Shown piece after piece: positions 1-64,000 of a DNA stretch of 64,000 nucleotides. The translations under genes were made by a program, and so were the position numbers. This DNA comes from Mycobacterium stomatepiae. Its GTDB lineage: Bacteria; Actinomycetota; Actinomycetes; Mycobacteriales; Mycobacteriaceae. The DNA is taken from the NCBI RefSeq assembly GCF_010731715.1, contig NZ_AP022587.1:2666001-2730000 (forward strand), given 5' to 3'. Numbering within the stretch: the stretch's first letter is position 1; each line of letters begins with the position of its first letter. The notes under the pieces were generated by a model. It made no database searches. It was not told the origin of the DNA and saw only the letters and a program-made list of their open reading frames with translations.

Positions 1-1
1 C

Positions 2-316
2 TACGACGCGGCGATGGCTCACCTCGTTGGGGAAGCCGATCCGGCCCGAGTCTGGGCCGAGCACTTCCCGGCGACCGACGCCGAGATGGCCGCCGACGGG
101 CTGGCCTACTACCGCGGCGGCGACCCGGCGGCACCGATCGTCTACGAAGATTTCCTGCCGGCCTCGGCGGCGGGCATCTTCCGGTCCAATCTGGACCGCG
201 ACACCCGGGCGGCGGGCGGCATCGACAACTCCGGATACGACGCCGAGTGGCTGGCCGGCGCGATCGGCCACCATATCCATGACCCCTACGTCCTATACGA
301 GGAGGCTTGCGCATGA
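2..316 (+). CDS. 2-oxoadipate dioxygenase/decarboxylase-like protein (DUF1338/HglS family), 3' end only
   Basis: The reading frame is open from the window edge, so this is only the last ~104 residues. The motif YEDFLPASAAGIFRSNL is typical of the C-terminal part of the YdcJ/HglS (DUF1338) family, and the M. tuberculosis gene in this position is Rv3292. HglS enzymes convert 2-oxoadipate to D-2-hydroxyglutarate and CO2 in lysine degradation. That role fits here because the next gene is a pcd-type aldehyde dehydrogenase, and the two overlap by four bases (ATGA), so they are probably co-transcribed. The N-terminal metal ligands lie outside the window, so activity cannot be judged. Confidence 0.75.
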   Translation, partial: YDAAMAHLVGEADPARVWAEHFPATDAEMAADGLAYYRGGDPAAPIVYEDFLPASAAGIFRSNLDRDTRAAGGIDNSGYDAEWLAGAIGHHIHDPYVLYEEACA

Positions 317-1830
317 TCGATAAGTTGCGCGCCCGGGCCCGTGCCGCCCTGCAGGCGATCGGCACCGACGTCAGCCTCGGCGAGCCGGGCGGGCCCGGCC
401 TGGCCGCCAGCACGCCGATCACCGGTGAGGTGCTTTTCACCGTCGCGCCGGCCTCCGGCGAGCAGGCCGACCGCGCCGTCGCCGCGGCCGCCGAGGCTTT
501 TGCGACGTGGCGCATGACCCCCGCCCCGGTACGCGGTGCGCTGGTGGCCCGGCTCGGCGAGTTGCTCGCCGAGCACAAGAACGACCTCGCGACGCTGGTG
601 ACCCTCGAGGTCGGCAAGATCACCTCCGAGGCCCTGGGCGAAGTGCAGGAGATGATCGACATCTGCCAGTTCGCCATCGGCCTGTCGCGCCAGCTCTACG
701 GCAAGACGATTGCCTCGGAGCGCCCCGGCCACCGGCTGGCCGAAACCTGGCATCCGCTCGGCGTGGTCGGCGTGATCACCGCGTTCAACTTCCCGGTCGC
801 GGTCTGGGCGTGGAACACCGCGGTGGCCCTGGTCTGCGGCGACACCGTGGTGTGGAAACCGTCGGAGCTGACGCCGTTGACGGCGCTGGCGTGCCAGGCG
901 CTGATCGGACGGGCCGCCGCCGACGTCGGCGCGCCGCCCGCGGTGAGCGGGCTGGTGCTGGGCGATCGGGACCTGGGCGAGCGGCTGGTCGACGACCCAC
1001 GGGTCGCACTGCTGTCCGCGACCGGTTCGGTGCGGATGGGCCAGCAGGTCGGCCCGCGGGTGGCCGCGCGCTTCGGGCGGGCGCTGCTGGAGCTCGGCGG
1101 CAACAACGCGGCGATCGTGACGCCGTCGGCCGATCTGGATCTGGCCGTGCGCGCCATCGTCTTCGCCGCGGCCGGCACTGCCGGGCAACGCTGCACCAGC
1201 CTGCGCCGGCTGATCGTGCATCGCTCGGTGGCCGACTTGTTCGTGCAGCGGGTGGCGTCCGCTTTCAAGCAGCTGCCGATCGGCGACCCCTCGGCACCCG
1301 ACACGCTGATCGGCCCACTGATTCACGAGACCGCCTACCGCGACATGGTGGGCGCGCTCGAACAGGCGCGCGCCGAGGGCGGCACGGTGTTCGGCGGCGA
1401 CCGCCAGGACGCGTCGGCCGACGAGCATCCCAGCGCCTACTACGTCGCGCCGGCCGTGGTGCGGATGCCCGCACAGACCGACATCGTCGCCGCCGAGACG
1501 TTCGCGCCGATTCTCTACGTGCTGACCTACGACGAGCTGGACGAGGCGATCGCGCTCAACAACGGCGTGCCGCAAGGGCTCTCGTCGGCCATCTTCACCA
1601 CCGACCTGCGGGAGGCCGAGCGATTCTTGGACGGGTCCGATTGCGGTATCGCCAACGTCAATATCGGCACGTCGGGGGCCGAAATCGGTGGTGCGTTCGG
1701 CGGCGAGAAGCAAACCGGGGGCGGGCGGGAATCCGGGTCGGACGCGTGGAAGGCCTACATGCGACGCGCCACCAACACCGTCAACTACTCGAGCGAGCTG
1801 CCGTTGGCTCAAGGTGTGGAGTTCGGATAA
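313..1830 (+). CDS. pcd: Piperideine-6-carboxylate / aminoadipate-semialdehyde dehydrogenase
   Basis: This 505-residue NAD(P)-dependent aldehyde dehydrogenase matches Rv3293 (Pcd) in position and length. The family oxidises piperideine-6-carboxylate/2-aminoadipate semialdehyde to 2-aminoadipate after lysine aminotransferase. Visible motifs are the nucleotide-binding stretch FNFPVAVWAWN, the glutamate motif ELGGNN and the catalytic cysteine in GQRCTS (about Cys294). I chose ATG 313 over the upstream TTG at 307 because AGGAGG lies about 7 bases before it and it overlaps the previous stop as ATGA. With the upstream HglS-like gene this forms a lysine to 2-oxoadipate breakdown segment. The substrate is inferred from family and context. 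Confidence 0.88.
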   Translation: MIDKLRARARAALQAIGTDVSLGEPGGPGLAASTPITGEVLFTVAPASGEQADRAVAAAAEAFATWRMTPAPVRGALVARLGELLAEHKNDLATLVTLEVGKITSEALGEVQEMIDICQFAIGLSRQLYGKTIASERPGHRLAETWHPLGVVGVITAFNFPVAVWAWNTAVALVCGDTVVWKPSELTPLTALACQALIGRAAADVGAPPAVSGLVLGDRDLGERLVDDPRVALLSATGSVRMGQQVGPRVAARFGRALLELGGNNAAIVTPSADLDLAVRAIVFAAAGTAGQRCTSLRRLIVHRSVADLFVQRVASAFKQLPIGDPSAPDTLIGPLIHETAYRDMVGALEQARAEGGTVFGGDRQDASADEHPSAYYVAPAVVRMPAQTDIVAAETFAPILYVLTYDELDEAIALNNGVPQGLSSAIFTTDLREAERFLDGSDCGIANVNIGTSGAEIGGAFGGEKQTGGGRESGSDAWKAYMRRATNTVNYSSELPLAQGVEFG

Positions 1831-1876
1831 ACGCAGTCTGAATTATGGCCGGCCCTTCGTGAGTACTATCTGACAC

Positions 1877-2548
1877 ATGCCAACGGCTAGGAGGCGGCTG
1901 TCCCCTGAGGATCGGCGCGCCGAACTGCTTGCGTTAGGGGCGGAAGTCTTCGGGAAGCGGCCGTACGACGAGGTCCGCATCGACGAGATCGCCGAGCGCG
2001 CGGGCGTCTCTCGTGCCCTGATGTACCACTACTTCCCCGACAAGCGCGCGTTCTTCGCCGCGGTCGTCAAGGACGAAGCCGACCGGCTGTACGAGGCCAC
2101 GAACAAGGAGCCCATGACCGGGCTGACGATGTTCGAAGAGGCGCGGATGGGTGTGCTGGCCTACATGGCCTACCACGAGCAGAACCCGGAAGCCGCCTGG
2201 GCGGCCTACGTTGGTCTCGGCCGGTCCGACCCGGTCTTGCTCGGCGTCGAGGACGACGCCAAGAACCGCCAGCTCGAGCACATCATGACCCGCATCCATG
2301 AGGTCGTGGCCGCGGTACCGGGCGCGAAGCTGGAGCCCGATGTCGAACGGGACCTACGGGTGATCCTGAACGGCTGGATCGCGTTCACCTTCGAGTTGTG
2401 CCGCCAGCGCATCATGGACCCGACGACCAGCGCCGAGCGCCTCGCCGACTCGTGCGCGCACACGCTGCTCGACGCGATCACCCGGGTGCCCGAGATTCCC
2501 GAAGAACTCGCGCACGCGATGGCGACCGCTCGCCATCAACCGCAGTAG
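1877..2548 (+). CDS. TetR-family transcriptional regulator
   Basis: This is a 223-residue protein with an N-terminal TetR helix-turn-helix (about residues 10-57), including the typical DEIAERAGVSRALMYHYF recognition segment, followed by an all-helical ligand and dimerisation domain. It corresponds to Rv3295. It lies 46 bases after pcd and 36 bases before lhr, all on the same strand, so it could regulate either neighbour or be transcribed with lhr. No clear palindromic operator was identified in the short gaps. The effector is unknown. Confidence 0.88.
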   Translation: MPTARRRLSPEDRRAELLALGAEVFGKRPYDEVRIDEIAERAGVSRALMYHYFPDKRAFFAAVVKDEADRLYEATNKEPMTGLTMFEEARMGVLAYMAYHEQNPEAAWAAYVGLGRSDPVLLGVEDDAKNRQLEHIMTRIHEVVAAVPGAKLEPDVERDLRVILNGWIAFTFELCRQRIMDPTTSAERLADSCAHTLLDAITRVPEIPEELAHAMATARHQPQ

Positions 2549-2584
2549 GACGTTTCTGTCGGTGTCTGTTGGCACCATGGGTAG

Positions 2585-5500
2585 GTGAGCACCAAAGCAC
2601 TCGAGCGGTTCAGCGCGATCACGCGCGAGTGGTTCGGGAGCACCTTCGCCGCTCCGACTGCCGCGCAGGCCGCGGCGTGGGACGCCATTGCCGACGGCAA
2701 CAACACGCTGGTCATCGCCCCGACCGGATCCGGCAAGACGCTGGCGGCATTCCTGTGGGCGCTGGACTCGTTGGCCGTCGCGGGCGAACGGCCGCCCGGC
2801 ACCCGGGTGCTGTACGTGTCGCCGCTCAAGGCGCTGGCCGTCGACGTGGAACGCAACCTGCGCACCCCGCTGGCCGGGCTGCGGCGAATCGCCGAGCGCC
2901 ACGGCCTGCCCGCCCCGGACATCAGCGTCGGGGTCCGCTCGGGCGACACCCCGCCGGCGCAGCGCCGTCAGCTGATCAACTCCCCGCCCGACGTGTTGAT
3001 CACCACGCCCGAGTCGCTGTTTTTGATGCTGACCTCGGCCGCCCGCGAAACGCTGGCCGGCGTGCAGACCGTGATCGTCGATGAGGTGCACGCCATCGCC
3101 GCCGGCAAACGCGGTGCGCATCTGGCGGTGTCGCTGGAGCGGCTCCAGGATTTAGCACAAGACCTTCGCCAGGGACCGCCCCCGCAGCGCATCGGCTTGT
3201 CGGCCACGGTGCGCCCGCCCGAGGAACTGGCGCGGTTCCTGTCCGGCCCCGCCCCCACCACGATCGTGGCTCCGCCGTCGGCCAAGTCCTTCCAGCTCAC
3301 CGTGCAAGTGCCGGTGCCCGACATGACCAACCCGACCGACAACTCGATTTGGCCCGACGTCGAGGCCCGCCTGGTCGACCTGATCGAGGCGCACAGTTCG
3401 ACCATCGTGTTCGCCAACTCGCGACGGCTGGCCGAGCGACTTACCGCACGGCTCAACGAGATTCACGCCGAACGCAGCGGAGTTGAACTCTCGACCGAGA
3501 CCAACCGGAAGGTGCCCGGCGGGGCGCCGGCGCACATCATGGGCAGCGGCCAGACCTACGGCGCCGACGCGGTGCTCGCGCGCGCCCACCACGGGTCGGT
3601 CAGCAAGGAGCAGCGCGCCCTGGTCGAGGAAGACCTCAAACGCGGACTGCTCAAGGCGGTGGTGGCCACGTCCAGCCTGGAGCTGGGCATCGACATGGGC
3701 GCCGTCGATCTGGTGATCCAGGTGGAGGCGCCGCCGTCCGTGGCCAGCGGCCTGCAACGCATCGGTCGGGCCGGCCACCAGGTCGGTGAGGTCTCGCAGG
3801 GGGTGCTGTTCCCCAAGCACCGCACCGACTTGATCAGCTGCGCGGTCAGCGTGCAACGGATGCTGGCCGGGCAGATCGAGTCGATGCGGGTGCCCGCCAA
3901 CCCGCTCGACATCCTGGCGCAGCAGACGGTCGCGGCGGCGGCCCTCGAGCCGCTGGACGCCGACCGGTGGTTCGACACGGTGCGCCGCAGTGCGCCGTTC
4001 TCGACCCTGCCGCGCAGCGTGTTCGAGGCCACGCTGGACCTGCTGAGCGGCAAGTACCCGTCCACCGGATTCGCCGAGCTGCGACCGCGCCTGGTCTACG
4101 ACCGCGACAACGGAACGCTGACCGCCCGGCCCGGCGCTCAGCGGCTGGCCGTCACCTCCGGCGGTGCGATCCCCGACCGCGGGATGTTCACCGTCTACTT
4201 GGCGAGCGAGGCCGAAAAGCCTTCGCGGGTAGGTGAACTCGACGAGGAGATGGTCTACGAGTCGCGTCCCGGCGACGTGATCTCGCTGGGCGCGACCAGC
4301 TGGCGGATCACCGAGATCACTCACGACCGGGTGCTGGTGATTCCCGCGCCGGGCCTGCCCGCCCGGCTGCCGTTCTGGCGCGGCGACGACGTGGGCCGCC
4401 CCGCCGAACTCGGCGCGGCGCTGGGCGCATTCACCGGCGAGCTGGCCGGACTGGATCGCGAGGCATTCGGAAAACGTTGCGCAGCATTGGGTTTCAACGA
4501 CTACGCGACAGATAACCTGTGGGTGTTGCTCGATGATCAACGGTCCGCGACTTCGACGGTGCCCACCGACACCACCTTGCTGGTCGAGCGATTCCGCGAC
4601 GAGCTGGGCGACTGGCGGGTGATCCTGCACTCGCCGTACGGGCTGCGGGTGCACGGGCCGCTCGCGCTGGCGGTGGGCCGGCGTCTGGCCGAACGGTACG
4701 GCATCGACGAGAAGCCGACCGCCTCCGACGACGGCATCGTCGTGCATCTGCCGGACACGCTCGAGGAAATTCCGCCCGGCGCAGAGATTTTCGTCTTCGA
4801 TGCCGACGAGATCGACCCGATTGTCACCGCCGAGGTGGGGGGCTCGGCACTGTTCGCGTCGCGGTTCCGGGAATGCGCGGCGCGGGCGCTGCTGCTGCCC
4901 CGCCGCCACCCCGGTAAGCGCTCGCCGCTGTGGCAGCAGCGCCAGCGCGCGGCCCAATTGCTGGAAGTAGCCCGCAAATACCCCGACTTCCCGATCGTGC
5001 TGGAGACCGTCCGGGAATGTCTGCAGGACGTCTACGACGTCCCGGCCCTGGTCGACCTGATGAACGGCATCGCCGCGCGCCGGGTGCGGGTGCTCGAGAC
5101 CGAAACGGCCAAGCCGTCACCGTTTGCGGCGTCGCTGCTGTTCGGCTACGTCGGCGCGTTCATGTACGAGGGCGATTCGCCGCTCGCCGAGCGCCGCGCC
5201 GCGGCCTTGTCGCTGGACAGCACGCTGCTGGCCGAGCTGCTCGGCCGGGTCGAACTCCGTGAACTGCTGGATCCCGACGTCGTCGCCGCGACCGGCCGCC
5301 AGCTGCAGCATCTGAGCCCCGATCGGGCCGCCCGCGATGCCGAGGCGGTCGCGGACTTGCTGCGGCTGCTGGGCCCGCTGACCGAAGACGAGGTCGCGGC
5401 GCGGTCCGAGACCGCCGACGGCATCAATATCGGAGGCTGGCTGGAAGGCCTGCGCGCCGCCCGGCGCGCGCTGACGGTGTCGTTCGCCGAACGCACCTGG

Positions 5501-7129
5501 TGGGTGGCCATCGAGGACGTCGGCCGGCTGCGCGATGCGGTCGGCGTGGCCGTCCCGCTGGGCGTCCCGGCCACGTTCACCGAGCAGGTGGCCGACCCAC
5601 TCGGCGAGCTGCTGGGCCGCTACGCGCGCACCCGCACCCCGTTCACCACGGCCGATGCCGCCGCCCGGTTCGGCCTGGGCCTTCGGGTGACCGCCGACGT
5701 ACTGAACCGAATGGCCGGTGACGGCCGGCTGATCCGCGGCGACTTCGTCACTCCCGCGGGTGCCGGCCCTGGCGGCGGTGTCGGCGCCGAACAATGGTGC
5801 GACGCCGACGTGTTGCGGATACTGCGGCGGCGTTCACTGGCCGCGCTGCGCGCCCAGGTCGAGCCGGTCAGCACCGCCGCCTACGGGCGCTTCCTGCCCG
5901 CCTGGCATCGCGTCTCATCCCCTCAGCGTGGTATTGACGGCCTGGTCTCCGCGATCGATCAGCTGGCCGGTGTTCGGATACCGGCGTCGGCGCTCGAACC
6001 GCTGGTGCTGGCGCCGCGGGTGACCGACTATTCGCCGGCGATGCTCGACGAGCTGCTGGCGGCCGGCGAGGTCACCTGGTCGGGCGCCGGGTCGATCTCG
6101 GGCAGCGACGGGTGGATCGCGCTGCACACCAGCGATTCCGCCCCGTTGACCCTGACCGCGCCCGACGAGATCGACTTCACCGACACCCATCGCGCGATCC
6201 TGGAAACTCTGGCCGGCGGCGGCGCGTACTTCTTCCGCCAGCTCGCCCCCACCCTCTCCGAAACCGCGCTCAAAGACGCACTGTGGGAACTGATCTGGGC
6301 AGGCTGGATCACCGGCGACACGTTCGCCCCGGTGCGCGCGCTGCTGACCGGCACCGGGGCCCGTAAGCGCTCGGCCCCCGCGCACCGCACCCGCCGGCCG
6401 CCGCGGCTGAGCCGGTACAGCGTCGCGCATCCGCAGTCCAGGACCACCGACCCCACCGTGGCGGGGCGCTGGTCGGCGCTGCCCACCCCCGAGCCCGACT
6501 CCACCCTGCGCGCCCACTACCAGGCCGAACTGCTGCTCAACCGGCACGGCGTGCTGACCAGAGGTGCCGTGACGGCGGAGAATGTGCCGGGCGGATTCGC
6601 CACCCTGTACAAGGTGCTGAGCACGTTCGAAGAGGCGGGCAGGTGTCAGCGTGGCTACTTCGTCGAGTCGCTGGGCGGCACGCAGTTCGCCGTCGCGTCG
6701 ACCGTCGACCGGCTGCGCAGCTACCTCGACGGGATCGACCCGGAACGGCCCGAATACCGGGCGGTGGTGCTGGCCGCGGCCGACCCGGCGAATCCGTACG
6801 GCGCCGCGTTGCCCTGGCCCGACCGGGACGGGGCACGCCCGGGCCGCAAGGCCGGCGCACTCGTCGTCCTGGTCGACGGCGAACTCGCCTGGTTCCTCGA
6901 GCGCGGCGGACGGTCGATGCTGACCTTCACCGACGATCCCGGGGCTCATCACGCGGCGGCCCAAGGCCTGGCCGACCTGGTCACCGCGCGCCGCGTCGAG
7001 TCGATCCTCGTCGAACGCATCAACGGGGTGCCCGCCCTGCAGCCGCTGGCCGACGGGCCGCGCCCCGTCGCGGAAGCACTGTCGGACGCCGGCTTCGCGC
7101 GCACACCGCGCGGGATGCGGTTGCGGTGA
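2585..7129 (+). CDS. lhr: Lhr-type superfamily 2 DNA helicase
   Basis: This 1514-residue protein is the length expected for mycobacterial Lhr, a 3'-5' ATP-dependent translocase involved in DNA repair. N-terminal motifs seen are Walker A APTGSGKT (about residues 45-52), the DEVH Walker B box, the SAT motif (SATVRPPEEL), and the motif VI segment QRIGRAGHQ. A long C-terminal region containing the winged-helix and Lhr-specific domains follows. The GTG start gives the usual MSTKALERF beginning. The nei glycosylase gene starts 15 bases after the stop, so a repair operon is likely, as in other mycobacteria. No disruption is seen. Confidence 0.95.
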   Translation: MSTKALERFSAITREWFGSTFAAPTAAQAAAWDAIADGNNTLVIAPTGSGKTLAAFLWALDSLAVAGERPPGTRVLYVSPLKALAVDVERNLRTPLAGLRRIAERHGLPAPDISVGVRSGDTPPAQRRQLINSPPDVLITTPESLFLMLTSAARETLAGVQTVIVDEVHAIAAGKRGAHLAVSLERLQDLAQDLRQGPPPQRIGLSATVRPPEELARFLSGPAPTTIVAPPSAKSFQLTVQVPVPDMTNPTDNSIWPDVEARLVDLIEAHSSTIVFANSRRLAERLTARLNEIHAERSGVELSTETNRKVPGGAPAHIMGSGQTYGADAVLARAHHGSVSKEQRALVEEDLKRGLLKAVVATSSLELGIDMGAVDLVIQVEAPPSVASGLQRIGRAGHQVGEVSQGVLFPKHRTDLISCAVSVQRMLAGQIESMRVPANPLDILAQQTVAAAALEPLDADRWFDTVRRSAPFSTLPRSVFEATLDLLSGKYPSTGFAELRPRLVYDRDNGTLTARPGAQRLAVTSGGAIPDRGMFTVYLASEAEKPSRVGELDEEMVYESRPGDVISLGATSWRITEITHDRVLVIPAPGLPARLPFWRGDDVGRPAELGAALGAFTGELAGLDREAFGKRCAALGFNDYATDNLWVLLDDQRSATSTVPTDTTLLVERFRDELGDWRVILHSPYGLRVHGPLALAVGRRLAERYGIDEKPTASDDGIVVHLPDTLEEIPPGAEIFVFDADEIDPIVTAEVGGSALFASRFRECAARALLLPRRHPGKRSPLWQQRQRAAQLLEVARKYPDFPIVLETVRECLQDVYDVPALVDLMNGIAARRVRVLETETAKPSPFAASLLFGYVGAFMYEGDSPLAERRAAALSLDSTLLAELLGRVELRELLDPDVVAATGRQLQHLSPDRAARDAEAVADLLRLLGPLTEDEVAARSETADGINIGGWLEGLRAARRALTVSFAERTWWVAIEDVGRLRDAVGVAVPLGVPATFTEQVADPLGELLGRYARTRTPFTTADAAARFGLGLRVTADVLNRMAGDGRLIRGDFVTPAGAGPGGGVGAEQWCDADVLRILRRRSLAALRAQVEPVSTAAYGRFLPAWHRVSSPQRGIDGLVSAIDQLAGVRIPASALEPLVLAPRVTDYSPAMLDELLAAGEVTWSGAGSISGSDGWIALHTSDSAPLTLTAPDEIDFTDTHRAILETLAGGGAYFFRQLAPTLSETALKDALWELIWAGWITGDTFAPVRALLTGTGARKRSAPAHRTRRPPRLSRYSVAHPQSRTTDPTVAGRWSALPTPEPDSTLRAHYQAELLLNRHGVLTRGAVTAENVPGGFATLYKVLSTFEEAGRCQRGYFVESLGGTQFAVASTVDRLRSYLDGIDPERPEYRAVVLAAADPANPYGAALPWPDRDGARPGRKAGALVVLVDGELAWFLERGGRSMLTFTDDPGAHHAAAQGLADLVTARRVESILVERINGVPALQPLADGPRPVAEALSDAGFARTPRGMRLR

Positions 7130-7144
7130 GGTCGCCAGGCAACC

Positions 7145-7912
7145 ATGCCCGAGGGTGACACCGTCTGGCACACCGCGGCCATCCTGCGCGAGCAGCTGGC
7201 CGGGCAGACGCTGACGCGCTGCGATATCCGGGTGCCGCAATTCGCCACCGTCGACCTGACCGGCAGCGTGGTGGACGAAGTGCTCAGCCGCGGCAAGCAC
7301 CTGTTCATCCGGGTGGGACGGGCCAGCATTCACTCGCACCTGAAAATGGACGGCAGCTGGCGGGTCGGCTCCCTCAAAGATAGACGCCCGGTCCGGGTAG
7401 CTCATCAGGTTCGTATCATATTGGAGGCCAACGATATTCGCGCCGTCGGTATCGACCTGGGGGTGCTCGAAGTCCTCGACCGCGACCACGACGGCGAAGC
7501 CGTTGCGCATTTGGGACCCGATCTGCTGGGCCCGGACTGGGATCCGCAGGTCGCCGCCGCGAACCTGGTCGCACAGCCGGGCCGGCCGATTGCCGAGGCG
7601 TTGCTCGATCAACGGGTGATGGCCGGGGTGGGCAACGTCTACTGCAACGAGCTGTGTTTCGTCAGCGGACACCTGCCCACCGCGCCGGTCAGCGCGATCG
7701 CCGACCCGCGCCGTTTGGTCTCGCGGGCTCGGGACATGCTGTGGGCCAACCGCTTCCGCTGGAACCGCTGCACCACCGGTGATACCCGAGCGGGCCGGCA
7801 GCTGTGGGTCTACGGCCGTGCCGGGCAGAGTTGCCGCCGCTGCGGCACGCGCATCGGCGTCGACGACACCGCCGCGCGAGTGGCCTACTGGTGCCCGTCC
7901 TGTCAGCGCTGA
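7145..7912 (+). CDS. nei: Endonuclease VIII-like DNA glycosylase
   Basis: This 255-residue Fpg/Nei-family bifunctional glycosylase/AP lyase removes oxidised bases. It begins MPEGDTVW: Pro2 is the Schiff-base nucleophile and Glu3 the catalytic acid once Met1 is removed. The central [11 protein letters not shown] segment is the helix-two-turn-helix, and the C-terminal C-x2-C...C-x2-C zinc finger (CRRCGTR and WCPSC) is intact. It matches Rv3297 in length and position and follows lhr by 15 bases. It is convergent with lpqC, six bases away. Confidence 0.94.
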
Positions 7913-7918
7913 ATCCCG

Positions 7919-8836
7919 CTAGTCGCGCGCGTGCGCCAGGAAGAACTGCGCGATCGATTCCGATCCGTCCAGCGCGCGGGTGGTCGGGCCGATGACCGCC
8001 TTGGGCAGATACTGCCTACCGCCCGGCCAGGTGTGCCCGCCGTTGTCGATTTGATAGAACACCACCTCGGTCGCCGCGGCACACGCCGTCGAATCGAAGC
8101 GGCGCACGACGGTGCCATCGCCGACGTTGGGCAGCACCTCGACCACCGGGTCACCCTGGCAACCGTCGGCCGAACGCCACTTGTCGACCATGCTTTTGGC
8201 GGAGATGGAGTGGCTCAACCCGCCGCGACCACGGACATCGCCGCCGTTGAAATGCACCATAGGATCGGTGGTCCCATGCGCCGCCCACACCGACACCGGT
8301 TGCGACGGATTGCAGGCCACCCCCACGCCCAGCGTGCCCGATACCGGCGCGATCGCCGAAAAAACATCAGCACGATCGCAAGCCAGCCTGTTGGACATGA
8401 AACCGCCGTTGGACATTCCGGTGACGAAGACGTGCCCGGGGGCGATGTTGTAGTCGTTGCGCAGCTTGTCGGCCAGCCCGACCAGGAAGCCCACGTCGTC
8501 GACGTGACGGCGGTCGGCGGGCGACGCGCCCCGTCCGTCGGCCCAGCTCTTGTCGTAACCGTCGGGGTAAACCACCAGCAGGTTGTTGGCGTCGGCGACC
8601 GCATCGAACTCGGTCAGACCCCGCTGCCCCTTTCCGGTGCCACCGCCTCCATGCAGGCTGAGCACCAGACCGACGGGATCACCCGGCGGCACATGCATGA
8701 GGTAGGTGCGGTCCAGGCCGCCGGAGCGAAACGTCCCGGACAGATCGCGCGGCGTGGCCGCCGATACATGTTGCACACCGCAGCCGACGAGACAGGCGGC
8801 CAGCAGCGCTGGCGATATCCATCGTCGGTACGGCAT
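7919..8836 (-). CDS. lpqC: Exported esterase lipoprotein, polyhydroxybutyrate-depolymerase-like
   Basis: This 305-residue alpha/beta hydrolase has a short basic N-terminus, a hydrophobic segment and a lipobox LVGC, with the predicted lipidated Cys at residue 19. It is probably anchored on the outer face of the membrane. The nucleophile elbow is GMSNGG. An Asp in HGTTDP and a His in NGGHTWPGG complete a likely triad. The order and spacing are those of the LpqC/PHB-depolymerase (feruloyl-esterase-like) family, and Rv3298c is the positional equivalent. The natural substrate is unknown. Transcription diverges from the small secreted protein at 8967. Confidence 0.87.
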   Translation of the reverse strand: MPYRRWISPALLAACLVGCGVQHVSAATPRDLSGTFRSGGLDRTYLMHVPPGDPVGLVLSLHGGGGTGKGQRGLTEFDAVADANNLLVVYPDGYDKSWADGRGASPADRRHVDDVGFLVGLADKLRNDYNIAPGHVFVTGMSNGGFMSNRLACDRADVFSAIAPVSGTLGVGVACNPSQPVSVWAAHGTTDPMVHFNGGDVRGRGGLSHSISAKSMVDKWRSADGCQGDPVVEVLPNVGDGTVVRRFDSTACAAATEVVFYQIDNGGHTWPGGRQYLPKAVIGPTTRALDGSESIAQFFLAHARD

Positions 8837-8966
8837 GGGGTCAAATTACCGACTTCGTTCGCGGATCGGACACGTCGGGCCGGTCATAGCAATTCCGGCG
8901 CTGAAAACGGTTGTGTTCAACTACTCGTCAGACTTGTTCACATTGGCAACGATCGCGATTTAAGCG

Positions 8967-9362
8967 ATGATGAGGGACGTGAAAATTGCCAAACCCGGCA
9001 CCCGTCAAATGCCGTCGGGCACCCGACTTGTGGTCGCGATGGCCGTGTCGCTTGGCGTGCTCGGCGCAGGCCTCGCCCCTGCCGCCCACGCCGACGCGAA
9101 TGACGACAAGTTCATTCAACTTCTGATTTCCGACGGCATCACCCACGAGTCCGTCCCCGCTGCCATCGGGGCAGCTCGGAAGGTCTGCGAGTACCTCGCC
9201 CAGGGAATGACGCCCAACGAAGTCGTCATCGACGTGATGAACAGCAGCAGCCTGCCCGACTATGACGCCGGCTACTTCGTCGGCGCGGCCATACGCGCCT
9301 ACTGCCCGCAGTACAAGCCGGCGCCGGAGCCGCCTGCTCCTCCACCGCCGACCGCGTCCTAA
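8967..9362 (+). CDS. Small secreted DUF732-like protein
   Basis: This 131-residue protein has a Sec signal peptide: a basic N-terminus, a hydrophobic core around residues 22-38 and cleavage after AHA. A helical domain follows, with the pattern D-x-x-F-[IL]-x2-L-x2-[DE]-G-I and two cysteines (in VCEYLA and AYCP) that probably form a disulfide. The tail is proline-rich. This is the layout of the mycobacterial DUF732 family of exported proteins of unknown function. ATG 8970 is an alternative start one codon later. The gene has no counterpart here in the M. tuberculosis order. Confidence 0.75.
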   Translation: MMRDVKIAKPGTRQMPSGTRLVVAMAVSLGVLGAGLAPAAHADANDDKFIQLLISDGITHESVPAAIGAARKVCEYLAQGMTPNEVVIDVMNSSSLPDYDAGYFVGAAIRAYCPQYKPAPEPPAPPPPTAS

Positions 9363-9461
9363 CGAAACGGCCACAAAACACCACAAAACGGCGAGCTAAA
9401 GCCGAGGTAGCCGCATCTGTGCGTACCCTTTAACAAAAGGTGAACAGATGGAGGCTTAAAA

Positions 9462-9668
9462 ATGATCACGAAGATAATAATGGGTGGTGCGATCGTTCTG
9501 GGCGCCTCGGTTGGACTCGCCGCACCCGCCAGCGCGGACGTGGTGTTCAACCAATTTTCCTGTACCTGCGGGGCACCGCCCCCATTCGCCAGCCCACTGG
9601 CCGCGGATCGCATCAACCAGGGCATCAACGACGCCTTGACCCGCGTGCTGCCGGGCGACAACCACTAA
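9462..9668 (+). CDS. Very small secreted protein, unknown function
   Basis: This 68-residue protein begins with a clear signal peptide (MITKIIMGGAIVLGASVG, cleavage likely after ASA). The mature peptide is about 43 residues with a C-T-C pair and a proline-rich centre. A GGAGG site lies about eight bases before the ATG, and an AT-rich stretch upstream may be its promoter. I recognise no family. The good ribosome site and signal peptide support a real gene. It is convergent with the sulfatase gene and the 3' ends overlap by four bases. Confidence 0.62.
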   Translation: MITKIIMGGAIVLGASVGLAAPASADVVFNQFSCTCGAPPPFASPLAADRINQGINDALTRVLPGDNH

Positions 9669-12577
9669 CCGGCCGCGCCCTGTCCGACCGCTTGGACGGC
9701 CGCGTGCTCGTGTAGCGCCTTCTCGACGTTCACCGGGACCGGCATCAGGTCGAAGACGACCTCTTTGACGGTTCCGGTGAACGCGTAGGACGCCTTGTCC
9801 TCGTAGTCACGGTCGACGACCAACCCGTTGTCGCGGCCGATATCCATACCGGCGTACGACGTGAACGCCAGGCTCACCGTCTGGGGCAGCTCCCCCTCGC
9901 CGATCAACCGATCGTCGGCCCAGAGTGTCACCCGACCACCGGAACCGACGACAGGCTGCGCGGACTCGAACAGCATCCGCACGGTGAGGTCGCCGACGGG
10001 AAGCGCCTCGGTCGATACCTGCCGATAAGTCTCGACGCCGAGGAACGAATACGTGTGGTGCAGTTTGCGCTCCTCGTCGACCCACAACGCGAACCCACCC
10101 ATGAAGTCGGCGTTCGCGACGAGCACACCGTGGGCGCCGGAGTCGGGGATGTGCAGTCGCGCCTCGATCGCGTAGGAGCGGCCGAAGATGCGCGGCACCA
10201 TGCCACGCTGAATGTTCTGCACGCCGCCGGAGAAACTGAATCGCGCGGTGGTGGGCAGCGGCGGCAGATCGCCGAACATCACCGCAAGCCCGCCGAGCAG
10301 CGGCAGAACCCGGTTGTCTTCGGCTTCCTGCCACCAAAGTCGTTGCAGCTCGGCGAGTTTGTCGGGATGCTCGGCGGCCAGGTCCTTGGCCTGCAAGAAG
10401 TCGTCGGGCAGGTAGTACAGCTCCCAGACGTCGTCGTCGGGGTTGTAGTTGCCGGGCGCGAACCTCTGCATCGTCTGCGGCGACAGGTCCCAGGGCGCCT
10501 TGTCCAGCCGGGCGCACGCCCACCAGCCGTCCTTGTAGAGGGCGCGACTGCCGAAATTCTCGAAGTACTGCACGGTGTGCCGCTCTTGCGCCGCCGCATC
10601 GTCGAACGTGTGGACGAAGCTGGTCCCGTCCATCGGCTCCTGGTCGAACCCGTCGACACTGGTCGGTTCCGGTAAACCGATGGCCTCCAACACAGTTGGC
10701 GCAATGTCGACGCAGTGCGTGAACTGCTCGCGGACCACCGCGTCGGGGCGGATCCGGCTGGGCCAGGCCACCACCAGCGGGTCGCGGGTGCCGCCGAGAT
10801 AGGCTGCCCATCTGCTTGCCCCACTGGTAAGGAGTGTTGTTGGCGTGCGCCCAGGCGCTCGCGAAGTGCGGTGCGGTGTCCTCGTCGCCGAGCGCCTCGA
10901 TGCCGCCGTATTGCTCGATGAGCTGCAATTGCTGTTCGGCGGTGAGGTCCAGGCCGTTGATGAACGTCATCTCGTTGAACGAACCGGTGTTGGTGCCCTC
11001 CATGCTTGCGCCGTTGTCGCCCCAGATGTAGAAGACCAGCGTGTTGTCGGACTCGCCGAGATCGTCGATCGCGTCCAGCAGGCGACCGACGTTCCAGTCG
11101 GCGTTTTCCGAGAAGCCCGCGAACACCTCCATCTGCCGGGCATACAGTTTGCGCTGAGTCTCCGACAAGCTGACCCACGCCGGAAAGAGATCGGGCCGCT
11201 CGGTGAGTTCGGCGTCGACGGGAATGATCCCGAGCTGCTTCTGGCGTTCAAAGGTCTTCTGCCGGTAGATATCCCAGCCCTCATCGAATTGGCCCCGGTA
11301 CTTGTCGGCCCACTCCGCAAACACGTGGTGCGGCGCGTGGTTAGCCCCGGTGGAGTAGTACATCAGCCACGGCTTGGTGGCGTTGGCGGCACGCACCGTG
11401 CGCAGCCACTGCACGGCCTTGTCGGTGAGGTCGTCGGGGAAGTAATACGGGCGGGCGTCTTGCCCCTGTGGAGAATCGGGTATGCCAAGGACGGAGTTGT
11501 CCTGGCTGATGATCGGGTCGTACTGGCCCGCCGCTCCCGACGGGAATCCCCAGAAGTGGTCGAATCCCCAACCGAGCGGCCAGTTGTCGAACGGCCCCGC
11601 CGCCCCTTGCACGTTGTCCGGGTCAAATGCCACTTACCGAAAGCGCCTGTGACATAACCATTGTCGCGCAGAATGCGCGGCAATGCGGCGCAACTGCGCG
11701 GCTTGGCCGTCGAGTAACCCGGGTAGGGGCCCGGGAATTCACAGACCGATCCGAAGCCGACCCGGTGATGGTTGCGGCCGGTCAGCAGCGCCGCACGGGT
11801 CGGCGAACACACCGCGGTGACGTGAAAACGATTGTAGGCCAAGCCGTTCTGCGCCAGCCGCGACAGGGTCGGGGTGTGGATGGCGCCGCCGAAGGTGTCC
11901 GGACCGCCGAATCCGGCATCGTCGATCAGCACGATCAGCACGTTGGGTGCACCGTCGGGTGCGGCGGCGCCGGGCACGATCGTCCAGTCACCGACCGACT
12001 CCGCCACGGTGCGGCCCACCGTGCCACCAAAACCGCGCTGGGGTATCGGCAGCCGGCTGCGGTCCGGGTTGAATTTCGCCATGGCCTCTTCCAGCGCCGC
12101 ACTGAACCCGCGTAGCGTCCAATGGCTCAGCTCCGCAGCCGATTTCATCGGAGATCCGGCCAGCGTCTGCTGCACTGCGAGCCGTTGATCACCCGGGGCG
12201 ACGACAATGATCACGGCACTGTCGGCCGCCATCGCCTCGCCGATCTTGTCGCCCAGGCCGCTCTTGAACCGCTGGTTGACGAAGGTGCCCGCCAGCGCTC
12301 CGGCCGCGGCGCCGATTGGCGCCGTGACCACCGAGACCGGCGAGAACAGGCCCGCCACCAGGCCCGCCCCGGCACCCCACTTGGCGCCGCGGCGACCCAG
12401 GCGATTGCCGATGTCGACCACGACGCGGTTGCCTTCGGCGTCCTTGCCGACCAGCAGCGCATCGCGCACCGCGACGCCGCGGTCCTTCGCGCGATCGATC
12501 AGCGTTTGAAAATCCCGACGGGCAGCATCGAGGCCCTGATATCCGGCGACGATGACCAGCGCATGCTCTTCGCTCAT
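9665..12577 (-). pseudogene. atsB: Arylsulfatase AtsB with two compensating frame breaks
   Basis: End to end the locus is 971 codons, the size of M. tuberculosis AtsB (970 residues), and all sulfatase segments are present but in two frames. An N-terminal DUF1269-like glycine-zipper domain precedes a sulfatase domain with the metal site DDAGFGG and the formylglycine motif CSPTR. At about 11620-11622 one base is missing from a C run on the coding strand (after GKWHLT). At about 10802-10803 one extra base restores the original frame. Read literally, translation stops near 11363 and yields a truncated protein. The breaks may be real or may be sequence errors in short runs. The gene starts 10 bases after the MgtA-like gene on the same strand. 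Confidence 0.8.
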
Positions 12578-12587
12578 AGCGCAGAAC

Positions 12588-15168
12588 TTATGCGGTGAAC
12601 CTGTGGAAGCGCGCGGCACGTCGACGGACGCGATGCGCGTGGTCCCGAGTGCGCCGCGGCGGTGCGACGAGGTGTATCGGCTCGGCGCAGAACATCAGTT
12701 TGGCCAGCTCGACCAGGACCAGGTAGCTGACAACGAAGGCGCCCAGCACGGCGAAGAATTGCCATGGCAACGGCGTGAAGCCAAGGTCGTGCGCCAGCGG
12801 CGAAAGCGTCAGGACGACACCGACGGCGACCACGGTGAGACCGGTCGCGGTCAGCAACCCGCTCGGCCGGCTGCGCAGAAAGGGGACCTTGCGGGTTCGA
12901 ATCGCGAAGATGATCAGCGTTTGGGTGGCAAGCGATTCCACGAACCAGCCGGTGCGAAACTCGACGGCGCCGGCGTGCAACACCCCGAGCATCAGTCCGA
13001 AAGTCAGGAAGTCGAACAGCGAGCTGATCGGACCGAAAATGAGCATGAATCGACGGATGAAGGCAAGGTTCCAGTGCGACGGTGCGTGCAGTTGCTCGTC
13101 GTCGACCCGGTCGGTCGGAATCGCCAGCTGCGAGGAGTCGTAGAGCAGATTGTTCAGCAAGATCTGACTGGGCAGCATCGGCAGAAACGGCAGCAGGGCC
13201 GAGGCCGCGGCGGCACTGAACATGTTGCCGAAGTTGCTCGACGTACCCATCAGCACGTACTTGACGGTGTTGGCGAAAATTCGCCGACCCTCGGCGACGC
13301 CGGTGGCCAGCACGCTCAGGTCCTTCTCCAGCAGCACCACGTCGGCCGCATCCTTGGCGACATCGGTGGCGCTGTCGACCGAGATCCCCACGCCTGCGGC
13401 ATGCAGGGCCAACGCATCGTTGACACCGTCGCCCAGAAAGCCGATCGACCGCCCGGTGCGCCGCAGCGAACCGATCAGGCGTGCCTTCTGCTCCGGCGAG
13501 ATGCGGGCGAAGACCGTGTGGTTTTGCGCGGCGTCGACGAACTCGTCGTCACCGAGAGCATCGAGTTCTGCCCCGGTGATGGTGCCCTTGGACGCCAAAT
13601 CGAGTTCCCGGCAGACCTTTTCGGCAACCCTCGGATTGTCACCGGTCGCGACTTTCAGCTCGATCCCGAGTTCGGCGAGCTCGGAAAGAGACTGCCGTGC
13701 CGCCGCCTTCGGCTCGTCGGCGAACACCAGAAAGCCGGCCAGCAGCAAGTCACGCTCGTCGCAGGGGGGTAATCGTGGTCAGCCCGGCCGCCGGCTTGGC
13801 GGCGACGGCGACCACGCGGCGCCCGGCGTTGAACAAATCCGCAAGAGTGTCCTGCGCGACTCGAGCCGTGGTCTGGCATTGGCTCAGCACTTGTTCGGGC
13901 GCGCCCTTGACCACCAGCATCCGCTCGCCCCCGTCATCGACCAACACCGAGACCGCCCGGCGCACATGGTCGAAGGGCAGGATCGCCACCCGGTGCACGG
14001 CGCCGCCGAGCAGCGGTTGCGAGGCTTCCCATAGCGCGGCGTCCAGTGGATTCGCACTGACACCACCGGCTTCGGGGTCGACATCGGTGGCGAGCAAGCC
14101 AAGACGCCGGACCGACTCGCTGTGCTCACCGGACGGATCGATCGTGTCGACCAACCGGATCCGGCCCTCGGTCAGCGTGCCGGTCTTGTCGGTGATCAAG
14201 ATGTCGATGTCGCCGAGGTCCTCGATGCACACCAACCGCTTGACCAGTACCTTCACCTTGGCCAGCTGCCGCGAACCGGTGGCGAGGCTGGTGCTGACCA
14301 CGGCCGGTAGCAGCTGCGGCGTGATACCGACGGCGATCGCCAGCGAGAACAGGACCGAATCGATTATCGGCTTGCGCAGTAGCAGGTTGCTGATCAAGAT
14401 GATCACCATCAGCGCGATCGCGACCCGCAGCAGCAGGTAGGAGAACCGTCGCAACCCCACCTGAAAGCCGGTCTCGGGTGGCCGCTCGTCCAAACCCGCT
14501 GCAATGCGGCCGAATTCGGCCTGACGGCCGGTTGCGAACACCACCCCGGTGCCCTCCCCGGCGCTGACGATGGTACCCATGAAGGCTAGGTCGGTGGAAT
14601 CCGCCAGGTCGGTGCCAGCCGGCACCGGTTGCGGCGATTTCTCCGAGCCGGTCGATTCCCCGGTCAAGATGCTTTCGTTGCATTCCAGGCCGCTGACCTC
14701 GATCAGCCGGATGTCGGCGGGCACCGCCTCGCCCAACGACAACCGGATCACGTCGCCGGGCACCAGCTCGGTGACCCGCAAGCTGACGAACTCCCCGTCG
14801 CGGCGGGCAACCGCCGTATGCTGCATCCCCGCATGCAACTGCGCGGCGGCGCGCTCGGCGCGATACTCGTTGACGAATCCCAGGCCGATGCTGGCGGCCA
14901 GGATCACACCGATGATCACGGCCTGCATGCTGTCGCCTAGAAAGTAGGAAACGACCGCGGTGCCGGCCAACAAGATCAGCACCGCACTGCGCAACTGCCG
15001 CCCCAACACCGCCAGCGCATTGACACGGTGGGTCCGCACCGCATTCGGGCCGTAGCGTGCCAGCCGCGCGGATGCCTCGGCGCCGGACAACCCCACGACC
15101 GAGCTGTCCAGCCAGCCCAGTACTTCATCGACGGGGGTTGCCGCGACCTGTGCGGTGCCAAATGTCAT
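12588..15168 (-). pseudogene. MgtA-type (P3B) magnesium P-type ATPase split by a frameshift
   Basis: The two halves (15168 to about 13770, and about 13760 to 12588) together encode an ~859-residue MgtA-like ATPase. The first half has the actuator TGES (SILTGES), PQLLP in M4 and the phosphorylation site DKTGTLT. The second half has GDGVNDALALHAA and the C-terminal P3B membrane block (LLNNLLYDSSQLAIP). A run of six C on the coding strand (G6 at 13764-13769) shifts the frame. Five would join them as ITP-CDERDLLLAG. ATG 15168 is preceded by a GGGAG ribosome site and lies 22 bases after the PhoU-like gene, suggesting an operon. Predicted role: Mg2+ uptake, if the frameshift is an error or is bypassed. 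Confidence 0.82.
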
Positions 15169-15190
15169 GTGCTCCCGTCCGTTCGCGTGA

Positions 15191-15856
15191 TCAGTAGGTG
15201 GATATCTCATCCTCAGCCGGAAGCGCACCGCTGCTTATGAAGATGATGCGCCGACCTATCTCGACGGCGTGGTCGGCAAAGCGCTCGTAAAAGCGACCCA
15301 GCAACACGGTTTCGACACCGACGGGAACACTGTGCTTCCATTCTCGATCGATCAGCACACCGAACAAGCCACGATACAGGTCGTCCATGGTGTCGTCTTG
15401 GTCGTGCAGAACCGCGGCTCGCCCCGGATCGCGCGACAACAATGCGGATTTTGCGCTGTCGCCCAACGCAATCGCCACCTTGGCCATGGCCGCAAAGTAC
15501 TCGCGGACTTCCGCCGGCAACACCTGCTTCGGGTAGTTGCGCGAGGCGATCTTGGCGGCGTGGACTGCCAGTGCGCCCATTCGTTCGACATCGGCGATGA
15601 TCTGTATCGAACTGAAGACCGCCCGCAATTCGCTGGCCACCGGCTGCTGCAACACAGGCAGCCCGAACGCCTCCTTTTCGACCCGAGCGCGCAATGCCAC
15701 GATTCGGTCCTGGTCGCGGATCACCTGCTCGGCGGCGACCTGGTCCGCCTCGAGAAGCGCGGCGGTCGCGCGTTTCATCGCCATGCCGGCCAGGCCACAC
15801 ATTTCACCCAGCTGCATGGTCAGATCGGCTAACTGCTGGTGATAGGCGGTGCGCAT
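15191..15856 (-). CDS. PhoU/PhoY-family regulator
   Basis: This is a 221-residue all-helical protein with the PhoY start [12 protein letters not shown] and two PhoU repeats with conserved metal-ligand helices ([11 protein letters not shown] and [15 protein letters not shown]). ATG 15856 gives the usual N-terminus, although the frame stays open upstream. PhoU proteins dampen PhoR-type kinases and phosphate import. Here the gene leads an apparent operon with a magnesium-type ATPase rather than Pst genes. In M. tuberculosis phoY1 (Rv3301c) sits between the RluA-like gene and glpD2. Here that place is empty, so this copy is either relocated or a separate paralogue. Confidence 0.86.
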
Positions 15857-15953
15857 CGGTGAAGCCTTCCTGAACGTGAGTTGTCGCGCAGCCGAACGCA
15901 ACTGCGCGAGTCGCCCGCCAAAGATGTTCGCCGCATTCGAAGATGACTGACAA

Positions 15954-15980
15954 GGGACCGAAAGCCCCCGAAGGGGGGCC
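15954..15980. promoter_or_regulatory. Imperfect GGGAC...CCC element and GC hairpin between divergent genes
   Basis: In the divergent gap between the PhoU-like and CtpI-like genes, GGGACCGAAAGCCCCC (15954-15969) resembles a weak DosR half-pair (GGGAC and CCC correctly spaced, middle bases poor). It overlaps a strong hairpin, GCCCCC-GAA-GGGGGGC, followed by TTATT. It may be an operator or an attenuator/terminator-like structure. Neither is established. Confidence 0.3.
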
Positions 15981-16024
15981 TTATTGCTCCTCTGCTCACC
16001 GCGGCTGCCGATTAATCTGACGAC

Positions 16025-19000
16025 GTGATCACGCGGCGTCAGTTGCCCCGCCTACCGCTGCTGGCAGCCACGTTGCGAGCCGCCGTGAGCGGTACCCAAA
16101 TGACGCTGACCGCAGGAGTTGTCGTCGCGGGCACCGCCGTGCACACCGCCCTGTCCAGTGGCGATGTCGCGGTCAGGATGGGCAAGTCGTTAGCCGATGC
16201 GGGACCGGACGTTTCGTCGCTGGTACGTGCGACCGTGGGCGTGGCGATCGAGGCGCTCGGCGGGCCGTCGTCCCGGCGTAACAGCAGCAACGGGCCGCGA
16301 CACTGGATCGAGGTGCGGGGCCTCGGCGGGGAACATCGCGCTGCGATCGCCATCGACGTAGTGGCCGCCGTCCGTGCGACACCGGGTGTGCGCACGGCGT
16401 TTCTGAACCGGCATCTCGCGCGGCTCGTGGTCACCCTGGACACCGAAGCCGACGAGGTGCCGACGACAGCCGACCTGTGCCGGATTGTCGCCGATGCCGA
16501 ACGGATTGACCGAACCCGCGGTGCGGCCGAGCACCCGGACAGCCTGCCGGGTGACGACGCGCTGCTGATGGCGCGGATGGTGGCGGTCACGGCCGCCACT
16601 GTGGGCCTTGGCCTTTCGGTCACCGGCAGCCTGCTTCGGCTGCCCAGACTGCCGGACGTGGTGGCCGTGCCGCCGACGATGGCCGACCATGTGCCGCGAC
16701 TGCGCCGCGAGCTGGAACAGCGCCTCGGACCCGAAGGCACCGACGTGCTGTTCGGTCTGGTCAACGCCGCGACCGCCGCTCTGACGCTGTCGCCGACGGC
16801 AGCGGCGGCAGAGGCCGCTACGAACGCCCTGCTGGCGGTCGAGGCGTGGACGTGCCGGTTGTCGTGGTCTCGGCTCGAACCGGCGCTGGGCGCGCAACCG
16901 GCCTTGGACGAGGAGGGGCTGATACCCCGAAGCAGCCCAAGCCCCTCCGATGGTCGCGCGGAGCGCTACGCCAACCGGATAGGCCTCGGTGGCGTCGGCG
17001 CCGGCGCCGTGGTCGGTGCGCTGTCGGGCAACCTCGACACGGCCGGTGCCGCCGCACTGGCCAGCGTTCCGAAGCCACTGCGCACGGTGCGCGAGGCGTT
17101 CGGTTGCGCGATGAGCAACGGCCTGAACATCCACCATGACGGGCTGGTGCTACATCCCCGGGCGTTGCGAACGCTCGATCGAGTCGACGCGATCATGGTC
17201 GACCCGCGCGCGTTGTACACCGACGAGTTAATGGTCAGTCGCATTCTGGGCGTGCACAATTCGGTGCGCGCCCATGCCTGGGAGGCGGTGCGTACCGCAC
17301 TCGACAGCGACGGTCTGCAGCCGGGGTGGCACCAGCTCGCCGATATCCCCGGAGCCGGAGATATCGGCCAGGCACTGATCAGCCCGGTGCGCGATCCGTT
17401 CGCCGCGGCGGTGCTCACCGAAGCGCGTCGCTCGCAGCCGCGGATCTGCTCTTTGGACGACGACGGACTTCGTTCTCTGGCAAAAGGATTCGACCAACTT
17501 TACCCTGCGGACGGGTCGATCGACCTTGCCATGGCGGCCGCCGTGGCGCAGCTGAAGGCCGAGGGCCACACCGTAACGCTGCTGACCACCTCGCAGATGC
17601 GGGCGGCGCATCGGTCAGACATCACCATCGGCGTGCTACGCGACCGGCATGCTCCGCCGTGGGACGCAGACGTGTTCGTCTCGGATCTCACCGGCGCCTG
17701 GCGGGTGCTGCACGCGCTGCCGGCCGCGCGCGCCGCCACCGACGGCGCCGTCCGGCTATCCGCGTCGGCGTCGTCGATCGGCGCGTTGATGTTGATTCCA
17801 GGTGTGCCCGGACGTAGCTCGGTGTCGGTCAACCTCGGTATGGCCGCCAGCTTGTGGTCGGGCTATCGGGCCGCGGTAAAGGTGCTCCACGACCCGCTTC
17901 CCGAGCCCGAGACCGGCCGCGAGTGGCATGCGATACCCGTCGCGGAAGTCCAGCGGCTGCTGCCCCGCCCCGCCGACCAACGCCGGACCAAAGCGTCGAA
18001 CGCGCGGCGGCAGCCGCCACCGGTTCGTGCGCTGCACGAGGCCGCCGCAACGACATTGGGAATTCTTCGCGATTTCGCCGGCGAGATGCGCGGCGACCTG
18101 TCGGATCCGATCACCCCGCTGCTGGCCACCGGAGCGCTGGCCAGTGCGTTGCTGGGCTCACCGCTGGATGCGGTCCTGGTCGGCAGTGTTCTGCTGGCCA
18201 ACGCCGCGTTGTCGGCCGAGCAGCAGCTGTACGCCGAACGCACGCTGGATCGACTGTTGGCCGTGCAGGATCCGCCCGCGCGCCGCCGGCTGGGGCCGCT
18301 GGACAGGCAGCGAAGCGAGAACGTTGCCACCCGCCGGTTACGACTCGGCGACATCATCGAAGTTCATGCCGACGAGGTGGTGCCCGCGGACGCCCGGCTG
18401 CTGGACGCATCGAACGTCGAAGTCGACGAATCCACCCTGACCGGCGAGTCATTGCCGGTGACCAAGCAGACCGAACCCACACCCGGAGCTCCGCTCGCGG
18501 AACGAACCTGCATGCTCTATGCCGGCACCACGGTGGTCGCAGGCACAGCGGTCGCCGTGGTGACGGCGGTCAGCTCCCGCTCGGAGATGCGCCGAGCGCT
18601 GGCGATGGCGCCGCGGAAGTTGCAAGAGGTCGGCCTGCAGCATCAGCTGCGCCGGATTACCGGCCGGGCATTGCCATTCAGCCTGGCCAGCGGCGGCGTG
18701 GTGGGATTGGTCAGCGTGTTGCGCGGCACCGCGCTGCGCGACGCCGCGTCCAGTGCTGTCAACCTGGTCGTCGCGGCAATTCCGGAGGGATTGCCGTTGG
18801 TGGCCACCCTGGCCCAGCTGTCCGCCGCCCGCCGGCTCACCGAGCAATCGGTTCTCGTCCGCAATCCCAACTCGATCGAGGCGCTGGCGCGGTTGGACGT
18901 GGTCTGCTTCGACAAGACCGGGACGCTGAGCGAGAACCGGCTGCGGGTCAAATCGGTACGCCCGGCGACGGGTTACCGCCCGGCACAGGAGCTGGATGCG

Positions 19001-20368
19001 GCGGTGAGCACCAGCTACGCCAGGCACACCCACCGCGTCGACCACGCCACCGACGACGCCATCAACCAAGCCGCCGACGACCCCGGACTGCGATGCGACC
19101 CCTCGCCCCCGCCGCCGCGCCCGGCCCGCGATGCGTTCCTGCCCTTCCAATCCTCCGGCCGGCCCTTCGCGGCCGCGCTCGTCGGCACCCGCCTGACGAT
19201 CAAGGGCTCACCCGAGGCGCTCACGTCGGCGTTGCGCAGCGACCCCGCCACCGGACCGCTGGCGCGGTACGTCGACGAAATGACGGCGGACGGTCTTCGG
19301 GTGCTGGCGGTGGCTGAGCGCCAACTCACCCCGCATCAAGCGGCGGCGGCCATGGTCGACCCCGAATATCTGGCGGACATGTGCAAGTCCGGCCTTACGC
19401 CGGTCGGCCTGCTCGGATTGGCGGATACTCCGCGGCCGATGGCCCGCGCGCTGCTGCAGGGGCTCTCCGAGCGCGACATCGGGGTCCGGCTGATCACCGG
19501 CGAGCGAGCTGCCGCGGTCACTTCCCATCTGGTCTTCGCCAGAATGACCCCGGAACACAAGATCGACGTGATCCAGACGCTGGAGCGCGAGGGCCTCGTG
19601 ACGGCGATGGTCGGCGACGGTGTCAACGACGCCGCCGCGATCCGCGCGGCCAGTGTCGGCATCGGAGTGGCCGCCCGCGGCAGCGACGCGGCACGCAGCG
19701 CGGCCGACGTGGTGCTGCTCGACGGGCGGATCGAAGCGCTGCTCAACGCGCTCGACGAAGGCCAGCAGCTGTGGCGGCGGGTGCACTCGGCGGTGTCGAT
19801 GCTGTTGGGCGGCAACCTCGGTGAGGCATGCTTCGCCACGATCACCGCGATCCTGACGGGACGGTCGGTGCTCAACGCTAGGCAGATGTTGCTGGTCAAC
19901 ATGCTGACCGACGCGCTGCCCGCGGCGGCGCTGGCCGTCAGCACGCAGACGGGCGCGGTCGACGCCGACCGCGACGAGGCGGCGATGTGGCGCGCAATCG
20001 GGATTCGCGGCGCATCTACCACGCTGGGCGCCACACTGGGCTGGACGGTGGCCAGTGTGACCGGCACGCCGCGGCGTGCCGCTACCGTCGGGCTGGTCGC
20101 GCTGGTCAGCGCGCAACTGGCCCAGACTTTGGTCGACTCACACGCACCGCTGGTGGTGTTGACGTCGGTCGGTTCTTTCTGCGTGCTGGTCGGGGTGGTC
20201 AGCACCCCCGGACTCAGCCAGGTGTTCGGCTGCACTACGATAGACCCGTTGGACTGGGGTCTGGGGCTGTTTTCGGCCACTGTGGCCAGTGCGTCGCCCG
20301 GGCTGTTGCGGCGGGCGTCGGAGATTTTCGGCGAGAACTCATCGGTAGACCCTGTCAGGCACGGATAG
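16025..20368 (+). CDS. Large CtpI-like cation-transporting P-type ATPase
   Basis: This 1447-residue P-type ATPase has a ~640-residue N-terminal extension before the ATPase core, which is the architecture of mycobacterial CtpI (1632 residues in M. tuberculosis). Core motifs are intact: the actuator motif TLTGESLP, the M4 motif PEGLP, the phosphorylation site DKTGTLS and the hinge GDGVNDAA. The extension shows hydrophobic segments and a partial haloacid-dehalogenase-like region lacking a clear DKTGT, consistent with a degenerate repeat. GTG 16025 is the first good start. The transported ion is unknown. It heads a co-directional group with the DUF5994-like protein and the altered ATPase at 21045. 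Confidence 0.85.
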
Positions 20369-20387
20369 CACAAGTCAGGACCAAGAC

Positions 20388-21035
20388 GTGACAAATCAGC
20401 GAGCAGAAGTTCGGATCGGGTACGAAAGCCGTTCGCAGCTCAAGCCTTATCGGTCGCCGTCAGAGCATGTCGACGGGGCATGGTGGCCGCGCTCGACGAA
20501 CCTGGTCGACGAGCTACCGGAATTGGTGACGTCGGTGGCCGAGCGGCTGGGGCCCGTCGTGATGGTGGGTTACCGTCGCAACGGGTGGGCCGCGACGCCG
20601 CCCGAGGCACAGATCGCCGGGCGCCCAATCGAATTACTGAGCTTCACCAGTGACGAGCCGACCAGTGTCATCCTCATCGGGGAGGACGGCCGTCACCTCA
20701 CTCTGCATGTCATCCGGCCCGACGCCGACGCACAGGCTGCCCGAGAAGCGTTGGAGCAGGCGCGAATACCCGCGGACGCCGACGTCGCACCGGCCAGTGC
20801 CGCCATGGTTGCGCGAGGTGTTGTCGAGGTCGCGGACAAACTGGCGCGGCACGAGGGGCTCGACGACGACCGGCGAACCGCCCAGATCCGGCGGTGGTGC
20901 GAAGAGGCAGCGCAACAATTCGTCGATGCGCGGGTGCAGACCTTCGTTCCGATCCTTGTCGAACACATCGTCCACAACCGCATGATCGAATCGCGCAGTA
21001 AGGCCCCGTTGGCACACCCGGCGAGCGGCCGTTAA
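20388..21035 (+). CDS. DUF5994-like protein with C-terminal three-helix-bundle domain
   Basis: This 215-residue soluble protein shows two parts. Residues ~1-120 contain the pattern VDGAWWPRSTNLVDELP, typical of the actinobacterial DUF5994 family. Residues ~125-200 form a charged helical segment like the three-helix-bundle dimerisation domain often seen in mycobacterial stress proteins. The function is unknown. It starts 19 bases after the CtpI-like gene and ends nine bases before the altered P-type ATPase, so the three are probably one transcription unit. It could be a regulatory or stabilising partner of the pumps, which is inference. Confidence 0.7.
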   Translation: MTNQRAEVRIGYESRSQLKPYRSPSEHVDGAWWPRSTNLVDELPELVTSVAERLGPVVMVGYRRNGWAATPPEAQIAGRPIELLSFTSDEPTSVILIGEDGRHLTLHVIRPDADAQAAREALEQARIPADADVAPASAAMVARGVVEVADKLARHEGLDDDRRTAQIRRWCEEAAQQFVDARVQTFVPILVEHIVHNRMIESRSKAPLAHPASGR

Positions 21036-21044
21036 CGGGGCGCT

Positions 21045-23708
21045 ATGCGCGCTGTGGGCGAGCCCGATCCTGCGCTGCTGGATACGTCGGTCGTCGTCGA
21101 GAACCTCCGAACCGATGCCGAAACCGGACTGAACGCGCACGAGGCGGCTCGCCGACTGGTCGTCGCCGGGCCGAACGACATCGAACTTGCCGCCTCGGTA
21201 CCGGGGTGGAAAAAGATCCTCGGCCAGTTCCGTAGTCCGTTGATCTACCTGCTACTCACCGCCCTCCTTGCCTCCCTTGTGGTTTGGGCTGTCGACGGGG
21301 CCGACGAATGGCCGGTCGATGCGTTGGTGATCGGCGTGATCCTGGTGTTGAACGCCGCCCTGGGCTATGGCCAGCAGGCCCATGCCGAGCATGCCGTCGA
21401 TGCCCTGGCCCGGATGACCGCTACCACCGCCACCGTCGTCCGCGATGGGGTCGAATGCAGGGTTGCCGCACGCGAAGTGGTGCCCGGTGACGTGCTGCTG
21501 TTGGCGGAGGGCGATGCCGTGGCCGCCGACGGTCGACTGCTTTCGGCGGACGGGCTGGAGGTGCTCGAGGCCGCCCTGACCGGGGAGGGCGAACCTGTCC
21601 GTAAAGACCCACGAACCCGGGCCGAGCCGACGACGCTCGGGGAGCAGGTGAATATGGTGTTCAAGGGCACGGCGGTAGCCAAAGGTGTCGGGCGAGCGGT
21701 GGTGACAGCCACAGCGATGGGAACGCGGACGGGTCAAATCGCGAGCCTGGTGCGAACCGTCGACGACGCTGCGACGCCGCTGCAGCGCGAGATCGCCTGG
21801 GCCAGCCGTGTTCTCGGGATCGCGGTGCTGGTGCTCGGCGTCGTGGTGATCGCGAGCATTTTCTTGGTCTTCGGTATCCACAGCGTCCACGATGTGATCA
21901 CGGCGGTGCTGCTCGGCGTTTCGCTGGCCGTGGCTGCCGTTCCGGAGGGGCTGCCGGCGATCATGTCGCTCGTGCTCGCGCTCGGAACGCGGCGAATGGC
22001 CGACGCGAACGCCGTCGTCAAGGAACTCTCGTCGGCGGAGACCCTGGGATCGGCCTCGGTGGTGTGCTCCGGCAAGACCGGCACCCTCACGACCGGGGAG
22101 ATGACCATCGTCCGAGTCCTAACCCCGGTCGGGGAGGTGACGGTCACGGGAGACGGATACCGGCCCGAAGGCCGGTTCGAGCACGACGGAGCGCCGCTGC
22201 GAGAGGGTGAAAGCCTCTGGCGTCAAACGGCATTGGTGCTCGGTGACAATGGCCAGGACAGCGACGAGGTGCTTCGAGAACAGGACGGACGCCCGCTCGC
22301 CGCGGGCGATCCCGTCGAGGCGGCCTTCTCGGTCGCGCGGACGAAGTTCGGCACCCGATCGCAGCGCATGCCGGCCAGCGCGACAAAGGGCGATCCCGAC
22401 ACGGTGCTCGAGCGTTGCACATACCTGAGGATCGGTGATCGACTCGAACCGCTCGACGACTCCAGCAGGGCGACGATCCGGCGCGACGCCCAGCGGCTCA
22501 CCGGCGACGCGCTGCACGCCGTGGCGGTGGCCTGTCCGGCGCCCGACGGGCCGCTGACGTACGTGGGCATGGTCGGCATCACCGATCCTCCCCGACCGGG
22601 AGCGGCCACGGCCATCGCCGACGCCCACCGCGCCGGAGTCCGAGTCGTGATGATCACCGGCGATCAGCCACGCGCCGCGGCGCGGATCGCCCGCGAGTTG
22701 GGGATCGCAGACGACGAGTCGGCGGTATCCGGCGCCGAGATCGCCGGTCTCGACGACGATCAGCTCCGGCAAACGGTGCGCCGGCACTCGCAATACACCC
22801 AACTGGATCCCGCCCAGAAATTGCGCATCATCGCCGCGCTGCAGTCCGACCACGAAATCGTGGCGGTCACCGGGGAGGGCATCAGCGACGCGCCGGCGCT
22901 CAAATCGGCCGATATCGGCATCGCCATGGGCCGCAGCGGCACCGACGTCGCCAAGGAAGCGGCGAAGATGATCCTGGCCGACGACAACTTCGCGACGATC
23001 GTGCGGGCCATTCGCGAAGGTCGAGGCATTTTCTCGAACATCAAGAAGTCCCTGCGCTATCTGCTGTCCTCCAACATGGGGGAAGTCCTGACCGTCTTCT
23101 TCGGCGCGGTGCTGGCCGGTGCCATCGGGCTGTCGCAGGCGCACACCGTGGCACTGCCGCTGCTGGCCACCCAGATTCTGTGGATCAACCTGCTCACCGA
23201 CGGCGCACCGGCCCTGGCATTGGGCGCGGATCCGCAGACCGAAGACCTGATGAGCCAACCACCCCGCGCCGTCTCCGAGCGGGTCATCGACCGGCGAATG
23301 TGGAACAACATCATCGTGATCGGGGCGTCCGTCGCCGCGGCGACACTGTTCACCATCCACCTGTACGTCCCGGGCGGCCCGATGCCGTCGTCGATCGACA
23401 CCGCCCGCACCGCCGGCTTCACCGTGCTGGTGCTCGCCCAGCTGTTCAACACCCTCAACGCGCGCTCCGAGACGCAATCGGCGTTCCGCGGTCTCGGCGC
23501 CAACGGCTGGCTGTGGGCGGCGATCGTCTTCTCGGCCGCACTTCAGGTGGCGGTGGTGCAGCTGCCGTTCCTGAACACGGCCTTCACCACCGAGCCGCTG
23601 TCTTTGAGCCAGTGGTTGGTGTGCGTGGCCGCGTCCAGCACGGTGCTGTGGGTCAGCGAGATTCGCAAGATCATCTTGCGTCGAAACCATCAATTGTGCG
23701 GCGGCTGA
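21045..23708 (+). CDS. P2-type ATPase homologue with substituted catalytic motifs (probable pseudo-ATPase)
   Basis: The 887-residue frame is intact and carries the full P2/PMA-like layout. An N-terminal cation-ATPase domain is followed by paired membrane helices, the M4 motif PEGLP, the MITGD and DPPRPGA segments, and four to six C-terminal helices. However, three defining motifs are changed. The phosphorylation site DKTGTLT reads GKTGTLT (Gly343 replaces the aspartate that becomes phosphorylated). The actuator TGES reads TGEG (Gly182). The hinge GDGVND reads GEGISD (610-615). KGAPE also reads KGDPD. Phosphoenzyme formation should be impossible, yet no stop or frameshift is present. It may act as a regulator, partner or channel-like protein. 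It follows the DUF5994-like gene by nine bases, and its 3' end overlaps the convergent RluA-like gene by 38 bases. Confidence 0.88.
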   Translation: MRAVGEPDPALLDTSVVVENLRTDAETGLNAHEAARRLVVAGPNDIELAASVPGWKKILGQFRSPLIYLLLTALLASLVVWAVDGADEWPVDALVIGVILVLNAALGYGQQAHAEHAVDALARMTATTATVVRDGVECRVAAREVVPGDVLLLAEGDAVAADGRLLSADGLEVLEAALTGEGEPVRKDPRTRAEPTTLGEQVNMVFKGTAVAKGVGRAVVTATAMGTRTGQIASLVRTVDDAATPLQREIAWASRVLGIAVLVLGVVVIASIFLVFGIHSVHDVITAVLLGVSLAVAAVPEGLPAIMSLVLALGTRRMADANAVVKELSSAETLGSASVVCSGKTGTLTTGEMTIVRVLTPVGEVTVTGDGYRPEGRFEHDGAPLREGESLWRQTALVLGDNGQDSDEVLREQDGRPLAAGDPVEAAFSVARTKFGTRSQRMPASATKGDPDTVLERCTYLRIGDRLEPLDDSSRATIRRDAQRLTGDALHAVAVACPAPDGPLTYVGMVGITDPPRPGAATAIADAHRAGVRVVMITGDQPRAAARIARELGIADDESAVSGAEIAGLDDDQLRQTVRRHSQYTQLDPAQKLRIIAALQSDHEIVAVTGEGISDAPALKSADIGIAMGRSGTDVAKEAAKMILADDNFATIVRAIREGRGIFSNIKKSLRYLLSSNMGEVLTVFFGAVLAGAIGLSQAHTVALPLLATQILWINLLTDGAPALALGADPQTEDLMSQPPRAVSERVIDRRMWNNIIVIGASVAAATLFTIHLYVPGGPMPSSIDTARTAGFTVLVLAQLFNTLNARSETQSAFRGLGANGWLWAAIVFSAALQVAVVQLPFLNTAFTTEPLSLSQWLVCVAASSTVLWVSEIRKIILRRNHQLCGG

Positions 23709-24543
23709 GGAACATTCGTCGTATCCCGGTGAAGGGATCGTCGAACTCGATGCGCTGGGCCAGCAATCGCAGCGGGGTGCTGAAGTCGTCGGCGGCCACA
23801 TCGATCACCTTGGGGTACAACGGGTCTCCGATGATCGGCAGGCCCAGCGACGCCATGTGCACCCGCAATTGATGCGTGCGCCCGGTCCGCGGCGTCAGCC
23901 GGTAAAGACCCGGCGCGGACAGTTCGACCAACGTCTCGGCATTCGGCGCACCCGGCTCGATGACGGCTTGTAAGTGGCTGCGGCGCTTGATGATTCGATT
24001 GACGATCACCCGGGGCAGCTCCAGGTCCGGATCGACGGGCGCCCCGGCCAGATAGGTCTTGCGCACCGCGCCGCGGGCGAACAGCATCTGGTAGGCACCG
24101 CGCACCTCGCGCCGGGCGGTGAACAACAGCACCCCGGCCGTCAACCGGTCGAGCCGGTGGGCGGGGCTGAGCTCGGGCAGTCCCAGCTCCCTGCGCAGCC
24201 GCACCAACGCGGTCTGCGCGACGTGGCTGCCCCGGGGCATGGTGGCCAGAAAGTGCGGCTTGTCGACGACCACGATGTCATCGTCGCGATACAGCACCGG
24301 GATGTCGAACGGGACGGGTACCTCGTCGGGCAGGTCGCGGTAGAGGTAGACGCTGGCGCCGGCGGGCAGCACGGTCGCCGCGTCGATCACCGCGCCGTCG
24401 GCGTCGACGACCTCCCCGGACAGGACCTTGGCCCGGGCCTGTTCGCCGAACCGGGTGGTCAGCTCGGCCAGCACCGCCCCGCCGTGCAGCCGCACCCGCG
24501 CCGGCCCCAATCCGTCGCGCACCGGCAGCGGTGCGGGCCTCAC
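23671..24543 (-). CDS. RluA-family pseudouridine synthase
   Basis: This 290-residue enzyme carries the RluA active-site motif HRLDRLTAG, whose Asp is catalytic, and the downstream RTHQLRVHM segment that binds RNA. It isomerises uridine to pseudouridine in rRNA or tRNA. The exact target is unknown. It corresponds to Rv3300c. GTG 24543 was chosen because it follows the glpD2 stop by seven bases and gives the expected N-terminus, whereas the longer open frame upstream lies inside glpD2. The gene is thus probably translated from the glpD2 transcript. Confidence 0.88.
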   Translation of the reverse strand: MRPAPLPVRDGLGPARVRLHGGAVLAELTTRFGEQARAKVLSGEVVDADGAVIDAATVLPAGASVYLYRDLPDEVPVPFDIPVLYRDDDIVVVDKPHFLATMPRGSHVAQTALVRLRRELGLPELSPAHRLDRLTAGVLLFTARREVRGAYQMLFARGAVRKTYLAGAPVDPDLELPRVIVNRIIKRRSHLQAVIEPGAPNAETLVELSAPGLYRLTPRTGRTHQLRVHMASLGLPIIGDPLYPKVIDVAADDFSTPLRLLAQRIEFDDPFTGIRRMFLSRRTIDGFDAR

Positions 24544-24550
24544 CGCAGAC

Positions 24551-26281
24551 TCAATTGAGGGGAACCGGCTCGAGAATCTCGGCGCGCGCTTCGGGCGCGC
24601 TGGCCCGCAGCTCGTCGGCCGACACATCGTCGGGCTGAGCCTGCGACAGAATCTCGGCCTCCACCCGCGCGGTGTAGTTGGCGACCTCGCGATTGACGTC
24701 CCCGGCGCTCCACCCCAGCACCCGAGCCACCAGTTCGGCGACCTCGCGCGCGCAATCCACGCCGCGGTGCGGGTATTCGATGGAGATCCGCATCCGGCGG
24801 GCCAGGATGTCCTCGAGGTGCAGGGCACCCTCGGCGGCGACGGCGTACAGCGCCTCCACCAACAGGTAGCCCGGCGCATCCTTGATCGGAGTCAGCAATT
24901 CGGGACGATCGGCGGCCAGTGCCAGCACGTCGTCCATCAGCGAGCCGTAGCGATCCAGCAGGTGACGAACCCGGTACGGGTGCAGGCCCACCAGTTCGCC
25001 CACGTGCTCGACCTGGTTGATCAGCGCGAAGTAGCCGTCGGCCCCCAGCAGGCTGACCTTCTCGGTGATCGACGGCGCCACCCGGGCCGGAACGAACTGC
25101 GACGCGGCGTCGATCGCGTCGGCGGCCATCACCCGGTAGGTGGTGTATTTGCCGCCGGCGATGGCGACCAGGCCGGGCGCGGGCACCGCGACGGCGTGCT
25201 CCCGGGACAGCTTGGAGGTCTCCTCGCTCTCCCCGGCCAGCAGCGGCCGCAGCCCCGCGTACACCCCGTCGATGTCGGCATGCGTGAGCGGGGTGGCCAG
25301 CACCGTGTTGACCGTGCCGAGGATGTAGTCGATGTCGGCCTTGGTGGCCGCCGGGTGAGCCAGGTCGAGATTCCAGTCGGTGTCGGTGGTCCCGATGATC
25401 CAGTGGCCGCCCCACGGGATGATGAACATCACCGACTTCTCGGTACGCAGGATGATCGCGGCATCGCTGACGATCCGGTCCCGCGGCACCACCGCATGCA
25501 CGCCCTTGGACGCGCGCACCTGAAAACGCCCGCGCTGCTTGGACAATGCCTGGATCTCGTCGGTCCACACCCCGGTCGCGTTGACCACGACGTGCCCGCG
25601 CACCTCGGTCACCGAGCCGTCCTCGGAGTCGCGCACCCGCACCCCGATCACCCGGTCGCCCTCCCGCAGCAACGCGACCGCCTGGGTGGAGCACCGCACC
25701 ACCGCACCGTAGTGCGCGGCGGTGCGCGCGACCGTCATCGTGTGCCTGGCGTCGTCGACGACGGTGTCGTAGTAGCGGATCCCGCCGATCAGCGAGCTGC
25801 GCTTCAGGCCCGGGCTCAACCGCAGCGCCCCGGCGCGGGTCAAATGCTTTTGTGCGGGAACGGATTTCGCGCCGCCCAGGCTGTCGTACAGGAAGATGCC
25901 CGCCGCGGTGTAGGGCCGCTCCCACCAGCGGTGGGTCAGCGGGAACAGGAACGGCAACGGCTTGACCAGATGCGGCGCCAACCTGGTCAGCGACAGCTCG
26001 CGCTCGTGCAGCGCCTCGCGCACCAGCCCGAACTCCAGCTGTTCGAGGTAGCGCAGTCCGCCGTGGAACATCTTCGACGAGCGGCTCGACGTTCCCGAGG
26101 CGAAGTCGCGCGCCTCCACCAGGGCGACCTTGAGCCCGCGGGTGGCGGCGTCCAGCGCACACCCGGAGCCCACCACCCCGCCGCCGATGACGACCACGTC
26201 GAACTGCTCACTGCCCAGGCGCTCCCAAGCCGCCGCGCGTTGCTGCGGTCCCAAGTTGGAAACCGGATCATTCACGACCAA
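24551..26281 (-). CDS. glpD2: Aerobic FAD-dependent glycerol-3-phosphate dehydrogenase
   Basis: This 576-residue enzyme oxidises glycerol-3-phosphate to dihydroxyacetone phosphate at the inner membrane and feeds electrons to the quinone pool. The N-terminal FAD motif GGGVVGSGCALDAA is complete. The body contains the GlpD signatures FHGGLRYLEQLE and IPWGGHWIIGTTDTDW. The helical C-terminal domain is present. Length and position match Rv3302c. Upstream, lpdA ends 72 bases away on the same strand, as in M. tuberculosis. The RluA-like gene follows closely. Confidence 0.95.
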   Translation of the reverse strand: MVVNDPVSNLGPQQRAAAWERLGSEQFDVVVIGGGVVGSGCALDAATRGLKVALVEARDFASGTSSRSSKMFHGGLRYLEQLEFGLVREALHERELSLTRLAPHLVKPLPFLFPLTHRWWERPYTAAGIFLYDSLGGAKSVPAQKHLTRAGALRLSPGLKRSSLIGGIRYYDTVVDDARHTMTVARTAAHYGAVVRCSTQAVALLREGDRVIGVRVRDSEDGSVTEVRGHVVVNATGVWTDEIQALSKQRGRFQVRASKGVHAVVPRDRIVSDAAIILRTEKSVMFIIPWGGHWIIGTTDTDWNLDLAHPAATKADIDYILGTVNTVLATPLTHADIDGVYAGLRPLLAGESEETSKLSREHAVAVPAPGLVAIAGGKYTTYRVMAADAIDAASQFVPARVAPSITEKVSLLGADGYFALINQVEHVGELVGLHPYRVRHLLDRYGSLMDDVLALAADRPELLTPIKDAPGYLLVEALYAVAAEGALHLEDILARRMRISIEYPHRGVDCAREVAELVARVLGWSAGDVNREVANYTARVEAEILSQAQPDDVSADELRASAPEARAEILEPVPLN

Positions 26282-26353
26282 TGGCTCCTCGGTTACTCGT
26301 CAGTAGAGGGTGCTCCACCAAGGCTAGTTCGTCGGGCATTTCCGGGCCTGCCG

Positions 26354-27760
26354 TCAGTCCAGATCGTCGTGCGCCATCAGGCGACGAGCGGCCTCGGTGA
26401 TCGAGCCGGACAGCGACGGGTAGACGGCCAGCGTCTGCGCCAGGTGGTTCACGGTCAGCCGGGTCTGCACGGCCATGGCGATCGGCAAGATCAGCTCCGA
26501 GGCAATCGGTGCCACCACCACGCCGCCGATCACCACGCCGGTCGCGGGGCGGCAGAACAGCTTCACGAACCCGTGCTGCAGTCCGGACATCTTGGCGCGG
26601 GCGTTGGTCCGCAGCGGCAACATGATCGTCCGGGCCTGCACCGTCCCGGCGTCGATGGCGGACTGCGGGACTCCCACCGCGGCCAGCTCCGGCCGGGTGA
26701 ATACCGCGGCGGCGACGGTGCGCAACCGGATGGGGGTGACGGCCTCACCGAGCGCGTGCCACATCGCGATGCGGCCTTGCATGGCGGCGACCGAGGCCAG
26801 CGGCAGCAGCCCGGTGCAGTCACCGGCGGCATAGATGTTGGACACCTGCGTGCGGGACACCCGATCCACCTTCAGGTAGTTGCCCGGCCCCAGCTCGATG
26901 CCGACGCGTTCCAGGCCGAGACCGCTGGTGTTGGGCACCGACCCGATCGTCATCAACGCGTGGCTGCCCTCGACGGTTCGGCCGTCGGCCAGCTTGACCA
27001 GCACGCCGGACTCGGTGCGGGTCACCGAGTCAGCGCGGGCGTTCTTGACGAGCTTGACGCCACGCTCGGCGAAGATGCGCTCCAGCACCTCGGCGGCATC
27101 GGCGTCCTCGTACGGCAGGATCTGGTCGCGGCTGGCGACGACCGTCACGTCGACGCCCAGTTCGGTGTAGGCATGCACGAACTCGGCACCGGTGACACCG
27201 GAGCCCACCACGATCAGGTGGTCGGGTAGCGAATCGAGGTCGTAAAGCTGTCGCCAAGTCAGGATGCGTTCGCCGTCGGGCCGCGCGGTCGCCAGCTCGC
27301 GGGGGCTGGCACCGGTGGCGATCAGCACCACATCGGCGTCGTAGGTGCTGGTGGCACCATCCGGCGCGGTGGCCTGCACACGATGGGTGGCGAGACCGGG
27401 GGCGTTGTCCACCAACTCGCCCTTGCCCTCAACCACGTCGACCCCGGCGCTGAGCAGCTGTGCCTTGATGTCGGCGGACTGCTCGGCGGCGAGCCGCTTG
27501 ACGCGCTGGTGGATGTCGGGCAGCGAGATCTTGGCGGCTTCGATGTCGACGTGGAAGCCGAGACTGGGCCCACGCCGCAGTTCGGTGCGCACCCCGGTGG
27601 AGGCGATGAACGCCTTCGACGGCACCACGTCGTACAACACTGCGGCGCCGCCAATGCCGTTAGAGTCGATGACGGTGACGTGGGCGTCACGCGCCGCTGC
27701 CGTGAGCGCCGCCTCGTAACCGGCAGGCCCTCCCCCGATGATCACGATGCGGGTCACCAC
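26354..27760 (-). CDS. lpdA: LpdA flavoprotein disulfide-reductase homologue (quinone reductase)
   Basis: This 468-residue two-dinucleotide-binding-domain flavoprotein has an FAD motif GGGPAGYEAA, an NAD(P) motif GSGVTGAEFVHAY and a second FAD motif YAAGDCTG. The usual redox-active C-x4-C pair after the first domain is absent: the region reads GGAAVLYDVVPSK. This is the known hallmark of mycobacterial LpdA (Rv3303c), which is not a lipoamide dehydrogenase but an NAD(P)H:quinone reductase linked to oxidative-stress resistance. It probably precedes glpD2 in one transcript. Confidence 0.93.
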   Translation of the reverse strand: MVTRIVIIGGGPAGYEAALTAAARDAHVTVIDSNGIGGAAVLYDVVPSKAFIASTGVRTELRRGPSLGFHVDIEAAKISLPDIHQRVKRLAAEQSADIKAQLLSAGVDVVEGKGELVDNAPGLATHRVQATAPDGATSTYDADVVLIATGASPRELATARPDGERILTWRQLYDLDSLPDHLIVVGSGVTGAEFVHAYTELGVDVTVVASRDQILPYEDADAAEVLERIFAERGVKLVKNARADSVTRTESGVLVKLADGRTVEGSHALMTIGSVPNTSGLGLERVGIELGPGNYLKVDRVSRTQVSNIYAAGDCTGLLPLASVAAMQGRIAMWHALGEAVTPIRLRTVAAAVFTRPELAAVGVPQSAIDAGTVQARTIMLPLRTNARAKMSGLQHGFVKLFCRPATGVVIGGVVVAPIASELILPIAMAVQTRLTVNHLAQTLAVYPSLSGSITEAARRLMAHDDLD

Positions 27761-27818
27761 AGCCCTAACCTATCCGGACTGCGACACCCCTCGCATTTCG
27801 CCGTTTAAGCTTTCACCC

Positions 27819-28298
27819 GTGCCGCTCTACGCCGCCTACGGGTCGAACATGCATCCCGAGCAGATGCAAAAGCGTGCACCCCACTCCCCGATGGCGGGAA
27901 CGGGCTGGTTGCACGGGTGGCGGCTGACCTTCGGCGGCGAAGACATCGGCTGGGAAGGCGCGCTGGCCAGTGTCGTCGAGGATCCCGAAGCCAAGGTGTT
28001 CGTGGTGCTCTACGACATGACGCCGGCCGACGAGATGAGCCTGGACCACTGGGAGGGCTCCGAGTTCGGCATCCACAAGAAGATCAGATGCCGGGTGGAG
28101 CGGCTTTCGTCGGACACCACCACCGATCCGGTGCTGGCGTGGCTGTACGTGGTCGACGCCTGGGAGGGCGGGCTGCCGTCAGCGCGCTACCTCGGTGTGA
28201 TGGCCGACGCGGCCGAAATCGCCGGTGCGCCGGAGGAGTACGTGCACGACCTGCGGACGCGCCCGGCCCGCAACATCGGCCCGGGGACTTCGGCTTAG
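27819..28298 (+). CDS. Gamma-glutamylcyclotransferase-like protein (Rv3304 type)
   Basis: This 159-residue protein starts with the pattern PLYAAYGSNMHP. The Y-G-S-N motif is the signature of the gamma-glutamylcyclotransferase/AIG2-like fold. A conserved acidic residue in the E-G-S-E-F segment could be the catalytic Glu. Its substrate is unknown. GTG 27819 was chosen because it gives the Rv3304 N-terminus, whereas the longer frame runs into the divergent lpdA start. Its stop overlaps the stop of the convergent small gene at 28295. Confidence 0.85.
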   Translation: MPLYAAYGSNMHPEQMQKRAPHSPMAGTGWLHGWRLTFGGEDIGWEGALASVVEDPEAKVFVVLYDMTPADEMSLDHWEGSEFGIHKKIRCRVERLSSDTTTDPVLAWLYVVDAWEGGLPSARYLGVMADAAEIAGAPEEYVHDLRTRPARNIGPGTSA

Positions 28299-28588
28299 GC
28301 GAAGTCCAGTACATCCTTGAGGGAACCGGCGGCGTCGTCCATCAAGTCGAACAGCCGTTCCTGAGCCGCCCCGTCGGCCACTGTGGCGTCTGCCTGCGCC
28401 TCGAGAATCGCCTCGTTGATGCGTTGCGCGACCGTGTCGGCGCCCAGCCGCAGCAGGCCGTCCTTGATCTGCAGGCCGGTGAGCCGTTGGCGTCCGTCGA
28501 CGGTGACGGCGACGGTGTGGGCCTCGTCGGTGCCCCTGAATTGAATGTGCTGTGCGTGACGCAACGCGTCTTGGGTCTCGGTCGCCAT
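28295..28588 (-). CDS. Small YbaB/EbfC-like protein
   Basis: This 97-residue protein has a central beta-rich stretch (VAVTVDGRQRLTGLQIKDGL) and a long charged C-terminal helix. The arrangement resembles YbaB/EbfC nucleoid-associated proteins, which bind DNA as dimers. The match is by general pattern only. It is convergent with the Rv3304-like gene, and the two stop codons overlap. A strong inverted repeat at 28611-28661 lies just upstream of its ATG and may be its operator. Confidence 0.6.
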   Translation of the reverse strand: MATETQDALRHAQHIQFRGTDEAHTVAVTVDGRQRLTGLQIKDGLLRLGADTVAQRINEAILEAQADATVADGAAQERLFDLMDDAAGSLKDVLDFA

Positions 28589-28610
28589 TCGTCGTCCTTG
28601 AATCCTGGAC

Positions 28611-28661
28611 TGTAGTCGACTGTCTACAGTGCGATAGCACGCAGTGTAGACAGCCGACTAC
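28611..28661. repeat. 17-base imperfect inverted repeat with nested palindromes
   Basis: The arms TGTAGTCGACTGTCTACA (28611-28628) and TGTAGACAGCCGACTAC (28645-28661) are reverse complements with one mismatch, separated by 16 bases. Each arm is itself a GTAG-N8-CTAC palindrome, and the spacer holds GTGC-GATA-GCAC. It sits about 22 bases upstream of the YbaB-like start and 55 bases beyond the amiA1 stop, so operator or terminator roles are both possible. Confidence 0.7.
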
Positions 28662-28715
28662 GCTGCGTGCAAGACCTACATCTGATGCCCCACCGGGATG
28701 CGCTGGGGGCGCGGT

Positions 28716-29894
28716 CTACGCCTCGGAGAAACCGGCCGACTGCTCGACGATGTTGACCATCACGCGCATTCCGACGCCCAGCGCGCGCTCGTCGAGATCG
28801 AAGTTCGGCTGGTGCAGGTCCAGCTGCGGGCCCTCGCCCGGCCACACCCCCAGTCGCGCCATCGCGCCGGGGATCTCCTCGAGATACCAGGAGAAGTCCT
28901 CGCCGCCGCCGGACTGCCGGGTGTCGGCCAGCACGTCGGGCCCGACGGCCTCGATCGCGTGGGTAAGGATGCGGGTCGAGACCTCCTCGTTGACCACCGG
29001 GGGCACCCCGCGCCGGTACTGAATCGTGTGTTCGATCCCCAGCGGCAGCAGCAGCGCGTCGACGGCCTGACGGATGATCTCCTCGAGCTCGAGCCAGGTG
29101 TGCCGGCTGGCGGTGCGCACGGTGCCGGACAGCTGGCCGTTTTGCGGGATCGCATTGGCGGCCACACCGGCGTTGACCGCGCCCCATACCAGGACGGTGC
29201 CGTTGCGAGGGTCCAGCCGCCGCGACAGCACTCCGGGCACGCCGGTGATCAGCGTGCCGAGTCCGTACACCAGGTCGGAGGTCAGGTGGGGCCGCGAGGT
29301 GTGCCCGCCCGCCGAGTACAGCGTGATGTGGACGTGGTCGGCCGCCGAGGTGATCGGGCCCTGCCGGATCGCGACCTTGCCGACCTCCAGCCGGGGATCG
29401 CAGTGCAGCGCGAAAATCCGGGACACCCCGCTCAGCGCTCCGGCCGCGATCGCGTCGATCGCACCGCCGGGCATCAGCTCCTCGGCCGCCTGAAAGATCA
29501 ACCGCACCCCGACCGGCAGCTCGGGCACCGACGCCAGCGCCTGCGCGGCGCCCAGCAGGATCGCGGTGTGCGCGTCGTGCCCGCAGGCGTGTGCGACATT
29601 CGGCATCGTCGAGGCGTACGGCGCATCGGTCCGCTCGGCCATCGGCAGCGCGTCCATGTCGGCCCGCAGCGCGATCCGGGGTCCGTTATCGGGGCCGAAA
29701 TCACACGTCAACCCGGTACCGCCGGGAAGCACCTTCGGGTTCAGGCCCGCGTCGGCCAACCGCTCGGCGACGAACTGCGTGGCGGCGTACTCCTGCCGGC
29801 CCAGCTCGGGGTAGCGGTGGATGTGCCGGCGCCACTCGACCAGGTCGTCGTCGTGGGCGGCCAGCCAGGATTCGGCGGCGTCGATCAGGCTCAT
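28716..29894 (-). CDS. amiA1: M20-family amidohydrolase
   Basis: This 392-residue M20 metallopeptidase-like hydrolase is of the N-acyl-amino-acid/hippurate type. Conserved elements include HRYPELG near the N-terminus, ALRADMDALP, the metal-binding segment HACGHDAHT and SGGEDFSWYL near the C-terminus. It probably hydrolyses an amide bond in an N-acylated amino acid or peptide. The exact substrate is unknown. It corresponds to Rv3305c. Its start overlaps the end of amiB1 by four bases (ATGA), so the two are translationally coupled. Confidence 0.92.
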   Translation of the reverse strand: MSLIDAAESWLAAHDDDLVEWRRHIHRYPELGRQEYAATQFVAERLADAGLNPKVLPGGTGLTCDFGPDNGPRIALRADMDALPMAERTDAPYASTMPNVAHACGHDAHTAILLGAAQALASVPELPVGVRLIFQAAEELMPGGAIDAIAAGALSGVSRIFALHCDPRLEVGKVAIRQGPITSAADHVHITLYSAGGHTSRPHLTSDLVYGLGTLITGVPGVLSRRLDPRNGTVLVWGAVNAGVAANAIPQNGQLSGTVRTASRHTWLELEEIIRQAVDALLLPLGIEHTIQYRRGVPPVVNEEVSTRILTHAIEAVGPDVLADTRQSGGGEDFSWYLEEIPGAMARLGVWPGEGPQLDLHQPNFDLDERALGVGMRVMVNIVEQSAGFSEA

Positions 29895-31075
29895 CGGGCG
29901 CCCCGGCGTTCCAACTCGGCCATCACCCGGTCGCGTTCGGCCCGGTCCTGTGCGAGGTGGACAACCGTGCGCGCCAGCATCACCGCGCCGTCGAGGACCG
30001 CACGGTCACCGCTCGGACCACCGGCGGCGGCGGTGAAGGCACGCTGATGCACCGTGGCGCCACCCGCCTCGACACCGATGATCGGATGGATGCCGGGCAG
30101 CACCTGCGTCACGTTGCCCATGTCGGTACTGCCCATCGGCAGCGCCGCCTCGAATGCCGGCGCCACCGGCTCCCGGCCCAGCCGGCGCATCTCTTCCCGG
30201 CAGATGTCGGCCAGCCAGCGGTCGGGCCGCAGCTCGGCGTATGCCGGTGACGGCGTGTCGATTTCGTATTGGCAACCGGTGGCCAGGGCGCCCGCGGCGA
30301 AGCAGGCATACATCCTGCCTTCCAGCTCTCGCAGCGAATCGATTTCGTGCGCCCGCATCGCGTACTGCAGGGTCGCGCGGCCGGGGATCACGTTGACCGC
30401 CTGCCCGCCGCTGGTGACGATCCCGTGCACCAGCTGCCCCGGCGCCAGTTGCTGGCGCAGCACGCCGATCGCGACCTGCGCAACGGTGATGGCGTCGGCC
30501 GCGTTGATGCCCAGATGCGGGGCGACGGCGGCATGCGATTCCTTGCCGCTGTAGTCGACGACCACCTCGGACAGGGCCAGAGAACGGGCGGCGGCGATGT
30601 CGGCGGGCCCGGGATGCAGCATCACCGCGGCCGCGACGTCGTCGAAGGTGCCGGCCTGAAGCAGTAGCGCCTTGCCGCCGCCGGCCTCCTCGGCGGGAGT
30701 GCCGACCAGGGCCACGGTCAGGCCGAGCTCGTCGGCCACCTCGGCCAGCGCCAGCGCGGTTCCGACCGCCGACGCCGCGATGATGTTGTGCCCACACGCG
30801 TGCCCGATCTCGGGCAGGGCGTCGTACTCGGCACAGATCCCGACCACCAGCGGTCCGCTGCCGAAGTCGGCGCGGAAGGCGGTGTCCAGGCCGCCGGCGC
30901 CTCCGGTGACCTCGAAGCCCCGTTCGGCGACCAGTGCCTGCGTCTTGGCGCAGCTAAGGTGCTCGGCGAACGCCAGCTCGGGTTCGGCATGGATTGCGTG
31001 CGAGAGCTCGACAAGATCGCCCCCACGACGCCGCACCGCGTCCTCGACGCAGTCCAATGCGGTGTTGGTGGGCAT
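29891..31075 (-). CDS. amiB1: M20-family amidohydrolase
   Basis: This 394-residue paralogue of the downstream amiA1 has the same M20 fold. The metal-site segment reads IGHACGHNI, and further conserved parts are GTPAEEAGGGK and SHAAVAPHLG. The aminobenzoyl-glutamate/amidohydrolase subfamily is the closest by pattern. It corresponds to Rv3306c. It is first in a two-gene operon with amiA1 and overlaps it by four bases. The function beyond amide hydrolysis is unknown. Confidence 0.92.
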   Translation of the reverse strand: MPTNTALDCVEDAVRRRGGDLVELSHAIHAEPELAFAEHLSCAKTQALVAERGFEVTGGAGGLDTAFRADFGSGPLVVGICAEYDALPEIGHACGHNIIAASAVGTALALAEVADELGLTVALVGTPAEEAGGGKALLLQAGTFDDVAAAVMLHPGPADIAAARSLALSEVVVDYSGKESHAAVAPHLGINAADAITVAQVAIGVLRQQLAPGQLVHGIVTSGGQAVNVIPGRATLQYAMRAHEIDSLRELEGRMYACFAAGALATGCQYEIDTPSPAYAELRPDRWLADICREEMRRLGREPVAPAFEAALPMGSTDMGNVTQVLPGIHPIIGVEAGGATVHQRAFTAAAGGPSGDRAVLDGAVMLARTVVHLAQDRAERDRVMAELERRGAR

Positions 31076-31125
31076 CCTCGCAGTATCTCATCGACCGACG
31101 CCGCGACGGACCGCCCCGGCCAGCG

Positions 31126-31788
31126 CTATACCCGTCCGGCGATGAAGCTGGCCGCCTGGCCGGGGTAGGGCGGTATCGAGTAGTCGTGATGCGCGTCGCG
31201 GTCGCGACCGCCGACCACGCAGACCGGATCGCCCGGGCTGCACTCGTCGATGGCGCGGCCGGCGAACTGCCCGGCCGTCGACAGCGGGGTGTTGAACCGA
31301 TTGCCGGGATTGCCGAACACCGCGACCGCCCTGATCTTGCTGGCCAGCGCGGGGTCCAGCGCCGGGGCCGACCCGAATTCACCGATGGTGTTGCCCAGCG
31401 GCGGCACCCCGGCCAGCATCGAGACCGCGGCCGCGCCCTGCGAGAAGCCGCCGAGGATCAGGTGGGTGGCGGGGCACTGGTCGGTCATCGCGGCAATGTG
31501 GTCACGGGCGTCGTTGGCGCCGTCGCCGGTCTGCAGGAAGTTGTAGCTGGCCGGGTAGTTCACCGCGTAATTGTCGAAGTTGCGGCCGCCCATGGTGGGC
31601 TGCAGCGCAGCGAACAACGCATCACCCACCACGCCCAGGCCGGGCGGCTCGTTGGTACCGCGGGCGAAAATCAGCTGGACGTCCGGGCAATCCGCTTTCG
31701 CCCTCGGGGCCGGACCACTGACGAGCGCGGCCACCGAGACCGCGACAGCAACAAGCACGCCGACTACCGGGCGCCTACCAAAACTCAT
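31126..31788 (-). CDS. Secreted cutinase-family hydrolase
   Basis: This 220-residue serine hydrolase has a Sec signal peptide, with cleavage probable after AKA just before DCPDVQ. The mature protein begins with the typical cutinase strand ([16 protein letters not shown]). The nucleophile motif is GFSQGA, the Asp lies in CSPGDPVC and the His in AHHDYS. Paired cysteines are present. Mycobacterial cutinase-like proteins act as lipases or phospholipases rather than on cutin. ATG 31788 fits the signal peptide. The gene lies between amiB1 and deoD, a place where M. tuberculosis has none. Confidence 0.9.
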
Positions 31789-31831
31789 GCGGCAGATCCT
31801 CACATATATAGCGAAGCTAAGCTCGCGAAGT

Positions 31832-32638
31832 GTGACCGACGTTGCATCCGAGACTCTTAAACTCGCGCGACGCGCGGCAAATTCCATCCGCGAGCAAACC
31901 GGGGTCGACGAGCACGACATCGCCATCGTTCTCGGCTCGGGGTGGTCGCCGGCGCTGGCCGAGCTGGGCTCCCCCGACGTCGTGCTGCCCCAGGCCGAGA
32001 TTCCCGGCTTCGCACCGCCACGCGCGGCCGGCCATCCCGGCGAGCTGTTGTCGGTGCGCATCGGTGAGCACCGGGTGCTGGTGCTGGCCGGACGCGTGCA
32101 CGCCTACGAGGGCCACGACCTGAGCCACGTCGTGCACCCGGTTCGGTCGGCCTGCGCGGCCGGGGCCCGCATCGTCGTGCTGACCAACGCGGCCGGCGGA
32201 CTGCGCACCGACATGCGGGTCGGCCAGCCGGTGCTGATCAGCGATCACCTGAACCTGACCGCACGTTCGCCGCTGGTCGGCGCGGAGTTCGTGGATCTCA
32301 CCGATGCCTACACACCGCGACTGCGCCGGCTCGCCCGCGAGGCCGACCCTGAGCTGACCGAAGGCGTCTACGCCGGCCTGCCTGGGCCGCACTATGAGAC
32401 ACCGGCCGAGATCCGGATGCTGCGGACGCTGGGCGCCGACCTGGTCGGCATGTCGACGGTGCACGAAACGATCGCGGCCCGCGCAGCCGGCGCCGAGGTA
32501 CTCGGCATTTCACTGGTGACCAACCTGGCGGCCGGTATCACCGGCGACCCGCTGAGCCATGCCGACGTGGTGGCCGCCGGGGCCGCATCGGCATCGCGGA
32601 TCGGTGCGCTGCTTGCCCTGATCATCAACCGGATCTAG
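31832..32638 (+). CDS. deoD: Purine nucleoside phosphorylase
   Basis: This 268-residue trimeric-type purine nucleoside phosphorylase is the same length as the M. tuberculosis enzyme. Key segments are the phosphate-binding GSGWSP, HAYEGHD, NAAGGLR and [12 protein letters not shown]. It cleaves inosine and guanosine to free base and ribose-1-phosphate. GTG 31832 gives the standard N-terminus, while upstream codons run into the divergent cutinase gene. pmmB starts two bases after the stop, so ribose-1-phosphate produced here may be handled by the neighbouring mutase. Confidence 0.94.
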
Positions 32639-32640
32639 TA

Positions 32641-34131
32641 GTGACGCCGCCACTTCGGTTCGGCACGGCGGGCTTGCGCGGCCCGGTGCGCGACGGCCCG
32701 GACGCCATGAACGTCGCGGTGGTGTCGCGTGCCACCTGGGCAGTGGCGCGGGTGCTGACGGATCGCGGCCTGGGCGGTGCGCGGGTGATCGTCGGGCGTG
32801 ACGCGCGGTACGGCTCGGCGATCTTCGCCACTGTGACCGCGGAAGTATTTGCCGCCGAGGGCTTTTCGGTGCTGCTATTGCCGGGAGTGGTGCCGACGCC
32901 GGTGGTCGCCTACGCGGTGCGGCACACCGATGCCGCCGCCGGAATCCAGATCACGGCGTCGCACAATCCGCCGGCCGACAACGGCTACAAGGTGTACTTC
33001 GACGGGGGCATCCAGATCATTTCCCCCACCGACACCGAGATCGAAACCGCAATGGCCACAGCGCCTTCCGTCGACCGGATCGCCCGTACACCGGTGGCGC
33101 CCGCGGATACCGACCTGGTCGCCCGCTACATCGAACGCGCGGCCGGGGTGCGGCGCGCCACCGGTTCGGTGCGGGTGGCCCTGACTCCGTTGCACGGGGT
33201 CGGCGGCGCGGTGGCCGTCGAGACGCTGCATCGCGCCGGCTTCGGCCAGGTGCACACCGTCGGCGCCCAGCACGCGCCGGACCCCGACTTCCCCACCGTC
33301 GCGTTCCCAAACCCCGAGGAGCCCGGTGCGGCCGATGCCCTGCTCGCGCTGGCCGCCGACATCGACGCCGACGTCGCGATCGCCCTGGACCCCGACGCCG
33401 ACCGGTGCGCGGTGGGCATCCCCGGCGCGACCGGATGGCGAATGCTGTCCGGCGACGAAACCGGTTGGCTGCTAGGTGATTACATCCTGTCTCACGAACG
33501 ATCGGACAACGCGGTGGTCGCCAGCACCATCGTGTCCTCCCGGATGCTGGCAAGCATCGCCGCCCACCACGGCGCCGCGCACGTCGAGACACTCACCGGG
33601 TTCAAATGGCTGGCGCGCGCCGATTCACAGGTGCCCGGCGGCCACCTGGTCTACGCCTACGAGGAAGCGATCGGCCACTGCGTCGACCCGGCCGCGGTGC
33701 GGGACAAGGACGGCATCAGCGCCGCGGTGCTGGTGTGCGACATGATGGCCGCACTCAAACAGCAGGGTCGTTCGATACCCGACGCGCTCGACGACCTGGC
33801 CCGGCGCTACGGCGTGCACACGGTCGCGGCGGTCCCGCGACGGGTCGCCGACGCGGACGAGGCCGCCGCGCTCATGCGGCGGCTGCGCAACGATCCGCCC
33901 AGCCAACTGGCCGGGTTCGCGACAACCGTCACCGACATCGCCGACGCGCTGATCTTCACCGCCGGCGACGCCGACACCTCGATCAGGGTGGTGGTACGGC
34001 CTAGCGGGACCGAGCCGAAACTGAAGTGCTACTTGGAGATTCGCCGAGCGACTTCCGACGATCTGACTTCTTCCCGGACTTACTCCGACGCGCTGCGAGC
34101 GGAGCTGGTCGCTGCGATGGAACGCTGGTGA
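32641..34131 (+). CDS. pmmB: Phosphohexomutase (phosphomannomutase/phosphopentomutase-like)
   Basis: This 496-residue alpha-D-phosphohexomutase has all four active-site loops: the phosphoserine loop [13 protein letters not shown], the metal loop DPDADRCAV, the sugar-binding loop (GFKWLARAD, then [10 protein letters not shown]) and the phosphate-binding loop [10 protein letters not shown]. It begins two bases after deoD and matches Rv3308. In this nucleoside-salvage setting, interconversion of ribose-1-phosphate and ribose-5-phosphate is plausible beside the annotated mannose role. Its 3' end overlaps the extended convergent upp frame by 131 bases. Confidence 0.92.
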
Positions 34132-34756
34132 ATGCGCGGGGCCCGAACTGGCGGTCCCCCGCATCGCCGAGGCCCGGCACGATGAACGCCGCCTTGTTGA
34201 GCCCCTTGTCCACCGCGGCGGTGAACACTCGAGCGTCGGGCGCTATTTTCTCCACCGCCGCAAGGCCTTCCGGCGCGGCGACCACGCACAGCACGCTGAT
34301 GTCCGTCGCGCCGCGGCGCTGCAGCAGTTCGATGGTGTACGTCATCGAGCCACCGGTGGCCAGCATCGGGTCGAGCACCATCACCGGCCGGTGTTTGAGC
34401 TTGGGGGGCAGCGACTCCATGTACGGGAAGGGCAGATGGGTTTCCTCGTCGCGGGCGACACCGACGAAGCCGACCTCGGCCTCCGGAATCGCGGCATGCG
34501 CCTCGTCGATCATCCCGAGCCCGGCCCGCAACACCGGCACCAGCAGCGGCGGGTCGACCAGCCGTCGCCCGAATGTCTCGGCCAGGGGCGTGCGGATCCT
34601 GACCGGCGCGGTCGGCACGTCCCGGGTGGCCTCGTACACCAGCACCAGCGTCAGCGCCCGCAACGCGGCCCGAAAGCCGGCGGCATCGGTGCGTTCGTCG
34701 CGCAGCGCCGTCAGCCGGGCCGCGGCCAACGGGTGATCGATTACTCGCACATCCAT
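34001..34756 (-). CDS. upp: Uracil phosphoribosyltransferase with C-terminal extension
   Basis: Residues 1-207 are a complete UPRTase that makes UMP from uracil and PRPP. The PRPP loop is [11 protein letters not shown] and the uracil-binding C-terminal motif is [13 protein letters not shown]. The family normally ends at or next to this motif (207 residues in M. tuberculosis). Here the stop is lost and the frame continues for 44 Ser/Arg/Lys-rich residues antisense to the end of pmmB. The added tail follows directly after the uracil-binding loop and could affect activity or stability. The gene is convergent with pmmB. Confidence 0.9.
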
Positions 34757-34859
34757 GCGTTCGAGGGTATATAACGATCGGACCTCGGTTGGCTAAAGTG
34801 CCGCTCACACCCATGCGTGCCTGCCGTCGATCCCGCGCGTCGGCTCATATGCTCCCCGG

Positions 34860-35720
34860 GTGTTTCACGCGATTCGACGTCCCCTGATCTTGGTCGCCGC
34901 GGCGGCGCTGACGTGGTTGGCGGCGACCCCGTTGGCTCCCCGCGTGACCGCGGCGGCCGCGCTTCCCCGGCCCGCGCACATCGTAATTGTGGTGGAGGAG
35001 AACCGTTCTGAAGGACACATCATCGGCCACCCGCAGAACCCGTTCATCAACGCCCTTGCCAGCCACGGCGCCAATATGGTCGCGTCGTTCGCCGAAACGC
35101 ATCCGAGCGAACCGAACTACTTGGCGCTCTTTGCCGGCAATACCTTTGGGGTGACCAAGGATTCGTGCCCGATCAACGCCGGCAACGCGCCCAACCTGGG
35201 ATCCGAATTGCTCGGTGCCGGCTACACGTTCATCGGCTACTCCGAGGACCTACCCGCCGTCGGCTCGCCCGTGTGCAGCGCCGGCAAGTACGCGCGCAAG
35301 CATGTGCCGTGGGCCAACTTCACCAACGTGCCGCCCACGAGTTCGGTGCCGTTCTCCGCGTTTCCGCAAGGGAACTACGAAAGCCTGCCGACGGTGTCGT
35401 TCGTCATCCCCAACAACGACAACAACATGCACGACGGCTCGATCGCCCAGGGCGACGCCTGGCTGAATCGCCAGCTGTCGGGCTACGCCAACTGGGCGAT
35501 CGCCAACAACAGCCTGCTGATCGTGACCTGGGATGAGGACGACGGCGGCAAGAACAACCAGATCCCGACGATCATCTACGGCGCGCACGTCCAACCGGGC
35601 AACTACAGCGAGCAGATGAGCCACTACAACCTGCTGTCCACGATCGAGCAGATGTACGCGTTGCCCAAGACGGGCAACGCGGCCAACGCTCCGGCGATCG
35701 CCAGCATCTGGGCGGGATAG
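34860..35720 (+). CDS. sapM: Secreted acid phosphatase, SapM-like
   Basis: This 286-residue phosphoesterase-family protein has an N-terminal signal peptide (hydrophobic residues ~9-30). The motif VVEENRSEGHII near residue 45 and the downstream TWDEDDGG are the metal and catalytic elements of the acid phosphatase/phospholipase-C-like family to which M. tuberculosis SapM (Rv3310) belongs. SapM dephosphorylates phosphoinositides and blocks phagosome maturation. The same role here is an inference from position and sequence pattern. GTG 34860 is the start that yields the signal peptide. Confidence 0.88.
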   Translation: MFHAIRRPLILVAAAALTWLAATPLAPRVTAAAALPRPAHIVIVVEENRSEGHIIGHPQNPFINALASHGANMVASFAETHPSEPNYLALFAGNTFGVTKDSCPINAGNAPNLGSELLGAGYTFIGYSEDLPAVGSPVCSAGKYARKHVPWANFTNVPPTSSVPFSAFPQGNYESLPTVSFVIPNNDNNMHDGSIAQGDAWLNRQLSGYANWAIANNSLLIVTWDEDDGGKNNQIPTIIYGAHVQPGNYSEQMSHYNLLSTIEQMYALPKTGNAANAPAIASIWAG

Positions 35721-35754
35721 GCCCGCTTCCCCGGCCGTCGCTATTCTGTGCCGC

Positions 35755-37053
35755 ATGGCTGCTGACCTCGTACCCATCCGGCTAAGCGTGTCCGACGGTG
35801 ACCGCTACACGGTGTGGGCACCGCGCTGGCGCGACTCAGGCGACGAGTGGGAGGCGTTCCTGGGCAACGAGGACGACCTGTACGTCTTCGAGAGCGTCGC
35901 CGATCTCGTCGCGTTCGTGCGATCCGGCGCCGAGAACGACCTCACCGACCACCCGGCATGGAAGGAGCTGACCACGGCGCACGCGCACAGCTTCGAACCC
36001 GCCGAGGCCAAGCAATTCGACCTGGTCGCGGTCGAGGAGCTGGTGGCCGAGAAGCCGACCGAGGAGTCGGTGGCGGCGCTGGCCGGCGCCCTGGCGATCG
36101 TGTCGTCGATCGGATCGGTGTGTGAGCTGACGGCGGTGTCGAAGTTCTTCAACGGCAACCCCAGCCTCGGCACCGTCTCCGGCGGAATCGACCACTTCAC
36201 CGGCAAAGCCGGCGCCAAGCGCTGGAATTCGATCGGCGAGGTGATCGGGCGCAGCTGGGACGACGTGCTCGGCGCGATCGAGGAGATCATCAGCACTCCC
36301 GAGGTCGACGAGGCCGCGTCGGAGAAAGCCGCCGCGGAACTGGCCGAAGAACGCCCCGAAGAATCCGAGGACGAGCTCGACGGTGAGGCCGTCGATGAGT
36401 CCGAGGACGAGTCCGACGACGAGGCGACCGAAGCCGAAGACGAGGTCGACGAGGAAGACGACGACGAGGACCGCGCGCCCGGCGACACCGTCGTACTCGG
36501 CAGCGACGAGGACTTCTGGGCGGAGGTGGGTATCGACCCGGTTCGCATCATGACGAATTCGGGCACGTTCTACACACTGCGCTGCTACCTGGACGACCGC
36601 CCGATCTTCCTAGGCCGCAACGGGCGCATCAGTGTGTTCACCTCCGAGCGGAGCCTGGCTCGCTACCTGGCCGACGAGCACGACCACGACCTATCCGATC
36701 TGAGCACCTACGACGACATCCGGACCGCCGCGACCGATGGCTCGCTGGCCGTGGAGGTCACCGACGAGAACATCTACGTGCTGTCCGGGCTGGCCGAAGA
36801 CTTTGCCGACGGACCCGACGCCGTGGATCGTGAGCAACTCGACCTGGCCGTCGAACTGCTCCGTGATATCGGTGACTACTCCGAGGAAACCACCGTCGAC
36901 AAGGCTTTGGAACCGGGCAACCCGCTGGGCAAGCTCATCGCTCATGTGTTGGAGCCCGGCTCGGTGAGCAAGCCCGCGTCGCCGTATTCGGCGGCGGTGC
37001 GGGAATGGGAGGAACTGGAGAAGTTCGTCGATTCGCGCCTCCGACGTGAATAG
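35755..37053 (+). CDS. Conserved acidic protein, Rv3311 type
   Basis: This 432-residue soluble protein lies just after sapM. It has two similar folded parts (about residues 1-180 and 245-432), both containing strand-rich segments with FL-G-x-(D/N)-x2-Y/I-x-V-F patterns. They are joined by a very acidic low-complexity linker (residues ~195-240, mostly Glu/Asp). This suggests an internal duplication with a flexible linker. No enzyme motif is visible and no signal peptide. It corresponds in position to Rv3311. Its function is unknown. Confidence 0.85.
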   Translation: MAADLVPIRLSVSDGDRYTVWAPRWRDSGDEWEAFLGNEDDLYVFESVADLVAFVRSGAENDLTDHPAWKELTTAHAHSFEPAEAKQFDLVAVEELVAEKPTEESVAALAGALAIVSSIGSVCELTAVSKFFNGNPSLGTVSGGIDHFTGKAGAKRWNSIGEVIGRSWDDVLGAIEEIISTPEVDEAASEKAAAELAEERPEESEDELDGEAVDESEDESDDEATEAEDEVDEEDDDEDRAPGDTVVLGSDEDFWAEVGIDPVRIMTNSGTFYTLRCYLDDRPIFLGRNGRISVFTSERSLARYLADEHDHDLSDLSTYDDIRTAATDGSLAVEVTDENIYVLSGLAEDFADGPDAVDREQLDLAVELLRDIGDYSEETTVDKALEPGNPLGKLIAHVLEPGSVSKPASPYSAAVREWEELEKFVDSRLRRE

Positions 37054-37105
37054 GCCGCGATTAGCGTTCGTTTGACGGGTCCGTGCGTCTCCTCTTTACT
37101 GGCGT

Positions 37106-38089
37106 GTGTCGCTTCCCGTGATTGGACCATTGCCGCTCTACGGATTTCAGCGTCCTTGGCTGTTGCTGTTCGGGCTGATCCCGCTGGCCCTGCTGGCCGT
37201 GTACGTCGTCGTCCAGGCCCGGCGCCGACACCGCCTGCGCCGCTATACCGACGCCGAGGTGCCGCAGTCGCTGTGGCGGCATCTGCCGATAGCCGTATCG
37301 CTGCTCAGCCTGGCGCTGCTGACCATCGCGTTGGCTACCCCCACCCACGACATGCGCATACCGCGCAACCGCGCCGTCGTGATGCTGGTGATCGACATGT
37401 CGCAGTCGATGCGGGCGACCGACGTCGAACCCGATCGCCTGCGCGCCGCCGAGCAAGCCGCCGGCAAGTTCGCCGCTCAACTGACGCCAGGCATCAACCT
37501 CGGGCTGGTCGGGTTCGCGGGCACGCCGTATCTGCTGGTGCCGCCCACACCCCAGCACCAGGCCACCATCGATGCCCTGCCGAAGCTGCAATTCGGCGAC
37601 GGCACGGCGACCGGCGAAGCCATCTTCACCGCCCTGCACGCGATCGACGCGAGCAACACGACCGGCGGGGACACCCCGCCGCCGGCCCGCATCGTGCTGC
37701 TGTCCGACGGCGGTGAGAACAGGCCGACCGATCCCGGCGATCCGCATGACGGCGTCTACACGGCGTCGCGGCTGGCCAAGGATCAGGGCGTGCCCATCTC
37801 GACGATCTCGTTCGGCACCAAGAGCGGCAGCATCACCCTGGACGGGGCTCAGGTGAATGTCCCCGTGTCGACCGACCAGATGAAGAAGATCGCGCAGCTG
37901 GCCGGCGGGCAGGCCTACATGGCAACCAACCTCGACGAGCTCGTCAAGGACTACCAGGCCATCCAGCAGGAGATCGGGTATCGCACCGTGCCCGGGCCCG
38001 GCGGGGCCGGGTGGTTGCGCCTCGGGGTGCTCACCGCGTTGATCGCCACGGTGCTGGCGCTGGTGATCAACAGGCGTTTGCCTACTTAG
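37106..38089 (+). CDS. Membrane-anchored von Willebrand factor A protein (BatA/Rv1481-like)
   Basis: This 327-residue protein has two N-terminal membrane helices (~residues 15-35 and 58-78) and a VWA domain with an intact MIDAS motif (DMSQS, later a Thr in GTATGEA and an Asp in LLSDGG). A C-terminal helix ends in the tail NRRLPT. It closely resembles Rv1481/BatA proteins, which normally sit beside a MoxR ATPase. None is present here. It is tail-to-tail with a paralogue four bases away. Confidence 0.88.
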   Translation: MSLPVIGPLPLYGFQRPWLLLFGLIPLALLAVYVVVQARRRHRLRRYTDAEVPQSLWRHLPIAVSLLSLALLTIALATPTHDMRIPRNRAVVMLVIDMSQSMRATDVEPDRLRAAEQAAGKFAAQLTPGINLGLVGFAGTPYLLVPPTPQHQATIDALPKLQFGDGTATGEAIFTALHAIDASNTTGGDTPPPARIVLLSDGGENRPTDPGDPHDGVYTASRLAKDQGVPISTISFGTKSGSITLDGAQVNVPVSTDQMKKIAQLAGGQAYMATNLDELVKDYQAIQQEIGYRTVPGPGGAGWLRLGVLTALIATVLALVINRRLPT

Positions 38090-38093
38090 CAGC

Positions 38094-39101
38094 TCAGGCG
38101 GGCAGCCTGCGGTTGAGGAACAGGCCGGCGAGTACGGCGCCGGCCATCACGACGGAGCCGAGCAGCATCCAGGCCAGGCTGGCATCGCCCTTGACGGTCT
38201 CGTAGCCGATCTGGCGCTGCAGCGTCCCGTAGACCTCCTTCAGCGACGCCAGGCTGTCGGCATGGAAGGCCTGACCGTCGGTGATCTTGGTGATCTCCTG
38301 CAGGGTCTGATCGTCGACCGGAACCGGAATCGTCGCGCCCTGATAGACGACGGTGCCGTCGGGCGTCCCGAAGGAGATCGTCGATATCTGGACGCCCTCG
38401 GCCTTGGCCGCGCGGGCCGCGGTGAACGCGCCCTGCGGGGCGTTCGGGTCCAGCGGCACGTTCTCGGCGCCGTCGGACTCCAGCACGATGCGCGCCGGCG
38501 GCGGGCCGTCGCCGCCGCCCATCACCGCACCGACCGTCGCGATCGCCTGCAGCGCGGTGAAGATGCCCTCGCCGGTGGCGGTTTTCGGCGCCGCTTGCAG
38601 GCCGTCGATCGCCGCCTTGACGGCCCCGCGGTTCGTCGTCGGCGAAACCAACAGGGTCGCGTTGGCCGCGAACGCCACCAACCCCAAGTTGATCGCCGGG
38701 GTCAACTCGTCGGCGAATTGCTTACCGGCCTCCTGCGCGGCGGCCAGCCGGTTAGGGGCCACGTCGGTGGCGGCCATCGACTCCGAGACGTCGATGACCA
38801 ACATCACCACCGCGCGGTTGAGCGGAATTCGCACATCGGTCGTCGGCCCCGCCATCGCCGTCGTCAGCAGCACCAGCGACACCGCGAGCAGGATGGTCGG
38901 GATGTGGCGCCACCGGGACAGCCGCGCCGGCGCGACGCGCTCCAGCACTTCCATGTTGGCAAACCGCAGCACGCGTCGCCGCCGGGCGAATTGCTGCAGG
39001 ACGTAAAGCCCTATCACCAGCAGCACGGCCAGCAGCAGCAGGAAGAACCATCCGTGCTGAAAACCCGTGAGCGACACCGGACCCAGCAGCGGCAACTTCA
39101 T
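38094..39101 (-). CDS. Membrane-anchored von Willebrand factor A protein, paralogue
   Basis: This 335-residue protein has the same plan as its convergent neighbour: two N-terminal membrane helices, a VWA domain with MIDAS DVSES, a C-terminal helix and the tail NRRLPA. Segment order and many positions match the gene at 37106, so the two are paralogues facing each other. Metal-dependent protein binding at the outer face of the membrane is the likely biochemical property. The partner is unknown. M. tuberculosis has no such pair at this place. Confidence 0.88.
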
Positions 39102-39149
39102 GCCACGTCACATTACGTGGCGGCGCAGCGACCCCGCTCAACCAGCGAC

Positions 39150-40154
39150 TTACCCCGCCACGAGGTCGCGCCGCTGGGTGAATTTGATGTCGAGACTGCG
39201 CAGGTGGGTCTGCAGCCCGGCGTCCTGAACGGGAATCAGATGAGCGGGCTGATCGGTCTCGTTGAAGTGGGCGTGCCACATGCCCGGCGGAGTGGTGAAC
39301 GCCCCGCCGGCCTGCCAGTCCACCCGGATCGGGTCGACGATGTTGCCGCGCTCGTCGAGGCGCGTACCCAGCAGTGAGTGGCAGCCGGCCGGCGGGGCAT
39401 CGAGAATGAGATCCAATGCGACCGACTGGTGCCGGTGCGGACGCTGCTCCTGGTTGGGGGGCAGCACGCCGAACATGGCCCACAGGACGTGGGTGATGGT
39501 CAGCGTCTGCTCCTGGTTCTCGTTGGCCAGCAGCACGCTCACCCGGCTCTTGTCGTTGGCACCGGGACGCGAGGCGATCTCCTCGAGCTTGGCCACCGCG
39601 TCGGTGCGGCAGAACTTGGTCGCGGAGAACCTCGGCTCACGCGCCTCGGCGCCCAGGTAGCGCAGTAGCGGCTCGTCGTGCACCCAGTACATGGCCGCCT
39701 CGGAGTCGGCGTAGAACACCGAGCGGGCGCCCGCGGGCAGGGTCAAGAAGTCACCCTTCTCCCACTTGACCAGCTGGCCGTTGACCGCGGCGAAGCCGTG
39801 CCCGAACAGCACGTAATACAGCTGCGAGGTGGCGTTGGGGCTGGTGTCGATCTGCTCGCCGGCGCGGATGCGCACGAAGTTGGCCAGCAGCGCGGGGCTG
39901 GTCGCCGCGCCGGTGATGCCCAGGTCCGGCGACAGATCCAGGGGCACGATGCCGGTCGGCTGATCCATGCAGACGTCGGGTCCGAACTGGGTAACCGGCA
40001 CCTGCGGCGCATATCCCGACCCGATCGGATTGGCGGCCTTGGAGTACTCGAAATAGCGGGCCTCGTCGGCCCAGTCGGCGAAACGGCCCTCGAATCCGTA
40101 CTCGGCAACATTGGTCATCGGCGCGGGAATTGTCGGGTCCAAGTTCACGGACAT
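39150..40154 (-). CDS. Bicupin protein, gentisate 1,2-dioxygenase-like
   Basis: This 334-residue protein has two cupin barrels. The first (residues ~95-150) has the glycine-rich strand-turn of a cupin but weak metal ligands. The second contains PHRHQSVALDLIL and the matching PPGMWHAH, giving several His candidates for a metal site. The layout resembles gentisate 1,2-dioxygenase and related ring-cleavage enzymes. The substrate is not certain. It is transcribed away from a GntR regulator, with operator-like repeats between them. Confidence 0.75.
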   Translation of the reverse strand: MSVNLDPTIPAPMTNVAEYGFEGRFADWADEARYFEYSKAANPIGSGYAPQVPVTQFGPDVCMDQPTGIVPLDLSPDLGITGAATSPALLANFVRIRAGEQIDTSPNATSQLYYVLFGHGFAAVNGQLVKWEKGDFLTLPAGARSVFYADSEAAMYWVHDEPLLRYLGAEAREPRFSATKFCRTDAVAKLEEIASRPGANDKSRVSVLLANENQEQTLTITHVLWAMFGVLPPNQEQRPHRHQSVALDLILDAPPAGCHSLLGTRLDERGNIVDPIRVDWQAGGAFTTPPGMWHAHFNETDQPAHLIPVQDAGLQTHLRSLDIKFTQRRDLVAG

Positions 40155-40194
40155 TGCGCATCTCCTTAAAGCTTAAGTACGTCTTGTGTTTGAA

Positions 40195-40263
40195 TCGTAT
40201 CTATCTTGTATCTCAGTGCCAATTCCGGCTCCGGTATGGTCATGGACACACGTGAGATACGAC
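40195..40263. promoter_or_regulatory. GTATCT-based repeats, probable GntR/FCD operators
   Basis: Between the divergent cupin and GntR genes, GTATCTCA (40208-40215) is matched by its reverse complement TGAGATAC (40253-40260), and a further TCGTATCT lies at 40195-40202. Spacing of several helical turns suits a dimeric regulator acting on both promoters. Repeat identity is seen directly and regulator binding is inferred. Confidence 0.5.
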
Positions 40264-40282
40264 TGAGCTACAAGGGGGTGCT

Positions 40283-40954
40283 ATGGCGGTAAAGGGCGCA
40301 CGGCCGGCCAAGGACCGCGCGCTGGAGTATGTCAAGACCCAGGTGCTCACCGGGGCGTTTCCCGGCGGAAAGCTGATCAGCGAGGGCGACATCGCCACCG
40401 CGCTGGGGATGTCGCGGACCCCGGTGCGCGAGGCCTTCCTGCGCATGGAGGCCGAGGGCCTGCTGCGGCTGTATCCGCAACGCGGGGCGCTCGTCGTCCC
40501 GGTCTCCCCCGACGAGGTCCGCTCGGTCATCGAGGCCCGGCTGGTGCTGGAGCACTACGCGGCCCGCAAGGTGGTCGGTCGTGGGCCCGCCGTGTGTGCG
40601 GCCGTGTTCGAGCGGTTGTCGGCCGAGCTGGGCCGGCAACGCGACACCGCGTCCGCGAGCGACTGGCGGGCATTCCTCGACTCCGACCGGGCCTTCCACG
40701 CCATCACCCTCGACGAGTCGCAGAACGCGATCTTGTCCGGCTTCTACTCGACGTTGCGCGATCGTCAGATGCGGATGATCGGCGAATCGGCGCAGCGCGA
40801 GCCGGATCGGGTCGCGACGATCCTGCACGAACACCTCGCGATCGCCGAGGCACTGCGCGACGGTGATCTGACCCGAGCGCAGCACGCCGTGCAGACCCAC
40901 CTCGCCAGCACCGTGCGGGCGATTGGTCTCGCCGTCGACGAATCGTTGATCTGA
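40283..40954 (+). CDS. GntR-family regulator, FCD/FadR subgroup
   Basis: This 223-residue regulator has an N-terminal winged helix (about residues 10-75, with MSRTPVREAFLRME as the recognition element) and a C-terminal all-helical FCD ligand domain. The FCD domain includes a likely metal-site pattern (Asp, then three His: HEHLAI and THLAS). A purine-rich ribosome site lies just before ATG 40283. The divergent arrangement with the cupin dioxygenase-like gene suggests it senses a related acid and represses that gene. Confidence 0.9.
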   Translation: MAVKGARPAKDRALEYVKTQVLTGAFPGGKLISEGDIATALGMSRTPVREAFLRMEAEGLLRLYPQRGALVVPVSPDEVRSVIEARLVLEHYAARKVVGRGPAVCAAVFERLSAELGRQRDTASASDWRAFLDSDRAFHAITLDESQNAILSGFYSTLRDRQMRMIGESAQREPDRVATILHEHLAIAEALRDGDLTRAQHAVQTHLASTVRAIGLAVDESLI

Positions 40955-41099
40955 CACTCGGTCGACACGTTCTTCTGCACGCCCAAAACCGTCCAAACCC
41001 GAGGCCTGGCGTGCTAAAAATCCCTATTGGGTCAACCTCGTCGGGTGGGGGTTCAACCATTAGCTCGTGCTTACTGGGTCCTCGAAAGGCAACGACGCC

Positions 41100-42365
41100 A
41101 TGGACTTCGGGTTACTCATGCCGGAAATCAACTCCGGCCGGATGTATGCCGGACCCGGGTCCGGGCCGATGCTGGCCGCCGCGGCGGCCTGGGATGAACT
41201 AGCCGCCCAGCTGGAATCGGCTGCCAGCGGCTACTTTTCGGAAGTCTCGGGTTTGACGGGCCAGACCTGGTTCGGCCCGTCGTCGATGCGAATGGCCGCC
41301 GCCGCCACACCGTATGTGGCATGGCTGCAGGCATCCGCCGCGCAGGCCGCCGCGACGTCGGCTCAGGCCTATGCGGCGGCCGCGGCCTACGAGGCGGCCT
41401 TTGCGATGACGGTGCCTCCGCCGGTGATCGCTGCCAACCGGGCCCAGCTGATGGCGCTCGTCGCGACCAACTTCTTTGGGCAGAACACCCCTGCGATCGC
41501 GGCGACCGAAGCCCAGTACGGCGAGATGTGGGTGCAAGACGCCACCGCCATGTACACCTACGCCGCCGACTCGATGACCGTGAGCACCCTGACGCCGTAC
41601 GACGAGCCGCCGCAGACCACCAACCCGTCCGGGCAGGCCGATCAGGCCCGCGCGATGGCCCAGAGCGCGGGCAATCTCACCAGCGCCCGTACCCAATCCC
41701 TGGTGCAGCAGGTTTCGACCGACACCACCGGGCCCGGCGGCATCGACTACACGCCGGTCGGCGACGCCGACCCCCCGATTCCCCCCGGAACGTCGGCCAA
41801 TGTGCCGCCGCTGAGCATCATCTCCGTCGGGACCAACAGCCACATGATCGTCGACGCCGGCTCGGTCACCATGGCACCCACTGGCGTCGCCGGTTTCGTC
41901 GAAGTCACGGCCCAGAGCGGTTCGACCATCACTCTCAACTCCAGCAGCGTCTTTACGGCCGGCGGGGTGGTCCCGCAGTGGGTAAACGTGGCCACCGGCG
42001 CCAACGTGAGCGGCGTCGTAAACGTCGGCGTTGGAGAAAGTCTCACTCTTACCCCCAAATTTGCCGCCGGGGCCTTTGGCTTCATCAACTCGGGCTCCGT
42101 CACGCTCGGTCCGGGAACCGGCCTAATCACGGTGAACGACACCGCCGTCGGCTTTGCCGGCCTCTCCGGCGCGACCCTCACCAACGCCGCGGGCAGCGTC
42201 TCCTACAGCGCCCCGGCACCCGCGTTGGCCACGGCGGCCAGCTCCCCCGGCCTGGCCGGAACCGCCGGAATCCAGCCTCAACTCAACGCCGAGGGCCTTG
42301 CGGACTGGGCCCGCCGCGTTGTTGCCCCCGCGGAAGAAGTCGCCGCGGCGGCCGCTTTGGGGTAA
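41100..42365 (+). CDS. PPE-family protein with beta-rich C-terminal region
   Basis: This 421-residue protein has a canonical N-terminal PPE domain of ~160 residues: it starts [16 protein letters not shown], has the WFGPSS turn of the helical hairpin and a Pro-Pro pair at AMTVPPP. PPE proteins are type VII secretion substrates. The rest is unusual: residues ~225-385 are Thr/Gly/Val-rich with repeating short hydrophobic strands, not MPTR, SVP or PPW type. No PE partner or ESX gene adjoins it, so it is probably exported with a partner encoded elsewhere. Confidence 0.88.
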
Positions 42366-42374
42366 GCACGAACC

Positions 42375-42638
42375 ATGAAGCACTGCATCGTCGGCGGATT
42401 CGCGGCCATGCTGATGGCCGGCGGGCTGATCGCCGCGGCGCCCCCGGCCAGCGCCGGCTGCCAGTACGGCGGAGCGATCATCAGTAAGTGCGACGGACCC
42501 ATCCAGCCTGACGGCACCTGGCAGCGTTGCGTGGTCACGAAGAACTTGGTGGCCAACGGCGCCAGTTCCTTCTTCGTGCCCGAGCGGACCTGCAACGTGA
42601 TGGGCCCCGGAGGATTTGACCCGCACATCGACGACTGA
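42375..42638 (+). CDS. Small secreted protein with CDGP motif
   Basis: This 87-residue protein has a signal peptide (hydrophobic residues ~6-24, cleavage after ASA). Its mature part of ~60 residues contains four cysteines and the sequence KCDGPIQPDGTWQRC. This C-D-G-P pattern occurs in a family of small exported mycobacterial proteins of unknown function. It starts nine bases after the PPE stop and may be co-transcribed. It does not resemble Mtp (Rv3312A), which occupies a nearby position in M. tuberculosis. Confidence 0.75.
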   Translation: MKHCIVGGFAAMLMAGGLIAAAPPASAGCQYGGAIISKCDGPIQPDGTWQRCVVTKNLVANGASSFFVPERTCNVMGPGGFDPHIDD

Positions 42639-42662
42639 GGTTGTCGGAGTCGCTCGCTATAC

Positions 42663-42678
42663 TCGAACACATGTTCGA
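42663..42678. promoter_or_regulatory. Perfect mycobacterial LexA (SOS) box overlapping a start codon
   Basis: TCGAACACATGTTCGA fits the mycobacterial SOS consensus TCGAAC-N4-GTTCGA exactly. The ATG of the 13E12 gene (42671-42673) lies inside it. A TATACT -10 element at 42658-42663 suggests a nearly leaderless transcript that LexA would block directly. Confidence 0.85.
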
Positions 42679-44087
42679 TGCGTCGCAGTTGCTGAACCGG
42701 ATCGGGGATGCGGCGCGCGAGGAAGCTCGGGCCGCCGCGGCCCGGCTGCTCGCGATCGGCGAGCTGTTCAGGCTGCGGGAGGCACAGCACGGCGACCGCG
42801 CGGAATGGGCGGCCGATACCTCCGACGAGGTGGCCGCGGAGGTCGCCGCCAAGCTTGGCACCAGCGTGGCGATGGGCCACAGCAACCTGCGGTATGCCCG
42901 CGCCATGCAGGAACGGCTTCCGGCTGTGGCGGCGGTTTTTCAGAATGGCGACATCGACTTCCGCCTTTTCCGCACCATCGTGTTTCGCACCGACCTGATC
43001 GTCGACCCGGAGGCCCTTGCCGCCGTGGATGGCCAGCTGGCCGTCAAAGCGCCGCGCTGGCCGTCGATGACCAGCTGGAAGCTCGCGACTGAGGTCGATC
43101 GCGTGGTCGCCAGGATCGACCGCGATGCGGTGCGCCGTGCGCGCGAGTACGCGGCGGACCGCTATTTCAAGGTCAGCCCAATGGAAGCGGGCACGGCGCT
43201 GATCAACGGCACAGTTTTCGGGACGACGGGCCAAGCGCTCGATCGCCGGCTCGACGAACTCGCGCGGACAGTTTGCGACGACGATCCACGCACGATCGAG
43301 CAGCGCCGTGCCGACGCGTTGGGTGCGCTGGCGGCAGGTCAGGACCGACTGCCGTGCGGATGCGACGGCGCCGACTGCCCGGCCGGTTCCGCGCCCCGCC
43401 AACCCAATTCCGTGGTGATTCACGTGGTCGCCGACCGCGCCACCGTGGACGGGTCCGGTGCGGCTCCGGGATTTCTGTACGGCGATAGCATCATTCCTGC
43501 CGAGCTTGTCCGCGAGCTGACGAAAATAGCTAAGCTGCAACCGATTACGGTACCGTCTGCACCGGAGCGGGGTTACATTCCTTCTCGAGCGCTGACCGAC
43601 TTCGTGCGGGCCCGCGACCTCACCTGCCGGGCCCCGGGCTGCGACCGCCCCGCCACCGAATGCGATGTCGACCACACCGTGCCGTACGGCGACGGCGGCG
43701 CCACCCACCCGTCGAACCTGAAATGCCTGTGTCGAAAACATCACCTGCTCAAGACTTTTTGGGGCTGGCATGACCAGCAGCTGGCCGACGGCACCGTGAT
43801 CTGGACACTGCCCGGCGGGCAGACCCACGTCACCACACCCGGCAGCGCACTGCTCTTCCCCGCCCGGTGCGTCAGCGGGGATCCGCCGCCGACCGCGCCG
43901 ATGCTAGACATTCAGTGCGACAACCGCGAAACGATGATGCCGACCCGTACCCACACTCGCGCGCAGAACCGCGCCGCTCGCATCGCCACCGAACGCCGGC
44001 ACAACCGAGCCGCCCGGGAATCCCGAAAAACGGTGGGAATACGTCCGCGTCGGCCCGTCCGACGACGACGAACCGCCGCCGTTCTAG
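42671..44087 (+). pseudogene. 13E12-family DUF222/HNH endonuclease protein with late frameshift
   Basis: This is a member of the 13E12 family, with a DUF222 N-terminal domain (to ~residue 300) and a C-terminal HNH nuclease domain (C-x4-C, DVDHTVPYGDGG, CLCRKHH). Such genes are often SOS-induced, and this one has a perfect LexA box over its start. In the last 20 codons a run of five A (44026-44030) shifts the frame. With four, the protein ends [19 protein letters not shown] and stops at 44085-44087, sharing CTAG with the add stop. Read literally, the protein runs on antisense through add, which is unlikely to be functional. The catalytic domain lies before the shift. Confidence 0.82.
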
Positions 44088-45172
44088 CCGATCAGCACCG
44101 CGTAGCGCGGCTTGATCACCTCGTCGATGATCGCGAGCCGCTCGTCGAACGGGATGAATGCCGACTTCATCGCGTTGATGGTGAACCGCTCGAGGTCACT
44201 CCACCCGTAGCCGAATGCCTCTACCAGCCGGTGCATTTCGAGGCTCATCGTGGTGTCGCTCATCAGGCGGTTGTCGGTGTTGACGGTGACTCGGAACCGT
44301 GCGCGGGCCAGCAGATCGAACGGGTGGTCGGCGATGCTCTTGACGGCGCCGGTCTGCACGTTCGAGCTCGGACACAGTTCCAGCGGAATCCGCTTGTCGC
44401 GCAAGATCGATGCCAGCCTGCCCAGCTCGACGCCGCCGCCCTCGACGATCTGGATATCGTCGACGATTCGCACCCCGTGGCCGAGCCGGTCGGCGGCACA
44501 GAACGCGATCGCCTCGTGGATGGACGGCAGCCCGAACGCCTCTCCCGCATGAATAGTGAATCGCGCATTGTGATCTCGCATGTATTCGAATGCATCCAAG
44601 TGACGAGTCGGCGGGTAGCCGGCCTCGGCACCGGCGATGTCGAACCCGACAACTCCCTTGTCCCGGAAGCGAATTGCCAGCTCGGCGATCTCCCGCGACA
44701 TCGCGGCGTGACGCATCGCGGTGACCAGAAGACGTACCACGATCGGACGCCCGGCCGCGGCGGCGGCCTTCTCCCCCGCGGCGAAGCCCTCCAGCACGGC
44801 ATCGACGATCTCGTCGAAGGACAGCCCGCGGTCGATGTGCAGCTCGGGCGCGAAACGGATCTCGGCGTACACCACGGAGTCGGCGGCCAGATCCTCGACG
44901 CACTCGTAGCCGACGCGGAACAGCGCCTCGGGCGTCTGTATCACCGCCACGGTGTGCGAGAACGGCTCCAGGTAGCGCTCCAACGAACCGCTGTGCGACC
45001 GGGTACGAAACCAGGTGGCCAGCTCGTCGGCATCCGTGGCGGGCAGTTCGTCGTAGCCGATCTCGCCCGCGATCTCCAGCACGGTCGACGGGCGCAACCC
45101 CCCGTCGAGGTGGTCGTGCAGCAGCGCCTTCGGCGCCTTCTGGATCTGCCCCAATTCCAGTGGGGCACTCAC
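44084..45172 (-). CDS. add: Adenosine deaminase
   Basis: This 362-residue zinc-dependent enzyme converts adenosine to inosine. Motifs are the N-terminal metal site HDHLDGG, the catalytic [19 protein letters not shown] and the C-terminal [11 protein letters not shown] 45172 overlaps the deoA stop by three bases, giving translational coupling in a cdd-deoA-add operon like M. tuberculosis Rv3315c-Rv3313c. Its stop overlaps the corrected stop of the convergent 13E12 gene. Inosine from this enzyme can enter the deoD reaction. Confidence 0.94.
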
Positions 45173-46467
45173 GACGCGACCCCGATGATCAGCGGCCGCG
45201 GTGCCGGCGCCGTGTCGCCCACCCTCCAGCCCCGGTCCAACTCGGCCATCGCGGCGACGAAGCGTTCGGGGCTGTCGCTGTAGAGGGTGAACAACGGCTC
45301 GCCGGCCGCCACCGGCTCCCCCGGACGCCGGTGAATCCTGACGCCGGCGCCGGGTTGCACCCGCCCACCCGGGCGTGATCGGCCCGCGCCGAGTCGCCAA
45401 GCTGCTAGCCCCACTGCCATAGCGTCGATGTTTCCCATTGTGCCGCTCCGCGTCGCGATCACGGTCTCCGAATGCGAACCGATTGCCAACGGTACCGACA
45501 AGTCGCCGCCCTGAGCCGCGACCAGCCGGCGAAAGCGGTCCATCGCGGTGCCGTCGCGCAGCGTCTGGATGGGATCGCGGCCGTCGATCCCGGCCAGCTC
45601 GAGCATCTCGACGGCCAGCCGCACCGTCAGCTCCACGACGTCGGGTGGCCCGCCACCGGCCAGCACCTCGAGCGCCTCGGCAACCTCGAGCGCATTGCCG
45701 ACCGTGGCGCCCAGCGGGGAGTCCATACCCGTCAGCACCGCACGCGTCGGCACGCCGTACGCCGCGCCCAACCCGACCATGGTTTCGGCCAATTCGCGAC
45801 ACTGCACCTCTGAGGCCATCAACGCCCCGTCACCGACTTTCACATCGAGCACCAGCGCGCCGATACCCTCGGCCAGTTTCTTGCTCATGATCGAGCTGGC
45901 GATCAACGGCAAGGAGTCGACCGTGGCGGTGATGTCGCGCAGTCCATAGAGCTTCTTGTCGGCGGGCGCCAGCTCGCCGGCGGCGAAGATCGCCGCCCCG
46001 ATATCGCAAAGTTGTTGGCGCACTTGCTGCTTGGAGATTTCCACACTGAAGCCCGCGATCGATTCCAGCTTGTCCAGGGTGCCGCCGGTATGGCCCAGCC
46101 CGCGGCCCGAGACCTTGGGCACCGCGCCGCCACAGGCGGCGACGACGGGCACCAACACCAGCGTGGTCTTATCGCCGACCCCGCCGGTCGAATGCTTGTC
46201 CACGGTGGCCAACGGCTTACCGTCACGCCGCAGATCGCTGAAATCAAGCCGGTCGCCCGACGCCAGCATCGCCGCCGTCCACCTGACGATCTCGCCGTGA
46301 TCCATGCCGCGCCAGAAGATCGCCATCAACAGCGCCGCCATCTGTTCCTCGGCCACCCGCCCATCGGTATACGCGTCGATCACCCAGTCGATCGCGGCAT
46401 CGGACAACCGAGTCCCATCGCGCTTGGTCCTGATGACCGTCGGGGCGTCGAATGCGAAGTCGGTCAA
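45169..46467 (-). CDS. deoA: Thymidine phosphorylase
   Basis: This 432-residue pyrimidine nucleoside phosphorylase splits thymidine or deoxyuridine into base and deoxyribose-1-phosphate. The phosphate-binding signature [11 protein letters not shown] is intact, followed by [16 protein letters not shown], the family hallmark. It overlaps cdd upstream by four bases and add downstream by three, so the three genes form a tightly coupled nucleoside-salvage operon. It matches Rv3314c. Confidence 0.95.
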
Positions 46468-46865
46468 CGACGTTCCCGGGCGAGATCATCGGCATCGAAA
46501 GGATCGGGCAGCAGTTCCTCGAGGCGGCGGGGACCGGCCGGATGCGCGATCAGCAGGTCGCGCCCGCCGTGCTCGAGCAGGACCTGGCGGCAGCGCCCGC
46601 ACGGCATCAACAGCGCCCCCTGTGAGTCAACGCACACCAGGGCAACCAACCGGCCCCCACCGGTCGCACGCAGGGCAGACACCACACCGCATTCGGCACA
46701 GAGACCAAGGCCATATGAGACATTCTCCACATTGCAGCCGGTGACCACGCGACCGTCGTCCACCAAAGCCGCCGCACCCACCGGGAATCGCGAATATGGG
46801 GCATAAGCTCCCGCTGCCGCCTGTATTGCTTTGTCCCGCAGCAAATTCCAATCAATACCCGGCAT
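46464..46865 (-). CDS. cdd: Cytidine deaminase
   Basis: This 133-residue tetrameric-type cytidine deaminase makes uridine from cytidine. The zinc and catalytic motifs are CAEC (Glu catalytic) and PCGRC. The substrate segment GCNVENVSYG is present. ATG 46865 (MPGIDWN) gives the same length as Rv3315c, while the frame upstream is open but lacks similarity. It leads the cdd-deoA-add operon, divergent from the sdh operon. Confidence 0.94.
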   Translation of the reverse strand: MPGIDWNLLRDKAIQAAAGAYAPYSRFPVGAAALVDDGRVVTGCNVENVSYGLGLCAECGVVSALRATGGGRLVALVCVDSQGALLMPCGRCRQVLLEHGGRDLLIAHPAGPRRLEELLPDPFDADDLARERR

Positions 46866-47023
46866 ACCGCAACCCCAATCACCGATGGGCTCAGTCCAAA
46901 AAGCCACCCTAACCCCGGCACGAAACCGCCGTTGGTGAATGGTGTCGGCTGGTTCCGGACGCATCGTTGCCGGGCTAAGCTCGGTTGCCCGGCTTTAGTT
47001 TCGCGGATCACATAAGGACCGGT

Positions 47024-47434
47024 TTGAGCACTGAGACCACCGAGCCATCACGCAAGCGGCGGCCACCACGGACCCTGTATCGGGGAGATCCGGGCATGTG
47101 GTCGTGGGTGCTGCATCGGATCACCGGCGCGACGATCTTCTTCTTCCTGTTCGTGCACGTCCTCGATACCGCCCTGGTCCGGGTGAGCCCGCAGACCTAC
47201 AACGAAGTGATCGCGACCTACAAGACGCCGATCGTCGGCCTGATGGAGTTCGGCTTGGTCGCGGCCGTGGGATTCCACGCGCTCAACGGGATCCGGATCA
47301 TCTTGATCGACTTCTGGTCGGAAGGGCCCCGCCACCAGAAGACGATGTTGTGGGTCATCGCCGTCGTCTATCTGTTGGTCATGGTGCCCGCGGCGGTGAC
47401 CATCGGCATTCACATGATGGAGCACTTCCGATGA
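47024..47434 (+). CDS. sdhC: Succinate dehydrogenase membrane subunit C
   Basis: This 136-residue membrane anchor has three predicted helices. The first carries the family pattern W-x-L-H-R-I-T-G-A and the segment FHALNGIRIILIDF follows. It binds quinone together with SdhD. TTG 47024 is proposed as the start because an AAGGA ribosome site precedes it and the product begins STETTEPS. The internal ATG at 47096 would give the shorter 112-residue M. tuberculosis form. It overlaps sdhD by four bases (ATGA). Confidence 0.87.
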   Translation: MSTETTEPSRKRRPPRTLYRGDPGMWSWVLHRITGATIFFFLFVHVLDTALVRVSPQTYNEVIATYKTPIVGLMEFGLVAAVGFHALNGIRIILIDFWSEGPRHQKTMLWVIAVVYLLVMVPAAVTIGIHMMEHFR

Positions 47435-47901
47435 GCAGCCCCGACCTCCAGCTGGGCCGCGGCGACGTCGCGCCGGTTCTGCAGCGCAGCCACGACCGCC
47501 CGCCCAGCCTGGACAATCCGCGTTCACCGCGACGGCGCTCCGGCATCCCCAACTTCGAGAAATTCGCGTGGCTGTTCATGCGGTTTTCCGGCGTCGCGTT
47601 GGTGTTTCTGGCGATCGGACACCTGTTCATCATGCTGATGTGGGAAAACGGCGTGTACCGCATCGACTTCAACTACGTCGCGCAGCGCTGGGCGTCGCCG
47701 TTTTGGCAATTCTGGGACCTATCGCTGCTGTGGCTGGCGCAATTGCACGGCGGCAACGGTTTGCGCACCATCATCGACGACTACAGCCGGAAAAACAGCA
47801 CCCGGTTCTGGCTGAACAGCCTGCTGCTTTTGTCGATGGGATTCACCTTGGTGCTGGGCACCTATGTGTTGATGACGTTCAACCCCGATGTCGGAGGCTG
47901 A
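47431..47901 (+). CDS. sdhD: Succinate dehydrogenase membrane subunit D
   Basis: This 156-residue protein has three predicted helices after a ~45-residue basic cytoplasmic N-terminus. The segment AQLHGGNGLRTIIDDY is conserved in actinobacterial SdhD and the middle helix carries a His (LAIGHLFIM). With SdhC it anchors the catalytic subunits in the membrane and passes electrons to menaquinone. It is translationally coupled to sdhC and followed three bases later by sdhA. Confidence 0.9.
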   Translation: MSSPDLQLGRGDVAPVLQRSHDRPPSLDNPRSPRRRSGIPNFEKFAWLFMRFSGVALVFLAIGHLFIMLMWENGVYRIDFNYVAQRWASPFWQFWDLSLLWLAQLHGGNGLRTIIDDYSRKNSTRFWLNSLLLLSMGFTLVLGTYVLMTFNPDVGG

Positions 47902-47904
47902 CGC

Positions 47905-49659
47905 ATGATCCAGCATCACAAATACGACGTCGTGATCGTCGGCGCGGGCGGCGCCGGGATGCGTGCGGCCGTCGAGGCCGGCCCCCGAGTGCGCACCGCG
48001 GTGCTGACCAAGCTCTACCCCACCCGCAGCCACACCGGCGCCGCGCAGGGCGGCATGTGCGCCGCGCTGGCCAACGTCGAGGACGACAACTGGGAGTGGC
48101 ACACCTTCGACACCGTCAAGGGCGGTGACTATCTCGCGGACCAGGACGCCGTCGAGATCATGTGCAAGGAAGCCATCGACGCGGTGCTCGACCTGGAGAA
48201 GATGGGGATGCCGTTCAACCGCACCCCCGAGGGCCGAATCGACCAGCGCCGCTTCGGCGGTCACACCCGCGACCACGGCAAGGCCCCGGTGCGCCGGGCC
48301 TGCTACGCGGCGGACCGCACCGGCCATATGATCCTGCAGACGCTCTACCAAAACTGCGTCCGCCACGACGTGCAGTTCTTCAACGAGTTCTACGCGCTCG
48401 ACCTGGTGCTCACCCAGACGCCGAGCGGTCCGGTGGCCACCGGCGTGGTCGCCTACGAGCTGGCCACCGGACGCATCCACGTCTTCCACGCCAAGGCCGT
48501 CGTGCTCGCGACCGGCGGCTCGGGCCGCATGTACAAGACCACCTCCAACGCGCACACGCTGACCGGCGACGGCATCGGCATCGTGTTCCGCAAGGGACTT
48601 CCGTTGGAGGACATGGAGTTTCACCAGTTCCACCCGACGGGCCTGGCCGGGCTGGGCATCCTGATCTCCGAGGCGGTGCGTGGCGAGGGCGGCCGGTTGC
48701 TCAACGGCGAGGGTGAGCGCTTCATGGAGCGCTACGCGCCCACGATCGTCGACCTGGCGCCCCGCGACATCGTCGCCCGCTCGATGGTGCTGGAGGTTCT
48801 GGAGGGCCGCGGCGCCGGCCCGCACAAGGATTACGTCTACATCGACGTCCGTCACCTGGGCGAGGACGTGCTGGAATCCAAGCTGCCCGACATCACCGAG
48901 TTCGCCCGCACCTATCTGGGCGTGGACCCGGTCAAGGAGCTGGTGCCGGTCTACCCCACCTGTCACTACGTGATGGGCGGCATTCCCACCACGGTCACCG
49001 GACAAGTGTTGCGGGACAATACATCTACCGTCCCCGGCCTGTACGCGGCCGGCGAGTGCGCGTGCGTGTCCGTGCACGGCGCGAACCGGCTGGGCACCAA
49101 CTCGCTGCTGGACATCAACGTCTTCGGCCGCCGCGCCGGCATCGCCGCGTCGGGCTACGCCCAGAGCCACGACTTCGTCGACATGCCACCGGAACCCGAG
49201 GCGATGGTGGTCGGCTGGGTGGCCGACATTCTGTCCGAGCACGGCAACGAGCGCGTCGCCGATATCCGCGGCGCCCTGCAGCAGACGATGGACAACAACG
49301 CCGCGGTGTTCCGCACCGAGGAAACCCTCAAGCAGGCGCTCACCGACATCCACGCGCTCAAGGAGCGCTACTCCCGAATCACCGTGCACGACAAGGGGAA
49401 GCGTTTCAACAGCGACCTGCTGGAAGCCATCGAGCTGGGCTTCCTGCTGGAGCTGGCCGAAGTCACCGTCGTCGGGGCCCTGAATCGCAAGGAGTCTCGC
49501 GGCGGCCACGCCCGGGAGGATTACCCGAACCGGGACGACGTCAACTACATGCGCCACACGATGGCCTACAAGCAGGGCAGCGAGCTGCTGAGTGACATCG
49601 CGCTCGACTTCAAACCCGTCGTGCAGACGCGCTACGAACCCAAGGAGCGTAAGTACTGA
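47905..49659 (+). CDS. sdhA: Succinate dehydrogenase flavoprotein subunit
   Basis: This 584-residue catalytic subunit oxidises succinate to fumarate. The FAD-binding GAGGAGMRAA motif is at the N-terminus. The covalent flavin His lies in TRSHTGAAQGG. Active-site parts are HPTG and RRFGGHTRDHGK, and GANRLGTNSLLD lies near the capping domain. No disruption is seen. Its stop overlaps the sdhB ATG (TGATG), so sdhB is translationally coupled. The operon equals Rv3316-Rv3319 (Sdh2). Confidence 0.96.
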   Translation: MIQHHKYDVVIVGAGGAGMRAAVEAGPRVRTAVLTKLYPTRSHTGAAQGGMCAALANVEDDNWEWHTFDTVKGGDYLADQDAVEIMCKEAIDAVLDLEKMGMPFNRTPEGRIDQRRFGGHTRDHGKAPVRRACYAADRTGHMILQTLYQNCVRHDVQFFNEFYALDLVLTQTPSGPVATGVVAYELATGRIHVFHAKAVVLATGGSGRMYKTTSNAHTLTGDGIGIVFRKGLPLEDMEFHQFHPTGLAGLGILISEAVRGEGGRLLNGEGERFMERYAPTIVDLAPRDIVARSMVLEVLEGRGAGPHKDYVYIDVRHLGEDVLESKLPDITEFARTYLGVDPVKELVPVYPTCHYVMGGIPTTVTGQVLRDNTSTVPGLYAAGECACVSVHGANRLGTNSLLDINVFGRRAGIAASGYAQSHDFVDMPPEPEAMVVGWVADILSEHGNERVADIRGALQQTMDNNAAVFRTEETLKQALTDIHALKERYSRITVHDKGKRFNSDLLEAIELGFLLELAEVTVVGALNRKESRGGHAREDYPNRDDVNYMRHTMAYKQGSELLSDIALDFKPVVQTRYEPKERKY

Positions 49660-50438
49660 TGTCTGAAGAGGTTGGGGAACCGCCCCTGCCGCGGGTCCCG
49701 GACGGCGCGGTGATGGTGACGCTCAAGATTGCCCGGTTCAATCCGGACGATCCGGATGCGTTCGCGAAAACCGGTGGCTAGCAAAGCTTTCGGGTCCCCT
49801 GCCTGCCGAGCGACCGGTTGCTCAACCTGCTGATCTACATCAAGGGCTACCTGGATGGCACGTTGACGTTCCGGCGATCCTGCGCGCACGGCGTGTGCGG
49901 GTCGGACGCGATGCGGATCAACGGTGTCAACCGGCTGGCCTGCAAGGTGCTGATGCGCGACCTGCTGCCAAAAAAACCTGGCAAGTCGCTCACCATCACG
50001 GTCGAACCGATCCGCGGGCTGCCGGTGGAGAAGGACCTGGTGGTCGACATGGAGCCCTTCTTCGACGCCTACCGCGCGGTGAAGCCATACCTGATCACCA
50101 GCGGCAACCCGCCGACCCGGGAGCGGATCCAAAGCCCGACCGACCGGGCCCGCTACGACGACACCACCAAGTGCATCCTGTGTGCGTGCTGCACCACCAG
50201 CTGCCCGGTGTTCTGGAGCGAGGGCACCTACTTCGGCCCCGCCGCGATCGTCAACGCCCATCGCTTCATCTTCGACAGTCGCGACGAGGCCGCCGGCGAG
50301 CGCCTCGACATCCTCAACGAGGTCGACGGCGTCTGGCGCTGCCGCACCACGTTCAACTGCACGGAGTCCTGCCCGCGCGGCATTCAGGTCACCAAGGCGA
50401 TCCAAGAGGTCAAGCGCGCGCTGATGTTCTCGCGTTGA
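49659..50438 (+). pseudogene. sdhB: Succinate dehydrogenase iron-sulfur subunit with in-frame stop at codon 41
   Basis: Apart from one codon, the frame gives a full ~259-residue SdhB. The 2Fe-2S site is RSCAHGVCGSD, and the 4Fe-4S/3Fe-4S cysteines are CILCACCTTSCP and CTESCPRG. At 49779-49781 the codon TAG replaces the tryptophan codon expected in the conserved stretch GGWQSFR (TGG to TAG is one base). Translation would stop after 40 residues. Restart at TTG 49818 would lose the first ~53 residues of the ferredoxin domain. If real, this inactivates the Sdh2 complex; other mycobacteria also carry a second enzyme (Sdh1). It could also be a sequence error. Confidence 0.85.
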
Positions 50439-50454
50439 TTCCGCGCCCGGCAAG

Positions 50455-53010
50455 TCATCGGGCCGGGCTCGGCGGAAGCTTCAGCACCCGGTTGTTGCCC
50501 GCGTCGGCGACATAGACATTCCCGGCGGTGTCGGCCGCGACGCCATCGGGATGGTTAAGGTCGTTGAACGGCAACGTGATTGACGCGTTCGAGGCATGAA
50601 CCAACTGCACGACGCGATTGTCGCCGGTGTTGGTCACGTACACGTTGCCGGCGGTGTCGACCGCCACGTAATCCGGACGACCGATCACGTAGGGCAGGAC
50701 AGTATCGACGGTCGCGGTCCGGGGCAGTTTCAGCACCCGCTCGTTCTCCCGATCGATGACGAAGACGGCACGGTCGCCGCCCACCGCCACCGCCGAGGGG
50801 CCGTCTAAGCCCCTGAACGGCAGCTCGGTCTGCTCGGTCGAATGCGCGAGCAGCTCCAGCACCCGGTTGCGCGCGGCGTCCGTGACAAAGACGACGCGGT
50901 CGGCGCGGGGGTCGCGCGAATTGAGTGCCACACCCGAGGGGTCCCCGAGGCCGCTGAACGGCAGCGCGGTCGGGTTGCTCGGCCCGGCCCTCAGCTCCAG
51001 CACCCGGTGATGCGCGGGCTCGGTGACCACTAGGTCACCCGCGTCGTCGACCGCTATGTCGTCGGGATGGTCCAGGCCGGTGAATGCCACGGTCTGGCTG
51101 GTCGACCCCGCGGCCAGCTCCAGCACCCGGCCGTTGCCGCTGTCGACGACGTAGACATCGCCTTTCGAGTCGACCGCTATGCCCGACGGTCGGTTGAGGC
51201 CGGTGAGCGGCAGCACGATCTGACCTCGCGCTTGCACCGAATGGAACGGGAAATGGTTGGTGAGCCACAAGGACATGGTGACGGCGATTACCGAAATCGC
51301 CGCGGCCGCAGCGATCGTCAGAGCTCGGGCGCGGCGACGCTGGCGTGGTGGGGCGTGCGGTGGCGACGGGGTCGCGGGTCCGGTGTCCTGCACCGCGATG
51401 GCGGCGGGGACGTCGGTGAGTGCGGTGCGGGCCGCCGCGGCCAGTTCCTTTGCCGACTGGTAGCGGTCATCGGGTTCCTTGGCCATGCCACGTGCGATCA
51501 CGGCGTCGAAGCCGACGGGTATCTCGGGGTCGAGGCTGCTGGGTTTCGGAGGCTCTGCCGTGCGATGGGCGGCGGCCAAGCCCTCCACCCCGCCACCGCT
51601 GAACGGCAGCCGCCCGGTGAGGCACTCGTAAAGCACGACGGTCAGTGCGTACACATCGCCGCGAGCGTCGGCGGTAGTCGCGGCGTTGAAGCGCTCCGGG
51701 GCCATATACGCCGGACTTCCCGGGCAGACGTTGGTCAGGGTAAAGCGAGTGGCGCTGGCCTCGTGCACGAGCTCGAAGTCGATCAAATACACAAAGTCTT
51801 CGCCGACCATCAGCAGATTCGACGACTTCACATCGCGGTGCACCAGCCCGGACTTGTGCAGAGCGTCCAGCGCCCCGGCAACCTGTTCGACAACGCGGAC
51901 CGCCTTCTGCGGCCGCAGCGGTCCATCCCCGCGCAGCACCTTCGTCAGATCGACACCGTCGATGATCGGCATCACCAGATACAGGCGCCCATCGATCTCC
52001 CCGGTCTCGTAGATCGGGATGATGTTCGGGTTGGCCAGTCGGCCCGCCGCATAGGCTTCCCGGCGAAACCTCTGCTGAAAGCCGGGCTCGGCAGCAAGTT
52101 CCGGCTGCAGCAACTTGACCGCCACATCCCGGCCCAACGCGGTGTCGTGAGCCCGATATACCGCGCCCATGCTGCCCTGACCGAGCTTTTCGAACAGCCG
52201 ATAGCGACCGAACTCCACTTCTTTTGTCGATGTCGACACCACGATCGAAGCGGTCGCGGCGGGTATGACTGCCTCGTGCGCGGCGATGGCCAACTCGCGG
52301 GCCGTTTGATAACGGTCATCGGGGTCTTTGGCCATCCCACGGGCAATCACCTCGTCGAATTCCACCGGAATTCCCGCGTCGATGTCGGTGGGCTTGGGCG
52401 GCCCGTGCTCTCCGACAGTGGCGGGTTCAGAGGCAGGGTGACCGGTCAGACACTCGTAGAGCACGGAGGTCAACGCGTAGATGTCAGTGCGGGGATCGAC
52501 GGCATCGGTGCCGATCGGGCCATCGGGCGTCATGTGGGCGACGGCCCCGAAATCGATCAGGTACACGAACGCGCCGCCCACCAGCAAGTTCGACGGCTTC
52601 ACATCGCCGTGCACCAGCCCAGCTACGTGGGCGGATTCCAGCGCCGCGGCGGCCTGCACGATTACCCGCGCGGCCACCATCGGGTGCAGTGGCCCGTCGC
52701 GGCGGAGCAAATCCGCCAGACTGATGCCGTCGGCCAGCAAGGGCATCGTCAGATAGAGCCGCCCGTCGATCTCACCGGCCTCGTAGACCGGGATGATGTT
52801 CGGATTGTTCAGCTGGGCCGCAATGGAGATCTCACGCCGAAACCGCTCCCGGTGGCCGGGCATGGCGGCCAACTCCGCCGAAAGCACCTTGATGGCGACG
52901 TCGCGATTCATCGTCGTGTCGCGGGCGTGATACACCGCGCCCGTGCCGCCCTGGCGAAGCAACTCGAGCAGGCGGTAGCGCCCGAAAACCTCGCCTTCCA
53001 CCTCGTCCAC
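50455..53010 (-). CDS. Receptor-type Ser/Thr kinase with two kinase domains, one TM helix and an NHL propeller
   Basis: The protein has 851 residues. Kinase domain 1 (~12-250) has Gly-loop RQGGTG, Lys41, HGD (134-136) and DFG (153-155), but the activation segment is shortened and the GTPxYMAPE block is missing. Kinase domain 2 (~270-530) has GQGSMG, Lys299, HRD (391-393) and SPAYMAPERF, but DFG reads DFE (411-413). A proline/arginine linker precedes one membrane helix (~564-583). The outer part has six NHL blades, like the PknD sensor. GTG 53010 is preceded by AGGAGG at ideal spacing. The usual PknD has only one kinase domain. Its target and ligand are unknown. Confidence 0.9.
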   Translation of the reverse strand: MDEVEGEVFGRYRLLELLRQGGTGAVYHARDTTMNRDVAIKVLSAELAAMPGHRERFRREISIAAQLNNPNIIPVYEAGEIDGRLYLTMPLLADGISLADLLRRDGPLHPMVAARVIVQAAAALESAHVAGLVHGDVKPSNLLVGGAFVYLIDFGAVAHMTPDGPIGTDAVDPRTDIYALTSVLYECLTGHPASEPATVGEHGPPKPTDIDAGIPVEFDEVIARGMAKDPDDRYQTARELAIAAHEAVIPAATASIVVSTSTKEVEFGRYRLFEKLGQGSMGAVYRAHDTALGRDVAVKLLQPELAAEPGFQQRFRREAYAAGRLANPNIIPIYETGEIDGRLYLVMPIIDGVDLTKVLRGDGPLRPQKAVRVVEQVAGALDALHKSGLVHRDVKSSNLLMVGEDFVYLIDFELVHEASATRFTLTNVCPGSPAYMAPERFNAATTADARGDVYALTVVLYECLTGRLPFSGGGVEGLAAAHRTAEPPKPSSLDPEIPVGFDAVIARGMAKEPDDRYQSAKELAAAARTALTDVPAAIAVQDTGPATPSPPHAPPRQRRRARALTIAAAAAISVIAVTMSLWLTNHFPFHSVQARGQIVLPLTGLNRPSGIAVDSKGDVYVVDSGNGRVLELAAGSTSQTVAFTGLDHPDDIAVDDAGDLVVTEPAHHRVLELRAGPSNPTALPFSGLGDPSGVALNSRDPRADRVVFVTDAARNRVLELLAHSTEQTELPFRGLDGPSAVAVGGDRAVFVIDRENERVLKLPRTATVDTVLPYVIGRPDYVAVDTAGNVYVTNTGDNRVVQLVHASNASITLPFNDLNHPDGVAADTAGNVYVADAGNNRVLKLPPSPAR

Positions 53011-53114
53011 TGCGAAGCCTCCTAGCGCACGAAGTGGTGCCTGGATGCTACCAACGCATGCGGCGTCCATCGAGCGCAAACCTCTAGCTCAGGCCCGCGA
53101 TCCCCGGCTGCGCG

Positions 53115-53549
53115 TCAGTCCCCGCGCGCCAGCACGTTTCCGCCGTAGGCCGCGACCAGATCGTCGCCCACGGTCCGCCACAAGGCGTGGTCGATGCAGA
53201 GCTGGCTGGCGGTGAGCGCCAGGCGGTCGGGTTCGCCCGGCAGCAGCGAAGCCGCGAACAACCGGCCGGTGTGCATGTCGAAGCTGGCCAAATGCCGCGC
53301 GACGACGTCGGTGATGTTTACGCCCGGGGGCTCCACTCCCCACGCCCAGCCGCCGCCCGGACGCGTCATCCAGATCTTCAATTTCGACTCGAACACGGTG
53401 CCGAGGTCCGGGTGAGCAGCGAAAACCGCGTCGACCGCGGCGCGCACCCGCGCCTGGTCCAGCCGCCGTTCGGCGACTAGCACCACTGTGTGGGTAGCGG
53501 GCTCGATGTCTTCCAGGCGGGGCGGCTCGTCGAAGAAGCAGTAAGTCAT
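53115..53549 (-). CDS. Short condensation/acyltransferase-like protein
   Basis: This 144-residue protein resembles the N-terminal third of NRPS condensation or PapA-type acyltransferase domains. It has a strand-helix pattern (LDQARVRAAVDAVFAAHPDLGTVF) followed later by LCIDHALWRTVGDDL. The last looks like a degenerate HHxxxDG motif (DHALWRT). The C-terminal lobe is absent, so catalysis as a normal condensation enzyme is unlikely. ATG 53549 (MTYCFFD) is preferred over GTG 53555. It is divergent from the CMD gene. The function is unknown and it may be a remnant. Confidence 0.5.
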   Translation of the reverse strand: MTYCFFDEPPRLEDIEPATHTVVLVAERRLDQARVRAAVDAVFAAHPDLGTVFESKLKIWMTRPGGGWAWGVEPPGVNITDVVARHLASFDMHTGRLFAASLLPGEPDRLALTASQLCIDHALWRTVGDDLVAAYGGNVLARGD

Positions 53550-53617
53550 CGCCACAGACTTGCCGGGGATCCTTAATGGATTCTTGGGAAATTCTTGGGA
53601 TCAAGATCACCTCGGTC

Positions 53618-53644
53618 GGTCACACTTGGCAGAGCTGCGTCGTC
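53618..53644 (+). promoter_or_regulatory. ECF41-type (SigJ) promoter
   Basis: GGTCACA at 53618-53624 and CGTC at 53641-53644 are separated by exactly 16 bases, one mismatch from the known ECF41 signature TGTCACA-N16-CGTC. The CMD start lies 10 bases after it, so the transcript would be nearly leaderless. The cognate ECF41 sigma gene is the convergent neighbour. Confidence 0.72.
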
Positions 53645-53653
53645 TTCAGCGGT

Positions 53654-54253
53654 ATGACACAGAAAACACGGATCGCGCCCCTACCACCCAAGAGCGCCGG
53701 CCTGATGACCCGCGCCATGTACCGGATCGCCAAGCGCCGCTACGGCCAGGTTCCCGAACCGTTCGCGGTGGCCGCGCATCATCGGCGGCTGATGATCGCC
53801 GGTGCCGTGCACGAAACGTTGATCGACCGGGCGTCGCGCACGCTGCCGGTCAGCGTGCGCGAGCTTGCCGTGTACTGGACCGCCCGCGCGATCGGCTGCG
53901 CGTGGTGCGTCGACTTCGGGTCCATGCTGCAGCGCCTCGACGGCCTGGACATCAAGCGGCTCAAGGAGATCGACGACTACGCCACCTCGACGGCGTTCAC
54001 CGACGACGAGCGCGCCGCGATCGCCTACGCCGGCGCGATCACCACCGACCCGCACACCGTCACCGACGAACAGGTGGCCGACCTGCGGGCCCGTTTCGGC
54101 GACGCCGGGGTGATCGAGTTGACCTATCAGATCGGGGCGGAGAACATGCGGGCCCGGATGAACTCCGCGCTGGGCATCACCGAGCAGGGCTTCAATTCCG
54201 GTGACAGCTGCCGCATTCCGTGGGCTACCGAAGACGCAGCGGGGACCCGGTGA
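53654..54253 (+). CDS. Carboxymuconolactone decarboxylase/AhpD-like protein
   Basis: This 199-residue helical protein of the CMD/AhpD family has the redox-type motif GCAWCVDFGS (C-x2-C) and surrounding helices typical of alkylhydroperoxidase-like members. It could act as a peroxide or thiol reductase. ATG 53654 follows the ECF41-type promoter directly, whereas an ATG at 53576 lies upstream of the promoter and is rejected. CMD genes are the usual genomic partners and targets of ECF41 sigma factors. Its 3' end overlaps the convergent sigJ by 29 bases. Confidence 0.87.
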   Translation: MTQKTRIAPLPPKSAGLMTRAMYRIAKRRYGQVPEPFAVAAHHRRLMIAGAVHETLIDRASRTLPVSVRELAVYWTARAIGCAWCVDFGSMLQRLDGLDIKRLKEIDDYATSTAFTDDERAAIAYAGAITTDPHTVTDEQVADLRARFGDAGVIELTYQIGAENMRARMNSALGITEQGFNSGDSCRIPWATEDAAGTR

Positions 54254-55124
54254 ACTTGTCGGGGTTGGCGATATCCCATAGCGCGCAAACCTTTCCGTCG
54301 CGCACCGTGATCGCCGTGATTCGGGGCAACATCTCCCGATAGCCGTCGCCGCCGGGGCAGCCCGGTGTGTACATCCCCAGCTCGCCATTGATCAGCCCGA
54401 ACTGGTGGACGCTGTACATCGCCGGTCCGTAACGCTGCGCCAGACCCTGAATGAACCGGACCACCTTGTCCGCCCCGCGGATGACATGGATTGCCGTGGG
54501 CGCCTTGCCATTCGAATCGCCGATGAACGTCACGTCCGGATGTAACAGCGACACCACCGTTTCCAGGTCGCCCTCGGCCATCGCCGCCAGCAGCTTGCCG
54601 ACCACCTCGGCATGCGACGGATCGGGTTCCGGCGGCGGCTGGCTCGCGACGGCCTTGCGGGCCCGCGACGCCAGCTGCCGGGCCGCGGGCTCGCTGGTGC
54701 CCAGTACCTCGGCCACTTCCGAGAACGGCATCGAGAATCCGTCGTGCAACACGAACGCGACCCGCTGATCCGGGGACAGCCGCTCCAGCACCACCATCGC
54801 CGCGAACCGGGCATCCTCGCGGGCCACCACGGCCGACAGCGGATCGGCCCCGTCGAAGCCGGTCACCACCGGCTCGGGCAGCCAGGTGCCGGTGTAGGTC
54901 TCCCGGCGGTGTGCGGCCGACCGCAACCGGTCCAGCCCCAGCCGGCTCACCACGGTGGTCAGCCAGGCGCGCAGGTCGGCGATCGTCCCATCTTGCTTGT
55001 CCCACCGCAGCCAGGCTTCCTGGACGATGTCTTCCGCGTCGGCCACGGTGTCCGTCACCCGGTAGGCCACCGCCATCAGATGCGGTCGCAGCGCCTCGAA
55101 ATCGGTGACCTGCGTCGCGGTCAT
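54225..55124 (-). CDS. sigJ: ECF41-family sigma factor SigJ
   Basis: This 299-residue protein combines sigma region 2 (AYRVTDTVADAEDIVQEAWL), region 4 (FSEVAEVLGTSEPAARQLAS) and a C-terminal SnoaL-like domain (~residues 170-299). This is the ECF41 layout, in which the C-terminal extension takes the place of an anti-sigma factor. The conserved C-terminal NPDKF motif is present. The expected DGGGK-like loop reads DSNGK. It matches Rv3328c. It probably drives the convergent CMD gene, whose promoter fits the ECF41 consensus. Confidence 0.92.
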   Translation of the reverse strand: MTATQVTDFEALRPHLMAVAYRVTDTVADAEDIVQEAWLRWDKQDGTIADLRAWLTTVVSRLGLDRLRSAAHRRETYTGTWLPEPVVTGFDGADPLSAVVAREDARFAAMVVLERLSPDQRVAFVLHDGFSMPFSEVAEVLGTSEPAARQLASRARKAVASQPPPEPDPSHAEVVGKLLAAMAEGDLETVVSLLHPDVTFIGDSNGKAPTAIHVIRGADKVVRFIQGLAQRYGPAMYSVHQFGLINGELGMYTPGCPGGDGYREMLPRITAITVRDGKVCALWDIANPDKFTGSPLRLR

Positions 55125-55238
55125 GTCCCGAGCCTATTCGCATCCTGACCAGAACTGTGCGCGCATTGGCTAATGCCTGGACGGTCTTCGACGCGACAGT
55201 GAAGGTGGAGGAAACGAGTCGAGTACCCAAGGGGAATC

Positions 55239-56072
55239 ATGACGGGACGTTTGGAAGGCAAGGTCGCATTCATCACGGGTGCCGCGCGCGGGCAGGGCCG
55301 CGCGCACGCCGTGCGGTTCGCCGAAGAGGGCGCTGACATCATCGCCGTGGACATCTGCCGCCAGATCGACACCGTCGCCTACCCGCTGGGCTGCCCGGAG
55401 GATCTGGACGAAACGGTGAACCTGGTGGAGAAGACCGGGCGCAGCATTGTCGCCGAGCAGGCCGACGTCCGTGACTTCGCCCGTCTCGAGTCGGTCCTGG
55501 CCAACGGGGTGGGCGAGCTCGGCCGCCTCGACTTCGTCCTTGCCAACGCCGGCGTGGGGCCGGGCATCGGCCTCGCCGAGCCGACGGTGACTTCGTACCT
55601 CGATGCGATCGACATCATGCTCAACGGCGTCTACGGCACGATCGAGGCGGCGCTGCCCCATCTGCTCGCGCACGACGACGGCGGAGCGATCGTCATCACC
55701 AGCTCGGCGGCCGGATTCAAATCCGTCTCGCGCGATTTCGACACCCGCAACCCGGGCCTGGCCGGCTACACCGCGGCCAAGCACGGCGTCATCGGGTTGA
55801 TGCGCTATTACGCCACCACCTTGGCGGAGAAGGAGATTCGAGTGAACTCCGTGCACCCGACCGGGGTGGGGACACCGATGATTACGAACGAGATAATGGA
55901 CGACTACATGGCGAAGCACCCGACATTGGGTGCGGCCTTCACCAATCTGCTGCCCGTCTCGGTGATCGACGCCGAGGATGTCTCGGAGGCAATGCTCTAC
56001 CTGTGCGCCAAGTCCGGCCGCTACATCACCGGCACGACGCTGTCGGTGGATGCCGGAATATTGCTCAAGTGA
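55239..56072 (+). CDS. Mycofactocin-coupled short-chain dehydrogenase/reductase
   Basis: This 277-residue SDR begins with the cofactor motif TGAARGQGRAHAVRFAEEGA followed by DIIAVDIC, the signature of the mycofactocin-associated SDR group, which holds NAD tightly and passes electrons to mycofactocin. The catalytic residues are Ser in TSSAAG and Y-x3-K in YTAAKHG. The substrate is probably an alcohol or a hydroxylated lipid/terpenoid and is not known. The class III aminotransferase follows 31 bases later on the same strand. Confidence 0.9.
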   Translation: MTGRLEGKVAFITGAARGQGRAHAVRFAEEGADIIAVDICRQIDTVAYPLGCPEDLDETVNLVEKTGRSIVAEQADVRDFARLESVLANGVGELGRLDFVLANAGVGPGIGLAEPTVTSYLDAIDIMLNGVYGTIEAALPHLLAHDDGGAIVITSSAAGFKSVSRDFDTRNPGLAGYTAAKHGVIGLMRYYATTLAEKEIRVNSVHPTGVGTPMITNEIMDDYMAKHPTLGAAFTNLLPVSVIDAEDVSEAMLYLCAKSGRYITGTTLSVDAGILLK

Positions 56073-56103
56073 TCGCCGGCCGCCGCGTTACGCTCACGGC
56101 ACG

Positions 56104-57435
56104 ATGACTGACAACCTGTGGCTGCACTTCGCCCGACACGGCGCCGGAATCACGCCGCCGATCATCACTCGCGGTGAGGGCGTCACGATCTACGACGACC
56201 GCGGCAAGAGCTACCTGGACGGACTGTCCGGCCTCTTCACCGTCCAGGTCGGCCACGGCCGCACCGAACTGGCCGAGGTCGCGGCCCGGCAAGCGAGCAC
56301 GCTGGCGGTCTTCCCGCTATGGGGCTACGCCACCCCGACCGCGATCGAGCTGGCCGAGCGCCTGGCGCAGTACGCCCCGGGCGACCTGAACCGGGTCTTC
56401 TTCACCACCGGAGGCACCGAGGCCGTCGAGTCCGCGTGGAAAGTGGCCAAGCAGTATTTCAAGCTCACCGGCAAACCCGGGAAGCACAAGGTGATTTCGC
56501 GTGCGATCGCCTACCACGGCACCACCCAGGGTGCGCTGGCGATCACCGGGCTGCCGCGCTTCAAGGCGCCGTTCGAACCGGTCACGCCGGGCCGCTTCCG
56601 GGTGCCCAACACGAACTTCTACCGCGCCCCCGAACCGTTCCAGAACGACGCAAAAGCCTTCGGGCAGTGGGCAGCCGACCGGGTCGCCGAGGCGATCGAG
56701 TTCGAGGGGCCCGAGACCGTGGCGGCAGTGTTCCTGGAACCCGTGCAGAACGCCGGCGGCAGCATCCCCGCTCCCCCAGGCTATTTCGAGCGCGTCCGGG
56801 AGATCTGCGACGCCTACGACGTGCTGCTGGTCTCCGACGAGGTGATCTGCGCGTTCGGCCGGATCGGCTCGATGTTCGCCTGCTGCGACATGGGCTATGT
56901 GCCCGACATCATCACCTGCGCGAAGGGCATGACGTCGGGCTACTCGCCGATCGGCGCGATGATCGCCAGCGACCGGTTGTTCGAGCCGTTCAACGACGGC
57001 GAAATGATGTTCCCGCACGGGTATACCTTTGGCGGCCACCCGGTTTCGGCCGCCGTCGGGCTGGCCAACCTCGACATCTTCGAGCGCGAGGGTCTCAACG
57101 ACCACGTCAAGACCAACGCGCCCGTCTTCCGCGCCACCCTGGAGAAGCTGAACGACCTGCCGATCGTCGGCGACGTCCGCGGCGAAGGCTTCTTCTACGG
57201 CGTCGAGCTGGTCAAGGACAAGGCGACCAAGCAGACCTTCACCGACACCGAGCGCCGGGCGCTGCTGGGTCACGTGGGCTCGGCGCTGTTCGAGGCCGGG
57301 TTGTATTGCCGCACCGACGATCGCGGCGATTCCGTTGTCCAGCTGGCGCCGCCGCTGATCAGCGGTCAGGCCGAGTTCGACACGATCGAATCGATTCTGC
57401 GCGGCGTGCTCAGCGAGGCTTGGAAGCGGTTCTAG
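56104..57435 (+). CDS. Class III PLP-dependent aminotransferase
   Basis: This 443-residue omega-amino-acid:pyruvate-type aminotransferase matches Rv3329. The PLP lysine lies in TCAKGMTSGY. Other family motifs are TTGGTEAVESAWK (phosphate cup) and LLVSDEVICAFGR (Asp that contacts the PLP nitrogen). It transfers amino groups from beta- or omega-amino acids or diamines to a keto acid. The exact substrate is unknown. ATG 56104 is favoured, although the frame is open further upstream inside the SDR gene. Confidence 0.92.
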   Translation: MTDNLWLHFARHGAGITPPIITRGEGVTIYDDRGKSYLDGLSGLFTVQVGHGRTELAEVAARQASTLAVFPLWGYATPTAIELAERLAQYAPGDLNRVFFTTGGTEAVESAWKVAKQYFKLTGKPGKHKVISRAIAYHGTTQGALAITGLPRFKAPFEPVTPGRFRVPNTNFYRAPEPFQNDAKAFGQWAADRVAEAIEFEGPETVAAVFLEPVQNAGGSIPAPPGYFERVREICDAYDVLLVSDEVICAFGRIGSMFACCDMGYVPDIITCAKGMTSGYSPIGAMIASDRLFEPFNDGEMMFPHGYTFGGHPVSAAVGLANLDIFEREGLNDHVKTNAPVFRATLEKLNDLPIVGDVRGEGFFYGVELVKDKATKQTFTDTERRALLGHVGSALFEAGLYCRTDDRGDSVVQLAPPLISGQAEFDTIESILRGVLSEAWKRF

Positions 57436-57468
57436 ACCCGGCGAAGCCGGGGCGCACAGGCCGCGACC

Positions 57469-57759
57469 TCAACGACCCACCGCGGCTCTAGCGGTACCGG
57501 TGGCCATCACCAGCTGGCGGGCGTGGGCCGCACTCGGGTTGCTCACGAACCGCGACAGCGAGTTGCACAACCAGGCGAGCGCGGACCGCGCCTCGGGATC
57601 GACCGTGGCGTCGCGATGCAGCTGCAGCTCGGCCAGCACCTCGTCCAGTCCGGTACGCCGCACCTGGGTCGACTTCTCCACCTGCTTGAGCAGCTGTTCC
57701 AGCGAGCGCGGCGAGGCGCCAGGCCCAGAGCCGTCTCGGCGCCGCCACTTTGACCACAA
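57469..57759 (-). CDS. Small conserved-looking protein, unknown function
   Basis: This 96-residue, mostly helical protein has a basic N-terminus and a body rich in charged, amphipathic helices (LEQLLKQVEKSTQV, then LQLHRD, then LAWLCNSLSRFV). The codon pattern fits a translated gene, and it lies in the gap between the convergent aminotransferase and the divergent dacB1. No motif of known function is visible. The ATG at 57759 is the most reasonable start. Confidence 0.5.
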   Translation of the reverse strand: MWSKWRRRDGSGPGASPRSLEQLLKQVEKSTQVRRTGLDEVLAELQLHRDATVDPEARSALAWLCNSLSRFVSNPSAAHARQLVMATGTARAAVGR

Positions 57760-57927
57760 TCGCTCGCTTGGAATGGCACACCCTTTTCGACGTCGACGGC
57801 TGCTGGCTCCTCACAGCGTAGTGCGTCGACCCGGGCGCCGCCCCGCGGATGAACTTGTCACATACGCCTCAGCAGTCACAGCGCGGCTCCCGCGGATCGG
57901 GCGCCCGATCGCCTAGTCTGCACACCA

Positions 57928-59172
57928 ATGTCCCGCTCAAGAACTCTCGTACGTTCCGCATCCTGCCTGGCAGCAGCCGTTTTTATGATGGCCGCCCCGG
58001 CCGGCGCGGGAATGCCGGCCGCCCTCGCGGAGCCCAGCCCCGGCCCCAACGCCGGAGCGCCGAACTGCCCGTACAAGGTGAACACCCCGCCGGCGGTGGA
58101 CTCGTCCGAAGTGCCGCAGGCCGGCGACCCGCCGATCCCGCTGGCGGTGCCCGCCAAGCCGGTCGGCGGCGAAGCGCTGAGCAGCTGCGGCATCGTCGCG
58201 GCGCCGGATACCCCCGCGCTGCCGACCGACGTCTCCGCCGATGCTTGGCTGGTCGCGGATCTGGACAGCGGCGCGGTGATCGCGGCCAAGGATCCGCACG
58301 CCCGTCACCGCCCGGCCAGCATCATCAAGGTCCTGGTCGCGATGGCGTCGCTCAACGCGCTGCCGCTCAACAAGTCCGTGACCGGGACGGCCGATGACGC
58401 TTCGGCCGAGGGCACCAAGGTCGGCGTGGACGACGGCGGCGTCTACACCGTCAACCAACTGCTGCACGGCCTGCTGATGCACTCCGGTAACGACGCCGCG
58501 CACGCGCTGGCCATGCAGCTGGGCGGGATGCAGCAGGCGGTGGAGAAGATCAACGTGCTGGCCGCCAAGCTCGGCGGCCAGGACACCCGGGTGGCGACAC
58601 CGTCCGGACTCGACGGACCCGGCATGAGCACCTCGGCCTACGACATCGGCCTGTTCTACCGATACGCCTGGCAGAACCCGACTTTCGCCGATATCGTCGC
58701 CACCCGGACATTCGACTTCCCCGGCCACGGCGACCACCCCGGCTACGAGCTGGAAAACGACAACCAGTTGCTCTACAAATATCCGGGCGCGCTGGGCGGC
58801 AAGACCGGCTACACCGACGACGCCGGCCAGACGTTTGTGGGCGCCGCGAACCACGACGGCCGGCGGCTGGTGGCGATATTGCTGCACGGCACCCGGCAGC
58901 CGATCGCGCCCTGGGAGCAGGCGGCACACCTGCTGGACTACGGCTTCGCCACCGCACAGGGCACCCAGGTCGGCGCGCTGATCGCCCCCGACCCGTCGCT
59001 GGCGCCCAAGCAGGACCCCGCCGCGGACCGGCACGGCAACGGCGCCCAGGCCGCGGGATTGCTGCCGTCGGCCGACGCGTTGCCGGTGCGGGTGGGGGTG
59101 GGCATCATCGGAGCCATCGTCGTGTTCTCGCTGATCATGGTCGCGCGTTCGATGAACCGCCGGACCATATAA
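57928..59172 (+). CDS. dacB1: D-alanyl-D-alanine carboxypeptidase (penicillin-binding protein)
   Basis: This 414-residue exported protein has a signal peptide (hydrophobic residues ~9-33). It has the three active-site motifs of class C-type PBPs: SIIK (in RPASIIKVL), SGN (in MHSGNDAAH) and KTG (in GGKTGYTDD). A C-terminal membrane helix ([16 protein letters not shown]) anchors it. It trims the terminal D-Ala of peptidoglycan stem peptides. It matches Rv3330. Its stop lies at the beginning of a repeat shared with the mmpS upstream region (59165). Confidence 0.94.
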
Positions 59173-59283
59173 CGATTAGCGGGAAAGTCTCGATGCTTTA
59201 GCGCATCGGCGGTAGCGTCTATCTCGCTAACGCAGCCAAACGGGGTAAAGATGATTTCGATTACCCGAGTCGTGAAGCGAATG
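59165..59283 (+). repeat. Copy 1 of duplicated mmpS upstream and start region
   Basis: From CCATATAACGATT through CGATGCTTTAGC, CGGTAGCGT and GCTAACGCA to GGGGTAAAG-ATG and the first 11 codons, this stretch closely matches 63499-63648. It is shorter because ~40 bases between GCTAACGCA and GGGGTAAAG are absent. The first bases coincide with the dacB1 stop codon. Confidence 0.8.
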
Positions 59284-62165
59284 TTGTTGCCGTTCGCCGC
59301 CATCCCCGTCGCCGCGAATTCAGGCCCGCCATTTATGCCCCGGATGATCGCCCGCTTTGCGGTACTGATCATTCTGTTATGGGTGGGACTGACCGCCGTA
59401 GTGAATCTCGCCATCCCCCAGCTGGAAGTGGTCGGCAAAGCACACTCGGTGTCGTTGAGCCCGAAAGACGCGACCGCGGTCCAGGCGATCAAACACGTGG
59501 GTCAGGTATTCCATGAGTTTGAATCCAACAGCTCGGTGACGATCGTGCTGGAAGGAGACAAGCCACTCGGTAGCGATGCGCACCGCTTCTACGACGAGCT
59601 GATGCGCAAGCTTTCGGCGGCACCCAGCACATCGCGCACATCCAGGACTTCTGGAGTGACCCGCTGACGGCGGCGGGATCGCAAAGCGTGGACGACAAGG
59701 CCGCCTACGTCGTGGTGTTCCTCGTCGGCGACAACGAAACACAGGCCTATAACTCGGTCCACGCCGTGCAGCACATCATGAACAACACCCCGGCGCCGCC
59801 CGGGGTCAAGGCGTATATCACTGGCCCGTAGGCGCTGATCGCCGACCAAACCGAGGCCGGCGACAAGAGCGTCGCGAAGGTCACCCTGATCACCAGCGTG
59901 GTGATCGCGGCGATGTTGCTGTTCATCTACCGGTCCGTCGTGACCATGATCCTCGTCCTCGTTCTGGTCGGGATCGAACTCGGGGCGATCCGCGGAACCG
60001 TCGCAATTCTCGCTTACCACAACGCTTTTGGTCTTTCGACGTTCGCGACAAACCTGGTCACCCTGCTCGCTATCGCCGCCAGCACGGACTACGCGATATT
60101 CATGCTCGGCCGTTACCATGAGGCCCGCTACGCCGGTGAAGACACTGAAACCGCCTTCTACACAATGTTTCGCGGGACCGCGCATGTGATTCTGGGCTCG
60201 GGCTTGACCATCGCCGGCGCCATGTATTGCCTGAGCCTTGCCCGGCTTCCGTATTTCAGGACGCTCGGCGCTCCCTGTGCCATCGGCATGTTGGTCGCGG
60301 TCCTGGCCGCCCTCACGCTCGGACCGGCGGTGCTGACCGTGGCCAGCTTCTTCAAGCTGTTCGAACCCAAGCGCAGGATGGCCACTCGCCGCTGGCGCCG
60401 GGTGGGAACCGCGATCGTCCGCTGGCCCGTCGCCGTGCTCGCCGCAACGTGCGCGGTCGCGTCCGTTGGCCTGATGGCGTTGCCGAATTACGAGACGACT
60501 TACGATTTGCGCAAATTCATGTCCGCCAGCATGCCGTCAATTGTCGGGGATGCGGCCGCGGGTCGACACTTTTCCCAGGCCCGGCTGAACCCCGAGGTGC
60601 TGTTGATCGAATCCGATCACGACATGCGCGATCCGGTGGACATGCTGGTACTGGACAAGGCCGCTAAAGCTATCTTTCACACCCCCGGAATCGCACAGGT
60701 GAAATCGATAACCCGACCCCTGGGAACGTCCATCAAACACACGTCGATTCCGTTCATCCTCAGCATGCGCGACGTGATGAATGCCGAACAAGTGGAATTC
60801 ATCAGGGGCCGCGTGGACGACATGGTGGTCCAAGAGCAAGCGATGGACGTGTCGATCGAGACGATGCACCGGATGTACGACCTGATGGGTCAGCTCATTG
60901 ACACCAACGTCGACATGGACCACCTGACACACGACCTGTCGAATATCACCGACACCATCAGGGACAATCTTGCGGACCTGTCGGATTTCCTCCGTCCGAT
61001 CGGCAGCTACTTCTACTGGGAAAAACACTGTTTCGATATTCCGATCTGCTGGGCGACCAGATCGATATTCGACACGTTCGACAACGTGGATCAGCTGAGC
61101 GACAAGCTCGGGCATTTCGCCAAAGACATGGACGTGCTGATCGGGCTATTGCCGCAGATGCGGGCGCAACTCCTCCCGCTGATCTCCACGATGACGACAA
61201 TGCGGGGCATGCTGGCCATTTCGCACAGCACCCTTGCGTCTCTGTATCAAGAGCAGGAGATGAACAGCAAAGACCCCGGCGCCATGGGCCGTGTCTTCGA
61301 CGCGGCCCAGGTTGACGACTCGTTCTATCTGCCGCAGGCCGCCTTCGACAACCCGGGTTTCAAGCGAGTCCTGAGCATGTTCTTGTCGCCGGACGGTAAA
61401 GCGGCCCGCTTCATCATCGCCCTGGACGGAGCGCCCGCCACGCCCGAGGGCATCTCCCGCGTCGAGCCGATTCAGCAGGCGGCCAGGGAGGCCATCAAGG
61501 GAACCCCGTTGCAGGGCGCCGCGATCTCGATGGGCGGTGTCGCCGCGACGTTCAAAGACCTCCAACAGGGCGCCCTCTACGACCTGCTGATCGCCCTGGT
61601 GGCCGCGATCAGTCTCATTCTGATCATCATGATGATCGTCACCCGAAGCCCGGTCGCCGCCGTCGTCATCGTGGGGACGGTGCTGCTCTCGCTGGGCTCC
61701 TCTTTTGGCCTCTCCGTGCTCGTGTGGCAAGACCTGCTCGGCGTCGATCTGTACTGGCTGGTGTTGGCGATGTCGGTGATGCTGCTGTTGGCCGTGGGTT
61801 CGGATTACAACCTGTTGCTGATCTCCCGACTCAAGGAGGAAATCGGCGCCGGGCTCAACACGGGCATCATCCGCGCGATGGCCGGCACCGGAGGGGTCGT
61901 CACGGCGGCCGGCATGGTGTTCACCGTCACCATGTCGCTGTTCGTGTTCAGCGACCTGCAAATCATCGGCCAAATCGGCACCACGATCGGCTTGGGCCTG
62001 CTGTTCGACACCCTGATCGTGCGCTCGTTCATGACGCCGTCGATCGCCGCGCTGCTCGGACGCTGGTTCTGGTGGCCGCAACGCGTACGCCCCCGCCCGG
62101 CCAGCCGGATGCTCAGGTCGTCGGGACCCCGCCGCCTGGTGCGAGCCCTGCTGCTTCCGCCCTAA
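59251..62165 (+). pseudogene. MmpL-family RND transporter with mmpS-like start, frameshift and stop
   Basis: The locus encodes an ~971-residue MmpL: N-terminal helix, first periplasmic domain, membrane block with [16 protein letters not shown], second periplasmic domain and final block with [15 protein letters not shown]. MmpL proteins export lipids or siderophores. Two lesions break it: one base missing near 59620 (GCGG-CACC for expected GCGGACACC) and a TAG at 59829-59831 in TGP-x-ALIADQ. The first ~18 residues ([18 protein letters not shown]) look like an MmpS start rather than an MmpL start, suggesting an mmpS/mmpL fusion by deletion. Its 3' end overlaps the convergent MFS gene by 53 bases. 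Confidence 0.85.
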
Positions 62166-63378
62166 GCGGGGGCGGCGCGCCCAGTGACGCTACGGCGGCG
62201 GCGACGGCCAGGATCAGGACAATAACGATGGGCCAGATCGTGGAATGGTTTTGCGCGAGGCCGCCAAGCGCGCCACCCAGCGCTGTCGTTTCGATGGCAA
62301 GCAGCGTCGAGCAAAAGCCGATCAGCATCGCGCGGTGGGGTTCGGCGGCAACGACGCCGATCCACGCTATCGCCGCGGCGAAGACGGCCAGGGCGGCCAC
62401 CGTCGCCAGCAAGAACACGGTGCCGTAGGCCCATATGTGAAACCACTGACCGCGGGACTCCGCCGCGATCGACAGCACGCCGGCGGCGGCGCTGAGCACT
62501 GCGCTGCCCAGCAACATGCCGCGCAGCCCGAACAGCTGATAGATCTTGCGCCACAGCGCGGAACCGATGACAAGCCCGACCGTGGACAGGAACACCAGCA
62601 CATGCAACGTGCCGCTCTGGTGCGCGGACCGCAGGGCATAGAAGGTCGTGCCGAGGGTGACCGGGGCGAACAACAGGCACGTGATCACATACCGGCGAAA
62701 CCACGGCTGGGACCGGGCGACCCCGAAGCCCTGCCGGCAGGTGTCGCGCACGGACATCCTCGGGGCGATCGACGTGGACCGCGCCGGGCCGACGAACAGT
62801 GCCGCGAAGCCGGCGGCAGCCAGCCCGAATGCGCCGAGACTCAGCAGATCGCGGTGCAACGCCATCCGGTCGGCGGTGGCCAGCACCGGCACGACGAACA
62901 GCGCGGCGATGGTGGCCGCCACCGACGCGATGGCGCCCTGCACCGACAGCAGCTTCAACGCGGACAGCCTGCCGGAGGTGATGTCGGGACAGGCGACGTT
63001 GGAGATCGCAACGATGACTCCGCCCCCGGCGCTCGTCAGCAGAAACACCGCCGCAGCGAGCAGGCCATTCCAGCGGATCACCGCGTCACACACGATCAGC
63101 GCGGCCCCAGTCGCCGCCATCGCCGCCAGCACCAGGTGGCGCATCTGGCCCACGCGCCGCAGCACCGCCGGAGACAGCGAATTTCCCACGATGGAGCCGA
63201 CGCCGTAGGCCGGAAACAGGAACGCGGCCAACCAGGTGAGGCCCAGGTGCGCGCAGATGAACGGCAGCACCACGGCGCTATTGCTGAATTGCATCCCGGC
63301 CGTGTAGAACGCGCCCTGCGAAGGCAGGCGCGGGAACGGGTTGGTGTGTGCTGAAACCTCCGCCGATAATGCGGCCAT
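62113..63378 (-). CDS. MFS-type transporter
   Basis: This 421-residue protein has about 12 predicted membrane helices in two halves with a central cytoplasmic loop (residues ~200-225, ending in [12 protein letters not shown]). The first loop after helix 2 holds small and basic residues (VLRRVGQMR), the usual MFS position for the conserved motif, although it is not a canonical match. Substrate unknown. It is not the SugI sugar transporter by any motif I can see, although Rv3331 sugI follows dacB1 in M. tuberculosis. It is transcribed away from the mmpS locus. Confidence 0.82.
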
Positions 63379-63498
63379 GACGTAGACATTATGGGCACTG
63401 AGCAGGCAAAACTATCCACCGATCGGATACGGCCAGACGAGTTGTTGTCCCCCGGTTGGGGGAACCGCAGACCCATAGCGCAATTACGGAGCCATATG

Positions 63499-63648
63499 CC
63501 ATATAACGATTGGCTGAAACGCTCGATGCTTTAGCTCATTGACGGTAGCGTAACCCGCTAACGCATTGACACATCAAATCGTTTTGCGACCCGGTGACAA
63601 AGCACGGGGGTAAAGATGGTTTCGGTTACCCGACTCGTGAAACGAATG
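63499..63648 (+). repeat. Copy 2 of duplicated mmpS upstream and start region
   Basis: This is the longer copy of the repeat at 59165-59283. It shares CCATATAACGATT, CGATGCTTTAGC, CGGTAGCGT, GCTAACGCA, GGGGTAAAG-ATG and the first codons (M-V-S-V-T-R-L-V-K-R-M). The intervening ~237-base gap upstream of mmpS contains this block and no gene. Confidence 0.8.
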
Positions 63649-63985
63649 TGGTTGCTGCTGGCCGTTATCGCGATCGCCAGCGTCGCGGCGCTCGGAATCT
63701 ATCGCCTACACAGCATGTTCGGCGTTCATGGGCATCCCGTGGTCAGGGTCAAGGCTGATCTCGATGATCCGGTGTTCGACCCGAAGCGAGTGACCTATGA
63801 AGTCTTCGGCCCTGCCGTGGTCGCAAACGGTGTCCACGACGCTGACTTCGGTCACCGTCAACCTTTTGGCGCAAAGCAACGGCAGCGTCATCGGCTGCCG
63901 AATCAAGGTGAACGGCGCGACTAAGGACGAGCGATCCGAGACCGGACCGAAAGCCTTGACCTTCTGCCAGGTGAACGCCGGATGA
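63616..63985 (+). pseudogene. MmpS-family accessory protein with internal deletion
   Basis: MmpS proteins are membrane-anchored periplasmic partners of MmpL. The N-terminal part is normal: a basic start, one membrane helix and VRVKADLDDPVFDPKRVTYE. After VFGPA the frame shifts. The correct continuation (PWSQTVSTTLTSVTVNLLAQ and onward to FCQVNAG) is found in another frame, and the central ~20 residues normally holding an I-N-Y-L-D pattern are missing. A deletion of ~60-65 bases joined two similar GGCCCTGCC-like sequences. Read literally, a 102-residue protein ends at 63924. The TGA at 63983-63985 overlaps the next ATG. Confidence 0.8.
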
Positions 63986-64000
63986 GCCGGGCAGCACGGA
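63982..64000 (+). CDS. Start of a downstream gene, probably mmpL (partial)
   Basis: ATG 63982 overlaps the ancestral mmpS stop as ATGA, the usual mmpS-mmpL junction. Only six codons (MSRAAR) lie in the window, so the identity rests on context. Confidence 0.5.

What the first reader, a model, noticed from the sequence alone, without database searches (positions are those of the whole stretch)
21045..23708. Full-length P-type ATPase with all three catalytic signatures replaced
Seen: DKTGT is GKTGT (Gly343, codon GGC at 22071-22073), TGES is TGEG (Gly182) and GDGVND is GEGISD (610-615), with KGAPE as KGDPD. Everything else of a P2 pump, including PEGLP and all membrane helices, is intact over 887 codons. 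Known: the aspartate is phosphorylated in every active P-type ATPase, TGES dephosphorylates it and GDGVND binds Mg2+. Inferred: a selected pseudo-pump, perhaps a regulator or partner of the CtpI-like or MgtA-like ATPases beside it. Random decay would be expected to bring stops and frameshifts rather than targeted motif loss.
Basis: partly seen in the sequence, partly recalled or inferred. Interest (0 to 1): 0.86.

Follow-up and report, generated by a model that had tools for sequence, protein, structure and literature searches.

The report
Ion pump with its engine removed
A group of mycobacteria keeps a full-length calcium-pump-like membrane protein whose ATP-driven engine is gone but whose ion-binding site is intact, which suggests an ion pump turned into a sensor, partner protein or passive pathway.

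Summary
The 887-codon gene at 21045-23708 encodes a P2A (SERCA/PMR1-type) ATPase with GKTGT for DKTGT, TGEG for TGES and GEGISD for GDGVND. It is neither an error nor private decay: Gly343 and Glu611 stand in 61 of 61 proteins of its clade (the window's and 60 homologues, 71% identity or more), against Asp at both in 103 canonical relatives. Arg586 to Gln goes with Gly343 in 67 of 67 and is absent from 103 of 103. The ATP-binding loop of the N domain is deleted in 52 of 61, while the M4/M5/M6 cation ligands are 61 of 61 intact. Selection is purifying (window-branch dN/dS 0.23-0.25). The gene is third in an operon CtpI-like ATPase - DUF5994 - pseudo-pump in 18 of 18 genomes. I found no report of a P-type pseudo-pump in the held library.

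Most likely it is a phosphorylation-dead, cation-binding pseudo-pump that senses or holds the ion for operon partners; a passive ion pathway is the main rival. Against a simple partner model, the window's own CtpI lacks 34 P-domain residues.

The parts
16025..20368 (+). CtpI-like giant P-type ATPase, first gene of the operon; TGES, DKTGT, KGSPE and GDGVND kept; lacks 34 residues after LITG (site at 19490-19516)
20388..21035 (+). DUF5994 protein (215 aa) with a C-terminal match to NF046112 (three-helix bundle dimerisation domain, 35.7 bits, cut-off 25), 19 bp after CtpI and 9 bp before the pseudo-pump
21045..23708 (+). P2A-type pseudo-pump, 887 aa
21579..21593 (+). A-domain TGEGE (TGESE in canonical relatives); Glu181 kept, Ser182 changed to Gly
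21930..21956 (+). M4 cation-binding stretch VAAVPEGLP, intact (Glu301 = SERCA Glu309)
22071..22085 (+). GKTGT in place of DKTGT (Gly343, GGC)
22353..22382 (+). Place in the N domain where the ATP-binding loop of canonical relatives (PFTSERK...) is missing
22515..22517 (+). His491 at the SERCA Arg560 position (H in 57 of 61 core, R in 103 of 103 canonical)
22800..22802 (+). Gln586 at the SERCA Arg678 position (Q in 67 of 67 GKTGT proteins, R in 103 of 103 DKTGT proteins)
22872..22889 (+). GEGISD in place of GDGVND (Glu611, Ser614)
23067..23084 (+). M5 SSNMGE with Asn677 and Glu680 (SERCA Asn768, Glu771), intact
23187..23204 (+). M6 NLLTDG with Asn715, Thr718, Asp719 (SERCA Asn796, Thr799, Asp800), intact
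23463..23477 (+). M8 RSETQ with Glu809 (SERCA Glu908), intact here (E 55, D 6 of 61)

Best explanation
The gene encodes a selected pseudo-pump. Shown by sequence: the phosphorylated Asp, the Mg2+ Asp and the arginines and loop that hold ATP are gone, while the fold, the P-domain frame (KTGTL, TGD, Lys592, Asp615) and the cation ligands of M4, M5, M6 and M8 are kept and the gene is under purifying selection. Follows from P-type biochemistry: it cannot form a phosphoenzyme and so cannot pump by the normal cycle. Inferred: it still binds a divalent cation, probably Ca2+ or Mn2+, at the old transport site; occupancy of that site moves the cytosolic domains; and this change is read by its operon partners, the DUF5994 protein and the CtpI-like ATPase, so that it works as a cation-responsive accessory or regulatory subunit. 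I put the first part (dead pump, kept by selection, ion site intact) at about 0.9 and the sensor or partner role at about 0.45.
For: Gly343 and Glu611 in 61 of 61 clade members; Asp at both in 103 of 103 canonical relatives; no protein of 170 has Asp343 with Glu611, three have Gly343 with Asp611, so the Asp was lost first. Cation ligands Glu301, Asn677, Glu680, Asn715, Thr718 and Asp719 are 61 of 61. Loss is centred on the nucleotide-binding domain: of columns at least 98% conserved in 55 canonical proteins the clade changed 11 of 42 in the N domain against 11 of 165 in membrane segments (p = 0.0009), besides 14 of 14 columns absent from the window protein, nearly all in the ATP loop; A and P domains changed no more than the membrane (14 of 156, p = 0.53). 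dN/dS 0.20-0.30 against 17 orthologues, 0.23-0.25 on the window branch; residues 323-356 around GKTGT are the most constrained stretch (0.03-0.06). Operon order CtpI - DUF5994 - pseudo-pump in 18 of 18 genomes, window included; the CtpI-type frame reads DKTGT in the window and in all 20 neighbourhoods L127-L141 and L047-L051, three of them the same genome twice. No second ATPase of 50% identity or more was listed for the 16 genomes of the genus draw that hold it (one search scored only three candidates a genome and lists E below 1e-100).
Against: No binding, expression or interaction data. CtpI orthologues occur without the pseudo-pump in 11 of 27 genomes, so CtpI does not need it everywhere. 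In the window's genome CtpI itself lacks 34 residues of the P domain, so the supposed client may be inactive there. One of 18 copies (G075, L138) is in two frames. The window branch is slightly looser than those of L127 and L128 (0.17, 0.19), and the A domain is looser in the clade (0.20-0.27) than in one canonical pair (0.13). Cation ligands are not kept better than the rest of the membrane domain (10 of 10 against 144 of 155), so ion binding as such is not proven to be the selected property.
Confidence: 0.45

Rival explanations
1. Passive cation pathway: with the phosphorylation cycle gone, the two gates of the old pump no longer alternate by ATP and the protein works as a slow channel, uniporter or exchanger for Ca2+/Mn2+.
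For: Intact cation ligands and membrane helices with an eroded nucleotide-binding domain is a pattern expected if transport survives without ATP. That ABC-type CFTR became a channel is recalled, not looked up.
Against: A and P domains are held as well as the membrane part, more than a pure pore would need; I did not find, and did not search closely for, a gate residue changed in a way that opens the path.
Confidence: 0.25
2. Slowly decaying relic: an inactive gene carried along in an operon whose other genes matter.
For: Motif loss is stepwise; the N domain is the loosest long region (dN/dS about 0.4); one copy is frameshifted (L138); two neighbouring ATPase genes in the window are damaged; 11 genomes with CtpI lack it.
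Against: dN/dS 0.23-0.25 on the window branch and 0.20-0.30 against the 17 orthologues, 331 of 887 residues invariant in 53 full-length proteins, and 17 of 18 copies in one frame.
Confidence: 0.14
3. Still an ATPase by an altered route, for example Glu611 or a Ser/Thr of SGKTGT taking the phosphoryl group.
For: Glu611 appears only in proteins that already lost the Asp (64 of 67, 0 of 103 canonical), so it could be compensatory; SGKTGTL is invariant in the 61.
Against: Arg678 and Arg560 equivalents and the Phe487-Lys492 loop are lost in most members; I know of no P-type ATPase that uses such a nucleophile (recalled, not searched).
Confidence: 0.06
4. Sequencing or assembly error at the motif codons.
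For: None beyond the oddity of the motif.
Against: GGC at codon 343 and GAG at codon 611 in 18 of 18 genomes from different assemblies.
Confidence: 0.01

Closest known systems
P2A Ca2+-ATPases (SERCA, SPCA/PMR1, Listeria lmo0841/LMCA1)
   Same: Fold, Pfam domain order, KTGTL frame, PEGLP and M5/M6 ligands; best PDB sequence hit 6zhf, E 7.2e-138; best Foldseek hits SERCA and SPCA1.
   Different: No phosphorylatable Asp, Mg2+ Asp is Glu, ATP-binding loop and arginines lost; scores under the cut-offs of TIGR01522 and TIGR01116.
ERMA/TMEM94, eukaryotic ER Mg2+ transporter (PMC13322241, passages read)
   Same: A P-type fold that lost TGES and GDGVND.
   Different: ERMA keeps the Asp (D427 of DKQGI) and D427N abolishes its transport; here the Asp itself is gone while TGE is kept in the window copy. 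The name TMEM94 is recalled.
CtpI/CtpH, FUPA24 (PMC3573892 and PMC10654040, passages read)
   Same: Operon neighbour; also an uncharacterised mycobacterial P-type ATPase.
   Different: CtpI keeps DKTGT, TGES and GDGVND.
Bacterial pseudo-receiver domains and other pseudoenzymes (PMC12632262, search listing and start of abstract only)
   Same: Domains that lost the residues for phosphotransfer, the fold being kept.
   Different: Signalling domains, not a ten-helix ion pump.

Membership tests
P-type ATPase superfamily (by descent) | E1-E2_ATPase, HAD hydrolase, Cation_ATPase_N and Cation_ATPase_C domains; TIGR01494 cut-off | tested here: met
   Four Pfam hits above cut-off; TIGR01494 254.9 bits against 62.3
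Active P-type ATPase | Phosphorylatable Asp in DKTGT | tested here: not met
   Gly343 in 61 of 61 clade members, GGC in 18 of 18 genomes
Active P-type ATPase | Mg2+-binding Asp of GDGVND | tested here: not met
   Glu611 in 61 of 61
Active P-type ATPase | Catalytic Glu of TGES | tested here: inconclusive
   Glu181 kept in the window, Ser changed to Gly; Glu lost in 52 of 61 of the clade
Active P-type ATPase | Nucleotide contacts in the N domain (Phe487, Lys492, Lys515, Arg560) and Arg678 | tested here: not met
   Loop deleted in 52 of 61 and in the window, His491, Gln586; Lys448 kept in the window. That these SERCA residues contact ATP is recalled
P2A Ca2+ pump | Cation ligands of sites I and II | tested here: met
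   Val296, Ala297, Val299, Glu301, Asn677, Glu680, Asn715, Thr718, Asp719, Glu809 present; the SERCA ligand list is recalled
P2A Ca2+ pump | NCBIfam equivalog cut-off, TIGR01522 (PMR1) or TIGR01116 (SERCA) | tested here: not met
   579.9 against 798.3 and 570.9 against 703.4 bits; canonical bacterial relatives were not scored, so this alone says little
P2A Ca2+ pump | ATP-driven Ca2+ transport | not testable with these tools
   needs biochemistry

The most novel reading that the evidence does not exclude
A whole family of P-type ATPases has given up ATP-driven phosphorylation yet keeps its cation site under selection, turning a primary pump into a cation receptor, accessory subunit or passive pathway. 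The paired change Asp351 to Gly and Arg678 to Gln (SERCA numbering) was the opening step, and may have happened more than once: with the trait columns left out, the best trees place GKTGT in two to three separate places, though one clade is not rejected.
Probability: 0.45. Interest if true: 0.86.

Novelty: new variant of a known kind. Interest (0 to 1): 0.77.

Why it matters
P-type ATPases are named for the phosphorylated aspartate. A selected clade without it, at several stages of loss, gives a natural series to ask what the pump scaffold does when the engine is removed: whether ion occupancy alone moves the cytosolic domains, and whether a pump can become a receptor or channel. It would also be a handle on the uncharacterised CtpI-type giants, with which it shares an operon.

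Tried and rejected
Sequencing error: rejected, 18 of 18 genomes share the codons. Neutral decay: disfavoured, dN/dS 0.23-0.25 on the window branch. MgtA-like neighbour as partner: disfavoured, the place lacks it in L127, L128 and L138. A 466-aa ORF downstream in relatives: rejected as a shadow of a glutamate-synthase-type gene on the other strand. HAD-like half in the N-terminal part of CtpI: not supported by hhalign of a thin profile. My idea that the protein is a high-affinity ATP sensor: dropped once the ATP loop proved missing. One search seemed to show CtpI relatives without TGD; this was a gap artefact, and one search shows LITGD in 27 of 28 rows with the window as the exception. The rows were picked by the CFDKTGTL motif, so they do not test DKTGT; one search does. 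Plasmid carriage: no match of 60% identity or more in 136 matching plasmid records. Conformational state from the model: not readable, mean pLDDT 70, and the canonical control has the same weak loops. My first contrast of membrane against all cytosolic columns (11 of 165 against 39 of 212, p = 0.0007) leans on 14 columns that are absent from the window protein; without them p = 0.077, and the excess lies in the N domain.

Full report
Observation. The ORF at 21045-23708 (+) is 887 codons from ATG to stop with no interruption. It is a P2A-type ATPase by domain content and by its best PDB relatives, Listeria lmo0841, SPCA1 and SERCA. The catalytic Glu of TGES and the Lys of KGAPE are, however, still present in this copy.

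The change is shared and old. The protein search scored the 7999 candidates sharing most words and listed the best 120 of 7725, the window's own protein included. Aligned, 65 read GKTGT and 55 read DKTGT. I of the 65 the core (all but P0062, P0065, P0070 and P0074); they are 71% or more identical to the window protein and include named Mycobacterium ahvazicum, nebraskense, seoulense, paraseoulense, europaeum and mantenii. A second search from the early-branching GKTGT protein P0070 added 50 and brought the set to 170: Asp343 with Asp611 in 103, Gly343 with Asp611 in 3, Gly343 with Glu611 in 64, and no Asp343 with Glu611. So Gly343 came first. Gln586 in place of Arg goes with Gly343 in 67 of 67 and with Asp343 in 0 of 103. 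In the core, the Glu of TGES is lost in 52 of 61, the Lys515 equivalent in 44 of 61, the Arg560 equivalent is His in 57 of 61, and the loop PFTSERK is deleted in 52 of 61. Among 80 named genome loci found with the protein, 91 P-type motifs read Asp in 85 and Gly in 6, all six in mycobacterial records. In the window's own genome every other P-type place at which the motif was seen reads DKTGT (15 of the 16 loci L002-L017, several from one gene; L016 showed no motif).

What is kept. Glu301, Asn677, Glu680, Asn715, Thr718 and Asp719 are 61 of 61; Glu809 is Glu in 55 and Asp in 6. Of 388 columns at least 98% conserved in the 55 canonical proteins, 51 changed consensus in the core: N domain 11 of 42, columns absent from the window protein 14 of 14 (nearly all in the ATP loop), P 12 of 107, A 2 of 49, membrane segments 11 of 165, N-terminal piece 1 of 11. 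The N domain differs from the membrane (p = 0.0009); A and P together do not (p = 0.53). So the erosion is centred on nucleotide binding plus a few catalytic residues. In 53 full-length core proteins 331 of 887 residues are invariant, so invariance of Gly343 and Glu611 alone is not exceptional; that residues 323-356 have the lowest dN/dS of the regions compared is more telling (0.06 over all core pairs, 0.03 against the window).

Selection. Pairwise Nei-Gojobori dN/dS of the window against 17 core orthologues is 0.20-0.30; the top value, 0.303, is L138, whose first part is out of frame. Synonymous distances to these 17 are below 0.8. By three-taxon differences over 11 outgroups the window branch has 0.23-0.25 for the pseudo-pump and 0.20-0.24 for CtpI; the sister branches have 0.17 (L127), 0.19 (L128) and 0.34 (L138, inflated) for the pseudo-pump. 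By domain the core is somewhat looser than one canonical pair in A (0.27 against 0.13), N (0.39 against 0.34) and M5-M10 (0.19 against 0.15) and tighter in P1 (0.06 against 0.10). These are simple counts, not codon-model tests.

Locus. In 297 genomes of the genus, drawn from a larger group, 16 hold the pseudo-pump (E below 1e-100, identity 73% or more); L048 and L050 are two further named genomes, making 18. In all 18 the order is CtpI-like, DUF5994, pseudo-pump on one strand (CtpI cut by a contig end in L133, DUF5994 in two frames in L137, CtpI and pseudo-pump in two frames in L138); a divergent phoU-type gene precedes CtpI in 14 of the 15 neighbourhoods L127-L141, the exception being the contig end. 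In the window the gaps are 19 and 9 bp. In G184 a DKTGT relative, and in MAG WOFB04 (L052) a GKTGT protein that still has GDGVND, lie divergent from a CtpI of 64% and 66% identity, which suggests that the neighbourhood with CtpI is older than the operon. A 300-residue piece of CtpI finds orthologues of 74% or more in 27 of 297 genomes; 16 have the pseudo-pump and 11 do not. In the stretches fetched from those 11 no remnant of it was found by tblastn, and DUF5994 was found in 7 of 11; L164 ends soon after it. On the CtpI tree (28 rows, L133 left out) presence against absence needs 2 changes: one clade with the gene and one nested absence, L155.

Origin. With all columns and 56 of the 120 rows, the GKTGT rows lie on one side of one branch, support 73. 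With the trait columns cut out the best tree of 41 rows needs 3 changes, starred branches force 2, and 0% of 200 bootstrap trees have 1; of 30 rows, 2 changes, and one clade is not rejected (p-AU 0.336). Trees of the three thirds of the protein (25 rows) give 3, 2 and 2 changes. One origin, several origins of the same pair of changes, reversal and recombination are all open.

Structure. The model of the window protein has mean pLDDT 70.4 and pTM 0.63, matches SERCA and SPCA1 structures in many states at TM about 0.6-0.7, and cannot fix a state. A canonical control (P0060) folded from the same 71 sequences gives pLDDT 68.9 with the same weak loops; it has an N-domain strand at 460-467, in the ATP loop, that the window model lacks.

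Mechanism. Shown: loss of the phosphorylation site and of nucleotide contacts, with ion ligands and fold kept under purifying selection. From established P-type biochemistry (and the D427N, D351N and D369N examples quoted in PMC13322241, passages read): no phosphoenzyme, hence no ATP-driven pumping. Inferred: cation binding without turnover, used as a signal or a hold for the operon partners; that A and P domains are kept as well as the membrane part fits a protein whose cytosolic domains still move or bind something. Against it: CtpI often does without the pseudo-pump, and in the window CtpI itself lacks 34 residues of its P domain after LITG; 27 of 28 CtpI rows read on through LITGD. The partner could therefore be the DUF5994 protein rather than CtpI, or the protein may act alone as a passive pathway.

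Literature. Searches for pseudo-pump, pseudoenzyme and GKTGT with P-type ATPase gave 0 papers each; broader searches (up to 25 rows listed each) showed none that describes a P-type ATPase without its Asp, judging by titles, abstract starts and the passages read in PMC10654040, PMC13322241 and PMC3573892. Subscription journals are mostly not held.

Noticed in passing
window 12588-13748 and 13750-15228 (-): A P-type ATPase gene (Cation_ATPase_N, E1-E2 and C-terminal Pfam domains) lies in two different frames; some relatives have it as one open frame (L047 358-3273, L131 15099-17798) and L127, L128, L138 lack it at this place.
   Followed up: partly
window 19490-19516 in CtpI 16025-20368 (+): In-frame absence of 34 P-domain residues after LITG; the other 27 CtpI rows examined read LITGD and on, and the five displayed in full have the segment.
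   Followed up: partly
L138 (G075) 3171-10903; L137 9008-9609: In L138 the CtpI and pseudo-pump genes are each in two frames, so the operon seems to break down in this genome; in L137 the DUF5994 gene is in two pieces.
   Followed up: no
L047 14662-17034 (+): Downstream of the pseudo-pump in M. europaeum lies a P1B-type ATPase with a C-terminal hemerythrin domain; other neighbourhoods show only a weak CtpI-like hit at about this place.
   Followed up: no
window 16025-17944 (+): N-terminal half of CtpI has a conserved HAD-like stretch (IDAIMxDPRALYTDEL) but no profile support for a second P-type unit.
   Followed up: partly
window 24428-27229 (+): Long ORF with tblastn matches in relatives is probably a shadow of a FAD oxidoreductase gene like GlpD on the other strand (24551-26281, -).
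   Followed up: partly
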